In this document: positions 1 through 64,000 of the stretch, piece after piece | Layout of the letters: every line of letters begins with the position of its first letter | How positions within the stretch are numbered: the first letter of the stretch is position 1 | Source of the DNA: Candidatus Izimoplasma sp. HR2 | Lineage (GTDB): Bacteria > Bacillota_I > Bacilli_A > Izemoplasmatales > Izemoplasmataceae | Reading direction: 5' to 3' | DNA length: 64,000 nucleotides | Assembly (NCBI GenBank): GCA_000753575.1 | Contig: JRFF01000022.1 | Location: 1-64,000, forward strand | The notes under the pieces: model-generated | Database searches by the model: none | Told to the model about the DNA's origin: nothing | The model's input: the letters and a program-made list of their open reading frames with translations, nothing else | Position numbers and translations under genes: made by a program

Positions 1-64
1 TAAAACTCATAAGTGAGATTTATCTCTTTTTATTACACCTTAGTTTTTCAGTGCCTTCTAAAAT

Positions 65-805
65 TTAGTCATTCTTTTTTTTATGTGATGAAATTTGTTT
101 AATTATCATAGTAGAAAAATCTTCAGCAGATAATCGTTCTTTATAATCATAAAAATTACAATATTTAGATAGTAATTCTTTTTTTATTCCCCGATAACTT
201 TTTAGGAAGTAAATAAGATTTTCGATATATTGAGTTGCAATTTCATCATCTGTATCTTTGTGAGAAATAAATTGTAACTTTGGATAGTTAACGCAAGACA
301 TGAAAAGATTAAAGTCTTTTGTTAAATAGGATTTGGATAGATATATATTATCTCTATATTTAATGAAGGCTATTACTGAAGATTGATTGTATTGATAATA
401 ATAAATAAATCCATCTTTTTGGTCTGGAATAAAAATTGTAGTTGAATCAAAAGGATCATAATAAAATTTACTGACAACTTTATCAAATTTACTTAATGGA
501 TATATAGCATCAAATATTTTTCTTCTAATCTTGCTAATAGATATTATTGATATACCAGTATCTATAGATATTTTTTTAAGTGTGTTATTTTGAATAATAC
601 CTGAAATAATTGTTTCCCATTGTTCTTCGTTTAATTTTGTTGAATCAAGAACACTCCTAGAGTAAGTTGTAAAGGAGGAACCACAATCAAGACAAATAAA
701 ACGTTGTCTATTTCTGTATTTACCATTTTTATTTAGGATTTCAGATTTACATTTAGGACATTCTACATCCCAAAGTGTTATTAACTCGGTCTTAAGTATT
801 TTCAA
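65..805 (-). CDS. Zinc-ribbon + HTH protein resembling a degenerate IS1/IS1595-type transposase; possible DNA-binding regulator
   Basis: ORF; CPKC/CLDC zinc ribbon and HTH-like segment; C-terminal 'TQYIENLIYFLKSYRGI' resembles the IS1595 C-terminal block but no clear DDE triad; SD (cacctcc on + strand) at 811-817. Confidence 0.6.
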   Translation of the reverse strand: MKILKTELITLWDVECPKCKSEILNKNGKYRNRQRFICLDCGSSFTTYSRSVLDSTKLNEEQWETIISGIIQNNTLKKISIDTGISIISISKIRRKIFDAIYPLSKFDKVVSKFYYDPFDSTTIFIPDQKDGFIYYYQYNQSSVIAFIKYRDNIYLSKSYLTKDFNLFMSCVNYPKLQFISHKDTDDEIATQYIENLIYFLKSYRGIKKELLSKYCNFYDYKERLSAEDFSTMIIKQISSHKKKND

Positions 806-819
806 AACATCACCTCCAG

Positions 820-892
820 ATAATTAAATTATAACACATCAACAATTTAATTATAATGATTACACTTCCTTATCAACAATTTAGTTATAATG
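820..892. promoter_or_regulatory. Divergent regulatory region with inverted and direct repeats
   Basis: Perfect 11-bp inverted repeat ataattaaatt (820-830)/aatttaattat (844-854); direct repeat atcaacaatttaRttataatg at 838-858 and 872-892. Confidence 0.55.
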
Positions 893-940
893 TTTCTTTT
901 TATAGCTAAAAATTTTAGAATTGAAGTGATATAATAAAAT

Positions 941-954
941 TGAAAGCGCTTAAA
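941..954 (+). promoter_or_regulatory. Putative cre (CcpA) site upstream of agmatine operon
   Basis: TGAAAGCGCTTAAA matches 13/14 of TGWAANCGNTNWCA; lies just after a TATAAT at 930-935. Confidence 0.6.
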
Positions 955-979
955 AATGAAAGAATAATGGAGGAAATAT

Positions 980-1885
980 ATGAAAGTTGTTATTGCCTTA
1001 GGAGGAAATGCCTTAGGAAAAACTGCTCAAGAGCAACTTGAGTTGGTAAAGCAAACTGCTGGACCAATTGTTGACTTGATTGAAGAAGGAAATGAAGTTG
1101 TAATCGCCCATGGTAATGGGCCACAAGTAGGAATGATTAATAATGAAATGAGTAATGTTGGAATGCCATTTCCTGAATGTGGAGCTATGAGTCAAGGGTA
1201 TATTGGATATCACTTACAAAATGCAATAAAGAATGAATTACTTAAAAGAGATATTAATAAAAATGTTGTTACATTAATAACACAAGTAGAAGTTGATAAA
1301 AATGATCCTGGATTTACTAATCCAACTAAACCAATCGGAGCATTTATGTCAGAAGCTGAAGCAAAAATTATTGAAGAAACAAAAGGTTACAAAATGATTG
1401 AAGACTCTGGTAGAGGGTATCGTCGTGTTGTACCAAGTCCAAAACCAATTGATATTGTTGAAAAAGATATAGTAAACAAGTTAGTTGATAGTGGAGATGT
1501 AGTTATTACTGTCGGTGGTGGAGGAATCCCTGTTGTTAAAGAAGATGGGAGATATTATGGTGTTGCTGCTGTAATTGATAAAGATTTTGCATCATCTAAA
1601 TTAGCAGAATTAACTAATGCTGATGCATTATGTATTTTAACTGCTGTAAATCATGTGGCTTTAAATTTTGGGACACCTGAACAGATAAATTTAGAAAAAA
1701 TAACTTCTAAAGAATTAAGGAATTTAATTACTGAAGGACATTTTGCACAAGGTAGTATGCTTCCGAAAGTTGAAGCAGTATTACAATTTATTGAATCAAC
1801 AAAAGATAAAGTTGCAATAATTGCATCTTTAGAAAGTGCAAAAGAAGCCTTAAAATATAAAACAGGAACTATTGTAAGAAATTAG
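980..1885 (+). CDS. arcC: Carbamate kinase
   Basis: ORF with MKVVIALGGNAL, HGNGPQVG, GGGGIPV; SD ggagg. Confidence 0.93.
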   Translation: MKVVIALGGNALGKTAQEQLELVKQTAGPIVDLIEEGNEVVIAHGNGPQVGMINNEMSNVGMPFPECGAMSQGYIGYHLQNAIKNELLKRDINKNVVTLITQVEVDKNDPGFTNPTKPIGAFMSEAEAKIIEETKGYKMIEDSGRGYRRVVPSPKPIDIVEKDIVNKLVDSGDVVITVGGGGIPVVKEDGRYYGVAAVIDKDFASSKLAELTNADALCILTAVNHVALNFGTPEQINLEKITSKELRNLITEGHFAQGSMLPKVEAVLQFIESTKDKVAIIASLESAKEALKYKTGTIVRN

Positions 1886-1898
1886 GAGGAATTAAGAA

Positions 1899-2945
1899 AT
1901 GAAATTACCAAGTTCAAGTGCTACAAATTTAAACAAAGAAAATATGAGACATATGATCTCAATGAAAGATTTTTCAAAATCAGAAATAGATGATATGTTT
2001 GAATTAATGGATTTATTAAAACAAGCAAGAAAAGACAATGCAGTACCACAATTATTTAAAGGAAAAAGTGTTGCAATGATTTTTGAAGCAGGTTCAACTA
2101 GAACTCGCGTATCATTCGAAGCTGCGGCTACTATTCTTGGAGGACACGCATTATTTTTAAGCCCAAGAGATATCCATTTAGGTGGAAAAGAATCAGTTGA
2201 TGATACTGCTAGAGTTTTATCAAGAATGACTGATATTATAATGGCAAGAACTAATACACCTGAAATTATCGATGCTTTAACAAATATGTCAACTGTACCA
2301 GTAATTAACGGATTGGATACGAGATTTCATCCAACTCAAATGTTAGCTGATTTATTTACAATTAGAGAACATATGCCTAAAGGTAAAGAATTAAAAGATT
2401 TAACTTTAGCTTTTATGGGAGATGCTACTGATGTTTGTAGAAGTTTATTATTAACTTGTACAAAATATGGGATGAAATTTAAACAAATCGGTCCTGTAAA
2501 ATATCAAATGGAACAAGAATGGTTAGATTTAGCAGATGATATATGTGCTGAAACTGGCGGAAGTTACGAAATAACTGACGATATTGATAAAGTGTCTGAA
2601 TGTGATGTAATATATGGAGATAGTTTCTATTGGACTACTCAATATGATGAAAAAGATGAAAGATTAGCAGCATTTATGCCTGACTATGTAATTACTACAG
2701 AGTTAATGGCGAGAGCTAAAGAGGGAGCAACGTTATTACATTGTTTACCAGCTAATGATAAAGAAGAAGTAACAAGAGAGGCTTTAGAAGGAGAATATAG
2801 TGTTGCATTTGATGAAGCAGAAAATAGATTAACTGCTCAAATGGCAATTTTAGTATATTTTACTCATAAAGATATAGTTGTTCCAACTGCTGAAGTTGTA
2901 AAACAACATGAAGATAAAATAAATAAATTCTTAAAAACATTATAG
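1899..2945 (+). CDS. ptcA: Carbamoyltransferase, probably putrescine carbamoyltransferase
   Basis: STRTRVSFE and HCLP motifs; context next to arcC, aguA and an APC antiporter favours putrescine over ornithine. Confidence 0.8.
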
Positions 2946-2955
2946 AGGTGATAAA

Positions 2956-4062
2956 ATGTCAAAAAGAATAAATTCAACACCAAAACAAGATGGATATAGA
3001 ATGCCGGGAGAATTTGAAGAGCATTCAAAAACATGGATGATTTGGCCGGAAAGAACTGATAACTGGAGAAATGGTGCAAGACCTGCTCAACAAGCATTTG
3101 CAGAAGTAGCTAAAGCTATTAGTAAATATGAAGAAGTAGTTATGTGTGTATCAAAAAATAAATACATAAATGCTTTAGATATGTTACCAGCAGGTATTAA
3201 AGTTGTTGAGATGGAAAATGATGATTCTTGGATGAGAGACAGTGGACCTACATTTGTTATTAATAATGAAGGTAAAGTTCGTGCTAATGATTGGGAATTT
3301 AATGCCTGGGGTGGAGAAGTAGATGGTTTATATTTTCCATGGGATAAAGATGATGAAGTACCAAAGAAAGTATGTGAACTTGAAAATATTGATACTTACC
3401 GTACAGATGGATTTGTTCTTGAAGGTGGAAGCATACATGTTGATGGTGAAGGAACTTTAATTGCAACTGAGGCTTGTTTATTAAGTGAAGGTAGAAATCC
3501 TTCTATGTCAAAAAAAGAAATTGAAGATAAGCTAAAAGAACATCTAAATATAGAAAAAGTAATTTGGTTAAAAAACGGAATATATTTAGATGAAACTAAT
3601 GAACATGTTGATAACATTATTCATTACTGTGCACCTGGAGTAGTAGCTCTTGCTTGGACAGACGATGAAACAGATCCTCAATATAAATTTAGTAAAGAAG
3701 CTTATGATGTATTAATAAATACAGCTGATGCTAAAGGAAGAAAACTAAAAGTTTATAAACTTCATATTCCTAATACAGTTGTAATTACAAAAGAGGAAAG
3801 TGAAGGTGTTGATAGTGTTGATGGAACTCTTCCAAGAGAAGAAGGAGATCGTCAAGCTGCTTCATACGCTAACTTCTATATTGCAAATGGGGTAATTATT
3901 TATCCAACATTCAATGACCCTAAATACGATAAACTAGCGGAAGAGGTATTAAAAGAAATCTTCCCTGATCGTGAAATTGTTGGTGTATACGCAAGAGAGA
4001 TTATTCTTGGTGGTGGAAATATTCACTGTATTACACAACAACAACCTAAAGGACTTAAATAA
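2956..4062 (+). CDS. aguA: Agmatine deiminase
   Basis: [30 protein letters not shown], terminal [13 protein letters not shown] motifs. Confidence 0.95.
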
Positions 4063-4089
4063 AAATTAACATAAAAAAAGGAGAGTATT

Positions 4090-5475
4090 ATGACTGAAGA
4101 AAAAAAGTTTGGTCTATTCGAATTAGTATCATTTTTAATTAGTGGTATTATCGTATTAGACACATTTGTTGCACCAGCAGCGCTAGGTGTATCAGCAATC
4201 ACTTTATGGATTGTAGTTGCCATATTATTTATGATTCCTAACGGATTCATAAATGCAGAATTAGGTGCAGCTTATCCTGATGGATTAGTTTCATGGGTAA
4301 AAGAATCAATGGGAGAATTTCACGCTACTATAACTGGTTGGTTCTACTGGGTAAATGTTGCATTCTGGATGCCTGCAGTATTTATAGTATTTACTTATTG
4401 GTTTAGTATGGCGTTCTTCCCTGATGGGGACGGATGGACTACATTAGGTAGTTTTGGGATGATCGTTATTGCACTTGTTGCTTGTTGGGGATTAGTTCTA
4501 ACAGTAAGACGTGGTATTGATCTTGGTATGCTATTAAGTAAAATTGCTACAGTATTAAAAATTGGAGTTTTAGTTTTATTTGGTGTATTAGGATTATTAT
4601 ACACAGGAGAAACTGCTGGAGAAGTATTCCAAAATGCATCATGGATTCCTGAATTTTCTGATTTATCATCACTTGGTTTAATTACTGCGATTGTATTTAA
4701 CTTATTAGGATTTGAATTAATTGCTTCAATTGGACACAGAGTAAAAGAACCAGAAAAAAATATTCCTAAAGCAATTATTATTGGTGCAATCTTAATCGCA
4801 GGTTTATATATATTTGCAACTGTTGGTGTATTAAGAGTTGCTTCAGTTGCTGATTTAGCAGATGAAGGATTTATAATTGATGGATTCTATATCGCTCTTG
4901 AAAGAATGACTGAAATATTCGGAAGTGCACAATCATTTATGTTTAAATTAATTATGGGAGCTACATTATTTACTTTAATAGCTAACATGATTAGTTGGGT
5001 AATTGGAGCAAACGAGATTTTAGAAGATGCTCAATTCGCTAAAACATTAAAAGTATTCAATGAAAGACACCCAAAATATGGTACATTATCAAAATCATAT
5101 ATATTAATGGGAGTCATCTCATCAATACTTATTATAATTGGATTAGGATTAGGGGACTCAGGAGACGAAGCATTCTGGACAATACTTGCATTCAGTATGG
5201 TTATCTTTATCTTCCCTTATATCTATTTAACACCGGCTATTCTTAAATTAAGAAAACGTGATGGCGTTGAAGCAAGATCATTTGTTGTTCCTGGAGGTAA
5301 TGTTGGTTTATGGGTAGCAGCTATACTTAACTTTGTATTTATTGCATTAGCTGTATTCTTATTATTAGCATTTAACCCTGGATATGATTTATATTATCCT
5401 GTAGTTATTATTGGAACATTATTAACTATTGCAGCTGGATTATTCTTCTATTATAGAGGAAAACAATTTAACTAA
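4090..5475 (+). CDS. aguD: APC-family agmatine/putrescine antiporter
   Basis: ~12 TM hydrophobic APC permease directly downstream of aguA. Confidence 0.8.
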   Translation: MTEEKKFGLFELVSFLISGIIVLDTFVAPAALGVSAITLWIVVAILFMIPNGFINAELGAAYPDGLVSWVKESMGEFHATITGWFYWVNVAFWMPAVFIVFTYWFSMAFFPDGDGWTTLGSFGMIVIALVACWGLVLTVRRGIDLGMLLSKIATVLKIGVLVLFGVLGLLYTGETAGEVFQNASWIPEFSDLSSLGLITAIVFNLLGFELIASIGHRVKEPEKNIPKAIIIGAILIAGLYIFATVGVLRVASVADLADEGFIIDGFYIALERMTEIFGSAQSFMFKLIMGATLFTLIANMISWVIGANEILEDAQFAKTLKVFNERHPKYGTLSKSYILMGVISSILIIIGLGLGDSGDEAFWTILAFSMVIFIFPYIYLTPAILKLRKRDGVEARSFVVPGGNVGLWVAAILNFVFIALAVFLLLAFNPGYDLYYPVVIIGTLLTIAAGLFFYYRGKQFN

Positions 5476-5485
5476 TAAAAACATT

Positions 5486-5529
5486 AAACTACAAAGGTGC
5501 CTAATTTTTAGGCACCTAATTGGTAGTTT
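5486..5529. repeat. Two-part stem-loop between antiporter and downstream ORF
   Basis: AAACTAC(5486-5492)/GTAGTTT(5523-5529) outside AGGTGCC(5495-5501)/GGCACCT(5511-5517); no U-tract. Confidence 0.5.
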
Positions 5530-5540
5530 GGAGGTAAAAA

Positions 5541-6020
5541 ATGAACTTTGAAGTACTTTTATATTTTGGATTATTAATCACTCTTTTCTTTGGTTATTTA
5601 TTTTCTGCGCTAAACAGAAAACGTAATATCAATGAAGAACAATTTATTAAAAACACGAAACATCGTTACAAAATTATCGAGAAAGACCAACTAAATCAAG
5701 AAAGTTATAAAAAATTCTATTACTATTTAAATATTGGATTATCAATAATCTTGTTATTGCTTGTAGTCATATCATATATTGTCACGAATGGAAATATTAG
5801 TAATTTAGACTCAGTACAACTACATCTGATTACTACATTTACAAGCTTTATTGTATTAACATTCTTTAGTAGAAGATTAATTATTGGATTCAATATAGAA
5901 AAATTTATTAATAGACATGATAATGAAAAAAAGAAACATTTAGAAGTTACAGATATTATTTTCGCAATAACTTTCTCTAGTGTTTTTATATATAATCTAA
6001 TTTCATATTTTACAATGTGA
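5541..6020 (+). CDS. Hypothetical membrane protein
   Basis: ORF with SD tggaggt and several hydrophobic segments. Confidence 0.65.
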   Translation: MNFEVLLYFGLLITLFFGYLFSALNRKRNINEEQFIKNTKHRYKIIEKDQLNQESYKKFYYYLNIGLSIILLLLVVISYIVTNGNISNLDSVQLHLITTFTSFIVLTFFSRRLIIGFNIEKFINRHDNEKKKHLEVTDIIFAITFSSVFIYNLISYFTM

Positions 6021-6036
6021 ATACAAAAGTATTTAG

Positions 6037-6071
6037 AAATGGCACTATCTTAAATGATAGTGCCATTTATT
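6037..6071 (+). terminator. Intrinsic terminator
   Basis: AAATGGCACTATC/GATAGTGCCATTT, perfect 13-bp stem followed by AT-rich tract. Confidence 0.75.
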
Positions 6072-6111
6072 ATTAAATATGGTAAAATATACTTTAAAGG
6101 GGTGGATAAAC

Positions 6112-6678
6112 ATGGCGAATATTGATAAAGAAAAATTAAGGGTTTTACCAATTATTGATTTTAGTGAAATTTACCTAAGACCTGTTAAATATGAAGATTA
6201 TAAAGATATGTTTGAATATGGGTCTGATCCATTAGTAACTAAATCTTTAACATGGAAATATAATAAGTTAGAGGATGCAGAAATTTCCGTTAAGAGAGTG
6301 TTTATTTCAAGACCTGATAGAGGTCTTCCTTCAGCTTATGCTATTGTTCACAAGGCTGATAATAAAATGATAGGAACATGTGATTTTCATTCAGTTGATT
6401 GGGAAGAAAATCAAGGTGAAATTGGTTATGTTATAAATCGCAAATACTGGGGTAAAGGATATATGACTTTAGCCTGTAAAGCATTAATTAGATTTGGTTT
6501 TGATTATTTAGAACTTGATAAGGTTGTAATTAGTCATAGAACTAATAATATTGGAAGTCAAAGAGTTATTGAGAAAAGTGGATTTATATTTATATCTGAG
6601 AAGATACATCCAAAATATAATAAAGTGAATCGTTTTTATGAAATAACTAAAAAAGATTATTTGAATATTAAAAACTAA
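6112..6678 (+). CDS. GNAT N-acetyltransferase (RimJ/RimL-like)
   Basis: 'GEIGYVINRKYWGKGYMTLACKALIRFGF...GSQRVIEKSGF'; start moved to ATG 6112 behind SD aaagggg. Confidence 0.85.
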   Translation: MANIDKEKLRVLPIIDFSEIYLRPVKYEDYKDMFEYGSDPLVTKSLTWKYNKLEDAEISVKRVFISRPDRGLPSAYAIVHKADNKMIGTCDFHSVDWEENQGEIGYVINRKYWGKGYMTLACKALIRFGFDYLELDKVVISHRTNNIGSQRVIEKSGFIFISEKIHPKYNKVNRFYEITKKDYLNIKN

Positions 6679-6690
6679 GGAAGTGATACT

Positions 6691-7251
6691 ATGGATATAG
6701 TTATTATTGTAGGACCACATGCTGTAGGTAAAATGACAGTTGGTGAAGAACTTGAAAAGAGAACTGGCTTAAGTTTACTTCATAATCATATGACAATCGA
6801 TCTAGTACTTAAGTTTATGCCTCGTGATGAAGGTAGAGATTTGATTACATTAATTCGTAATGAGATAATGAAAAAAGTAGCAAAAGGGAAATCTAAAGGT
6901 ATGATTCTTACCTTTATTTGGGCGTTTGAAGAACAAAGTGATTGGGACTATATTGAGAATATTAAATCTATATTTACAGATCAAAATATATATATTGTAG
7001 AACTAAATTCAGATTTAGAGACAAGACTAGATAGAAATATTACTCCAAATAGATTAGAGAAGAAATGGACTAAGAGAAATATTGAGTGGTCTAATAATGA
7101 TGTTAAAGAAGGAGTAATAAAATATAGAATGACATCATATGATGGAGAAATAAAAGAAGGAAAGTATTTAAGAATTGATAATACTAATTTAAGTGCAATT
7201 GAAACTGCAGATAAAATAATTGAGTATTTTGGAATAAAGGAAGTAGTATAA
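6691..7251 (+). CDS. P-loop AAA/shikimate-kinase-like protein
   Basis: N-terminal IIVGPHAVGKMTVGEEL Walker A-like. Confidence 0.7.
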   Translation: MDIVIIVGPHAVGKMTVGEELEKRTGLSLLHNHMTIDLVLKFMPRDEGRDLITLIRNEIMKKVAKGKSKGMILTFIWAFEEQSDWDYIENIKSIFTDQNIYIVELNSDLETRLDRNITPNRLEKKWTKRNIEWSNNDVKEGVIKYRMTSYDGEIKEGKYLRIDNTNLSAIETADKIIEYFGIKEVV

Positions 7252-7331
7252 CAATACACATATCTATTGGAAATAGGAATGTATTTATAGCTATATCAAA
7301 GGCATAATTGATACTGAAAGCGGGATATTTT

Positions 7332-8342
7332 ATGGATAAAAAGATTATATCAAAATTAATTAATAAAGAGATTAAAGAACTTATTTTACATGAAACAAGA
7401 AATAATAAAAATGATATTAGATATACATATAAATGTATTACTGATAAAGAGGAATACTATCTAAAAATGCATAGTAATATATTCACTAGTATAGATAAAA
7501 TAAACAGCATAGTTATGGTGATTGAAAAATACAATAGTATTGGTATTTATAGTCCAAAGATTATAAAACAATCTAACAATCAATATGCATCATTAGTTAA
7601 ATATGAAGGACTAGATTTTGTAGTATGGATTGAAGAAAAAGCAATATATGAATTTCAATTAAAGAGTACTGATTTAAGAGATGACTTTGCTTTATACATA
7701 GGAAAAGTTTCTACTAGATTAAAAGTATTTAAGTTTAATTATAAGAGTCCATATATTATGTTTGAACCATATATTAAATCAGATATAGTGGATGAATATG
7801 AAGAGTATTTAAATAAAGTTTACAATTTATTTATAGATGTTTCTGAAGTTGATAAGGAAGTATTAGAATATGTGTATAAAGCTTTTTATGAAATAAGAGA
7901 TAGAATTAAGAATGATTATCAAAAGCTTCCATCATCAGTATTTCAATGTGATTTACAGAATGGAAATGTCTTGGTTCAGAATGATAAATTCATTGGACTT
8001 ATTGACTTTAATCTTGTAGGTCGTGAAAAAATATTAACATATATAATTAATGAACTAGCATATCAAGAAAGTAAAGCAATTGGAAATAAATGGACTAGTG
8101 ATGAATATATAATGTTTCATGTTAATGAGTTTAAGAGAAGACTTAAACTTGTAGAAAAAGAGTATGAATTTAATAATATGGAAGTGAACATTATTAATGA
8201 TTTATATAAAGCAATTATTCCTTATAAGTTTTATCCACTCACAGAAATTATTGGGTATTATAAGATGAATGATTTTGAAGAAGTTAACTATAGGTTATTA
8301 TGGATGAAAAGAATTATAGATATAGATTTAAAATTGTTATAA
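7332..8342 (+). CDS. Aminoglycoside phosphotransferase (APH)-fold kinase
   Basis: QCDLQNGNVLVQNDKFIGLIDFNLVGR Brenner-like kinase motif; ATG 7332 preferred. Confidence 0.75.
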   Translation: MDKKIISKLINKEIKELILHETRNNKNDIRYTYKCITDKEEYYLKMHSNIFTSIDKINSIVMVIEKYNSIGIYSPKIIKQSNNQYASLVKYEGLDFVVWIEEKAIYEFQLKSTDLRDDFALYIGKVSTRLKVFKFNYKSPYIMFEPYIKSDIVDEYEEYLNKVYNLFIDVSEVDKEVLEYVYKAFYEIRDRIKNDYQKLPSSVFQCDLQNGNVLVQNDKFIGLIDFNLVGREKILTYIINELAYQESKAIGNKWTSDEYIMFHVNEFKRRLKLVEKEYEFNNMEVNIINDLYKAIIPYKFYPLTEIIGYYKMNDFEEVNYRLLWMKRIIDIDLKLL

Positions 8343-8367
8343 GTAATAAAGCTTAGAAGGTGATTTT

Positions 8368-9633
8368 ATGAATAAAGAACTGCATCAGGTTGTTAATAAG
8401 TTTAAAGAAGATATTTCATCATTATTAGAACAAGAAGTAATAGATGTAATTATTTATGGTTCAGCTGTAAGAGGAGGATTCAATCCTTTTGATAGTGATA
8501 TTGATTTTATTGTTTTTGTAGATAGAAAACTTAGTAGTAAAGATATATCTAAATTACTTAAATATCACCTTATGTTAAGAGGTAAATTAACACTAGATAA
8601 ACTTCTAGAAGGGCGATATATGGCTATCGAAGATGGTAATGTGATAAACGGATATTATGTAGGGACAAACTCAAAAGGGTGGAAAGAAATTACTAGTTTA
8701 GGATTCGGACATATAGAATCAGCAATGATTCTTGATTCATACACGTCTTTAAATAATCACAATATTATAAATGAAATAATCACATATAATTGGGACAGTG
8801 TTATAAAAGAAATCTATATACAAATTAATGGATTCTTAAATAATAGAATGTTAGGAGTAAATGATAATTATACTAAGTACGCTATTGTTACAGCTGCTAG
8901 ATCTTATTATACATTTACTAAAAAGCTATTTATTTCAAAACAAGGAGCACTTAACTGGATGAAAGAAATACAATCTATGAATGGACTAGATAATCCAAGA
9001 GAATATATTTTAAGAATAAAGTATAAGATGCTTCCAATACATCATTGTTTATCTAAACGTGATATTGTTGATATGTTTAATTTTATGAGTGCAAATTTAG
9101 ATTTTGTTATTAAGAATGACTTATATGTAAAGTTAAGAAGAAAAGAACTTAATTCACAATTTTTGAAAGATAAAGAATTACTTTTATATATTAAAGACAA
9201 TGATGAAATTATATGCGCTTTATCAATGAAACATAAAGATGACAAAGAGATTACTTTAAGTATGTTAGCCACAAATAAAAAAGACCAGAAATATGGTCTT
9301 GCTAAGAGGATTTTAATTGAAGCAGAAAGGCTGTGTGTTAATAAAGGATATAAACGTATTTCTTTAGGTGCTAGAGCTTCATCAGCTAACTTTTATGTGA
9401 AGATGAACTATAAACCTATGTTGATGGTTCAAGTATTTGGGAAGATTAATATAGATGATATTCTTCGTGTTAATAAAGAACAAAAAAATTATGAAGTTAT
9501 TAATATAATTGATAATATACATAATAAATCAGTATTCTTAGAAATTGAAACAGTTGATGAGATGGATATTAAGATTTTTCAAGATAACCTGAAACATCCT
9601 GATGTACAATATGTATTTACAAAAGAACTATAA
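8368..9633 (+). CDS. Nucleotidyltransferase-GNAT fusion
   Basis: N-term IIYGSAVRGGFNPFDSDIDFIV (GSxxxG..SDID); C-term GNAT 'KYGLAKRILIEAERLCVNKGYKRISLGARASSANFYVKMNYKP'. Confidence 0.8.
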   Translation: MNKELHQVVNKFKEDISSLLEQEVIDVIIYGSAVRGGFNPFDSDIDFIVFVDRKLSSKDISKLLKYHLMLRGKLTLDKLLEGRYMAIEDGNVINGYYVGTNSKGWKEITSLGFGHIESAMILDSYTSLNNHNIINEIITYNWDSVIKEIYIQINGFLNNRMLGVNDNYTKYAIVTAARSYYTFTKKLFISKQGALNWMKEIQSMNGLDNPREYILRIKYKMLPIHHCLSKRDIVDMFNFMSANLDFVIKNDLYVKLRRKELNSQFLKDKELLLYIKDNDEIICALSMKHKDDKEITLSMLATNKKDQKYGLAKRILIEAERLCVNKGYKRISLGARASSANFYVKMNYKPMLMVQVFGKINIDDILRVNKEQKNYEVINIIDNIHNKSVFLEIETVDEMDIKIFQDNLKHPDVQYVFTKEL

Positions 9634-9649
9634 TAAGGGAGATACAAAT

Positions 9650-10297
9650 ATGGATAATGTAAAAAAGACAATTGAGTATGTACTAGATTTATTTGATAAG
9701 AGTGAATTTCTTAAGGATAAACACTTAGCTAAACAATATAGATTAGACCACACTTTTAGAGTAGCTAGTATTGGAAAAGAAATAGCTATAAAAGAAAATC
9801 TTAATGTAGAAGCAACAGTTATAGGATGTTTACTACATGATATTAGTTATATCTATAAAATGGTAACTAAAGAAGATAGAAAAGGTCATGGTAGAAAGTC
9901 TGCTGAAATATCTAGAGAGTTTGTAATGGGTTTAGATATGGATGAACATTTAAAACATGAACTGTTATTTGGTGTAGCAATTCATGTTGATGACAAATCT
10001 GATTTTGAAGGGGATAGAACAATACTCGCAGAAACTATTGGTGAATCAGATAATATTGATAGATTTGATAAGTATAGATTATATGAAGCACTTGCTGATT
10101 CAAATTTAGATCAAATGTCACTAGATGAACAACTAGAATATACAACAAAAAAAGTTAATGGGATTACAAAATTAAAAGATTATGTTTTTAAATCTAAAAC
10201 ATCTAATAAATTATGGAATGATAAATTAGATTATCAAATTCATTATTATGAAGAGTTACTAAATCAATTTAGGAGAAGTGATTATAGAGATCTGTAA
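9650..10297 (+). CDS. HD-domain phosphohydrolase
   Basis: RLDHTFRVA...CLLHDISY...; ATG 9650 behind SD gggag. Confidence 0.8.
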   Translation: MDNVKKTIEYVLDLFDKSEFLKDKHLAKQYRLDHTFRVASIGKEIAIKENLNVEATVIGCLLHDISYIYKMVTKEDRKGHGRKSAEISREFVMGLDMDEHLKHELLFGVAIHVDDKSDFEGDRTILAETIGESDNIDRFDKYRLYEALADSNLDQMSLDEQLEYTTKKVNGITKLKDYVFKSKTSNKLWNDKLDYQIHYYEELLNQFRRSDYRDL

Positions 10298-10316
10298 TCA
10301 TTAGGGGGATACTGTT

Positions 10317-10841
10317 ATGAATAAGGCACCTGCAATAGTAATTAATAAAGATTTACTTATTAGAAAACCTATTAAGTCTGACATCGATGATAGATTATCA
10401 TATGGTAGACCTAAAGAGTTTAGAAAAATGGTTGGGGGTAGTATGAAAGATATCCCTGGGTATACATATCAAGATGCTGTTGATTTTTATGAAAGAGCTT
10501 TATCAAATGAGTTTAATTGGATAATTGAATATAAGAGTAAATTAATTGGGATATGTAGATTAACTTTAAATCCTGAAAGAGATAAAGCAAGATATTCTAT
10601 AGGAATATATGATGAATCGCTATATTCAAAAGGAATAGGGACCAAAGTAACGAATTCAGTTGTAGAATACGCTTTTAATAGTCTTCACATTCAGTTTATA
10701 CAATTGATGGTTCTAGAATTTAATAAACGTGCAATTAGAGCTTATGAAAAAGTAGGTTTTACTACAAAAAAAGTATTGCATAATAATGCTCAAATTGATG
10801 GTGTTGATTATAACGATATCATAATGGAAATAAATAGGTGA
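10317..10841 (+). CDS. GNAT N-acetyltransferase
   Basis: 'ARYSIGIYDESLYSKGIGTKVTNSVVEYAF...NKRAIRAYEKVGF'. Confidence 0.85.
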   Translation: MNKAPAIVINKDLLIRKPIKSDIDDRLSYGRPKEFRKMVGGSMKDIPGYTYQDAVDFYERALSNEFNWIIEYKSKLIGICRLTLNPERDKARYSIGIYDESLYSKGIGTKVTNSVVEYAFNSLHIQFIQLMVLEFNKRAIRAYEKVGFTTKKVLHNNAQIDGVDYNDIIMEINR

Positions 10842-10845
10842 AGCT

Positions 10846-11556
10846 ATGAAATTAGGAATAATCACAGATATACACAATAATATAACCGCTTTGAGAAAGA
10901 TTTTAGATGAGTTTGAAAAACAAGGATGTACAGGTATTATATGTGCTGGAGATATAATTGGAATTGGTCCATACCCAGAAGAAACTATAAGAAAAATATC
11001 AAGGTTATCAAATTTGTTAGCTTGTGTTAAAGGGAACCATGAAGAATATCTTACTAATGGAATGGAATTATATACTAATATGGATAATCATGAAAAGAGA
11101 TATCATATTTGGGAACATTCTAAGTTGTCTGAATTTTCAAAAGAATATATAAACCATATGCCCAAAGAAAAATATTTGAGTATAGGAAAAAAAATAATTT
11201 ATGTTACACATTACGCAAATGAAGATAATAAAAGAAGAGGTGTTGTACGTAATCCTTCAGTTAAAGATTTAAATAATCTATTTAAAGAAATTGATGCAGA
11301 CATAATTATATATGGTCACGATCATGCACCAATAAATCTAGAAGGTAATAAGTTATATATAAATCCAGGCTCTTTAGGATGCCCTGGGAAAGAAATGGAT
11401 ATTGCTAGAGCTGGGATTCTAACAATAAACGAAGAAGTTACTTATAAACAATTGAATATTAAGTATGAAGTAGAATTAGTAATTAACAAAATTAATGAAT
11501 ACAATTACCCTGCTAAAGAAGAGATTAAAAAGTTCTTTTTTGGAATAGATAAGTAA
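10846..11556 (+). CDS. Metallophosphoesterase (YfcE/MJ0936-like)
   Basis: ITDIHNN...GDIIG...KGNHE...YGHDHAP...NPGSLG. Confidence 0.85.
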   Translation: MKLGIITDIHNNITALRKILDEFEKQGCTGIICAGDIIGIGPYPEETIRKISRLSNLLACVKGNHEEYLTNGMELYTNMDNHEKRYHIWEHSKLSEFSKEYINHMPKEKYLSIGKKIIYVTHYANEDNKRRGVVRNPSVKDLNNLFKEIDADIIIYGHDHAPINLEGNKLYINPGSLGCPGKEMDIARAGILTINEEVTYKQLNIKYEVELVINKINEYNYPAKEEIKKFFFGIDK

Positions 11557-11584
11557 ATATTTGTATAGTAAAGGGGCTATTAAT

Positions 11585-13828
11585 ATGATGTTATGGACAA
11601 AAGAGAAGATAAGTAAATTAACAAAAAAAGAAATCAAACAATGGTTTGATGTTTATAACTATGGTCTTCTTGAAGATAGAGGTCATAATATCAATGAACT
11701 AAATGATATTGAAATAAAGAATATCTCTAAATTAATTGAAACTGATTATACAAACTATTTATTGAATTTAGTTAATGATAGTAATTTTGTATTTTATAGT
11801 ATTTACTACTTAGAAGATATGATAGTTTCTATTTGTAGAGTAATATTAATAAATGATAAATATTATATAGAAGGCTTAGAAACACATAGAGATTATAGAA
11901 GAAATGGTTATGGTAAAAAGGTTTTAGATTTTACTATTTCTGAATTAAGTAAAAGAGGTATTAATAAACTATATTCAAGTATAAGAAAATATAATACCGC
12001 ATCAATAAGAACTCATGAGAGTATAGGATTTAAAGTAATTAATGAAACTAAAGATAATAATATCTTCGCTTTTGACGTGCTAAGGTATAGTAAGATTAAA
12101 CTGTTTAATGAGTGGGCACCTGAATATAATGATAGTGTTAAAAAATCTGATGAGTCTGATACATATCCATTCTCCGGATATTCATTAATCAAAAGAGAAA
12201 TATTTGATTTAGTAATAGAATCTGATGAAACAAGAGTATTAGAGATGGGAATAGGAACTGGAGAAATTACTTATCCTATATACAAATTAGGCTATGATAT
12301 CACTGGTGTAGATCTATCTTATAAGATGATTCAAAAATCTAAAGGATTAATGCCAAATGCCACATTGATACAAACTGATTTTATTTCAGCAATAAATGAA
12401 TTGAAAGATGAAAAGTTTGATGTAATTATATTCAACTATTCAATACATCATTTAGAATATATTAATCAAATAAATTTATTAGAATCATTACATAAAAATC
12501 TAAATCCAAAAGGTATTATTATAATTGGTGATGTAATGACTAAAACAAATAAAGAAATGAAAGAATTAAGTAATCAGTATAAGTCTTCTTGGGATGATGA
12601 AGAGTATTATCCAACATATGAAGAGTACAATAACCAAGACCTTAATAAAATGTATTCTATTGAGTATAAACAGATTTCACATTGTTCAGGGATTCTAAAA
12701 TTTAGTAAGAAGAAAATTATAATTAGAAAAGCAAATATTAACGATGCGAAAGGTAGAGGCTATGTTCATTATCAATCTTGGAATGAGACATATACAGGCT
12801 TAATTAATCAAGAGTATTTGGATTCTAGATCACTAGATAAATGTGTAAAATCAGCAACAGAATATCCTGAGAATGCTTACGTTGCACTTGTGGATGGTAA
12901 AATCGTTGGATTCTCATGTTATATTGAATCAAGAGATGATGATCTAAAAGATACTGGAGAAATTATGGCTATCTATATTTTAAAAGATTATTATGGTTAT
13001 GGAATCGGTAAAAAACTTATGGATGTATGTTATAAGGAATTAGTTGAATATAAACAGATTTCTTTATGGGTTTTGAAAACTAATTTACATGCAATTAAGT
13101 TTTATGAGTATCTTGGATTTGAATTAGAGGGTAAGGAAAAAGAAATAGTTATTAATGAAAAAACCAAATTAAATGAAGCTCGTTTGATTTTACTAGATAA
13201 TCCAGTTAAAAATGAGTGTATTTCTAATCCATGTAGATATAGTGCACTACCTTTATATAAAGATATTAGAGCAAATAATAATAATATAAAAGAGATACAT
13301 AATGATGAATTTGATAATTCACTACTAAATCAATATAGTTCACATGAACGCTTTTTTAGAATATCTCACAATTTAAAAGATATAGATGAAGCGATAGTAT
13401 CAGGATTTACTTTTAGGATTTGTGATATAAACAAAGATATTGATGTAGTACGACAAATAATAAATCAATCTTACGATGATATAAAAATATATAATGAACA
13501 AATATTATTGATGACAAAAGATAGAGTATATTATCCTGATTTGTGGGTATTCATTATTGATAAAAAAACAAATCAAGAAGTTGCTTTAGGGATATGTAAT
13601 TATGATAAATTTGTTGGTGAAATAGAACTTGATTGGATTCAGGTATTACCTCAATATAGAGGTAAAGGATTAGCTAAAATGTTAGTATTGAACTTACTTA
13701 AAAAATCGCCTAGTAGTGCCAAATTCGCTACTGTATCAGGTGACATAGATAATTCTAGTTCACCTGAATATTTATATAGGAAATGCGGATTTAAAGGAAA
13801 AGATGTATGGCATATTTTAAAAAAATAG
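11585..13828 (+). CDS. GNAT-methyltransferase-GNAT-GNAT four-domain fusion
   Basis: Three GNAT motif A-like blocks (HRDYRRNGYGKKVL; ILKDYYGYGIGKKLM; LPQYRGKGLAKML) and one SAM-MTase block (VLEMGIGTGEITYPIYKLGYDITGVDLS); start at ATG 11585 or 11588. Confidence 0.8.
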   Translation: MMLWTKEKISKLTKKEIKQWFDVYNYGLLEDRGHNINELNDIEIKNISKLIETDYTNYLLNLVNDSNFVFYSIYYLEDMIVSICRVILINDKYYIEGLETHRDYRRNGYGKKVLDFTISELSKRGINKLYSSIRKYNTASIRTHESIGFKVINETKDNNIFAFDVLRYSKIKLFNEWAPEYNDSVKKSDESDTYPFSGYSLIKREIFDLVIESDETRVLEMGIGTGEITYPIYKLGYDITGVDLSYKMIQKSKGLMPNATLIQTDFISAINELKDEKFDVIIFNYSIHHLEYINQINLLESLHKNLNPKGIIIIGDVMTKTNKEMKELSNQYKSSWDDEEYYPTYEEYNNQDLNKMYSIEYKQISHCSGILKFSKKKIIIRKANINDAKGRGYVHYQSWNETYTGLINQEYLDSRSLDKCVKSATEYPENAYVALVDGKIVGFSCYIESRDDDLKDTGEIMAIYILKDYYGYGIGKKLMDVCYKELVEYKQISLWVLKTNLHAIKFYEYLGFELEGKEKEIVINEKTKLNEARLILLDNPVKNECISNPCRYSALPLYKDIRANNNNIKEIHNDEFDNSLLNQYSSHERFFRISHNLKDIDEAIVSGFTFRICDINKDIDVVRQIINQSYDDIKIYNEQILLMTKDRVYYPDLWVFIIDKKTNQEVALGICNYDKFVGEIELDWIQVLPQYRGKGLAKMLVLNLLKKSPSSAKFATVSGDIDNSSSPEYLYRKCGFKGKDVWHILKK

Positions 13829-13901
13829 AAGATATAATTATAGAATTCTTTGTATCTTTTTTCTTAGGTGGTATAATTAAGTATAAAGGAGATGAGTAAT
13901 A

Positions 13902-14675
13902 ATGTGGGACATAATAATTACGATTGTAGTGATATTATTCTTAATATTCTTATGTGGAATAAGAATAGATAAAGAGTACGAAAGAAGTGTAGTTTTTAGA
14001 CTTGGTAGATTTAAGCATATTAAAGGACCAGGTATTTATTGGATTATACCGTTAATAGACTTAAAGAAAAAAGCAGATCTTAGAGTAAGAACATTAGATA
14101 TAGCTAGTCAAGAAACAGTAACTAAAGATTCAGTAACAATTAGAATTGATGCTGTACTATATTACCAAGTAGAATTTCCAGAAAAAGCAATTATCAAAGT
14201 TAGAAAGTATCAACATGCTATTGGACAAAAAGCATTAACTACCTTAAGAAATGTTATTGGACAACATAATCTTGATGAGGTTTTAAATAATCGTACATCA
14301 ATTAATGAAGCTATAAGTGTTATAGTTGATCATGTTAGTGATGAATGGGGATTAAAAGTAACATCTATAGATATTAAAGATGTAGAGATACCTAAAGATA
14401 TGCAAAGAGCTATGGCTAAAGAAGCAGAAGCTGTAAGAGAGAAAAGAGCTAGAATTATTAAAGCTGAAGCTGAACAACAAGCAGCAAGTAAACTTACAGA
14501 AGCAGCTGCAATGATTTCTAAAAACCCTATGGCTTTAGAACTAAGAAGAATGCAAATGGTTACTGAAGTAGGAGCTGAACAAAATACTACTACTTTAATT
14601 ATGATGCCTTCTGAATTTACAAATATGGCTCAAGCAGTATCGGATAGTTTAAACAAAAATAAAGAAAAAAAGTAA
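13902..14675 (+). CDS. SPFH/stomatin-like slipin
   Basis: ERSVVFRLGRFKHIKGPGIYWIIPLID, EIPKDMQRAMAKEAEAVREKRARIIKAEAEQQAA. Confidence 0.93.
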   Translation: MWDIIITIVVILFLIFLCGIRIDKEYERSVVFRLGRFKHIKGPGIYWIIPLIDLKKKADLRVRTLDIASQETVTKDSVTIRIDAVLYYQVEFPEKAIIKVRKYQHAIGQKALTTLRNVIGQHNLDEVLNNRTSINEAISVIVDHVSDEWGLKVTSIDIKDVEIPKDMQRAMAKEAEAVREKRARIIKAEAEQQAASKLTEAAAMISKNPMALELRRMQMVTEVGAEQNTTTLIMMPSEFTNMAQAVSDSLNKNKEKK

Positions 14676-14700
14676 TACTTAATAAAGTTTAGACAAACAA

Positions 14701-14735
14701 AAACAGCAAATCTAATAGATTTTGCTGTTTTTTTA
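14701..14735 (+). terminator. Intrinsic terminator
   Basis: aaacagcaaatctaatagattttgctgttttttt. Confidence 0.8.
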
Positions 14736-14938
14736 TAACACTTTTTATACGTTGTAGGATATTGATTACAAGATTATTATTCAAAGAAAAGGATGGAACA
14801 AAAGGGTGTTAAAAAATATAGGATGTGACTAATTATATACCTATTTATAATGTTTAATTAATATATTGAAATACAAAAAAATAGGAGTACAATATAGTTG
14901 TATTTTAAAACTATAAAAATTATATATAGGAGAAAAAA

Positions 14939-16297
14939 ATGAAAAAAGATAGTATGGATGTAATAGTAATCGGTGGTAGTGCAGCTGGTGTAGTCGCAGC
15001 AATGACAGCTAAATCGCATTATCCTAAAAAAAATGTAATGGTAATTAGAAAAGAAGACAAAGTTATGATTCCTTGTGGAATCCCGTATATTTTTGGTACT
15101 TTAGGTTCTTCAGATAGTAATGTAATGCCGGATGGTGGACTTATAAACTTAGGTATAAACATTAAAGTAGATACAGTTTTAAAAATAGATGTAGAAGGAC
15201 ATACAGTAGAAACAGAAGATGGATCAATTATTTCTTATGAAAAATTAATTGTTGCTACTGGTTCTAAACCTTTTGTTCCAAGTTTTATTAAAGGAACAGA
15301 ATTAGATAACGTATTTATCGTTCCGAAAAATCAAAATTATTTAGATGCTTTCCAATCAAAAATAAAGGATCTTAATAAAGTGGCGGTAATCGGAGCTGGA
15401 TTTATTGGTGTTGAATTATCAGATGAGTTAAATAAAAATGATAAAGAAGTACTATTAATTGAAGCTCAAAAAAATATATTATGTGCATCTTTTGATCAAG
15501 AAACTTCACTAATTGCTGAAGACCTTTTAGCTAAAAGAGGAGTAGAAATGTTATTAAATACAAAGGTAAAAGAAATCCAAGGAAATGGGAAAGTGGAATC
15601 GTTACTTCTTGATAGTGGGGAAGTAATTAAGGTTGATGCTGTTGTATTATCAATTGGATATGTTCCAAATGTTAAGTTAGCAAAAGAATCAGGAATTAGT
15701 GTTAATAAACAAGGATCAATTAAAGTAGATTCTTTTATGAGAACTCATCAGCAAGATATTTTCGCAGCTGGAGACTGTGCTCAAAAAAGAGATTTTGTTA
15801 CTGGTAAAATCACTTCAATTATGTTAGCTTCTACAGCATGTGCTGAAGCACGTGTAGCTGGAATGAATTTATATAATTTATCAACAATAAAAACTTTTAA
15901 TGGTACTATTGGTATATACTCAACTAATATTGGAGATACTTCATTTGGTGTAGCCGGAATGACGGTAAAAAGAGCTGAATCAGAAGGATTCCAAATAATT
16001 TCTGCCACATTCAAAGGAATGGATAGACATCCTGGGAAATTAAATAATGGGCATTATCAAATTTGCAAGTTAGTTGTTAATAAAAATAGTGGATTAATAT
16101 TAGGTGGAGAAGTAGTAGGAGGAACAAGTATTGGAGAATTGACAAATGTTCTAGGCTTTATTATTCAAAACAAGATGACAATTTCAGATTTACTATGTTC
16201 TCAAATTGGTACACAACCAATGTTGACAGCATCGCCTGCTGGGTACCCATTAATAAAAGCAGCTGAAATAGCTGGTCGTAAATTAGTTAAAGGATAG
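14939..16297 (+). CDS. FAD-dependent pyridine nucleotide-disulfide oxidoreductase (CoA-disulfide reductase/NADH oxidase type)
   Basis: VIVIGGSAAGVVAA, redox-site-like PCGIPYIFG, VAVIGAGFIGVEL, FAAGDCA. Confidence 0.9.
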   Translation: MKKDSMDVIVIGGSAAGVVAAMTAKSHYPKKNVMVIRKEDKVMIPCGIPYIFGTLGSSDSNVMPDGGLINLGINIKVDTVLKIDVEGHTVETEDGSIISYEKLIVATGSKPFVPSFIKGTELDNVFIVPKNQNYLDAFQSKIKDLNKVAVIGAGFIGVELSDELNKNDKEVLLIEAQKNILCASFDQETSLIAEDLLAKRGVEMLLNTKVKEIQGNGKVESLLLDSGEVIKVDAVVLSIGYVPNVKLAKESGISVNKQGSIKVDSFMRTHQQDIFAAGDCAQKRDFVTGKITSIMLASTACAEARVAGMNLYNLSTIKTFNGTIGIYSTNIGDTSFGVAGMTVKRAESEGFQIISATFKGMDRHPGKLNNGHYQICKLVVNKNSGLILGGEVVGGTSIGELTNVLGFIIQNKMTISDLLCSQIGTQPMLTASPAGYPLIKAAEIAGRKLVKG

Positions 16298-16375
16298 TGC
16301 TACGCATCCTCTTTATAAACTGACATATATGTATAGGTAATTATATTAAAAACTAAGAGTGACTAAATAAATAAA

Positions 16376-16512
16376 GGGTAGGACAACTTTATTTGCTTGA
16401 TGATCTTGCGAGTATCATCTCACGCAATCCAAGAAGCACCCACTTTAAATTTTACCTAAATTAAGTTGTGGGAATAGTCCGCATTAGGGTTCGTATTTTT
16501 AATTACATACCC
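16376..16512 (+). ncRNA. Candidate structured RNA (class unknown)
   Basis: Three consecutive potential hairpins with competing long-range pairings in a ~500-bp intergenic gap; no known family recognised. Confidence 0.35.
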
Positions 16513-16729
16513 AGTACAAAGAGGCAATTGCTTTAGATTTTGTTGATATATATAATATATATGATATATTAAAGATGTAAGATGTTAAATATTTAAATGG
16601 CAAGTATATAGAAATATATATACGCAAAGTTGCATAACTAAGGATTACTCTATGTTGGATGGACTACAATATTGACAAAATATTATTTATTACAATAAAA
16701 CTATTTTTGTATACCAATAACTATAGAGA

Positions 16730-16757
16730 AAAGTCCTTTAACGAGGACTTTTTTATT
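16730..16757 (+). terminator. Intrinsic terminator/attenuator 5' of protease gene
   Basis: aaaagtcctttaacgaggactttttt. Confidence 0.8.
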
Positions 16758-16802
16758 TTACTAGAGTTACAAAATTTATTTTACACATGAAGAGGTGCTA
16801 CT

Positions 16803-17519
16803 ATGAAAAAAATACTTATTGTTTTATTGTTTTTATTTCTTACTGGATGTGAACAAATTGATGAAGAGGCTTTAAAAGAAGAAATTAAAGCTGAACTAAC
16901 AGAAGAACTTGAATTTGATATTAATGATATAAATGATCATTTGAGTATGGTATCAAATATGGTTAAAGCTTGTACAGTTACTGTTGAAGTAACATTATCT
17001 GATATTAGTGAAACACATGGTTCGGGTATTGTATATAAATCTGACGGAGACGATTATTACATTTTAACAAATGAACATGTCATTAGGTATAACCAATCAA
17101 TTGAAGTATTTATCCCAAGTATAAACAAATATCTTCAAGCTAGTATTATTAAAGAAGATGGGATGAAAGATTTAGCTATTTTAAAAATAACTTCACTTGA
17201 TATAGTTAATATTTGTGAAATTAATCTAGTTGAATATGTAGTTGGAGAGTTAGTTCTCTCGGTGGGAACTCCGGTTAGTAAAGAATATTCAAATACTGTA
17301 ACTTTAGGAATGATTTCAAGAATACAAGATGATCTTATTCAACACGATGCTGCTGTTAACCCTGGTAGTAGTGGGGGTCCATTATTTAATATTAATGGGG
17401 AGCTTGTAGGATTAAATGTTTCTCGGATAAATACGACCTATTCAGGCAATGTGATTGTTTCAGTAGAAGGAATGGCTTTTAGTATTATTATCGAAGAAAT
17501 AATTGATTTTATTTCTTAA
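16803..17519 (+). CDS. S1C trypsin-like (HtrA/DegP-like) serine protease lipoprotein
   Basis: Lipobox LTGC; GSGIVY..YYILTNEHVI, DLAILKI, NPGSSGGPLFN; no PDZ domain in the ORF. Confidence 0.88.
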   Translation: MKKILIVLLFLFLTGCEQIDEEALKEEIKAELTEELEFDINDINDHLSMVSNMVKACTVTVEVTLSDISETHGSGIVYKSDGDDYYILTNEHVIRYNQSIEVFIPSINKYLQASIIKEDGMKDLAILKITSLDIVNICEINLVEYVVGELVLSVGTPVSKEYSNTVTLGMISRIQDDLIQHDAAVNPGSSGGPLFNINGELVGLNVSRINTTYSGNVIVSVEGMAFSIIIEEIIDFIS

Positions 17520-17573
17520 AAAAGTATCTAAAATATAAAATAAGATAAAGAATTTAGAAAAGGAGAAAATTAT

Positions 17574-20500
17574 ATGAAAAAATTATTAGTATTTGGTTTA
17601 TTAGCAACTTTAGTATTAACTTTAACAGGGTGTAATTTTGGCAAGGATGACAAAGATGATATTGATTACTCTAATCTAATACCTGCAGTTGATGGCTGTA
17701 AAGGAGAAGGAGATTATATTGTAGTTGATGGAGTTTGTTTACTTATTAGTGACGTTCTCTCAGGAAACATAAGAATTGATGGTGAAGAGACTATAGTTCA
17801 ATATGCAAATAGTGTTGAATTAATGACTGACTTTGTCGCAGATTTAACTGATTCAAAAGGGCTAGCTGTAGTTTCTAGAGATGTATTTGATACTACTTTG
17901 AATACAGGTGGAGGAACTGAATATGATTTAATTAATTTAGCTGCGACTGCTAACCCTGATGAAGATACTGAGAATCTTATTGTAAAATTAACTGAAGATG
18001 GTTTCTTTGAAGAAGTTAGTTTTTCAGATAGTACAGGATTAGATGTTCAAATAATGGCTAATCCTCTTGTATTAGAAGTATATGGTGCATATACAATTGT
18101 TGTTTTTGAAGTGGATTTGGGTTATGATAATCAATCAGTAGATTTTTCTCAAAAAGTATATGATTCATTATGGGCTGGAGGAATCTATATTATCCATAAT
18201 GAATCTGGGAAATTATTTGCTACTAAAGAAGTAACTTTTACCGAGAATACACATACATATACTGAAGACCATTCTAGATATGTTTATTTAACTGTTACTT
18301 TGAATGAACCAGTTATTGAAACTCAATATATTCCACAATATGATGAGTTTGGTTCTCCGATTTATGATGCCGAAGGTAACCATGTACATGATGAAATTCT
18401 TGTACCTTTATTAGATAGTGATGGGAATCCTATAGTATTTACTGAAGGTCCAATCTTAACTGAATTTCAAGAGTTACCATTAGTAGAGTACTTTATTGAA
18501 CAAGAACTTGATGCAGAAGGAAATCCTATATTTGATGAAGAAGGAAATCCTATATTTGTTCAAGAATTAGATGCAGAAGGAAATCCTATATTTGATGAAA
18601 ATGGAGATCCGGTATTTGTATTTATTGAACAACCTATCCTTGATGAAAATGGAGATCCTATAATAGAAATAATAGAAATACCTTTATATGATGAAGAAGG
18701 AAATATTAGATATCAAGAACAATTTGAAGTTGAACTTTTTATCGAAGATATTGTTGAAATTACATACACAGAACATTATGCAAATGTGATTGACAATCCT
18801 TTATCTAATATAGCTCAGAAATTTGTAGATAAAATTATTTCTGAATACTATAGCTGGGACTATTACAGAGTTAATAACTATATGATTACATCTCATGGTT
18901 TCTCTGCAACTGATGAAAATATTTTCTATATGGAAATGAAAGTTGATGAAACTGATACAGCAAAACAAGAGAACTTTGTTATGAGATTATCATATGATTC
19001 AGAGACTAATGAAATAATATTAGAAGAATATATTAATGCTACAAAAGCTGGTTTCACAGATTGTGAAATAATTATTGATCCAAGAAATAATAATATTATA
19101 TGTGACTCTTGGGATGGTAATATAAAAGTTTATTCAGATACCCATGGATTAAAAACAATCCCTGACTCTGAGTCTTTATATCCAGTTACATTCCCTAATG
19201 GAGAGTTATATTTCTACGATACTATGGAAACATATGTAGAAGATTTGGGATATTTTACTACAGCTTTATATAACATTAATTCAGATGGTACTTTAGAATC
19301 ACATTACATTGAATTAGGTGAAAAAGCACAAGTTTGTGTTGGCGAATGTGATAACTATATTGATGTAGACTACTATGATCAAGATGGAAATGCATACGGT
19401 GATTATGGATATATTAATTTACATTTAGTTACTGGTGATGAATTAATTGCAAAAGCTGACATACAAATATTAGAAATAACTAATATGAATTCAAGTAGAC
19501 CTGTGTGTAATGATGATACATGGGGTTGTTGGGGTTCTACTTTAATTGAAATTATTGATGAAGCAGGAGATTCAGTGGCAACATTTGATCAATATTTCGA
19601 TTATACAGGAGAAGATGATACTCCATTTGGTATAACTTATCAACTTGATGCACAAACAGAATATGACTATGAACTTCAATGGTCACAAGATGATGAAGTA
19701 TGTGATAATGAAATAGGATGTACAAGCCAATCGTATCTTATTGATAATTCTATTAATGAGTATGGATTATGGATGTATGAAAATTTTATTGTTTCAGAAG
19801 GTGAAAAAATGATTCAGTATATTAGATTAGGTGAAGAAAATTTAGGTATTTATGATTATACTAAAGAAGTTGCTGGTGTAGTATGCGAGTATGATACTTG
19901 TGACGAATATATCGATATAGTTATATTTGATGCAGAAGGTATTGAAATTAGTAGATATCAAAATCAAGTAGAAGTTTTAAAAGATGAAATAATACCTCTT
20001 TATATTGAATATCACATGACTGGTAATACTACTATAGAAGAAAGAACTGGTGTTTGTACAACATCAACTGGATGTTGGGAATACTATAATACACCTGAAA
20101 GTTATTACTATTATATTTATTATGAACAAGGTGATACAATTTATGAAACTATAGAATTTGCAGCATCAGACAAAACAATAGTTACTGAAGAAGTATTAAC
20201 TAGTGAAACATGTACAGATATTAACGGATGTTATGGACAAGAATCTGTTTATGAAATCGTTAATGATGATGGAGATGTATTGTATACTTTCAGTAATGAT
20301 TATACACACGTAGAATATGGATACAAAATGCCTTATTCTGTTACTATTAATATTGATGATACAATTATTGAATACAAAAAAGAATCAACAGAAGCTATAG
20401 CAGTTTGTGAAGAAGAAACTTGTAGGAAACAAGTAGAGTTTGTTATTGGAACTGATCCTAATGATTATGAATCAATAGGATGGGGATATATAACATTCTT

Positions 20501-21248
20501 AGAAGGTGAAGATTTACTTTATAGAATCAGATTATTTGATGATGACACAGTTGCTGTTCAAAATAATATGATATGTACTTATGATGAAGGATGTAATTTA
20601 TGGACTGAAAATTACATTGTTAAAGACTCAGAAGGAAATGTATTTAATACAGAAAGTGAATTTTGGTATTCTTCTGTCCAAGTATTCTTCAAAAAAGGTG
20701 ACGTAATGCCATCAGATCAAGAATTTACTGTAACATTTGAAATGACAAATATTGAGTATCAAAAAAATAGAATATTTGTTTATGATTTCATTTGGAGATT
20801 AAATGATGTAATTATTCTTGATGATAACTTATTCTTAATTGAAAGAGATCATTGGGCTCAAGGAGAAGATAACTTTGTATTAACTTATAATGATGAAACA
20901 GGAAGATATTCAGCTAAATATACAAATATATCTGCAGTAACAGAAATTACTAAGATCGAAAATGGCTATGTTGCAATAAACGATGATGAAACAGCGATAT
21001 TTAGTTTCTCGTATAATGATACTAAATCAGACGAGAATTATTATTATTTCGATGTAGCAAACTTAACTGAAGGACTACAAATAAATGGTGTAAATGATTT
21101 AATTGTAGATTATGATGGATCAATTTACTTTAAAGGAGTAGATAATTTCATACAAGACATTACTGGTACAATTAGTAGTGATGGAGTTGTAAGTATTGAT
21201 ACTGAATATGTAGAAAGAGAAATTATAAGAGTTAGTCCAGTAAACTAA
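17574..21248 (+). CDS. Large repetitive lipoprotein (1224 aa)
   Basis: Signal peptide with lipobox LTGC; D-x-x-G-N-P-I repeats and repeated Cys-pair modules. Confidence 0.85.
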   Translation: MKKLLVFGLLATLVLTLTGCNFGKDDKDDIDYSNLIPAVDGCKGEGDYIVVDGVCLLISDVLSGNIRIDGEETIVQYANSVELMTDFVADLTDSKGLAVVSRDVFDTTLNTGGGTEYDLINLAATANPDEDTENLIVKLTEDGFFEEVSFSDSTGLDVQIMANPLVLEVYGAYTIVVFEVDLGYDNQSVDFSQKVYDSLWAGGIYIIHNESGKLFATKEVTFTENTHTYTEDHSRYVYLTVTLNEPVIETQYIPQYDEFGSPIYDAEGNHVHDEILVPLLDSDGNPIVFTEGPILTEFQELPLVEYFIEQELDAEGNPIFDEEGNPIFVQELDAEGNPIFDENGDPVFVFIEQPILDENGDPIIEIIEIPLYDEEGNIRYQEQFEVELFIEDIVEITYTEHYANVIDNPLSNIAQKFVDKIISEYYSWDYYRVNNYMITSHGFSATDENIFYMEMKVDETDTAKQENFVMRLSYDSETNEIILEEYINATKAGFTDCEIIIDPRNNNIICDSWDGNIKVYSDTHGLKTIPDSESLYPVTFPNGELYFYDTMETYVEDLGYFTTALYNINSDGTLESHYIELGEKAQVCVGECDNYIDVDYYDQDGNAYGDYGYINLHLVTGDELIAKADIQILEITNMNSSRPVCNDDTWGCWGSTLIEIIDEAGDSVATFDQYFDYTGEDDTPFGITYQLDAQTEYDYELQWSQDDEVCDNEIGCTSQSYLIDNSINEYGLWMYENFIVSEGEKMIQYIRLGEENLGIYDYTKEVAGVVCEYDTCDEYIDIVIFDAEGIEISRYQNQVEVLKDEIIPLYIEYHMTGNTTIEERTGVCTTSTGCWEYYNTPESYYYYIYYEQGDTIYETIEFAASDKTIVTEEVLTSETCTDINGCYGQESVYEIVNDDGDVLYTFSNDYTHVEYGYKMPYSVTINIDDTIIEYKKESTEAIAVCEEETCRKQVEFVIGTDPNDYESIGWGYITFLEGEDLLYRIRLFDDDTVAVQNNMICTYDEGCNLWTENYIVKDSEGNVFNTESEFWYSSVQVFFKKGDVMPSDQEFTVTFEMTNIEYQKNRIFVYDFIWRLNDVIILDDNLFLIERDHWAQGEDNFVLTYNDETGRYSAKYTNISAVTEITKIENGYVAINDDETAIFSFSYNDTKSDENYYYFDVANLTEGLQINGVNDLIVDYDGSIYFKGVDNFIQDITGTISSDGVVSIDTEYVEREIIRVSPVN
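18501..18620 (+). repeat. 60-bp coding tandem repeat (2 copies)
   Basis: caagaacttgatgcagaaggaaatcct... at 18501 and caagaattagatgcagaaggaaatcct... at 18561; QELDAEGNPIFDE[EN]G[ND]P[IV]FV. Confidence 0.85.
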
Positions 21249-21264
21249 CTGAAAAAACTTAATT

Positions 21265-21300
21265 TAAAAATAGGATTCCTAATATGGAGTCCTATTTTTA
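21265..21300 (+). terminator. Intrinsic terminator
   Basis: TAAAAATAGGA/TCCTATTTTTA perfect 11-bp stem. Confidence 0.8.
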
Positions 21301-21465
21301 TATAAATACTTATTTCCGGTAAACTTCAATAGAAAACTTGACAGGTTTTAAGATATTTTGATTAAAATATGCCATTTTTGTCATTTTCTTATAATAGTAT
21401 TCATTATATAATATTTACGTATCATATTGTGGATACGCAGTATGACATGCGAAGGGGTATATAAT

Positions 21466-21500
21466 AAAAAAATGAGTGGCTTAGCCATCTCATTTTTTTA
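21466..21500. terminator. Bidirectional terminator downstream of the minus-strand ABC genes
   Basis: aaaaaatgagtggcttagccatctcattttttt. Confidence 0.75.
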
Positions 21501-22391
21501 TTTTCCTTGAATATCTAATTGTGTTTGTTTAAGTCTTTTCCTAACATAGAATCTTCTAAAGAGTCCAACTAATACTAAGATTAGAAGATTTAATAATACT
21601 ATTGTTGCTCCTGAAGCGATATCTAACTCATAAGATAGCCACAGTCCACCAATTATTGATGTTTCACTAAACATAATAGCTATTATAATTGTATTTTTAA
21701 AACTCTTACCAACTTTCATTGCGGCGGCTACTGGAATAATCATTAATGATGATACAAGTAGTACACCTACAGTTGCGATTGATAAAGAAACAATAACTGC
21801 GAGGATAATAGTTGAAACGAATTGGAAACGAGCAATTTTTATCCCTAGTAGTTTTGCGTATGTTTCGTCAAAACTAATCATAACCATTTCTTTATAGAAG
21901 ATAAATAATAGACCAAGTACAATCGCTGTAGTTATAGCAATAAATATTAAGTATTCATCTCCTACAGTTAAGATACTTCCAAATAGATAGTTATAAATAC
22001 TACTATTAAATCCACCACTAAGTGAAATGAATAATGCGCTTAATGCTGTACCAAGACTCATTACAATAGGCATTGATATTTCCTTATAGTTTTGATAGTA
22101 TCCACGAAGAATTTCAATAAATAAAGCTCCGATAACACTGAATATCATTGCTAAGTATAAGGGATCACTAATGAAGGTGAATCCCATAATATTAATTAAG
22201 AATAGTCCGATTGATAATCCAGCGAGGCTAAAGTGAGATAAAGTATCGGCGATAAAACTAAGACGTCTTATTACTACAAATGATCCAATTATAGGTGTAA
22301 CAAACCCCATAATAAGTCCAGTAAGTAAAGCGTATTTTAAGAATGAATATTCAAATAAAGCAAAGAAAAACGACTCGTTTATTAGCAACAT
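21498..22391 (-). CDS. ABC-3 family metal (Zn/Mn) transporter permease
   Basis: Hydrophobic ZnuB-like ORF: FIADTLSHFSLAGLSIGL, LLVSSLMIIPVAAA. Confidence 0.88.
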   Translation of the reverse strand: MLLINESFFFALFEYSFLKYALLTGLIMGFVTPIIGSFVVIRRLSFIADTLSHFSLAGLSIGLFLINIMGFTFISDPLYLAMIFSVIGALFIEILRGYYQNYKEISMPIVMSLGTALSALFISLSGGFNSSIYNYLFGSILTVGDEYLIFIAITTAIVLGLLFIFYKEMVMISFDETYAKLLGIKIARFQFVSTIILAVIVSLSIATVGVLLVSSLMIIPVAAAMKVGKSFKNTIIIAIMFSETSIIGGLWLSYELDIASGATIVLLNLLILVLVGLFRRFYVRKRLKQTQLDIQGK

Positions 22392-23044
22392 TATTCATCC
22401 CCCCCAGATACTTCTCTAAATACGGCTTCTCCGTTATGAAGTGATAGTACATGTGTAAAATTAGCTTTTGATTCATGAATATTATGTGTGATTAACATAA
22501 TAGTAATTCCTTCTTTGTTTAACTCATTAATTGTTTTATAGAATCCTTCAACATTTTCTCTATCGACGCCAACCGTTGGCTCATCTAAGATTAATAGTTT
22601 AGGATCATTCATTAAGCTTCTTGCGATAAATACTCTTTGAAGTTGTCCACCACTTAAATTATTAATATTTTCATGTTGTAATTCTAAAATTCCAACTTTA
22701 TCTAATAACTCTAATTTTTGATCTTCAGTAAAATCAGTATACTTAGATACTTGTAATATTTCATTTACTGTAATTGGGAATTCATAGTTAAAATCATCAA
22801 ACTTTTGAGGAACATATCCAATGTTTTTATAGTTCTTATAATCTACTACATCTACATCATCAAGTCTAATTCTGTTTGGAGTTATTTTATTAATTCCTAA
22901 AATACATTTAATTAAAGTTGATTTACCACTACCATTATTTCCTATGACTGCCAAAAAATCGCCTGATTTTAAGACAAAAGATATGTCCTTTAATACAGTA
23001 CGATAATCATAACCAAATGTTAAATTAGAAACACTAACTCTCAT
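22391..23044 (-). CDS. Metal ABC transporter ATP-binding protein (ZnuC-like)
   Basis: GNNGSGKSTL, LSGGQLQRV, LLILDEPTVGVD; overlaps permease gene by 1 bp. Confidence 0.92.
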   Translation of the reverse strand: MRVSVSNLTFGYDYRTVLKDISFVLKSGDFLAVIGNNGSGKSTLIKCILGINKITPNRIRLDDVDVVDYKNYKNIGYVPQKFDDFNYEFPITVNEILQVSKYTDFTEDQKLELLDKVGILELQHENINNLSGGQLQRVFIARSLMNDPKLLILDEPTVGVDRENVEGFYKTINELNKEGITIMLITHNIHESKANFTHVLSLHNGEAVFREVSGGDE

Positions 23045-23171
23045 ATGCTCATCAAACCTTTCGTTGTTTCTAAACTAATTATATCATAACTTCTATTTTT
23101 TATATGAAAATGATGTGTAAATTTTTATAAAAATATGCGATAATAGATACATTAGTAAAGGAGTGTTTAGC

Positions 23172-23792
23172 TTGAAAGGAAAATTTATTACATTTGAAGG
23201 ACCTGAAGGTTCTGGAAAATCGACAGTAATAGTAGCTGTAAAGGATTTTTTAGAAAAAGAAGGGTACAGCATTTTAACAACAAGAGAACCAGGTGGAATC
23301 AAGATTGCTGAGGACATAAGAAGCATTATTTTAGACAAGGAAAATACCGAAATGGATGCTCATGCTGAAGCATTACTTTTTGCTGCATCTAGAAGCCAAC
23401 ATTATAACGAAAAAATTAAACCTGCTTTAGAAGCAGATAAAATAATTTTATGTGATCGTTTTATTGATTCGAGTCTTGCTTATCAAGGTCATGCTAGAGG
23501 ACTCGGGATTGATAATGTATATGATATAAATAAATTCGCAATCGGGAATAATTTACCGGAGCTTACAATCTTTATAGACGTACCTCCAAAACTTGGATTA
23601 AAAAGAGTTTTTTCTAATACAAGAAAAGTTGATAGATTAGACTTAGAAACATTAGAATTTCATGAACTTGTTTATGAAGGATATATGTTGATAGCTAAGA
23701 AGTATGATAATAGATTTAAAATAGTTGATGGTACTAATCCTGTTGAACAGGTAGTAAAAGATACTTTAAAAATTATAAAAACAATTATATAG
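23172..23792 (+). CDS. tmk: Thymidylate kinase
   Basis: FITFEGPEGSGKST, REPGG, DRFIDSSLAYQG; TTG start at 23172 behind SD aaaggag. Confidence 0.95.
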   Translation: MKGKFITFEGPEGSGKSTVIVAVKDFLEKEGYSILTTREPGGIKIAEDIRSIILDKENTEMDAHAEALLFAASRSQHYNEKIKPALEADKIILCDRFIDSSLAYQGHARGLGIDNVYDINKFAIGNNLPELTIFIDVPPKLGLKRVFSNTRKVDRLDLETLEFHELVYEGYMLIAKKYDNRFKIVDGTNPVEQVVKDTLKIIKTII

Positions 23793-23801
23793 GTGAGAAT
23801 T

Positions 23802-24782
23802 ATGGCATTTGATAAAATTAGATCTTCACAACCTAAAGTGGTCCAACTACTAGAAAATAGTATTAAAAAGGACCGCCTTTCACATGCTTATTTATTTGAA
23901 GGTGAGAAAGGCACAAAGAAATATGAAACAGCGCTTTACTTCGCTCAAATGTTAATGTGTACTAGTGAAGATAAACCTTGTTTAGAGTGTCATAATTGTC
24001 GAAGAATACTTAATGGAACTCATCCAAATGTTTATGTTGTAGAACCATTTAAAAACTTAATAAAAAAACAACAAATCATTGATCTTCAAAATGAGTTTTC
24101 TAAAACAAGTGTTGAAAGAGGACCAAAGATTTATATTATAAAGAATATTGATTTAATTAATGTTTCTGCAGCTAATAGTTTGCTGAAGTTTTTAGAAGAA
24201 CCTTATCCTAATACTTACGCTGTTTTAACTAGCTCAAATATTAATAAAATATTACCAACTATTATCTCAAGATCTCAAGTTGTTCAGTTCAATTCATTAA
24301 ACAAAAAAATTATTGAAGATGAGATGATTGAAACTGGTTATCCGAAATTATCTTCAAGAATAGTAGCAAACCTTACTAACTCAATAACTGAAGCTTTAGA
24401 TATAGTAAATAATGAATACTTTTTAGAGTTAATGGATTTAGTAAAAGAAGTAAATAATATTATCGCCACAGGTGATGAATCATTAATTATTTACTTTAAT
24501 GAAAATAGTAGTATAATATACCAAGATAAAGAATTTAGTAATTTATTCTTATCTTTATTAGTAATATATCAAAAAGACTTAATTAATTATAAAATTAATG
24601 ATGTAGATAATATAATCTTTAACGAAGAACTAGAAACAATTAGCACTATATCAACAAGAAAAACTAAAAACAGACTGATAGACGATTTAGAAAGTATGTT
24701 AAGTTTAAAGGCTAAACTTAACAACTACATTAATGAAAGACTGGCATATGATAATTTATTGCTTAGTTTAGAGAGAAGGTAA
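23802..24782 (+). CDS. holB: DNA polymerase III delta' subunit
   Basis: SHAYLFEGEKGTKK, CLECHNCRRI, NSLLKFLEEP; ATG 23802. Confidence 0.93.
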   Translation: MAFDKIRSSQPKVVQLLENSIKKDRLSHAYLFEGEKGTKKYETALYFAQMLMCTSEDKPCLECHNCRRILNGTHPNVYVVEPFKNLIKKQQIIDLQNEFSKTSVERGPKIYIIKNIDLINVSAANSLLKFLEEPYPNTYAVLTSSNINKILPTIISRSQVVQFNSLNKKIIEDEMIETGYPKLSSRIVANLTNSITEALDIVNNEYFLELMDLVKEVNNIIATGDESLIIYFNENSSIIYQDKEFSNLFLSLLVIYQKDLINYKINDVDNIIFNEELETISTISTRKTKNRLIDDLESMLSLKAKLNNYINERLAYDNLLLSLERR

Positions 24783-24786
24783 CATA

Positions 24787-25626
24787 ATGGCTAATACCGT
24801 AGTAGGTATAAGATTCAAAGCCGTAGGTAAAAAATACTATTTTGATCCTGCTGGATTTGATGTAACAATAAATGACAGAGTTGTTGTCGAAACTGTACGT
24901 GGTATTGAGTTAGGTGAAGTTATAGAAAAAGTTAAAGAAATAAGTGACTCAGAAGTAATTTCAACTCTTAAACCAGTTATTAGAAAAGCGACAGAAAAAG
25001 ATTTAAGAAATCATAAAAGGAATCAAGATGATATTCCAAAAGCTTTAGAAAAGTGTTCATTTAATATTAAGAAACATAAATTAGAAATGAAATTACTTGG
25101 TTGTGAATATACACTTGATAGAACAAAACTAATTATTTACTTCAACGCAGAAGGACGTGTTGACTTTAGAGATTTAGTTAAAGACTTAGCTAATGAATTC
25201 AAAGTAAGAATAGAGTTAAGACAAGTGGGTACTCGTGATGGTGCTAAATTCTTAGGTGGTATTGGACCTTGTGGATACTTACTATGTTGTAATACATTCT
25301 TAGGAGATTTTGATACTGTATCTATTAAGATGGCTAAGAATCAAAACCTATCACTTAATCCTGTGAATATTTCAGGGCTATGTGGTAAACTTTTATGTTG
25401 TATTCGTTATGAAGATGAAACATATAAAGAATATAGAACTGAATTACCTAAAATGGGATCTTTTGTAAAAAGTGAATACGGAAGATCAAAAGTAATTGGT
25501 GTTAATATTATCAATAAATCAGTAAGACTATTAACTAATGAAGATGGTATTAAATCTTTAGGTGTTGAAGAATTACTTGAAATAGAAGTATATGATAAAA
25601 AAGTTCCAGTAAATGGAGCGGAATAG
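24787..25626 (+). CDS. ricT: PSP1-domain protein RicT (YaaT)
   Basis: VGTRDGAKFLGGIGPCGYLLCC, GLCGKLLCCIRYE. Confidence 0.93.
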   Translation: MANTVVGIRFKAVGKKYYFDPAGFDVTINDRVVVETVRGIELGEVIEKVKEISDSEVISTLKPVIRKATEKDLRNHKRNQDDIPKALEKCSFNIKKHKLEMKLLGCEYTLDRTKLIIYFNAEGRVDFRDLVKDLANEFKVRIELRQVGTRDGAKFLGGIGPCGYLLCCNTFLGDFDTVSIKMAKNQNLSLNPVNISGLCGKLLCCIRYEDETYKEYRTELPKMGSFVKSEYGRSKVIGVNIINKSVRLLTNEDGIKSLGVEELLEIEVYDKKVPVNGAE

Positions 25627-25635
25627 GTAAAAGCT

Positions 25636-26370
25636 ATGTCAAAAGAAGTGATTAATGATTTACTTGGGTATGATGGATTAAAGATAATTCAAAGACCTGA
25701 TATGTTTAATTTCTCGCTAGATTCAACTTTACTAGCGGATTTTTGTAGACCTCTTACTAAAACAAAAAAAATAATGGATTTAGGTACAGGTAATGGTCCT
25801 ATTCCACTATTTTTATCACTAAGAACAAAAGCTAAAATAGTGGGTGTTGAAATTCAAGAAGAGGTATTTGATTTAGCTAAAAGAAGTATAGCTTTAAATA
25901 ATTTAGAAGATCAAATAACGATTATCAATGATGACATTAAAGGTATTCATAAGAAATTTGAAAATGGTGAATTTGACTTAATAACTTGTAATCCACCATT
26001 CTTTAAATACAAAAAATCTTCACATACAAATAAAAATGATTATAAAACAATCGCTAGACATGAAGTGCTTGTTACTCTAGAAGACATTATAATTGAGTCT
26101 AAGAGACTACTAACTACAAAAGGTAGTTTGGTTATGGTTCATAGAACTGAGCGTCTAGTAGACATTATTAACACGTTAACTAAACACCGTTTTGCGATAA
26201 AAAGATTAAGATTTGTTTATCCTAAAAAAGGTGAAGAATCAAATATGGTTTTAATTGATGCTTCTAATAACGGACAACAAGGTCTTAAGTTAATGGAACC
26301 ACTTTATGTTCATGAGAATGATTATTATACAGAAGAAGTATTAAGAATCTTTAATTATGGAAAAGAGTGA
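25636..26370 (+). CDS. trmN6: tRNA1(Val) (adenine-N6)-methyltransferase-like
   Basis: MDLGTGNGPIPLFL, CNPPFFK; position between ricT and rsmI. Confidence 0.88.
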   Translation: MSKEVINDLLGYDGLKIIQRPDMFNFSLDSTLLADFCRPLTKTKKIMDLGTGNGPIPLFLSLRTKAKIVGVEIQEEVFDLAKRSIALNNLEDQITIINDDIKGIHKKFENGEFDLITCNPPFFKYKKSSHTNKNDYKTIARHEVLVTLEDIIIESKRLLTTKGSLVMVHRTERLVDIINTLTKHRFAIKRLRFVYPKKGEESNMVLIDASNNGQQGLKLMEPLYVHENDYYTEEVLRIFNYGKE

Positions 26371-26374
26371 TTTG

Positions 26375-27211
26375 ATGAATAGACAAAAAAGCTTTTCAAA
26401 TGATTTAGCTACACTCTATTTAGTTGCAACTCCTATTGGTAATTTAGAGGATATGACTTTTAGAGCTATAAAGATATTAAAAAGTGTTGATATTATATAC
26501 TGTGAAGATACGAGAGTATCTGGGAAATTACTACATCATTTTGATATATCTAAACCTTTAAAAACTTATCATGATTTTAATAAAGAATTTAAATCAACTG
26601 ATATTATAAAACATCTTGCGGATAACCAAGATGTTGCGCTTATTAGTGACGCTGGATATCCTTTAATTAGTGATCCAGGTTATTACGTTATTAGAGAAGC
26701 GATAAATGAGGGATATAACGTAGTATCTATCCCTGGGGCTAACGCATTACTAAGTGGACTTGTAGTATCAGGTATTGCACCACATCCTTTTACTTTTATT
26801 GGATTTTTAGATCATAAAGAAGGTAAAAGAAAAAGACAATTAACTGAGCTTATTGATCATGAAGAAACATTAGTATTTTATGAATCACCTCATAGAATTA
26901 GTAAGACAGTTACTAATATGTATGAAGTGTTTGGTGAAAGAGATTTAGTTATAGCTAGAGAATTAACTAAGAAGTTTGAAGAGATTTTAAGAGGTACTAC
27001 TAAATCTTTAAAAGATATTGTTGACTTAAAAGGCGAGATGGTTATAATTGTTGAAGGGAAACCTGAAGTTGAATATAAACCAACGATTTCTATCTTAGAA
27101 GAAGTGAATTTACTTATAGAAGAAGGTATGAGTTCTAAAGACGCTATAAAAGATGTAGCTAAAAAAAGAGGGATACCTAAAAATGATGTATACCAGGAAT
27201 ATCATAATTGA
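26375..27211 (+). CDS. rsmI: 16S rRNA (cytidine-2'-O)-methyltransferase
   Basis: LYLVATPIGNLEDMTFRAI, CEDTR, SDAGYPLISDPG. Confidence 0.95.
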   Translation: MNRQKSFSNDLATLYLVATPIGNLEDMTFRAIKILKSVDIIYCEDTRVSGKLLHHFDISKPLKTYHDFNKEFKSTDIIKHLADNQDVALISDAGYPLISDPGYYVIREAINEGYNVVSIPGANALLSGLVVSGIAPHPFTFIGFLDHKEGKRKRQLTELIDHEETLVFYESPHRISKTVTNMYEVFGERDLVIARELTKKFEEILRGTTKSLKDIVDLKGEMVIIVEGKPEVEYKPTISILEEVNLLIEEGMSSKDAIKDVAKKRGIPKNDVYQEYHN

Positions 27212-27241
27212 TATTTTAAAGATAAATTAAGGAGTGATTTT

Positions 27242-29161
27242 ATGAAGAAAACATTTTATATTACAACACCTATCTACTACCCTAGTGGGAAATTACATAT
27301 TGGTAATTCATATACCACTGTCCTTTGTGATACTGTGAATAGATATAAAGGTCTAAGAGGTTATGACACTAGATATCTAACAGGAATGGATGAACATGGA
27401 CAAAAAGTAGAAACTGTAGCCAGTGAGTTAGGTAAAACACCAATGGAACATGTGGATGATATTGCGAGAGATACGCAAAACATGTGGAGAACACTTGATA
27501 TAAAATATGATGATTTCATTCGTACTACTGAAAAAAGACATAAAACAGTTGTTAAAAAGATTTTTGAACAACTTCTTGAACAAGACGATATTTATTTAGG
27601 AGATTATGAAGGATACTATTGTATGCCTTGTGAATCTTTCTTCACTGAAACTCAGTTAGAAGAAAATCATACTTGTCCTGATTGCGGTCGTGAAACTGAG
27701 CTTGTAAAAGAAGAATCATATTTTTTAAGACTGTCTAAATATGAAAATAGATTATTAAAGTTTATTGAAGATAACCCAGGTTTTATTACTCCAGAAAAAA
27801 GAAAAAATGAAGTAGTTGCTTTTATTAAACAAGGACTATTTGATTTAAGTGTGTCACGTACTAGTTTCGACTGGGGAGTTAAAGTTGTATCTAATCCAGC
27901 ACATGTTGTATATGTATGGGTTGATGCATTATCTAACTATATTAGTTCTTTAGGTTATGGATCAAGTGATGAATCATTATTTGAAAAATATTGGAATGGT
28001 GATGAAGTAGTTCACGTTGTAGGTAAGGATATATTAAGATTTCATGCTATATACTGGCCTATTATGCTGATGGCTCTAAATATACCTATCAACTTTAAAT
28101 TATATGCTCATGGATGGTATATGATGAAAGATGGTAAAATGAGTAAATCAACTGGACAAGTTGTTTACCCAGAACCATTAATTGAGAAGTATGGATTAGA
28201 TCCACTTCGTTATTTCTTATTAAAAGAATTACCATACGCAGGAGATGGAGTATTCACTCCTGAAGATTTTATTGCTAGAATCAATTTTGATTTAGCTAAC
28301 GACTTCGGTAATTTACTAAATAGAACTATTAATATGATTAATAAGTATTTTGATTCTAAAATAAGTAAACCGAGGAAATCTTATTTTGAATTTGATAAAC
28401 AGTTAACTGATTTAGTATCAAAAACAATTGAAGTGTATAAAGAAGATATGGATAAACTAAATGTATCTTCAGCAATTCAAAATGTTTGGACATTAATTTC
28501 AAGAACTAATAAATACATTGATGAAACTAAACCTTGGGTTCTTGCGAAAGATGAAGATGCTAAAAAAGAATTAAATAGTATCCTTTATAATTTAGTTGAA
28601 TCATTAAGACATATTGGAATATTACTAAGTCCTATCTTAATAAATTCAAGTAAAGAGTTATTTAAGCAATTAAATATTCCTCTAGAACTTCAAACATGGG
28701 ATAGTTTAAAATGGGGTAAATTAGGAGCTGTTGAAGTTACTGATAAACCAACACCTATCTTCCCAAGACTAGATAAAAAAATAGAAGAAGAATACATCTT
28801 AGATTTATTAAAAAATAATGTTGTTGAAGAAACTCCAGAAAACTTAATTGAAATCGGTGACTTTCTAAAGATTGAATTAGTAGTAGGAGTTATTAAAGAA
28901 TGTGTTGTGCATCCTGATGCGGATAAATTACTTGTATCTCAAATAGATACTAAAGATAAGGTAAGACAAATAGTTTCAGGTATTTCTAAATTCTATACAC
29001 CTGAAGAGTTAGTTGGTAAAAAGGTTATAGTCGTTAAAAACTTAAAGCCAGTTAAACTTAGAGGAGTAATGAGTGAAGGAATGGTTCTAGCCGGTAAGAA
29101 TAAGAAAGAGCTTGAAGTTTTAGAAGTTTCTAAACTTAAAGCTGGGGACATTATATCTTGA
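27242..29161 (+). CDS. metG: Methionyl-tRNA synthetase
   Basis: TTPIYYPSGKLHIGNSY, KMSKSTGQ, C-terminal tRNA-binding domain. Confidence 0.97.
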   Translation: MKKTFYITTPIYYPSGKLHIGNSYTTVLCDTVNRYKGLRGYDTRYLTGMDEHGQKVETVASELGKTPMEHVDDIARDTQNMWRTLDIKYDDFIRTTEKRHKTVVKKIFEQLLEQDDIYLGDYEGYYCMPCESFFTETQLEENHTCPDCGRETELVKEESYFLRLSKYENRLLKFIEDNPGFITPEKRKNEVVAFIKQGLFDLSVSRTSFDWGVKVVSNPAHVVYVWVDALSNYISSLGYGSSDESLFEKYWNGDEVVHVVGKDILRFHAIYWPIMLMALNIPINFKLYAHGWYMMKDGKMSKSTGQVVYPEPLIEKYGLDPLRYFLLKELPYAGDGVFTPEDFIARINFDLANDFGNLLNRTINMINKYFDSKISKPRKSYFEFDKQLTDLVSKTIEVYKEDMDKLNVSSAIQNVWTLISRTNKYIDETKPWVLAKDEDAKKELNSILYNLVESLRHIGILLSPILINSSKELFKQLNIPLELQTWDSLKWGKLGAVEVTDKPTPIFPRLDKKIEEEYILDLLKNNVVEETPENLIEIGDFLKIELVVGVIKECVVHPDADKLLVSQIDTKDKVRQIVSGISKFYTPEELVGKKVIVVKNLKPVKLRGVMSEGMVLAGKNKKELEVLEVSKLKAGDIIS

Positions 29162-30021
29162 AAAAGTTTTTAAGACATGAAGCAAAAAAGATTATTTATA
29201 TCGCACTGGGTTCTCTTATAACTTCAATTGGAGTTGTTTGGTTTTTAAATCCCGCAGGACTATATACGGGTGGACTTACAGGTGTTGTACAATTATTAAT
29301 TAACATTGTATTTAAAATAAGTGGAAATAGCTTAAATTTAGGATTATTTGTATTCATCTTTAACATTCCAATCTTAGTATTTGGAGTACTTAAAATGAAT
29401 AGAAAATTTATTTACTACAGTATTTACTCGATAATACTACAATCTTTATTCTTGGGATTAATCCCAGTTACTATAATTTTAGAAGATGATATTTTATCTA
29501 ATGCACTAGTGGGTGGTATTTTAGTTGGTGTAGGAGTAGGAATCTCATTTAGAGTTGGTGGATCTAGTGGAGGATTTGATATAATCTTTCAAAACATCGC
29601 TTTAAAGAAAAATGTTCCAGTTGGAACTCAAGGATTTACAGTTAACATGATTATCATCAGTATTGCTGGAGCAATTTTCAGTTGGCCTATCGCAGTATAT
29701 ACAATAATTCGTGTCTTAATTACAAACTTAGTTATTGATAAAGTACATACATCATATAACTATATTAAGATAGAAGTTATTACTGAAAAAGGTGATGAAA
29801 TCGCTCAGTTACTAGTTGATAAGACTAAACATGGAGTTACTGTTACTAGTGGAAAAGGTGCATATTCTAAGAAAGAAAAGGACATATTAATTACAATTAT
29901 TTCATCATATGAATTAAATAAATTCATAGTTATGATTAAGAAGATTGATGAGACTGCTTTTATATCTGTGTCAACAGTTAAAAAAGTTGTGGGGAACTTC
30001 ACTAAAATCGTAATAGATTAA
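29158..30021 (+). CDS. YitT family membrane protein
   Basis: GLYTGGLTGVVQL, GGSSGGFDII; C-terminal DUF2179-like; TTG start overlapping metG. Confidence 0.9.
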   Translation: MKKFLRHEAKKIIYIALGSLITSIGVVWFLNPAGLYTGGLTGVVQLLINIVFKISGNSLNLGLFVFIFNIPILVFGVLKMNRKFIYYSIYSIILQSLFLGLIPVTIILEDDILSNALVGGILVGVGVGISFRVGGSSGGFDIIFQNIALKKNVPVGTQGFTVNMIIISIAGAIFSWPIAVYTIIRVLITNLVIDKVHTSYNYIKIEVITEKGDEIAQLLVDKTKHGVTVTSGKGAYSKKEKDILITIISSYELNKFIVMIKKIDETAFISVSTVKKVVGNFTKIVID

Positions 30022-30044
30022 CATAAAAAAAGTTGCTTAATTTA

Positions 30045-30073
30045 TTGACAAAGCAATGTAAATACTATATTAT
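30045..30073 (+). promoter_or_regulatory. Promoter of rplM-rpsI
   Basis: TTGACA (30045-30050), 17-bp spacer, TATTAT (30068-30073). Confidence 0.7.
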
Positions 30074-30146
30074 ATTATTCGGTACATTTTTAAAACTTTC
30101 ATCCCACGCCCGACAATATAATATAAACTAATTGGAGGAACGTAAA

Positions 30147-30581
30147 ATGAAAACATTTATGGCAAATAATCAAACTATCGAACGTAAGTGGTTTGTGGTT
30201 GATGCTCAAGGGCAAAGACTAGGTCGTTTATCTACTGAAGTAGCTACTATTTTAAGAGGTAAACATAAACCAACATTCACACCACACGTAGATTGTGGAG
30301 ACAATGTTATCGTAATTAACGCAAAACAAATTGAGTTAACTGGTAACAAATGGGATCAAAAGAAATATTATAGACATTCACAATACCCAGGTGGTCTTAA
30401 GACTACCACTGCTAAAGTTATGAACGCTACTTATCCTGAAAGAATAGTAGAGTTCGCTATCAAAGGAATGCTTCCTAAAGGAAAATTAGGTCGTCAAATG
30501 TACAAAAAATTATATGTGTATGCCGGAAACGAACATCCACATATCGCTCAAAAACCTCAGGTTTTAGAGCTGAAAGGTTAG
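30147..30581 (+). CDS. rplM: 50S ribosomal protein L13
   Basis: [35 protein letters not shown] 30147 behind SD ggagg. Confidence 0.97.
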
Positions 30582-30594
30582 GAGGAATTTTATT

Positions 30595-40492: not shown

Positions 40493-43400
40493 ATGAGACT
40501 TAAAAAAATATTACTGATGATTATTTTGTCATTATCTTTATTTGTAGGAATGAATGTAAGAGCTGTTGGAGCTTCAACAGCGGATACTTTAGTAGTTCAT
40601 TATCATAGATATGATGATACTATTGGAGATTATTCATTATGGCTATGGCCAATGCCACTTGATGCTAATGGTACTGATTACTATTTTAATAGTACCGATA
40701 GTTATGGTTCTGTTGCTACTGTTAATTTGAGCGATACTAATTTAGATGGTTTAGATAGTATTGGTATTATTGTAAAAAAAGGTGATCCATGGGTAAAAGA
40801 TATTTCTGTTAATAGATATATTGATATGACACAACCTAACGGTAGTGGAGAAGTTCATGTGTATTTATTACAAAGTGAAGAATTTATATCTTATGTAAGT
40901 AGTGATACTGGTAGTTGTGATAGAAATGTATATAATGATCCAGATGAATGTGCTCAAGTTATTGAGACGAAATTACTAGATACTTATTTTAATGATGATC
41001 TTCATATTGAATTTAGTACGACTGTTTCTGTTACTTCAGCTGATGTTGTTGTATTAAAAGAAGGAGTTCCTGTAACTTATACTGGATTCACTAGTGGAAC
41101 AAGTGGAACTTTAGTATTAGATGATCCAGTAGATGTTTCTAAAAAATATGAGATTCAAGTTGATTTAGGAACTGAAACTGTAACTAATATAATAAGAGTT
41201 GGAAGTGATTATGATTCAGCAATTTTTCAATCAGCATATAATTACGATGGAGAACTAGGTGCAATATACTCTTTAGCTTCAACTACTTTTAGATTATGGG
41301 CTCCTGTATCTTCAGAAGTATCACTTAATCTATATGACGCAGGTCATACTGTAGCTACTAGAGCTGACGGTGATGATACTGCAGTAGTTCATCCAATGAC
41401 ATATTTAGAAAAAGGTGTTTGGGAAGTTACAATTCCTGGAGATCAACATGGAATGTATTACACATTTAATGTAGTTAATAGTGGTAGTGAAGTAACTGAT
41501 ATTCAAGACCCTTATAGTTTATCTTTAGGAGTAAACGGGCTTAGAAGTATGGTTGTTGATTTTGCTCAAATTAATCCTGTTGGATGGGATACTGATTCAG
41601 GGATTGATGGATATACTAATCCAAATGATTCAATTATTTATGAAATACATATTCGTGATTTAACTTCTCAGCTTTCTTGGGGAGGACCTTTGGAATATGC
41701 TAAAACATATATGGGATTCACAGTAGAAGGAACTTCATATACAAATACCAATACAGGTATAACAGTTAGTACTGGACTTGATCACTTAATAGAACTTGGG
41801 ATAACTCATGTTCATTTACTTCCAACATATGATCAAGATAATTGGAATGATGAAACAGATATGGCTTTTAACTGGGGATATAATCCAGTTAATTATAATA
41901 GTCCTGAAGGTGGATATTCAACTGATCCATATGACGGAAGTGTACGTGTAACTGAATACCAAGAAATGGTTATGGCTTTACATGATAACGGAATTAATGT
42001 AATTCAAGATGTTGTGTATAATCACACAGGAAACGGTTCAGGATATAGTTTTAATCTTGTAGTTCCTAATTATTTCTATAGACTAGATAGTAATGGAAAC
42101 TTTAGTAACGGAACTGGAGTAGGTAACGAAACAGCAAGTGAAAGATATATGGTTCGTAAATATATTGTTGATTCAGTAAAAATGTGGGCAACAGAATATC
42201 ATATTGATGGATTTAGATTTGATTTAATGGCAGTTCATGATGTAACTACTATGAATTTACTGTCCTCTGAATTGGAATTAATTGATCCAGATATCTTTGT
42301 TTACGGTGAACCATGGGGTGGAGGAACTATTGCCCTAGCATATAATCTACAAGCAGGTAAAAATAATATAACTAATATGCCAAGTATCTCGGCATTTAAT
42401 GATCAATTTAGAGATGCTGTTAAGGGTTCAACTTTTGATGCTAGTGGTTCTGGATATGTAACTAATTCTAATGGTATTTACGATATCATGAAAGGTATTG
42501 AAGGTTCAGTAAATTGGGGATGGGGATTAACTTCAACTCAATCTGTTAACTATGTAAGTGCTCATGATAATTTAACACTATATGATAAATTAAAAGCAGC
42601 AAATAGTGCATCTAGTTATACTGAAGAAATAGATTATCAAGCAAGACTAGCTAACTCAATAGTTATGTTTAGCCAAGGTGTTCCATTTTTACATGCTGGT
42701 GTTGATTTCCTAAGAACTAAAGGTGGAAATCATAATAGTTATGATGCTAGTGATATTGTTAATCAATTAAACTGGGTTAGAAAAAGTATCTATGTAGATT
42801 CATTTGAATACTACAAAGGTATTATTGAAATTAGAAAAAACTTTGAGTCATTTAAAATGACAAGTGAAGCAGACATAGAAGCAAACCTTACATTCTTATA
42901 CCCACCGGGTACCGGAATGATTGGATATAACTTAACTAAGAATAGCGAAGATATCCTTATTTACCACAATGGTGGAGAAGAAATTAATAATATTACTTTA
43001 CCTAGTGGAGCTTGGTCATTAATTAGTGACAGAGATTTTGCTGGATTAGATAGCTTAGGAACATATAGTAGTACTTATCCGATTGAAAAAGCAGAAACAT
43101 TAGTATTTGTAAGAGGTAATATTGGTGATGTTATTCCTTCACCTTTACACGAAGTAGAAGTTTCATTACCTGAAATAACAAATTTATTTAATAGTATATA
43201 TGAAGGTGTTACATTTAATTTAACAGCTAATACTTTTATTTATGAATATACTCTAGACGGTACTACATTTACTACAGTTTCTCCTGCTTCAGCTTCAGTA
43301 GCTTTAGAAGATTTAGAACCAGGTGTTTATAATGTTCAGATTAAAGATATATTTGATGAATTATCTGAAGTATTTGTTTTAACTATTAAAGAACAAACAG

Positions 43401-43633
43401 TTGTGACACCTACATGTTCAGATGATCAAACATTAGTAGATAATGTATGTGTTGATAATATTGATCCAGGTCCGATATATTGTTCAGATGAACCAAATAA
43501 TCCTGATTGTATTGAGGAAAATTTAGGTGATGATAATGATGATGGAAATTCTACATTAATCGTTGTGATTATTGTTGGTGTAGTTGGATTGTTAAGTGCA
43601 GGAATTTTATTCTTTAAAAAAATATTCATTTAA
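40493..43633 (+). CDS. pulA: Secreted, membrane-anchored type I pullulanase (GH13)
   Basis: Signal peptide; CBM41-like N-term (TLVVHYHRYDDTIGDYSLWLWP); YNWGYNPVNYNSPEGGYSTDPYDG-like motif, GFRFDLMAVHD, SAHDN; C-terminal TM. Confidence 0.92.
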   Translation: MRLKKILLMIILSLSLFVGMNVRAVGASTADTLVVHYHRYDDTIGDYSLWLWPMPLDANGTDYYFNSTDSYGSVATVNLSDTNLDGLDSIGIIVKKGDPWVKDISVNRYIDMTQPNGSGEVHVYLLQSEEFISYVSSDTGSCDRNVYNDPDECAQVIETKLLDTYFNDDLHIEFSTTVSVTSADVVVLKEGVPVTYTGFTSGTSGTLVLDDPVDVSKKYEIQVDLGTETVTNIIRVGSDYDSAIFQSAYNYDGELGAIYSLASTTFRLWAPVSSEVSLNLYDAGHTVATRADGDDTAVVHPMTYLEKGVWEVTIPGDQHGMYYTFNVVNSGSEVTDIQDPYSLSLGVNGLRSMVVDFAQINPVGWDTDSGIDGYTNPNDSIIYEIHIRDLTSQLSWGGPLEYAKTYMGFTVEGTSYTNTNTGITVSTGLDHLIELGITHVHLLPTYDQDNWNDETDMAFNWGYNPVNYNSPEGGYSTDPYDGSVRVTEYQEMVMALHDNGINVIQDVVYNHTGNGSGYSFNLVVPNYFYRLDSNGNFSNGTGVGNETASERYMVRKYIVDSVKMWATEYHIDGFRFDLMAVHDVTTMNLLSSELELIDPDIFVYGEPWGGGTIALAYNLQAGKNNITNMPSISAFNDQFRDAVKGSTFDASGSGYVTNSNGIYDIMKGIEGSVNWGWGLTSTQSVNYVSAHDNLTLYDKLKAANSASSYTEEIDYQARLANSIVMFSQGVPFLHAGVDFLRTKGGNHNSYDASDIVNQLNWVRKSIYVDSFEYYKGIIEIRKNFESFKMTSEADIEANLTFLYPPGTGMIGYNLTKNSEDILIYHNGGEEINNITLPSGAWSLISDRDFAGLDSLGTYSSTYPIEKAETLVFVRGNIGDVIPSPLHEVEVSLPEITNLFNSIYEGVTFNLTANTFIYEYTLDGTTFTTVSPASASVALEDLEPGVYNVQIKDIFDELSEVFVLTIKEQTVVTPTCSDDQTLVDNVCVDNIDPGPIYCSDEPNNPDCIEENLGDDNDDGNSTLIVVIIVGVVGLLSAGILFFKKIFI

Positions 43634-43639
43634 GTATAA

Positions 43640-43665
43640 AAGTGCGACTTGTTCGCACTTTTTTT
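43640..43665 (+). terminator. Intrinsic terminator
   Basis: aagtgcgacttgttcgcacttttttt. Confidence 0.85.
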
Positions 43666-43811
43666 ATTTATACTGAAAATGATTCCATATACCATGATTT
43701 ATATGTCAATTTATTTTATATTTTGTTTGTGAAAACACCCCGCACTTTAATTAGCTAAACTGCTCATATATGTCTAAACCAAGGTGATAACTACTATAAT
43801 TATCATTTGTG

Positions 43812-43867
43812 GAACCGCTATCATCTTTTGTCTATTTGTTGACTCTGACTTTTAAAAACAGTAAAAT
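43812..43867 (+). promoter_or_regulatory. Promoter of seven-module binding protein with shared upstream element
   Basis: gaaccgctatcatcttttgtctatttgttgact; TTGACT-17 bp-TAAAAT. Confidence 0.65.
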
Positions 43868-43883
43868 TAACATAACAAATATA

Positions 43884-43897
43884 TGAAAGCGTTTTAA
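43884..43897 (+). promoter_or_regulatory. Putative cre (CcpA) site
   Basis: TGAAAGCGTTTTAA, 13/14 to TGWAANCGNTNWCA, just downstream of -10. Confidence 0.6.
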
Positions 43898-43920
43898 AAA
43901 AGAAAAAAGGAGAAATGATT

Positions 43921-46900
43921 ATGAGAAAGATTTTAAATTTATCACTAGTTTTTATATTGTCAATCATGGTGGTTGGGTTAGGCTTTGCTAATGTTGAAGC
44001 TGCAGCAACTACTGACGTGACAATAAATCTTCACATACATCAGATTGATGGTGATTATACTAACACCGGTTCTGGTGCATGGGATGGTGTAAAATGGAAT
44101 GAATGGACTTTCGAGTATGTTGGAGCATATGCAACTGTAACTCAAAGTACTGATGATTTTGGAAAATTAATTTCAATAGTTTATACAGCAGACCAAATTA
44201 ATTTGGTTGCTAATTCTATTGAGTTTAAACCTACTAGAAATACAGGTGTAGATGATGCTGCTAACTACTTAGCGCCAGGTAATGGGCAAGTAATGGGTGA
44301 CGTTACTTCATTAAAAGATGGTAGTGCAACTACATTAGACTTATATTACGTTGAAGGAGCAAGTGAATTTGTTGTTGGTGAAGACGGATTAGGTCTATTA
44401 TTTGTAGTATATGTTGATCCTTACATAGCTGCAGACGAAACTGTTTATGATGAATGGGAAATGTGGAGTTGGGATAACGGTACTGATGGTACTGCTGACT
44501 TACTAGAATTTAATCAAGACTTATCAATTAAGTCTGGAATTTACAATATTGAAGGTAGACTTGGAGTAATCAAAGTTGATGACGATGCTACCTTAGATAC
44601 TGGATTTAAATTCAGATTAGGTGAATGGGTTGAACAAACTGCAGCTTATTCATTTGATAATACTGATATAAGAGGAACTGGAGCAGCTGTTGTTCATGTA
44701 GAAAAAGGAGTAACTCCTTTATATGATGATGGTGCAGAATTTGGTACTGCAGTTCATGCTAGTTATGAAATACTTGCAGGAAATAAATTTATAGATCCTA
44801 CTTTCGAAATTGGAAGATATCTAGCTGGAACGATTATTAAAACTCCAACTGAAGTTTCTATTGAATTTTTTACTCCTAAAAATCCAATGGCATATGACGA
44901 ATCAAGATTTGTTTTACGTGATGTAGATGGTAACGTAGTTCCAGTGACTTCAGTTAATATTTCTACTGCTGGTTCACTGGGTGATTATACATCTGATGTT
45001 ACTTGTGCTGTAGGTGAAAATAAGTTTATATTATATGTTAAATCGGGATTAGATAATTCATATTTAGGTGTAGTTGGAACTGTTCAGGATTGGATTATTG
45101 GAGACGCGATTGTTTCTACTAAAGATGACGAAAATGGATTAGCTGTATTTGAAATATGTACCACTCTTGAATCGGGGAATTTCAAACTTATTTATGATGT
45201 AGATCAAGATGGCTTTGATAATGATGATATCGAACTTACTCAAATAGATCAAACATTTGCTTTTAATGGTGAAACTGAGGCAGTTTATTTGATTGAAATG
45301 TCAACTCAAGTTGGTTCTTTCACTCAAGAAGTATTCCCTGTAGCTCAAGAAAGACACGTTGTAGTATATGTTGATACTGCATTAGATCATACAAAACTTG
45401 GACTTGTTGGAGCTTTCCAAGGTTGGAATACTGACAATCAATTAATGTCAACTCAAGACGGTTCTGAAGGATATGCAGTGTTTGAATTTACTGTAATTGA
45501 TGCAACTGGTGATTTTGTTGTATTTTGGGATGATCCAGCTTTAAGTGGATGGGATGATAAAATATCTGGTAGCAACAACTTATCATTCGATATGGGTGAC
45601 AATATGTCAATTGTATTATTTGTTGATGCAACTACTGCAGGCGTTCAATTTACTGCAGAAGAAGTTGACTCTGAATCAACAATTGTTGTAGGGACATATA
45701 CTCAAGAAGTATTCCCCGCAGATGAACAAAGATATTTAGTTGTTTATATTGATTCTGCTTTAGATCACACTAAACTTGGTTTAGTTGGTGACTTCCAAGG
45801 ATGGGACGTTGCTAATCCAATAATGTCAACAATGGATGATGCTTATGGATATGCTATCTTTGAGGTTGCTATTACTGGCGCAACTGGTGAATTTACTGTT
45901 GTATGGGATGATTTATTAGATTTTGGTTGGGATGATAAAATTGCAGGAATAGATGGTAACCTAACATTTGATATGGGTGAAGATTTATCTATCGTACTAT
46001 TTATAGATGAATTAGAACCTGAGTCTGTACAAGTTTTATCTGATGATGCTTCAACTTCAAATTTAGATACGGTTCTTGTTTCGTTTACTTTAGAAGAAGC
46101 AAATGAACTTCAATTTAGTGAAGAATATTATGTTGAATATATAGATGCGTTAAATACTTTAACTCAAACATATATAGTTATACATGTTGATTCATTATTG
46201 GATCACTCGAAACTTGGTATAGTTGGTACTGTACAAGGTTGGGATATTGCTAATCCGATAATGTCAACAATAGATGATTCTCTAGGATATGCTGTTTTCG
46301 AAATAGCAATTAATGAGTCTGCTGGAGAATTTAAATTATTATATGATACAGATGGAGATGGTTTCTCTTGGGATAGTGATTTAGACCCAGAAGTAACTCC
46401 TGAAAATCAAGTTTTTGATGCTGGAGATAACGATTCTTTAATTCTATTTATTGATGCAAACGTTATAGATCCTTTAGTACCGGAAATTGAAGAAGTTATT
46501 GAAGGAATTATGGTTGGTACATTTACTCAAGAAGTTTTCCCTTCAATTGAAAAATATTTAGTTATACATGTTGAATCTGCATTAGATCATTCAAAAATAG
46601 GTATTGTTGGTTCTGTACAAGGATGGGATATTAATAATCCAATTATGTCTACAGGAGATGACTCTGAAGGATATGCAGTATTTGAAATAGTATTAAGTGG
46701 CTCAGCAGGAGAATTTGTTATTGTGTTTGATGCTGCAGAAGATTGGGACTGGGGAGACAAAATTGCTGGTATGAGTGGAAATTTATCATTTGATATGGGT
46801 AGCGATTTAACTTATGTATTATTCGCAGATCCAGCAACTGATTCACAAGCAGTTGAAGTAATTGATGGTACCGGAACTGTTGTTGGGACATTTACACAAA

Positions 46901-48585
46901 CAGTATTTCCGACTATTGAAAAATATTTTGTATTATATGTTAAAACTATTTTAGATCCTTCAAGACTTGGAGTTGTTGGAGATATCCAAGGATGGGATAT
47001 CGATAATCCAATAATGTCAACTCAAGTTGAGAACTTAAATGGATATGTTGTATTTGAACTTACAGTAAGTGGTAATACAGGAGAATTCAAAGTTTTATAT
47101 GACTTAAAAGGTGATGGATTCACATGGGATGCAGCTTTAGATCCTGCAATTACTTCAGCTAATCAAGCATTTGATTTAGGAGAAGAAGATACTATTGATT
47201 TATTTATTGATGAAATAGATCCTACAGTTATAGTTTTAACTGGTGATGCTGGAATAGAAGTTGGAACATTTACTCAAACTGTGTTTGCAGCTACTGCAAA
47301 TAAAGTTATATATTCAGAAATGTTAGAATTTGGTCTTTCAAATAATTTTGTTATAGGAGATGCAGTTGCCGGTACTGGTACTTATGCTATTACTGAAACT
47401 GAATTTGTAGTTGAATTTAGAAACTCTGCTCCATTTATGACTGATATTGTATTAGTTGATAGTTCTGAAACAGTTATAGCTGTTGAAGACATTGATTATA
47501 TTCATGGAGTTGGAGAATATACAGAATTAGTAAGTTGTACATCTATGCAAAGTAAATTAATTGTTTACTTAAATACTATGGATACAGAAATTACTGACTT
47601 ATCACAACTTGGATTAGTTGGTTCACTTCAAGGATGGAATCCATCAAATGGTATAAATCCTGTTGGAATGGATTCACTTGGAAATTACGTATTTGAAATT
47701 TGTTTATACTCTTCTAGTGAAGATGTAAATGAAACTACACAAGAATTTAAAATCCTATTTGATGCAGATGGAGACTTTGATTGGGGAGATGCTTCAATGA
47801 ATCCTGGTAATGTTAGTGTTGACATTGATCCTATCTCAACTATTTACTTAGAAGAAGGTAATGCAAATACAGATACTAAATATCAAGTATTTACATTATT
47901 AGAAGTTAACGCATTAAGTACTGATGAAACCTATCAACTAAGATTTACTGATACAAATGGATTCTTAGTATATATTGATTTAGAAATTGATAATATTGGA
48001 CCAGTTCTATATGATACAGTTAAAGCAGATGTAGAATTTAATGTTGAAAAAGGTTCTGATTTCGATATTATGGATTACTATAATATATTTGAATATATTG
48101 ATACAAGAGCAGGAAATATTGATTATGTTGTAACTTCAGATATTGATACTTCAGTAATGGGAGTTCAAACATTTACAGTTACAGCTACAGATTTATGGAT
48201 GAATGTATCAACATTCTCTGTAGACTTTACAGTAATTGATACTATAGCACCTGTGATTACTTTAAGTACAGCTCCAGAGTTAGAAGTTGGAGATACTGAA
48301 CCAGATTGGGCTACTTATGCTACTGCAAATGAAGGAACAATAGTTGTTGATTCTTCTCAAGTAGATATGAGCGTTGCTGGAACTTACTTTGTTAATTATA
48401 CTGCAACTGATAGTGAAGATAATGAATCTTCTGTAAGTTTAGAAGTTACTATTGACGCAGTTGAAGTGCCTGTAGAAGATACAACAGGATGTTTCGGTTC
48501 AATTGGAAATGGTAGTGCGTTTATTATATTCGGTATTGTTGCTGTATTAGGTGGAGCTGCATTGTTCTTCCTAAGAAGAGTTTAG
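43921..48585 (+). CDS. Secreted multimodular putative starch/alpha-glucan-binding protein, no catalytic domain recognised
   Basis: Signal peptide, seven repeats of 'xLGxVGxxQGWxxxNPIMST...GYAVFEI..GEFKxxxD', Ig-like C-term region, C-terminal TM + RR; ATG 43921 best spaced from SD. Confidence 0.75.
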   Translation: MRKILNLSLVFILSIMVVGLGFANVEAAATTDVTINLHIHQIDGDYTNTGSGAWDGVKWNEWTFEYVGAYATVTQSTDDFGKLISIVYTADQINLVANSIEFKPTRNTGVDDAANYLAPGNGQVMGDVTSLKDGSATTLDLYYVEGASEFVVGEDGLGLLFVVYVDPYIAADETVYDEWEMWSWDNGTDGTADLLEFNQDLSIKSGIYNIEGRLGVIKVDDDATLDTGFKFRLGEWVEQTAAYSFDNTDIRGTGAAVVHVEKGVTPLYDDGAEFGTAVHASYEILAGNKFIDPTFEIGRYLAGTIIKTPTEVSIEFFTPKNPMAYDESRFVLRDVDGNVVPVTSVNISTAGSLGDYTSDVTCAVGENKFILYVKSGLDNSYLGVVGTVQDWIIGDAIVSTKDDENGLAVFEICTTLESGNFKLIYDVDQDGFDNDDIELTQIDQTFAFNGETEAVYLIEMSTQVGSFTQEVFPVAQERHVVVYVDTALDHTKLGLVGAFQGWNTDNQLMSTQDGSEGYAVFEFTVIDATGDFVVFWDDPALSGWDDKISGSNNLSFDMGDNMSIVLFVDATTAGVQFTAEEVDSESTIVVGTYTQEVFPADEQRYLVVYIDSALDHTKLGLVGDFQGWDVANPIMSTMDDAYGYAIFEVAITGATGEFTVVWDDLLDFGWDDKIAGIDGNLTFDMGEDLSIVLFIDELEPESVQVLSDDASTSNLDTVLVSFTLEEANELQFSEEYYVEYIDALNTLTQTYIVIHVDSLLDHSKLGIVGTVQGWDIANPIMSTIDDSLGYAVFEIAINESAGEFKLLYDTDGDGFSWDSDLDPEVTPENQVFDAGDNDSLILFIDANVIDPLVPEIEEVIEGIMVGTFTQEVFPSIEKYLVIHVESALDHSKIGIVGSVQGWDINNPIMSTGDDSEGYAVFEIVLSGSAGEFVIVFDAAEDWDWGDKIAGMSGNLSFDMGSDLTYVLFADPATDSQAVEVIDGTGTVVGTFTQTVFPTIEKYFVLYVKTILDPSRLGVVGDIQGWDIDNPIMSTQVENLNGYVVFELTVSGNTGEFKVLYDLKGDGFTWDAALDPAITSANQAFDLGEEDTIDLFIDEIDPTVIVLTGDAGIEVGTFTQTVFAATANKVIYSEMLEFGLSNNFVIGDAVAGTGTYAITETEFVVEFRNSAPFMTDIVLVDSSETVIAVEDIDYIHGVGEYTELVSCTSMQSKLIVYLNTMDTEITDLSQLGLVGSLQGWNPSNGINPVGMDSLGNYVFEICLYSSSEDVNETTQEFKILFDADGDFDWGDASMNPGNVSVDIDPISTIYLEEGNANTDTKYQVFTLLEVNALSTDETYQLRFTDTNGFLVYIDLEIDNIGPVLYDTVKADVEFNVEKGSDFDIMDYYNIFEYIDTRAGNIDYVVTSDIDTSVMGVQTFTVTATDLWMNVSTFSVDFTVIDTIAPVITLSTAPELEVGDTEPDWATYATANEGTIVVDSSQVDMSVAGTYFVNYTATDSEDNESSVSLEVTIDAVEVPVEDTTGCFGSIGNGSAFIIFGIVAVLGGAALFFLRRV

Positions 48586-48603
48586 GAAATGGAGGCAAAT
48601 AAA

Positions 48604-50433
48604 ATGAAAAAAATACTATTAGTTATTGTTACTTTACTGTTAGCTGTTACTCTAGTAGGGTGTGGTGAAACAGCGAATGATATTGCACCTGCGATTACTG
48701 GAATTACTAACAACGGATTTATTGATGTTAAAATAGGTGATGAAACAGTTGATATAACTGGAATCACTGCACAAGACTACGCTGGAAACAATGTTGTAGT
48801 TAAAGTTACTGGTAATTTTAATTTAAATGCAATTGGAGAATATGCAATTGTATTAAGTGCAACTGATGTTGATGGATTAAGAACATCTTATGATATTACA
48901 TTAAATGTGTTAGCTCTTACTTGTGATGAAGATCCTACTCAAGATATTTGTAAAACAGATGTAGAGAGAGCACAAGAATTATATGAAGCAGAAGGAATTT
49001 ATAATGTAGATTTAGATGCTAACGGGACTCCTGATTGGCAAGAAGATACAATAGAATTATCAATAGGATTCAGTTATTATGGTCCTGTTAATGAAGAAAA
49101 TGCTGTTTGGTTAAACATTGTTGAATTCATGGCACAATATCCAAACATTACTGTAACTCGTGATGCATTATTCTCAGAAGGTTGGGAAAATGGAGATGAT
49201 GGTTTACTTACATTACAAGAAACTGCATTAAACGAAGGGAACTTACCTGAAATATTCTTTAACCCTAAAGGTGCAGAAACTTACGATAAAGGTATGACTT
49301 TAGATTTAAGCCCTTATATTAATACAGATGAAGAAGCTACATTCATTACTCCTAATGCATTATCAGGAATGATGACTTACGATAACCTTGAAATGTGGGG
49401 TATCCCATGGCAAGGTGTTGGACCTTTAGTAGCAGTTAACACTGGATTACTTGATACAATTGGTGTTACAATTCCTGGTTATGATTGGACTTACGCAGAA
49501 TATGAAGCTCTTCGTGATGAAGTTGGTGAATTAACTGATGCTGGTTCATGTATATTCCCTGGTGTTATTGATTTCTCATATTTTGGAGCTAACTATTTTG
49601 ATAGTGTTCCAAACGGGTATAGAGGATATAATACTGAAACACAAAGATTTGATTTTGCACAAGCTGTAGGTTATGGAGCATGGCTTGAAAGTGTTGCTTC
49701 AGAAGCTAAACAAGGTTGGCACTTCTGGGATTTAACAGAAAGTGATCGTGAAACTGTTTGTCCAGATATATCAGATTCATGGACTGATGGTGTACGTGCA
49801 GTAAATACTATTTATTTATGGGAATTTAATACTGCTATTAGTAGTATGGTAGATAAAAACTTTGAAGTTGATGTTTATCCTTACCCAGTAGCACCTGAAG
49901 GTGGACAAACTGCAACTTATACTTACCATGATTACTACAGTCTTTCTAAAGTATTAGAAGACGACAGAGTTAAAGCAGAAGCTGCATTCCAATTAGTTAA
50001 ATGGCTTACATATGGTGAAGATGGACTTGAAAGTAGATGGGATATGGTTTATGACGCAGATCCTGTAGATTTTACTGATGGAACATTATACTTAATGGAT
50101 TATATTCAAGGTTGGCCAATTACTAGTAATCCTGCAGTTATGGCTATGCATCCTCTTGTAAAAGGATTCGCTACTGACTCAGTATTAGCTAGATATAACT
50201 TTGATGCTTTCCAAAATGAAGCTTTCCAATATCAAATGTCAAACGCTAATCCGTATCCAAGACAGATTCCTGCCTTTGCATCGGTAGCAAATGATTTTGA
50301 ACCTTGGACTATGAAGGATCAAATGCTTGAAGAAAGTTTAAACTTTGGGGATATTGCTCAAGGTATACAAGATACATTAAACGCATCTATTGTTGAATAT
50401 TTACAAAACTACAATAGTGTAAATCAAGATTAA
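48604..50433 (+). CDS. Sugar ABC transporter solute-binding lipoprotein with N-terminal Ig-like domain
   Basis: Lipobox LVGC; Ca-binding-like DLDANGTPDWQED; SBP body (EIFFNPKGAETYDKG..., WGIPWQGVGPLVAVNTGLL). Confidence 0.82.
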   Translation: MKKILLVIVTLLLAVTLVGCGETANDIAPAITGITNNGFIDVKIGDETVDITGITAQDYAGNNVVVKVTGNFNLNAIGEYAIVLSATDVDGLRTSYDITLNVLALTCDEDPTQDICKTDVERAQELYEAEGIYNVDLDANGTPDWQEDTIELSIGFSYYGPVNEENAVWLNIVEFMAQYPNITVTRDALFSEGWENGDDGLLTLQETALNEGNLPEIFFNPKGAETYDKGMTLDLSPYINTDEEATFITPNALSGMMTYDNLEMWGIPWQGVGPLVAVNTGLLDTIGVTIPGYDWTYAEYEALRDEVGELTDAGSCIFPGVIDFSYFGANYFDSVPNGYRGYNTETQRFDFAQAVGYGAWLESVASEAKQGWHFWDLTESDRETVCPDISDSWTDGVRAVNTIYLWEFNTAISSMVDKNFEVDVYPYPVAPEGGQTATYTYHDYYSLSKVLEDDRVKAEAAFQLVKWLTYGEDGLESRWDMVYDADPVDFTDGTLYLMDYIQGWPITSNPAVMAMHPLVKGFATDSVLARYNFDAFQNEAFQYQMSNANPYPRQIPAFASVANDFEPWTMKDQMLEESLNFGDIAQGIQDTLNASIVEYLQNYNSVNQD

Positions 50434-50449
50434 TAAATAATTAAAAATG

Positions 50450-50486
50450 GCCAATAACTCTTCAATTATTTTGAAGAGTTATTGGC
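50450..50486 (+). promoter_or_regulatory. 16-bp perfect intercistronic stem-loop
   Basis: GCCAATAACTCTTCAA-TTATT-TTGAAGAGTTATTGGC, no long U-tract. Confidence 0.75.
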
Positions 50487-50513
50487 TTATTAATATTTAA
50501 TAGGGGTGATATT

Positions 50514-53500
50514 ATGATTAAAAAAATAATAATAACTACTCTATTACTTTCATTGATTTTCGGAGGAAGTATATTTTCGCATTTAAATGAAGTAGCACTT
50601 GCAAACGACGTTGAAGAAGAAATTGCAGGATTAAAATATGATAGTATTGTTGATACAACAAACGCATATTTAGAAGGCTATGATGAGAGTAGTAGTTACT
50701 ATGGTGTATATAATTATTGGCAAGGTCTAGCTATTCCTAGTCCGGTAGAAGTATATACAATTACAAGCACAGAAATTAGTGGAGGAGAAATAGTAGCTAT
50801 TAATGATAGTTTTGGCTATGATAGTTCAACAGTTAAAGCAATACCTGGTGAAACAATTACATTTACTGTAGATGTTTTAAACGAAGGGCTTTATGAGTTT
50901 TATGTTGAACACTATCTTGCTGATGAGACATTGCTAAGACCATCACTTTCAGTTTCAGTAAATGAACAAGTTCAATACAATGAAATGTATAATTTAGAGT
51001 TGCCATTAAAATGGGAATTAGATAGTGAAAAAACGTTTGATAGATTCGGTGATGAAATAACTCCAAACAGCTATTTATATCAAGAGTGGAGAAATATTGG
51101 TTTATCCGATCCTAACTACTTTTTTGTTGAGCCTATAAAAATCTTTTTAGGTGAAGGTGTAAACGAAGTTTCTATTTTAGTAAATGAAGGGTACATTTTA
51201 TTCGGAGAAATTACTATAGGTAATCTATATGATGAAGCTCCGACTTATTCCGAATATTTTAGTTCTGTCGGTAGTAACACAAAAGCAACTAGTTTGCTTA
51301 CTATAGCCGCAGAAAGCTATACATATGAAAGTAAACAAAACATTAGAGCTAAGTTCCAAAGAGATCCTAGCTTAACACCATATTCATATAAAAACCGTGT
51401 TTTAAATGTACTAGATCAAACATCATACCGTAAGAGTGGAGATAGTGTTACTTACGTATTTGAAGTTGTTGAATCTGGGCTTTATAACATTTCTTTGAAA
51501 TACCTACAAAGCGAAAATGAAGGTCTTGCTACGTCAAGACTTATTAAGATAGATGGAGAAGTTCCGTTTAAAGAATTAGAAAGTTATTCAATCCCCTATT
51601 CAAGAAAATGGGATAATGAGACTTTAAATAATAATGGAGAAGCTTTTGAATTTTATTTAAGTGCTGGTACACATACATTAGAATTAACTGCGGTTAACTC
51701 TAATGTTGATGATGTATACCATCAACTTGTTCAAGTGTTAAGTGATATTGATGACTTAGCTCGTGAAGTTAATAAAATTACTGGTGGATTAACTGATAGA
51801 TATAGAGATTATAAACTTGAAGTATATATACCAGGTATTAAAGAAGAATTAATAAGAATTAATGCTGAAATAGTCGATGCACAAAATCAATTGAGAGTAA
51901 TCTATAATACAGATGATCAATCAATTATTTCAGAACTTGATGTAGCTATTAAATATATGAATCAATTTATTGAAGATCCTGACGAAATACCTCCGTTTAA
52001 ATCTAGATTTAATATTGGAGATGGATCGATATACGGAAGAATTAATATTATATTGCCAACATTAATTGATAATCCATTACAACTGGATTCAATTTATATC
52101 CATGGGGAAAATATAAATTTACCTAAACCTAGCACAAATATATTTGTAAAATCGTGGGAAGGAATAAAAGCATTTGTTTATTCATTCTTTGATCCTAAAT
52201 ATAATGATGTAGCCGAGGTTGATGATGAAACTATAGAAATATGGGTTCGTAATTCAAGACTATATATTGAAGTAATGCAGAGAATGATTGATGAAGAATT
52301 TACACCAGAAACTGGAGTAAAAGTTCAATTGTCAGTTATGCCTGATGAAAATAAAATAGTGCTCGCAAATGCTGCGAATACTACACCTGACGCAGCAATG
52401 GGGCTTAGTGTAACTAGACCATTTGAGTTTGCGTTACGTGGAATCGTAACTGACTTAACAGAATTTGAAGGATTTAGTGAACTAGCTACTGAGTTTAATC
52501 CTAATAGTTTTATTCCGTTTGTTTATGAAGATGGAGTTTACTCTATTCCTGAAACTCAGGATGTTAAATTACTATTTTATAGAAAAGATATTTTAGAGTT
52601 CTTAGATGTAGAACCACCACAAACGTGGGATGAAATTATTAGTTTAATTCCTGTGATGCAGAAATATAATTATTATTTCTACACACCTCTTGGTGGAGAT
52701 AATGCTTTTAAAACTTTTGGAGAAACAACACCATTTATTTATCAACATGGTGGAGTTTTATATAACGAAACGGGAGATGAAACAATTATTAATGAAAATG
52801 GATCTTATGATGCATTTGAATTTATGACTGATTTATTTAGTGTTTATAATGTTCCAATTACAACTTCGAATTTCTTCCAAAAATTCCGTGATGGACAAGT
52901 TCCTATTGGTATTGGGGATGGAAATATGTATATTCAATTAAAATATGCAGCACCAGAATTAGCTGGGCAATGGGGAGTTTTACCAATCCCTGGTGTCGTT
53001 ACTGATAAAGATGCTGAGTCTTGTCATGTTGAACTAGATGATGAAGACCGTTGTATTGAAAGATGGGATCCTACTTATGGTACTAGTAGTATTATCTTTA
53101 GTGATTCAGATAAACAAGATTTAGCTTGGGAGTATTTTAAATGGTGGTTTAGTAAAGAAGTTCAAAGTGACTTTACTTATCAACTTCAATCACTTCTAGG
53201 TGATGAATTCTTACATATGACAGCAAACGTTGAAGCATTTAGAACCAGTGCTTGGCCTAGTGATTCTAAATATGAAGTACTAGAACAATGGCAATGGGTT
53301 AGAACTACAGGTAGAGTTCCTGGGGATTATTTACTTGAAAGAGAGCTAAGTAATGCTTGGAACAAAGTAGTTAATGACGGAGTTAATGCTAGAGTTGCGA
53401 TTGATGACGCTGTAATTATTATTAATAGAGAATTAAAAAGAAAATTAACCGAGTTTGGATATTATGAAAATGGAGTTATGGTTAAACCATATATAGTTCC

Positions 53501-53546
53501 TACTTCTGAAAATATTTATTTATGGCTTAGAGAAGGAGGATACTAA
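50514..53546 (+). CDS. Large solute-binding protein with N-terminal accessory modules (1010 aa)
   Basis: Signal peptide without lipobox Cys; C-terminal ~450 aa SBP-like (VYSIPETQDVKLLFYRKDILEFLDVEPPQTWDEI). Confidence 0.78.
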   Translation: MIKKIIITTLLLSLIFGGSIFSHLNEVALANDVEEEIAGLKYDSIVDTTNAYLEGYDESSSYYGVYNYWQGLAIPSPVEVYTITSTEISGGEIVAINDSFGYDSSTVKAIPGETITFTVDVLNEGLYEFYVEHYLADETLLRPSLSVSVNEQVQYNEMYNLELPLKWELDSEKTFDRFGDEITPNSYLYQEWRNIGLSDPNYFFVEPIKIFLGEGVNEVSILVNEGYILFGEITIGNLYDEAPTYSEYFSSVGSNTKATSLLTIAAESYTYESKQNIRAKFQRDPSLTPYSYKNRVLNVLDQTSYRKSGDSVTYVFEVVESGLYNISLKYLQSENEGLATSRLIKIDGEVPFKELESYSIPYSRKWDNETLNNNGEAFEFYLSAGTHTLELTAVNSNVDDVYHQLVQVLSDIDDLAREVNKITGGLTDRYRDYKLEVYIPGIKEELIRINAEIVDAQNQLRVIYNTDDQSIISELDVAIKYMNQFIEDPDEIPPFKSRFNIGDGSIYGRINIILPTLIDNPLQLDSIYIHGENINLPKPSTNIFVKSWEGIKAFVYSFFDPKYNDVAEVDDETIEIWVRNSRLYIEVMQRMIDEEFTPETGVKVQLSVMPDENKIVLANAANTTPDAAMGLSVTRPFEFALRGIVTDLTEFEGFSELATEFNPNSFIPFVYEDGVYSIPETQDVKLLFYRKDILEFLDVEPPQTWDEIISLIPVMQKYNYYFYTPLGGDNAFKTFGETTPFIYQHGGVLYNETGDETIINENGSYDAFEFMTDLFSVYNVPITTSNFFQKFRDGQVPIGIGDGNMYIQLKYAAPELAGQWGVLPIPGVVTDKDAESCHVELDDEDRCIERWDPTYGTSSIIFSDSDKQDLAWEYFKWWFSKEVQSDFTYQLQSLLGDEFLHMTANVEAFRTSAWPSDSKYEVLEQWQWVRTTGRVPGDYLLERELSNAWNKVVNDGVNARVAIDDAVIIINRELKRKLTEFGYYENGVMVKPYIVPTSENIYLWLREGGY

Positions 53547-53547
53547 T

Positions 53548-54447
53548 ATGTACGAAAAAGGATGGAAAAAACATCTTCAATCACCATATTTGTTTATCGC
53601 TCCATACGCATTATTATTTGTATTAATTATAGCTACTCCTGTACTTGTAGCTATGGTACTTAGTTTTACTTCGTTTAATACAATTGAAACACCTGTGTTT
53701 ATAGGATTAAAGAATTATGTAGATATCTTTACTGGTGATACTGTATTCTTACAACACGCTGTTTCTAATACAATATTATTTAGTGTTATCGTTGGTCCTA
53801 TTGGATATATGATGGCATTCTTCCTAGCATGGATGTTGGCTCAAGTACCACATAGAGCTAGAACTATTTATGCGGTTATAATTTATTCACCATCTATTAC
53901 AGGAGCTATTATGATGGCTAATGTATGGAGAATAATTTTTAGTGGTGATGAAGCTGGATACATAAACTATATTTTAATTAATTGGTTTGGCGCAGATTCA
54001 CCAGTACAGTTTTTACAAGATGCTGATTACCTATTTCCTATTATGATTATTGTTTCATTATGGGGTAGTATGGGACTTGGTTTCTTAGCTATGCTTGCTG
54101 GTATATTAAACATTGATAGAAGTTTATATGAAGCAGCAGCAATTGACGGAATGAAAAATAGATGGCAAGAGATTTTCTATATTACTATTCCTTCAATTAA
54201 ACCACAAATGCTATTTAGTGCCGTAATGAGTATAATCGGTACGTTTAATGCAGCAGGACTGGCCCAGGCTTTGGCTGGTGGAGGAGTTCCTCCACAGTAC
54301 GCTGGATGGCTGATTGTAGACCATGCGAATGACTTTGGATTCACTCGTTTTGAAATGGGATATGCATCTGCTGTAACTGTTATTTTATTAATAATTGTAC
54401 TTTTATTTAATAAAATAGCTTATAGATTATTTGGAGAGAGGGGTTAG
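53548..54447 (+). CDS. Carbohydrate ABC transporter permease (MalF-like)
   Basis: EAA loop YEAAAIDGMKNRWQEIFYITIPSIKP. Confidence 0.92.
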   Translation: MYEKGWKKHLQSPYLFIAPYALLFVLIIATPVLVAMVLSFTSFNTIETPVFIGLKNYVDIFTGDTVFLQHAVSNTILFSVIVGPIGYMMAFFLAWMLAQVPHRARTIYAVIIYSPSITGAIMMANVWRIIFSGDEAGYINYILINWFGADSPVQFLQDADYLFPIMIIVSLWGSMGLGFLAMLAGILNIDRSLYEAAAIDGMKNRWQEIFYITIPSIKPQMLFSAVMSIIGTFNAAGLAQALAGGGVPPQYAGWLIVDHANDFGFTRFEMGYASAVTVILLIIVLLFNKIAYRLFGERG

Positions 54448-54452
54448 ATATT

Positions 54453-55328
54453 ATGGCAAATTCAGGTATAACATTTAATCCAGATCGATTCAAGAAAGAT
54501 CAATGGAAATTCCATGCATTCCTTATTACTCTAACGTTGTTTATGGGATCACCACTTATTTTTGTATTTAATCATGCGTTTAAACCATATAGTGAGTTAT
54601 TCGCTTATCCACCAAAATTCTTTGTTAGAAGACCTACACTTGAAAACTTCTTAAGACTTGCGACGTTTTCAAGAGAATCAGGAATTCCAATAAGTAGATA
54701 TATCTTTAATAGTGTTATTACTACTGGAGCAGTGGTTGTATTAACAGTTATAATCGGAAGTTTAGCTGCTTACGCTTTATCTAAACTAGAATTTAAAGGT
54801 AAAGAAACACTTAATAAGATTAACGTATTTAGTTTAATGTTTGTACCAGTAGCTGTGGCTATTCCACGTTTCTTGGTATTAATTAATATTGGTATTTATA
54901 ATACTTATTGGGCACACATTATTCCATTACTTGCGATGCCTGTAGGTATATTCTTAATTAAGCAATTTATGGATACGAATGTACCAAAAGAGCTTATTGA
55001 GGCTGCGAAGATTGATGGAGCAGGTAACTGGAGAATTTATTGGAGTATTGCATTACCACTTGTAATGCCTGCGATAGTTACTGTATCAATTTTAGCATTC
55101 CAGTTCTCTTGGAGTAATATTGAAGGATCAAGTATGTTTGTGGATATTGAAGCACTTCGTACTTTACCATTTTATATGTCAACTGTAATTAGTCAGCAAG
55201 GAAACATCGTAGTTACTGCCGGTGTTGGAGCTGCGTCTACATTAATTATGATAGTACCTAACTTAATTATCTTTGTATTTATGCAAAATAAAGTTATGGC
55301 ATCTATGGCAACAAGTGGTATAAAATAA
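54453..55328 (+). CDS. Carbohydrate ABC transporter permease (MalG-like)
   Basis: EAA loop IEAAKIDGAGNWRIYWSIALPLVMPA. Confidence 0.92.
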   Translation: MANSGITFNPDRFKKDQWKFHAFLITLTLFMGSPLIFVFNHAFKPYSELFAYPPKFFVRRPTLENFLRLATFSRESGIPISRYIFNSVITTGAVVVLTVIIGSLAAYALSKLEFKGKETLNKINVFSLMFVPVAVAIPRFLVLINIGIYNTYWAHIIPLLAMPVGIFLIKQFMDTNVPKELIEAAKIDGAGNWRIYWSIALPLVMPAIVTVSILAFQFSWSNIEGSSMFVDIEALRTLPFYMSTVISQQGNIVVTAGVGAASTLIMIVPNLIIFVFMQNKVMASMATSGIK

Positions 55329-57724
55329 TGAAAAGAATTAATTGGAACAATGCAGTAGCAATGATTATATTATTTACTCTTGTCTTATTTATTGGAATAG
55401 CAACTAGTTCTAAAGTAATGGCAAGTTCTACACCTTACTATACTTACACAACGGATAATGAAGATGGTGGTGTAAAAACTAGTGATGCATATACACCAGG
55501 TGAACAGATATTAGAAGCTGGTGGGGAAAGTTTTAAAACGTTAGAATATGTTTATGTAGATCATGAAGATTATATTTATATAACTGATAGTGGTAGAGCT
55601 AAAGTATTTATCTTTGATAAAGATTTAAACTTTATTGATGTTATTGAATATAATGGCTCGGTATCAGGAGCTGATGATGGATTTTATGCTGTTAATAGTA
55701 TTTATGTAACTGAAGAAAAAATATATATACCTGATTCATTTAGAAATAGTGTATTTGTTTTTGATCGTGAAGCTATTTTAAATAGAGACCAACAATATTT
55801 CTTATGGATGGAAGATATTGATGATAGTGATTCTTTATCTACTGGAGATGTATTTTACTTAAATGAAGAAATTGATGGAGTTAGTACTCCAATTGGTGAA
55901 CCTGTTTTTGTTGTAGAAGTAACTGGACAAAACGCAGATAATAGAGATATTGTATTATTTAAAGATTATGAAACAGGAGAAGAATTATTTACTAAAGTTG
56001 ATAAAGCTGAAATGATTGGTAAGATTCTTAATTGGGTAACTTATGATTATGATGGAACTGATGTTCTTAAATTTAATATATATGCCGCTAAGAATGAACC
56101 AATACAAGTAATCACAACGCCTACTGCACCTGTATTCCAAGAGGGATATTTGTTTGCGCCTAAGAAGGTTGTTGTTGATACTAGGGGTAACTTATATATA
56201 GTAGGTGCTCAGTCAAATAATGGATTAATTATGTTAAATGCTGAAGGTGAGTTTTTAACTTTCTTTGGTGGGAATCCACTTAGAACTCCATTTATTGATC
56301 AAATAAGATCTTTTATATTAACTGATATTCAAAAGGAAAAATTAAGAAATGAAAACTTAATTAGTATTGATTATGTAAGTAGTGTTGCGATAGATGAAAA
56401 AGGATTTATTTATACAGTTACATCTACTTTAGAAAATGATGTTATTAAGAAGTACAATGTATCTGGTAAAAACTACTTTAGTAGTGATGCTCTTGGATGG
56501 GTTGGAGCTGTAGATTTATGGGTTGGAGATTATGGTAATGTAGTTGTTGTTGAGGAGTTTGGTTGGATTAATGAATATAACTCTAATGGACAATTAATAT
56601 TTACTTTTAGTGTGAGTGACGCTGGAATAGACCGTGTAGGATTGCTTAGTTTACCTAAGAGTATTGCAATTGATTCTAAAGATAGATTGTTAGTAGTTGA
56701 TCAAGGTAATAAGTTACTTCAAATATATGAACCAACTGCATTTACAAATGCAGTTCATACTGCGCTTCAAGCTTATCAAGATGGTGATGAAGATTTAGCT
56801 AGAGTTAACTGGAAATCTACTTTAGAGTATGCGACTATCTTTGATTTAGCTCATATTGGGCTTGGGGATGCTTATATTAGACAGGGTGATTATGAATCTG
56901 CTTTGGTTGAGTATAAACTCGCTTCTTATAAAGCTGGTATTTCTAATACTTATTGGCAAGTTAGACAAGACTGGATGGAAGAGAATTTAGAGTTAGTATT
57001 CTTTGTTGTTTTAATGTTGTTTGTTGGAAGATGGATATTTAAGATTCTTAATAAAAAATATGATTATACTAAAGGATTAAGAAATAAATTTAAAGAATTA
57101 AGAACTAAAAGTAGAACTGTTGATGAACTTAGTTATATACCTGAGTTTATTAAACATCCTCTTGATGGATATTATCAAATTAAGAGAAAAGACAGGGTAT
57201 CTGTGAAAACCGCGACTATTATTTATGGTATGTTAGCTGTTGTTTTCGTAATGTATTATGAAGTTACTAATATTATTTTCCTAGAGAAAACTAATGTTAA
57301 TATTTTGTATGAATTAATAATACTCGGCAGTGTCCTTATTTTATGGGTAATAGCTAATTACTTTATTTGTTTAATTAATGACGGAGAAGGATCGTTTAAA
57401 AATGTATATGTATCAACTGCGATGAGTTTTACGCCATTATTATTTGTTGCACCAGTAATTATTTTACTTAGTAATGTATTAACATACCAAGAAGCTGTAT
57501 TCTATAGTGTTCCTTTAGCATTCACACTTATTTGGGTTTCGATATATTTCTTCTTTATGATTAAAGAGATCCATAATTATGAAGTTGGAGAAACAGTTAA
57601 TATAATCTTTAAAAGTATGTTTACAATGTTAATCATGGGTATATTTGTATTTGTTGTTTATAGTTTAAACAGTCAAATCTTCACTGTGTCCACTGAGATT
57701 GCAAGGGAGTTGATTGAAAGATGA
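55328..57724 (+). CDS. NHL-repeat/TPR-like protein with C-terminal Yip1-like membrane domain
   Basis: DHEDYIYITDSGRAKVFIFDKDLN, DTRGNLYIVG, DSKDRLLVVDQGNKLLQIYEP; TPR-like LGDAYIRQGDYESALVEYKLA; ~6 C-terminal TMs; overlaps neighbours. Confidence 0.7.
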   Translation: MKRINWNNAVAMIILFTLVLFIGIATSSKVMASSTPYYTYTTDNEDGGVKTSDAYTPGEQILEAGGESFKTLEYVYVDHEDYIYITDSGRAKVFIFDKDLNFIDVIEYNGSVSGADDGFYAVNSIYVTEEKIYIPDSFRNSVFVFDREAILNRDQQYFLWMEDIDDSDSLSTGDVFYLNEEIDGVSTPIGEPVFVVEVTGQNADNRDIVLFKDYETGEELFTKVDKAEMIGKILNWVTYDYDGTDVLKFNIYAAKNEPIQVITTPTAPVFQEGYLFAPKKVVVDTRGNLYIVGAQSNNGLIMLNAEGEFLTFFGGNPLRTPFIDQIRSFILTDIQKEKLRNENLISIDYVSSVAIDEKGFIYTVTSTLENDVIKKYNVSGKNYFSSDALGWVGAVDLWVGDYGNVVVVEEFGWINEYNSNGQLIFTFSVSDAGIDRVGLLSLPKSIAIDSKDRLLVVDQGNKLLQIYEPTAFTNAVHTALQAYQDGDEDLARVNWKSTLEYATIFDLAHIGLGDAYIRQGDYESALVEYKLASYKAGISNTYWQVRQDWMEENLELVFFVVLMLFVGRWIFKILNKKYDYTKGLRNKFKELRTKSRTVDELSYIPEFIKHPLDGYYQIKRKDRVSVKTATIIYGMLAVVFVMYYEVTNIIFLEKTNVNILYELIILGSVLILWVIANYFICLINDGEGSFKNVYVSTAMSFTPLLFVAPVIILLSNVLTYQEAVFYSVPLAFTLIWVSIYFFFMIKEIHNYEVGETVNIIFKSMFTMLIMGIFVFVVYSLNSQIFTVSTEIARELIER

Positions 57725-60042
57725 TGAAAAAAATATTATTATTTCTAATGATTCCTTTAACTTTAGTTGGATTTGTAGCAGCAGTTAAAGCTGTTAGTGC
57801 GGATGATATAGATTATGAGATTTTATATGGTAATTCTTTAAGTGGTGTTGAATTTGATTCAAATAGTTATATTGAAACTCTTGAAAAAGAAGAAGTTATT
57901 TATGATATGGTTATCCCTGATTCATTTACATTTGTAGCAGCGGATAGTGATATTGAATTATATGTTGAAGAGGAATCTTTGGCTATAGCAGTACGTGTTA
58001 AAGCTAATGGATATGTTTATTCTTCTTATAACTTTGATGATCCGTTTATTGGGGATAGTGAATCAATTACTAATCCTATTAAATCTGGAGTATCAATTGG
58101 ACTTTATAAAGAAAGTACTCCTGTTTCACAGTCTTATTTAGATGTTAGAACTGTTTATACTGATGATGGAGTAGAAGTAGGAGAAGAAAGAGTAGCAACA
58201 TCTACAATTAGAACAAATAGCACTGGATTTATTGCGAATATTGATTTTACTCATCCTGAGTTAATGATCAAGTTTGATTTGCATGTGAATATTGTGGATG
58301 GAAATATTGTTATTAATGTTCCTAGAGAAAGTATTATTGAATATAATCCTAATATCTGGCAATCAGATAAACAGTATTATATTTTAAGAAATATTGTATT
58401 ATTCCCTTATTTTGGGTCTACAACATCTGAAAGTGATGGATATGTTGTTATACCTGATGGATCTGGAGCTTTAATTAGTTTAGAATCTGATCCTGCGATT
58501 AAAGCGTCATTTGATTTAGATGTTTATGGTGAAGATTTAGGATATGTTTCACCGTCATTTAGATCAAGAGCATTAAGCATTAAACCAATATCACGTGTTA
58601 CTATGCCTCTATTTGGAATGGTTCATGATGTTGGTAATACAGGATTTTATGTAATTAGTGAGTCTGGGGCTAATTATTCACAAATTAAATTTAAATCAAC
58701 TGGATTGATTAATGATTACTATACTACTTATTTTAGTTATAGATATCGTGAATCTTATGAGCAATATCAATCACGTTCTAATGAGGACCAATATAGGATA
58801 GCTTTCCAAGATGATCCTAATGAATACGAGTTAGTACAAAGATATGTGTTCTTAAGCGGAAATCAAGCTGATTATGTTGGTATGGCTAAGTCATATCAAG
58901 ATTACTTATTAGATAATGGATTATTAGGTGAAGAGAGAAGAACTGATTACAATGAAACACCAACGAAAGTGGATTTCATTGGTTCTGAAATTACTATGGG
59001 TATCTTGTCTAGTAAATCACAGACTATTACTACATATAATGAAGTAACTGAGATATTAGCTACAATGCAAGAAGATGGTTATCAAAATTTAATAACTTCA
59101 TTAAAAACATTTGATATGAGAGATGACTCTTATAGATTTGATGTGATTAGAAGTTTAGGTGGAAGTAAAGACTTTGAAAAAATGATTGATTTCTTTGATG
59201 AAAATAATATTGAATTTAGTTATTTTAGTGATTATGTAAGAAATTATGAATCTTATTCTAAAGCTCACGCTCAAACTTTGAGTAAACGTGAAATTTATTA
59301 TATTGAATTATCATGGATGTTTTATGCACATTATGTAACTAGTACTAGATACTATGAACAGTTTGCGAAAGATGATTATGAAGATTTAAGTGAATATGGT
59401 ATTGAAGGAATCAGCTTAGCTGGATTCGATAAAGCTATATTTACCAATTATAAAGATGGTGTTGTTTATAGTAATAAAAATATGGATGAAATTGCCTTAG
59501 CTCTTAGTTATTTTGAAGAAAAAGATATTATGACTAATATTTATTTACCTGATGCTTATCTTTATAAATATGTAAATGAGTACTATGATACACCGATTTC
59601 ATCATCTGATTTTAGTTTTACTATGGCTTCAATTCCATTCTTACAGTTAGTTATTGGGGGATACGTGGATATGTATTCACCATACTTGAACTTTATAAGT
59701 GATGAATCCACATCTTTATTAAGACTAGTTGAATATGGAGTATACCCAAGTTATGTCTTAACTGGGGGATCTACATATGATTTAAAATCAACTAATTCAA
59801 GTAATGTTTATATAAGTGAATATGATGTTTTATCTAGAAGAATAGGAAACTATTTTAGATTCATTAACGAAGGTCTTACTAGTACAATCGGTAGTGAAAT
59901 GATAGATCATACGTTTATTGCTTCTGGTGTTGTTCTTGTTGAGTATGATAATGGAGTAAAAATTGTTCTTAATTATAATGATTTCGCCATTACAGTAGGA
60001 GATTATATTCTCCCTGCTGAAGGATATGAGGTGATATCATGA
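57721..60042 (+). CDS. DUF5696-like secreted/membrane-associated protein
   Basis: Signal peptide; overall resemblance to DUF5696 proteins of sugar ABC loci; ATGA overlaps both sides. Confidence 0.6.
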   Translation: MMKKILLFLMIPLTLVGFVAAVKAVSADDIDYEILYGNSLSGVEFDSNSYIETLEKEEVIYDMVIPDSFTFVAADSDIELYVEEESLAIAVRVKANGYVYSSYNFDDPFIGDSESITNPIKSGVSIGLYKESTPVSQSYLDVRTVYTDDGVEVGEERVATSTIRTNSTGFIANIDFTHPELMIKFDLHVNIVDGNIVINVPRESIIEYNPNIWQSDKQYYILRNIVLFPYFGSTTSESDGYVVIPDGSGALISLESDPAIKASFDLDVYGEDLGYVSPSFRSRALSIKPISRVTMPLFGMVHDVGNTGFYVISESGANYSQIKFKSTGLINDYYTTYFSYRYRESYEQYQSRSNEDQYRIAFQDDPNEYELVQRYVFLSGNQADYVGMAKSYQDYLLDNGLLGEERRTDYNETPTKVDFIGSEITMGILSSKSQTITTYNEVTEILATMQEDGYQNLITSLKTFDMRDDSYRFDVIRSLGGSKDFEKMIDFFDENNIEFSYFSDYVRNYESYSKAHAQTLSKREIYYIELSWMFYAHYVTSTRYYEQFAKDDYEDLSEYGIEGISLAGFDKAIFTNYKDGVVYSNKNMDEIALALSYFEEKDIMTNIYLPDAYLYKYVNEYYDTPISSSDFSFTMASIPFLQLVIGGYVDMYSPYLNFISDESTSLLRLVEYGVYPSYVLTGGSTYDLKSTNSSNVYISEYDVLSRRIGNYFRFINEGLTSTIGSEMIDHTFIASGVVLVEYDNGVKIVLNYNDFAITVGDYILPAEGYEVIS

Positions 60043-61097
60043 ATAAGTTGATAGAAAAAATTGAAAAAGTATTTAAGTATATTTGGAGTAAGATTATTTT
60101 ATTAGCAAGTTTGCTTAAAAAAGGTTATATGTCAGATAAGATTAGTATTGTAAGATTGGTGTTATATTATGTTACATTCGCATTTCTTATATTCTGGATT
60201 TATAAGATTCTTGATGGTAGTGTAAAAAGAAAATGGCATAATGCTACTTTCGTAGAAAAAAGAGCTATAACTGGGTATTTATTTATATCTCCTTGGATTT
60301 TAGGATTCATTGGATTAGTATTATATCCGTTTGGTAAAGTAATTTATATGAGTTTTAATATTGTTAATCAATATCAATTAGATTTTACCTATAAATGGGT
60401 AGGGCTTGATAACTTCCATAGAGTTTTACTTGTAGATATTGATTTCGTAATAGAACTTCAAAACTTTATTGTTAGAGTATTGTTATACAGTCCAGTAATT
60501 ATTGCGTTATCAATTATTATCGCAATGTTGTTAAATCAAGATATTAGAGGTAAAGGAATCTTTAGAATGATTTTCTTCTTACCGATAATTATTTTGAATG
60601 GAGCATTACTTGAAAATATGAGTGATTATGGTGGAATGGATATTCAACTTAGTTTCTTTGTCCTTGATGTTCTTAACACTGTAATTCCGACATTTGCTTT
60701 AGGATTATTTATTGGATTATTTGAAATATTAATTGAGATTTTGTGGTACTGTGGTGTACCTATCCTAATCTTCTTAGCTATGCTTCAAAAGGTTGATAAA
60801 AGCTTATATGAAGCGGCTTCAATTGATGGAGCGAATAGTTGGAGTATCTTCTGGAAGATTGTTTTACCAGCGATTTATCCAGCTATAAGTGTATCAATTA
60901 TCTTTATAGTTGTATTCCTAGCTAACTTTGATGGGAACCCAATTAATAGTATGATATTTATTGCTCGTAATGAGCCATCTCAAAAAGAAGGATATGCATC
61001 AGCAATGGCTTTAGTGTATGCTTCGGTTCAAATGGTAATAATTGCATTATTATTTATGCTCACCCGAGATAAATCTAATAAAAAGGGGAGGGTGTAA
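60039..61097 (+). CDS. Carbohydrate ABC transporter permease (MalF-like)
   Basis: EAA loop YEAASIDGANSWSIFWKIVLPAIYPA; extra N-terminal TM. Confidence 0.9.
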   Translation: MNKLIEKIEKVFKYIWSKIILLASLLKKGYMSDKISIVRLVLYYVTFAFLIFWIYKILDGSVKRKWHNATFVEKRAITGYLFISPWILGFIGLVLYPFGKVIYMSFNIVNQYQLDFTYKWVGLDNFHRVLLVDIDFVIELQNFIVRVLLYSPVIIALSIIIAMLLNQDIRGKGIFRMIFFLPIIILNGALLENMSDYGGMDIQLSFFVLDVLNTVIPTFALGLFIGLFEILIEILWYCGVPILIFLAMLQKVDKSLYEAASIDGANSWSIFWKIVLPAIYPAISVSIIFIVVFLANFDGNPINSMIFIARNEPSQKEGYASAMALVYASVQMVIIALLFMLTRDKSNKKGRV

Positions 61098-61100
61098 TAT

Positions 61101-62273
61101 ATGAAAAAATATGCTGAGTTTAAAAGAGATATAAGAAATAAGTTACCAACATGGAAAAAACATATGATAGGTAACGGTAATGGAAACGGATTGTTATTCA
61201 AAATAGCTATTTACTTCTTATCTATTACATTTGCATTTGTATTTGTTTATCCATTATTCTACATGTTTATGATCAGTTTAATGTCAAATACTGATTTAGT
61301 AGATAGTACTATTTTATGGATACCTTCAAGTATTTATTATCGAAACTATGTTTTCGCAATTAATGGACTTGCTTTAAATGAATCTTATTATAAAACAGTT
61401 ATTAATGTTTTATTACATAAAGAATTAATTGATGCAACAGCAACTCCATATCTTGTAGAATTAAGAAAATTATTAGTTATTATAGGTATTATTCCTTTAG
61501 TTGTCTTATTTGGAGGATTATACACTGAGAATAAGAAAAGATTATTTTATGTTAGTACATTTATCGTTATTATATTTATGATCTTACCAAAAAGTTATGT
61601 AGATAGTGTTTATGTAGCTGGTACTACAACAATAGTTACAGTATTTAGTAGCGCAATTATTGGTTACGGTCTTGCTAGATTTAAGTTTAAAGGTAAGGGT
61701 GTAATTATGATGCTTATGTTACTTGTATATGTATTACCTAAAACATTATTATTCATGCCTAGAAGTATGTTATATAATACAATTGGAATAAAGGGAACAA
61801 TGTTTGCTTTATGGGTACCTTCGTTCTTCGGACAAGGATTACAAGCTACATTCTTTATCCTTATATTCTATCAGTTCTTTAAAATGATGCCTCAACAAAT
61901 AGAAGAATCGGCATACATTGATGGAGCTAATACAATAAGTATATTCTTTAGAATAGCGTTACCAATGGCAGTACCTGCATTTGTTATTTCATTAACGTAC
62001 GGGTTTGCTGTTAACTGGAATGAAATGTTCTTAACTAATATTTATTTAGGTGGTAACATTAAAACAATTCCTATGTTACTCCAAGGGCTTCAGGCCGCCT
62101 GGGGTAGTGCCGCCGATTACTCTGTAAATAGTGACTTTGTTAATGTCGACTTTACAGAAGCAAAAGCGTTCGCAGGAACGATGTTATCTATTATGCCACT
62201 TGTAATTATGTACGGAATTATTCAAAGATTCTTTATTGAAAGTATTGATAAATCTGGTATTACAGGAGAATAA
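61101..62273 (+). CDS. Carbohydrate ABC transporter permease (MalG-like) with insertion
   Basis: EAA loop EESAYIDGANTISIFFRIALPMAVPA. Confidence 0.9.
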   Translation: MKKYAEFKRDIRNKLPTWKKHMIGNGNGNGLLFKIAIYFLSITFAFVFVYPLFYMFMISLMSNTDLVDSTILWIPSSIYYRNYVFAINGLALNESYYKTVINVLLHKELIDATATPYLVELRKLLVIIGIIPLVVLFGGLYTENKKRLFYVSTFIVIIFMILPKSYVDSVYVAGTTTIVTVFSSAIIGYGLARFKFKGKGVIMMLMLLVYVLPKTLLFMPRSMLYNTIGIKGTMFALWVPSFFGQGLQATFFILIFYQFFKMMPQQIEESAYIDGANTISIFFRIALPMAVPAFVISLTYGFAVNWNEMFLTNIYLGGNIKTIPMLLQGLQAAWGSAADYSVNSDFVNVDFTEAKAFAGTMLSIMPLVIMYGIIQRFFIESIDKSGITGE

Positions 62274-62307
62274 AAAAAGAGTGTAGTCAAATTGACTACA
62301 CTTTTTA
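62274..62307. terminator. Bidirectional terminator between convergent genes
   Basis: aaaaaagagtgtagtcaaattgactacacttttt. Confidence 0.85.
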
Positions 62308-64000
62308 ATTTGTTAAATCATCTAATAAATCAAATGGCAATTTAAGAACAATTGTTCCTTTAGGAGAAATTCCTCCGTAGTTATTTTCATATGAACTATA
62401 GAGTATCTCGTAACTAGTAAATTCACTTGGTATTTCTCTATAAGTTACTGAACTAAAATTATGAATAACAACAACCAATTCTTTATCAACACCATTTTCA
62501 AATACACGATAATACCCATCAAGTCCTGTGCTTGTATAAGGAATAAAATCACCATACATTAAAGCAAGACTATTCGTTCTAGCATCTCCTATATCTATAT
62601 AAGAATTTAGTAAAGAATTAGGATCTGCAAGCTGTTCACTAACAGTATCAACACCGTAATCCTCAACGTTAGTAGTAATGATATCATAATAGTCTCCCCA
62701 AATCATATACGTTCTAGTTCCCAGCATTCCGACTTCATCCCCATAATAAATGTATGGATTACCTGGTAAAAATAGAACTGCTTCAGCTGCCATTCTGAGC
62801 TCTCTAGCGTCATCACTAAAAACGGTAGAGATTCTATCTTGATCATGATTTCTCAAGAATGGTGCGTCTATATAGTCTGTAGTATATTTTTCTATTTCAG
62901 TATAAATCTCTTGTAATGAAGCCGAATAACTCCATCCAAGTGTTCCATTTATTGCATCAACTATTCTATAACTAGCATCAAAGTTAAAAGCTGTAATACC
63001 AGATTCATAGTATTTTGCATATTCTCCATACCATGACCAAGCTTCCCCGACAATATAAACATCTGGATCACTAATTTCACAATTAGTATTAAATCCGGTT
63101 AGGAAATCAATATTTGCTTGTGTATTATTTGTAACACCTAAATATTCATTTTCTCCAAAAATATGCATGATTGCATCCATTCTAAATCCAGCTACTCCAG
63201 TTTCTTCAATCCACCATGTTCCAACATCGTAAATATAATCAATAACTGCTTGATTTTGGAAGTTTAAATCAGGCATATAGTCAGAAAAATATGCGGCGTA
63301 ATACATTCCATCTAGTGATGAATGAACTGTTAAAGATGTTTTTTGCAACCAGTTTCTTCCTGAAGGTGTATACCAAATTGTTTGTCCCCAAGAACCTTTA
63401 GTTCCATATCTGGAATCACTACTATCTATCCATGTAAACCAATCATAATAATCACTATTTACTCCATTTCTTAGAACATCTTGAAATATATCATTATGAG
63501 CTCCCATGTGATTGACCACTAAGTCTATTATTATATCTATCCCAATTAATTCAGCAGCAATTACCAGATCTTTAAAATCTTGCATAGTTCCATATTGGCT
63601 ATCTATTTCATAGTAATCGTCAATCTCATATCCGTGATTTGATCTTGATTCCATTATTGGCATTAACCATATTCCACCAACACCTAAACTTTTAATATAA
63701 TCTAAGTTATCAATGATTCCTTGAATATCTCCTACATTATTTTCATCACTATCAGCATATGTTCTAACATAAATTTGATAGTATATTTTATTGTTCATAT
63801 ATACTTCTGTATAATCAGTTCCACTTACATTTTCATCAGATAATGTGACTATCCTTGATTGGTCTGATAAATATGCAGCAACACATTTTTCTTGAAGTGG
63901 ATCTTGTTCACAAGTTTTTTCTGTAACAGTTATAGTTTTTACTATTTCAAAATCTCCATCTATAGTTGTAATTGTGATTATAGCAGTACCTTCACTAATC
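62305..64000 (-). CDS. GH13 alpha-amylase family enzyme with N-terminal accessory region; truncated by window edge
   Basis: YYQIYVRTYADS, DLVVNHMG, AGFRMDAIMHI, FLRNHDQDR; frame stays open from 63798 to 63999, giving SEGTAIITITTIDGDFEIVKTITVTEKTCEQDPLQEKCVAAYLSDQ upstream. Confidence 0.85.
   Translation of the reverse strand, partial: ISEGTAIITITTIDGDFEIVKTITVTEKTCEQDPLQEKCVAAYLSDQSRIVTLSDENVSGTDYTEVYMNNKIYYQIYVRTYADSDENNVGDIQGIIDNLDYIKSLGVGGIWLMPIMESRSNHGYEIDDYYEIDSQYGTMQDFKDLVIAAELIGIDIIIDLVVNHMGAHNDIFQDVLRNGVNSDYYDWFTWIDSSDSRYGTKGSWGQTIWYTPSGRNWLQKTSLTVHSSLDGMYYAAYFSDYMPDLNFQNQAVIDYIYDVGTWWIEETGVAGFRMDAIMHIFGENEYLGVTNNTQANIDFLTGFNTNCEISDPDVYIVGEAWSWYGEYAKYYESGITAFNFDASYRIVDAINGTLGWSYSASLQEIYTEIEKYTTDYIDAPFLRNHDQDRISTVFSDDARELRMAAEAVLFLPGNPYIYYGDEVGMLGTRTYMIWGDYYDIITTNVEDYGVDTVSEQLADPNSLLNSYIDIGDARTNSLALMYGDFIPYTSTGLDGYYRVFENGVDKELVVVIHNFSSVTYREIPSEFTSYEILYSSYENNYGGISPKGTIVLKLPFDLLDDLTN

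Follow-up and report, generated by a model that had tools for sequence, protein, structure and literature searches.

The analysed stretch of DNA (the window; 64,000 nt of Candidatus Izimoplasma sp. HR2) encodes, beside a type I pullulanase, a 1554-aa protein that very probably is secreted, remains tethered to the membrane and, being non-catalytic, captures α-glucans that feed the pullulanase and ABC import. Its predicted order of parts is a signal peptide, two CBM41/PUD-like domains, a spacer, seven repeated modules, an Ig-like region and a C-terminal transmembrane (TM) segment with a basic tail (Table 1). The gene, its modules and their fold prediction, a conserved Trp pair, the gene linkage and a conserved promoter were all obtained directly. 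Together, the module fold, the profile matches and the pullulanase linkage largely support the original prediction of a multivalent surface glucan receptor as the presumed function, to which the two N-terminal CBM41/PUD domains, the C-terminal Ig-like domains and the C-terminal TM anchor are now added. An open-licence literature search returned no account of this protein.

Table 1. Features of the locus, with positions counted along the window
Feature	Position	Strand	Basis
Type I pullulanase: CBM41, CBM48, GH13, C-terminal TM	40484..43633	+	Pfam; NCBIfam TIGR02104 E 7e-194
Intergenic control region	43633..43920	+	Sequence features; promoter and TGWAARCGYTTT site in 7/7 genomes
Terminator-like hairpin after pullulanase	43638-43662	+	Control-region sequence
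Operator-like TGGAACCGCTATCA	43810-43823	+	Control-region sequence
Promoter-like TTGACT-17-TAAAAT	43839-43867	+	Kept in register in 7/7 genomes
cre/LacI-like TGAAAGCGTTTTAA	43884-43897	+	Control-region sequence
Ribosome-binding site AAGGAG	about 43907-43912	+	Control-region sequence
Whole gene, non-catalytic surface protein (predicted), 1554 aa	43921..48585	+	ORF list, start-site comparison, module HMM
Predicted signal peptide, residues 1-28	43921..44004	+	By eye; N-terminal helix 2-22 in model
CBM41/PUD-like domain 1, residues ~33-148	44017..44364	+	Pfam PUD E 9.5e-4, below cut-off; orthologue hits
CBM41/PUD-like domain 2, residues ~155-270	44383..44730	+	hhalign to neighbouring pullulanases' PUD 88.5%; orthologue Pfam hits
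Linker resembling pullulanase X45-type spacer, residues ~296-360	44806..45000	+	Inferred from sequence pattern and domain order
Module 1 (residues 362-476), without second conserved Trp	45004..45348	+	Module HMM, alignment
Module 2 (474-587)	45340..45681	+	Module HMM, alignment
Module 3 (601-711)	45721..46053	+	Module HMM, alignment
Module 4 (746-857)	46156..46491	+	Module HMM, alignment
Module 5 (873-986), copy modelled and searched	46537..46878	+	Module HMM, AlphaFold2, Foldseek
Module 6 (996-1111)	46906..47253	+	Module HMM, alignment
Module 7 (1207-1325), orthologous to last module of relatives	47539..47895	+	Module HMM, module tree
C-terminal Ig-like region, two repeats	48013..48459	+	By eye; second repeat: weak Bact_surface_Ig-like match (Pfam E 1.2e-4, below cut-off)
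C-terminal TM segment and RRV tail, GCFGS just before	48514..48582	+	TM prediction
Putative solute-binding lipoprotein with Ig-like domain	48589..50433	+	Pfam Ig-like domain; solute-binding by eye
1010-aa protein with MalE-like solute-binding domain	50514..53546	+	Pfam, NCBIfam
Two sugar ABC permeases, MalF/MalG type	53548..55328	+	NCBIfam

The open reading frame (43915-48585, plus strand) was judged real, and we place its start at 43921 because the ribosome-binding site lies 8 nt before that codon, better placed than for the ATG at 43915, and because the orthologues begin at an equivalent M(R/K)K. The length of 1556 aa given originally belongs to the upstream ATG, the start at 43921 given with it yielding 1554 aa, while the accompanying statement that no enzyme domain is present holds, as neither Pfam nor NCBIfam reports an enzyme family in the protein. 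Upstream of the gene, the promoter-like element and the TGWAARCGYTTT site are kept in register in all seven genomes; the TGGAACCGCTATCA motif is clear in six of the seven and recurs, with one mismatch, upstream of the window's pullulanase. These operator-like motifs resemble cre/LacI-family sites, and the genome holds four LacI-type matches.

A module HMM resolves seven copies of ~110 aa each, the number originally proposed. Identity to module 5 is 29-51% for the remaining six window modules, and TRF detected no DNA tandem repeats of module length, so the array reflects diverged duplication at the protein level rather than an artefact of assembly. The 'VGTFTQxVFP' strands described as joining the modules are present, some of them imperfectly, between modules 1/2, 2/3 and 5/6 (also 4/5) and after module 6; none was found between modules 3 and 4. 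Across a 33-row module alignment, G25, W30, G45 and D74 (numbered on the modelled module) are invariant and W72 is retained in 32 rows, thus defining a conserved Trp pair, W30/W72, whose members stand 42 residues apart. By the same HMM, the related proteins carry nine (G001), five (G006), four (G014) and four (G028) modules, the last one in G028 being interrupted by an inserted lamin tail domain; in G004, three and two modules lie on two contig pieces, and the intact proteins range over four to nine modules. The tree of all modules places the last ones together (99/96) and, as a separate cluster, the first modules of four genomes (97/87), and lineage-specific inner pairs are seen in G001 (m3/m4, 100/99) and G006 (m2/m4, 99/94), many of the remaining forks being weakly supported. 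Judged from this tree, the end modules appear to have been kept while the inner ones were duplicated within lineages.

An AlphaFold2 model of module 5, built with the 33-row alignment (pLDDT 89.1, pTM 0.80), predicts a β-sandwich fold of the starch-binding type. Comparing one module with SusE/SusF and starch-binding families was the check originally suggested, and among the best 50 Foldseek matches in the PDB, structures of CBM41, CBM20 and CBM25 lead, with the AMPK glycogen-binding domain slightly lower. The leading entries comprise CBM41 6az5, the STBD1 CBM20 with maltotetraose (8x8k; TM 0.61/0.69), the TmPulA CBM41 (2j72), the β-amylase starch-binding domain (1cqy; TM 0.61/0.69) and CBM25, at TM-scores of ~0.5-0.65 (up to 0.65 to CGTase entries), scores which, for a predicted model, point to the starch-binding type of β-sandwich and not to one specific family. 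Human HGSNAT chains, unrelated and no starch binders, also occur among the top matches.

At the sequence level, single modules match SusF_SusE, CBM20 and X25 weakly, and all modules score under every Pfam cut-off. One module matched SusF_SusE (PF16411, E 9.7e-4), with no match in the window's own genome or in 20 relatives; two matched CBM20 (PF00686, best E 0.019); and one of 33 matched X25 (PF22058, E 0.064), again with none in the own genome. Matches to Cerato-platanin, DUF1410, MG2 and similar families were dismissed as noise. With a narrow profile (A1), none of the PDB matches was convincing (BT3088, E 0.079; SusF, 7.6). A wider one, A4, was therefore built that also includes three single modules, taken from proteins beside pullulanase in other Bacilli, on which its significance hinges; it matches the SusE/F-type BT3088 (5e-4), a glucoamylase CBM20 (6e-4) and SusF (0.11). 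Both conserved Trp columns align with a Trp pair of the glucoamylase domain (1ac0, chain W35 and W82), which we take to be the CBM20 site-1 pair W543/W590. With hhalign, the modules resemble an X25-like set (91%; six sequences, mostly themselves below the Pfam cut-off) and a CBM20-like set (52%), both references being small and drawn from weak family matches, whereas five alignments, to CBM48, to PUD and to further domains of the same protein, stay below 2%. The Trp spacing also falls within the 41-46 residues seen in the X25 modules of Sas20d2 and Sca5 (PMC9112005).

The two N-terminal domains are, judged by sequence comparison, weakly recognisable as CBM41/PUD in the window protein and clearly so in its orthologues. 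PUD (PF03714) stays below the Pfam cut-off in the former, whereas the orthologues in G004, G014 and G028 each contain two PUD stretches with a whole-protein score above it, their best matches reaching 3.6e-8; against the PUD domains of the neighbouring pullulanases, hhalign gives 43.7% for domain 1, against the higher value listed in Table 1 for domain 2. An AlphaFold2 model of the N-terminal half (six sequences) was dropped as support for CBM41, its pLDDT being 56.

The position beside pullulanase, part of the original prediction, recurs in all seven genomes found to carry the gene, as far as their contigs allow, and this pullulanase is secreted in each of them. The order pullulanase, module gene, ~610-640-aa lipoprotein, ~1010-aa MalE-like protein and two permeases is common to G000, G001, G006, G014 and G028, and G002 and G004 agree with it up to their contig ends. 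An α-amylase-family gene also lies near the locus. Within the order, the module occurs in 6 of 90 genomes and 2 of 29 genera, and a pullulanase match in 57 of 61 relatives; the module type is thus absent from most pullulanase-bearing relatives and not essential for α-glucan use. In G144, G109 and G147, which belong to other families of the class, the gene adjoining pullulanase encodes a protein of 608-653 aa that comprises an Ig-like domain and two PUD stretches, and a gene for a solute-binding protein comes next; one module of this smaller protein is flagged in G109 and G147 by X25 and CBM20 matches, both weak. G046 has an 812-aa protein adjoining pullulanase, again with two PUD stretches, and the pullulanase cluster of G010 includes a protein of 728 aa in which PUD and CBM26 occur, a solute-binding protein and permeases lying between it and the pullulanase; in the available contig stretches of ten further relatives, CBM41-type non-catalytic proteins were found, at the thresholds used, only in L102 and L106. 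Since other Bacilli have these smaller PUD proteins next to pullulanase or close by, the window protein looks like an enlarged version of a recurring non-catalytic pullulanase partner. Weak class-wide module matches in G109 and G401 were set aside, as they are located in proteins read as glycogen branching enzymes.

Across 21 genomes, no PBP transpeptidase match exceeded the family cut-off, and the search for a sortase in the own genome found none (an assembly 92.8% complete, so that absence is not proof), which makes the C-terminal TM segment the likely tether; the cell is probably without a peptidoglycan wall. The adjoining pullulanase is likewise TM-tailed.

Several known systems invite comparison. 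SusE/SusF and BT3088 of Bacteroides are likewise non-catalytic, with tandem β-sandwich modules and a 'VG..gW' motif, and are encoded with glucan enzymes and an importer; however, they are outer-membrane lipoproteins with two or three modules, SusE/SusF acting alongside SusC/SusD, whereas the window protein has seven modules, a C-terminal TM anchor, CBM41 domains and ABC permeases encoded downstream. The SusE/SusF-like character originally ascribed to the modules is supported by their predicted starch-type fold and by the A4 matches to BT3088 and, weakly, SusF, but does not extend to strict membership, given the other anchor and partners and the scores under the family cut-offs. Sas20 domain 2 and Sca5 of Ruminococcus bromii are also non-catalytic Firmicute surface starch binders, and X25 modules with paired Trp are arranged in tandem in these proteins as in SusE/SusF, the SusF modules binding at about 300 µM (PMC9112005). 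Sas20 and Sca5 belong to cohesin-based amylosomes, with Sca5 attached by sortase, whereas Pfam reports no cohesin family in the window protein, from a genome in which sortase was not found. The Bacillus acidopullulyticus pullulanase BaPul (CBM41-X45a-X25-X45b-CBM48-GH13; PMC4712565) matches the window protein in the types and succession of its accessory domains (CBM41, then a spacer, then X25-like), but in the window this accessory part is a separate gene devoid of a catalytic domain, with the X25-like module multiplied. Finally, CBM20, as in the A. niger glucoamylase, usually occurs as one copy attached to an enzyme, in contrast to the tandem modules described here.

In our proposed mechanism, starch- or glycogen-type chains would be bound by the CBM41 pair together with as many as seven X25/CBM20-like modules, weakly at any one site but avidly by the array as a whole, and the TM segment would keep the protein, and hence the polymer, on the cell exterior. 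The neighbouring TM-tailed pullulanase could then debranch the held polymer at its α-1,6 linkages, and the released maltodextrins would be imported by means of the solute-binding proteins and permeases whose genes follow immediately downstream. Of these steps we infer the binding, the identity of the ligand, the surface display and the hand-over to the importer.

The same receptor mode might serve a different food, such as dextran or a different glucan rich in α-1,6 linkages, since the best PDB sequence match, BT3088, was named SGBPdex by its depositors; we regard this as unlikely, with a type I pullulanase adjoining, an α-amylase-family gene nearby and CBM41 and CBM20 structures heading the fold search. 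Alternatively, most modules could be mere spacers in a long stalk, leaving glucan binding to the two CBM41 domains and perhaps the end modules. The inner modules, duplicated within lineages and therefore variable in number between conserved first and last ones, would fit such a stalk, as would the finding that isolated X25 modules of Sas20d2 and Sca5 bound nothing alone (PMC9112005), but the duplicated inner modules retain the Trp pair, needless in a pure spacer, and this explanation appears quite improbable.

The possibility that modules of this kind belong to an Ig-type adhesin, which the original prediction had itself named as the contrary outcome, finds no counterpart among the best 50 fold matches, and Ig-like domains are confined to the C-terminal part. 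Those domains, together with one weak adhesin-repeat profile match (E 0.029 with A1, 0.44 with A4), could indicate an adhesin for proteins, cells or surfaces that lies beside pullulanase by chance; with starch-binding modules topping the fold search, CBM41 domains present and the pullulanase linkage kept in all seven genomes wherever the contig allows, we consider this highly improbable.

Under the favoured reading of an α-glucan capture protein, the modules could tentatively be assigned to a so far undescribed carbohydrate-binding-module family, placed between X25 and CBM20, whose adjacent copies would jointly shape grooves for helical α-glucan within a variable-length, membrane-tethered array of wall-less bacteria, a proposal that is possible but doubtful. 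The paired Trp columns are candidate targets for direct point tests of the binding site, and the range of four to nine modules with fixed end modules offers a natural series relating valency to affinity for polymeric α-glucans. If binding is true, glucan capture of the SusE/F or amylosome kind, known to date from Bacteroides and R. bromii, would extend to apparently wall-less Bacilli, relatives of the Mollicutes, in which a simple membrane tether would replace the outer membrane or sortase.

In two orthologues of the window protein, a lamin tail domain (PF00932) accompanies the modules, being positioned between modules in the G004 genome (locus L023; residues ~730-817, E 4.8e-11) and falling as an insertion within the last module in the G028 genome (locus L027; residues ~1039-1145, E 7e-18). 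The window protein itself and the proteins of loci L026, L027 and L063 share a C-terminal tail in which GC(F/S)..S, or a similar motif, is followed by a transmembrane segment and a basic end. Both pullulanases and binding proteins are among those that carry such tails, and the window protein has no NCBIfam sorting-signal match.

Further features of the window are listed below; the predicted lipoprotein among them has no Pfam match.

Further features in the window
Feature	Position	Description
cre-like site	941-954	TGAAAGCGCTTAAA; immediately ahead of an amino-acid-kinase gene
Single ORF	11561-13828	combines a methyltransferase domain with three GNAT acetyltransferase stretches
Predicted lipoprotein	17574-21248	1224 aa; internal repeats D(A/E)(E)GNPIF
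Hairpin	50449-50487	17 pairs; terminator-like on both strands; separates the two solute-binding protein genes
NHL/Yip1-domain protein and DUF5696 protein	55328-60042	after the permeases

Carbamoyltransferase and peptidyl-arginine-deiminase-family genes follow the kinase gene that lies behind the cre-like site. Several orthologous loci likewise end in an NHL/Yip1-type start.
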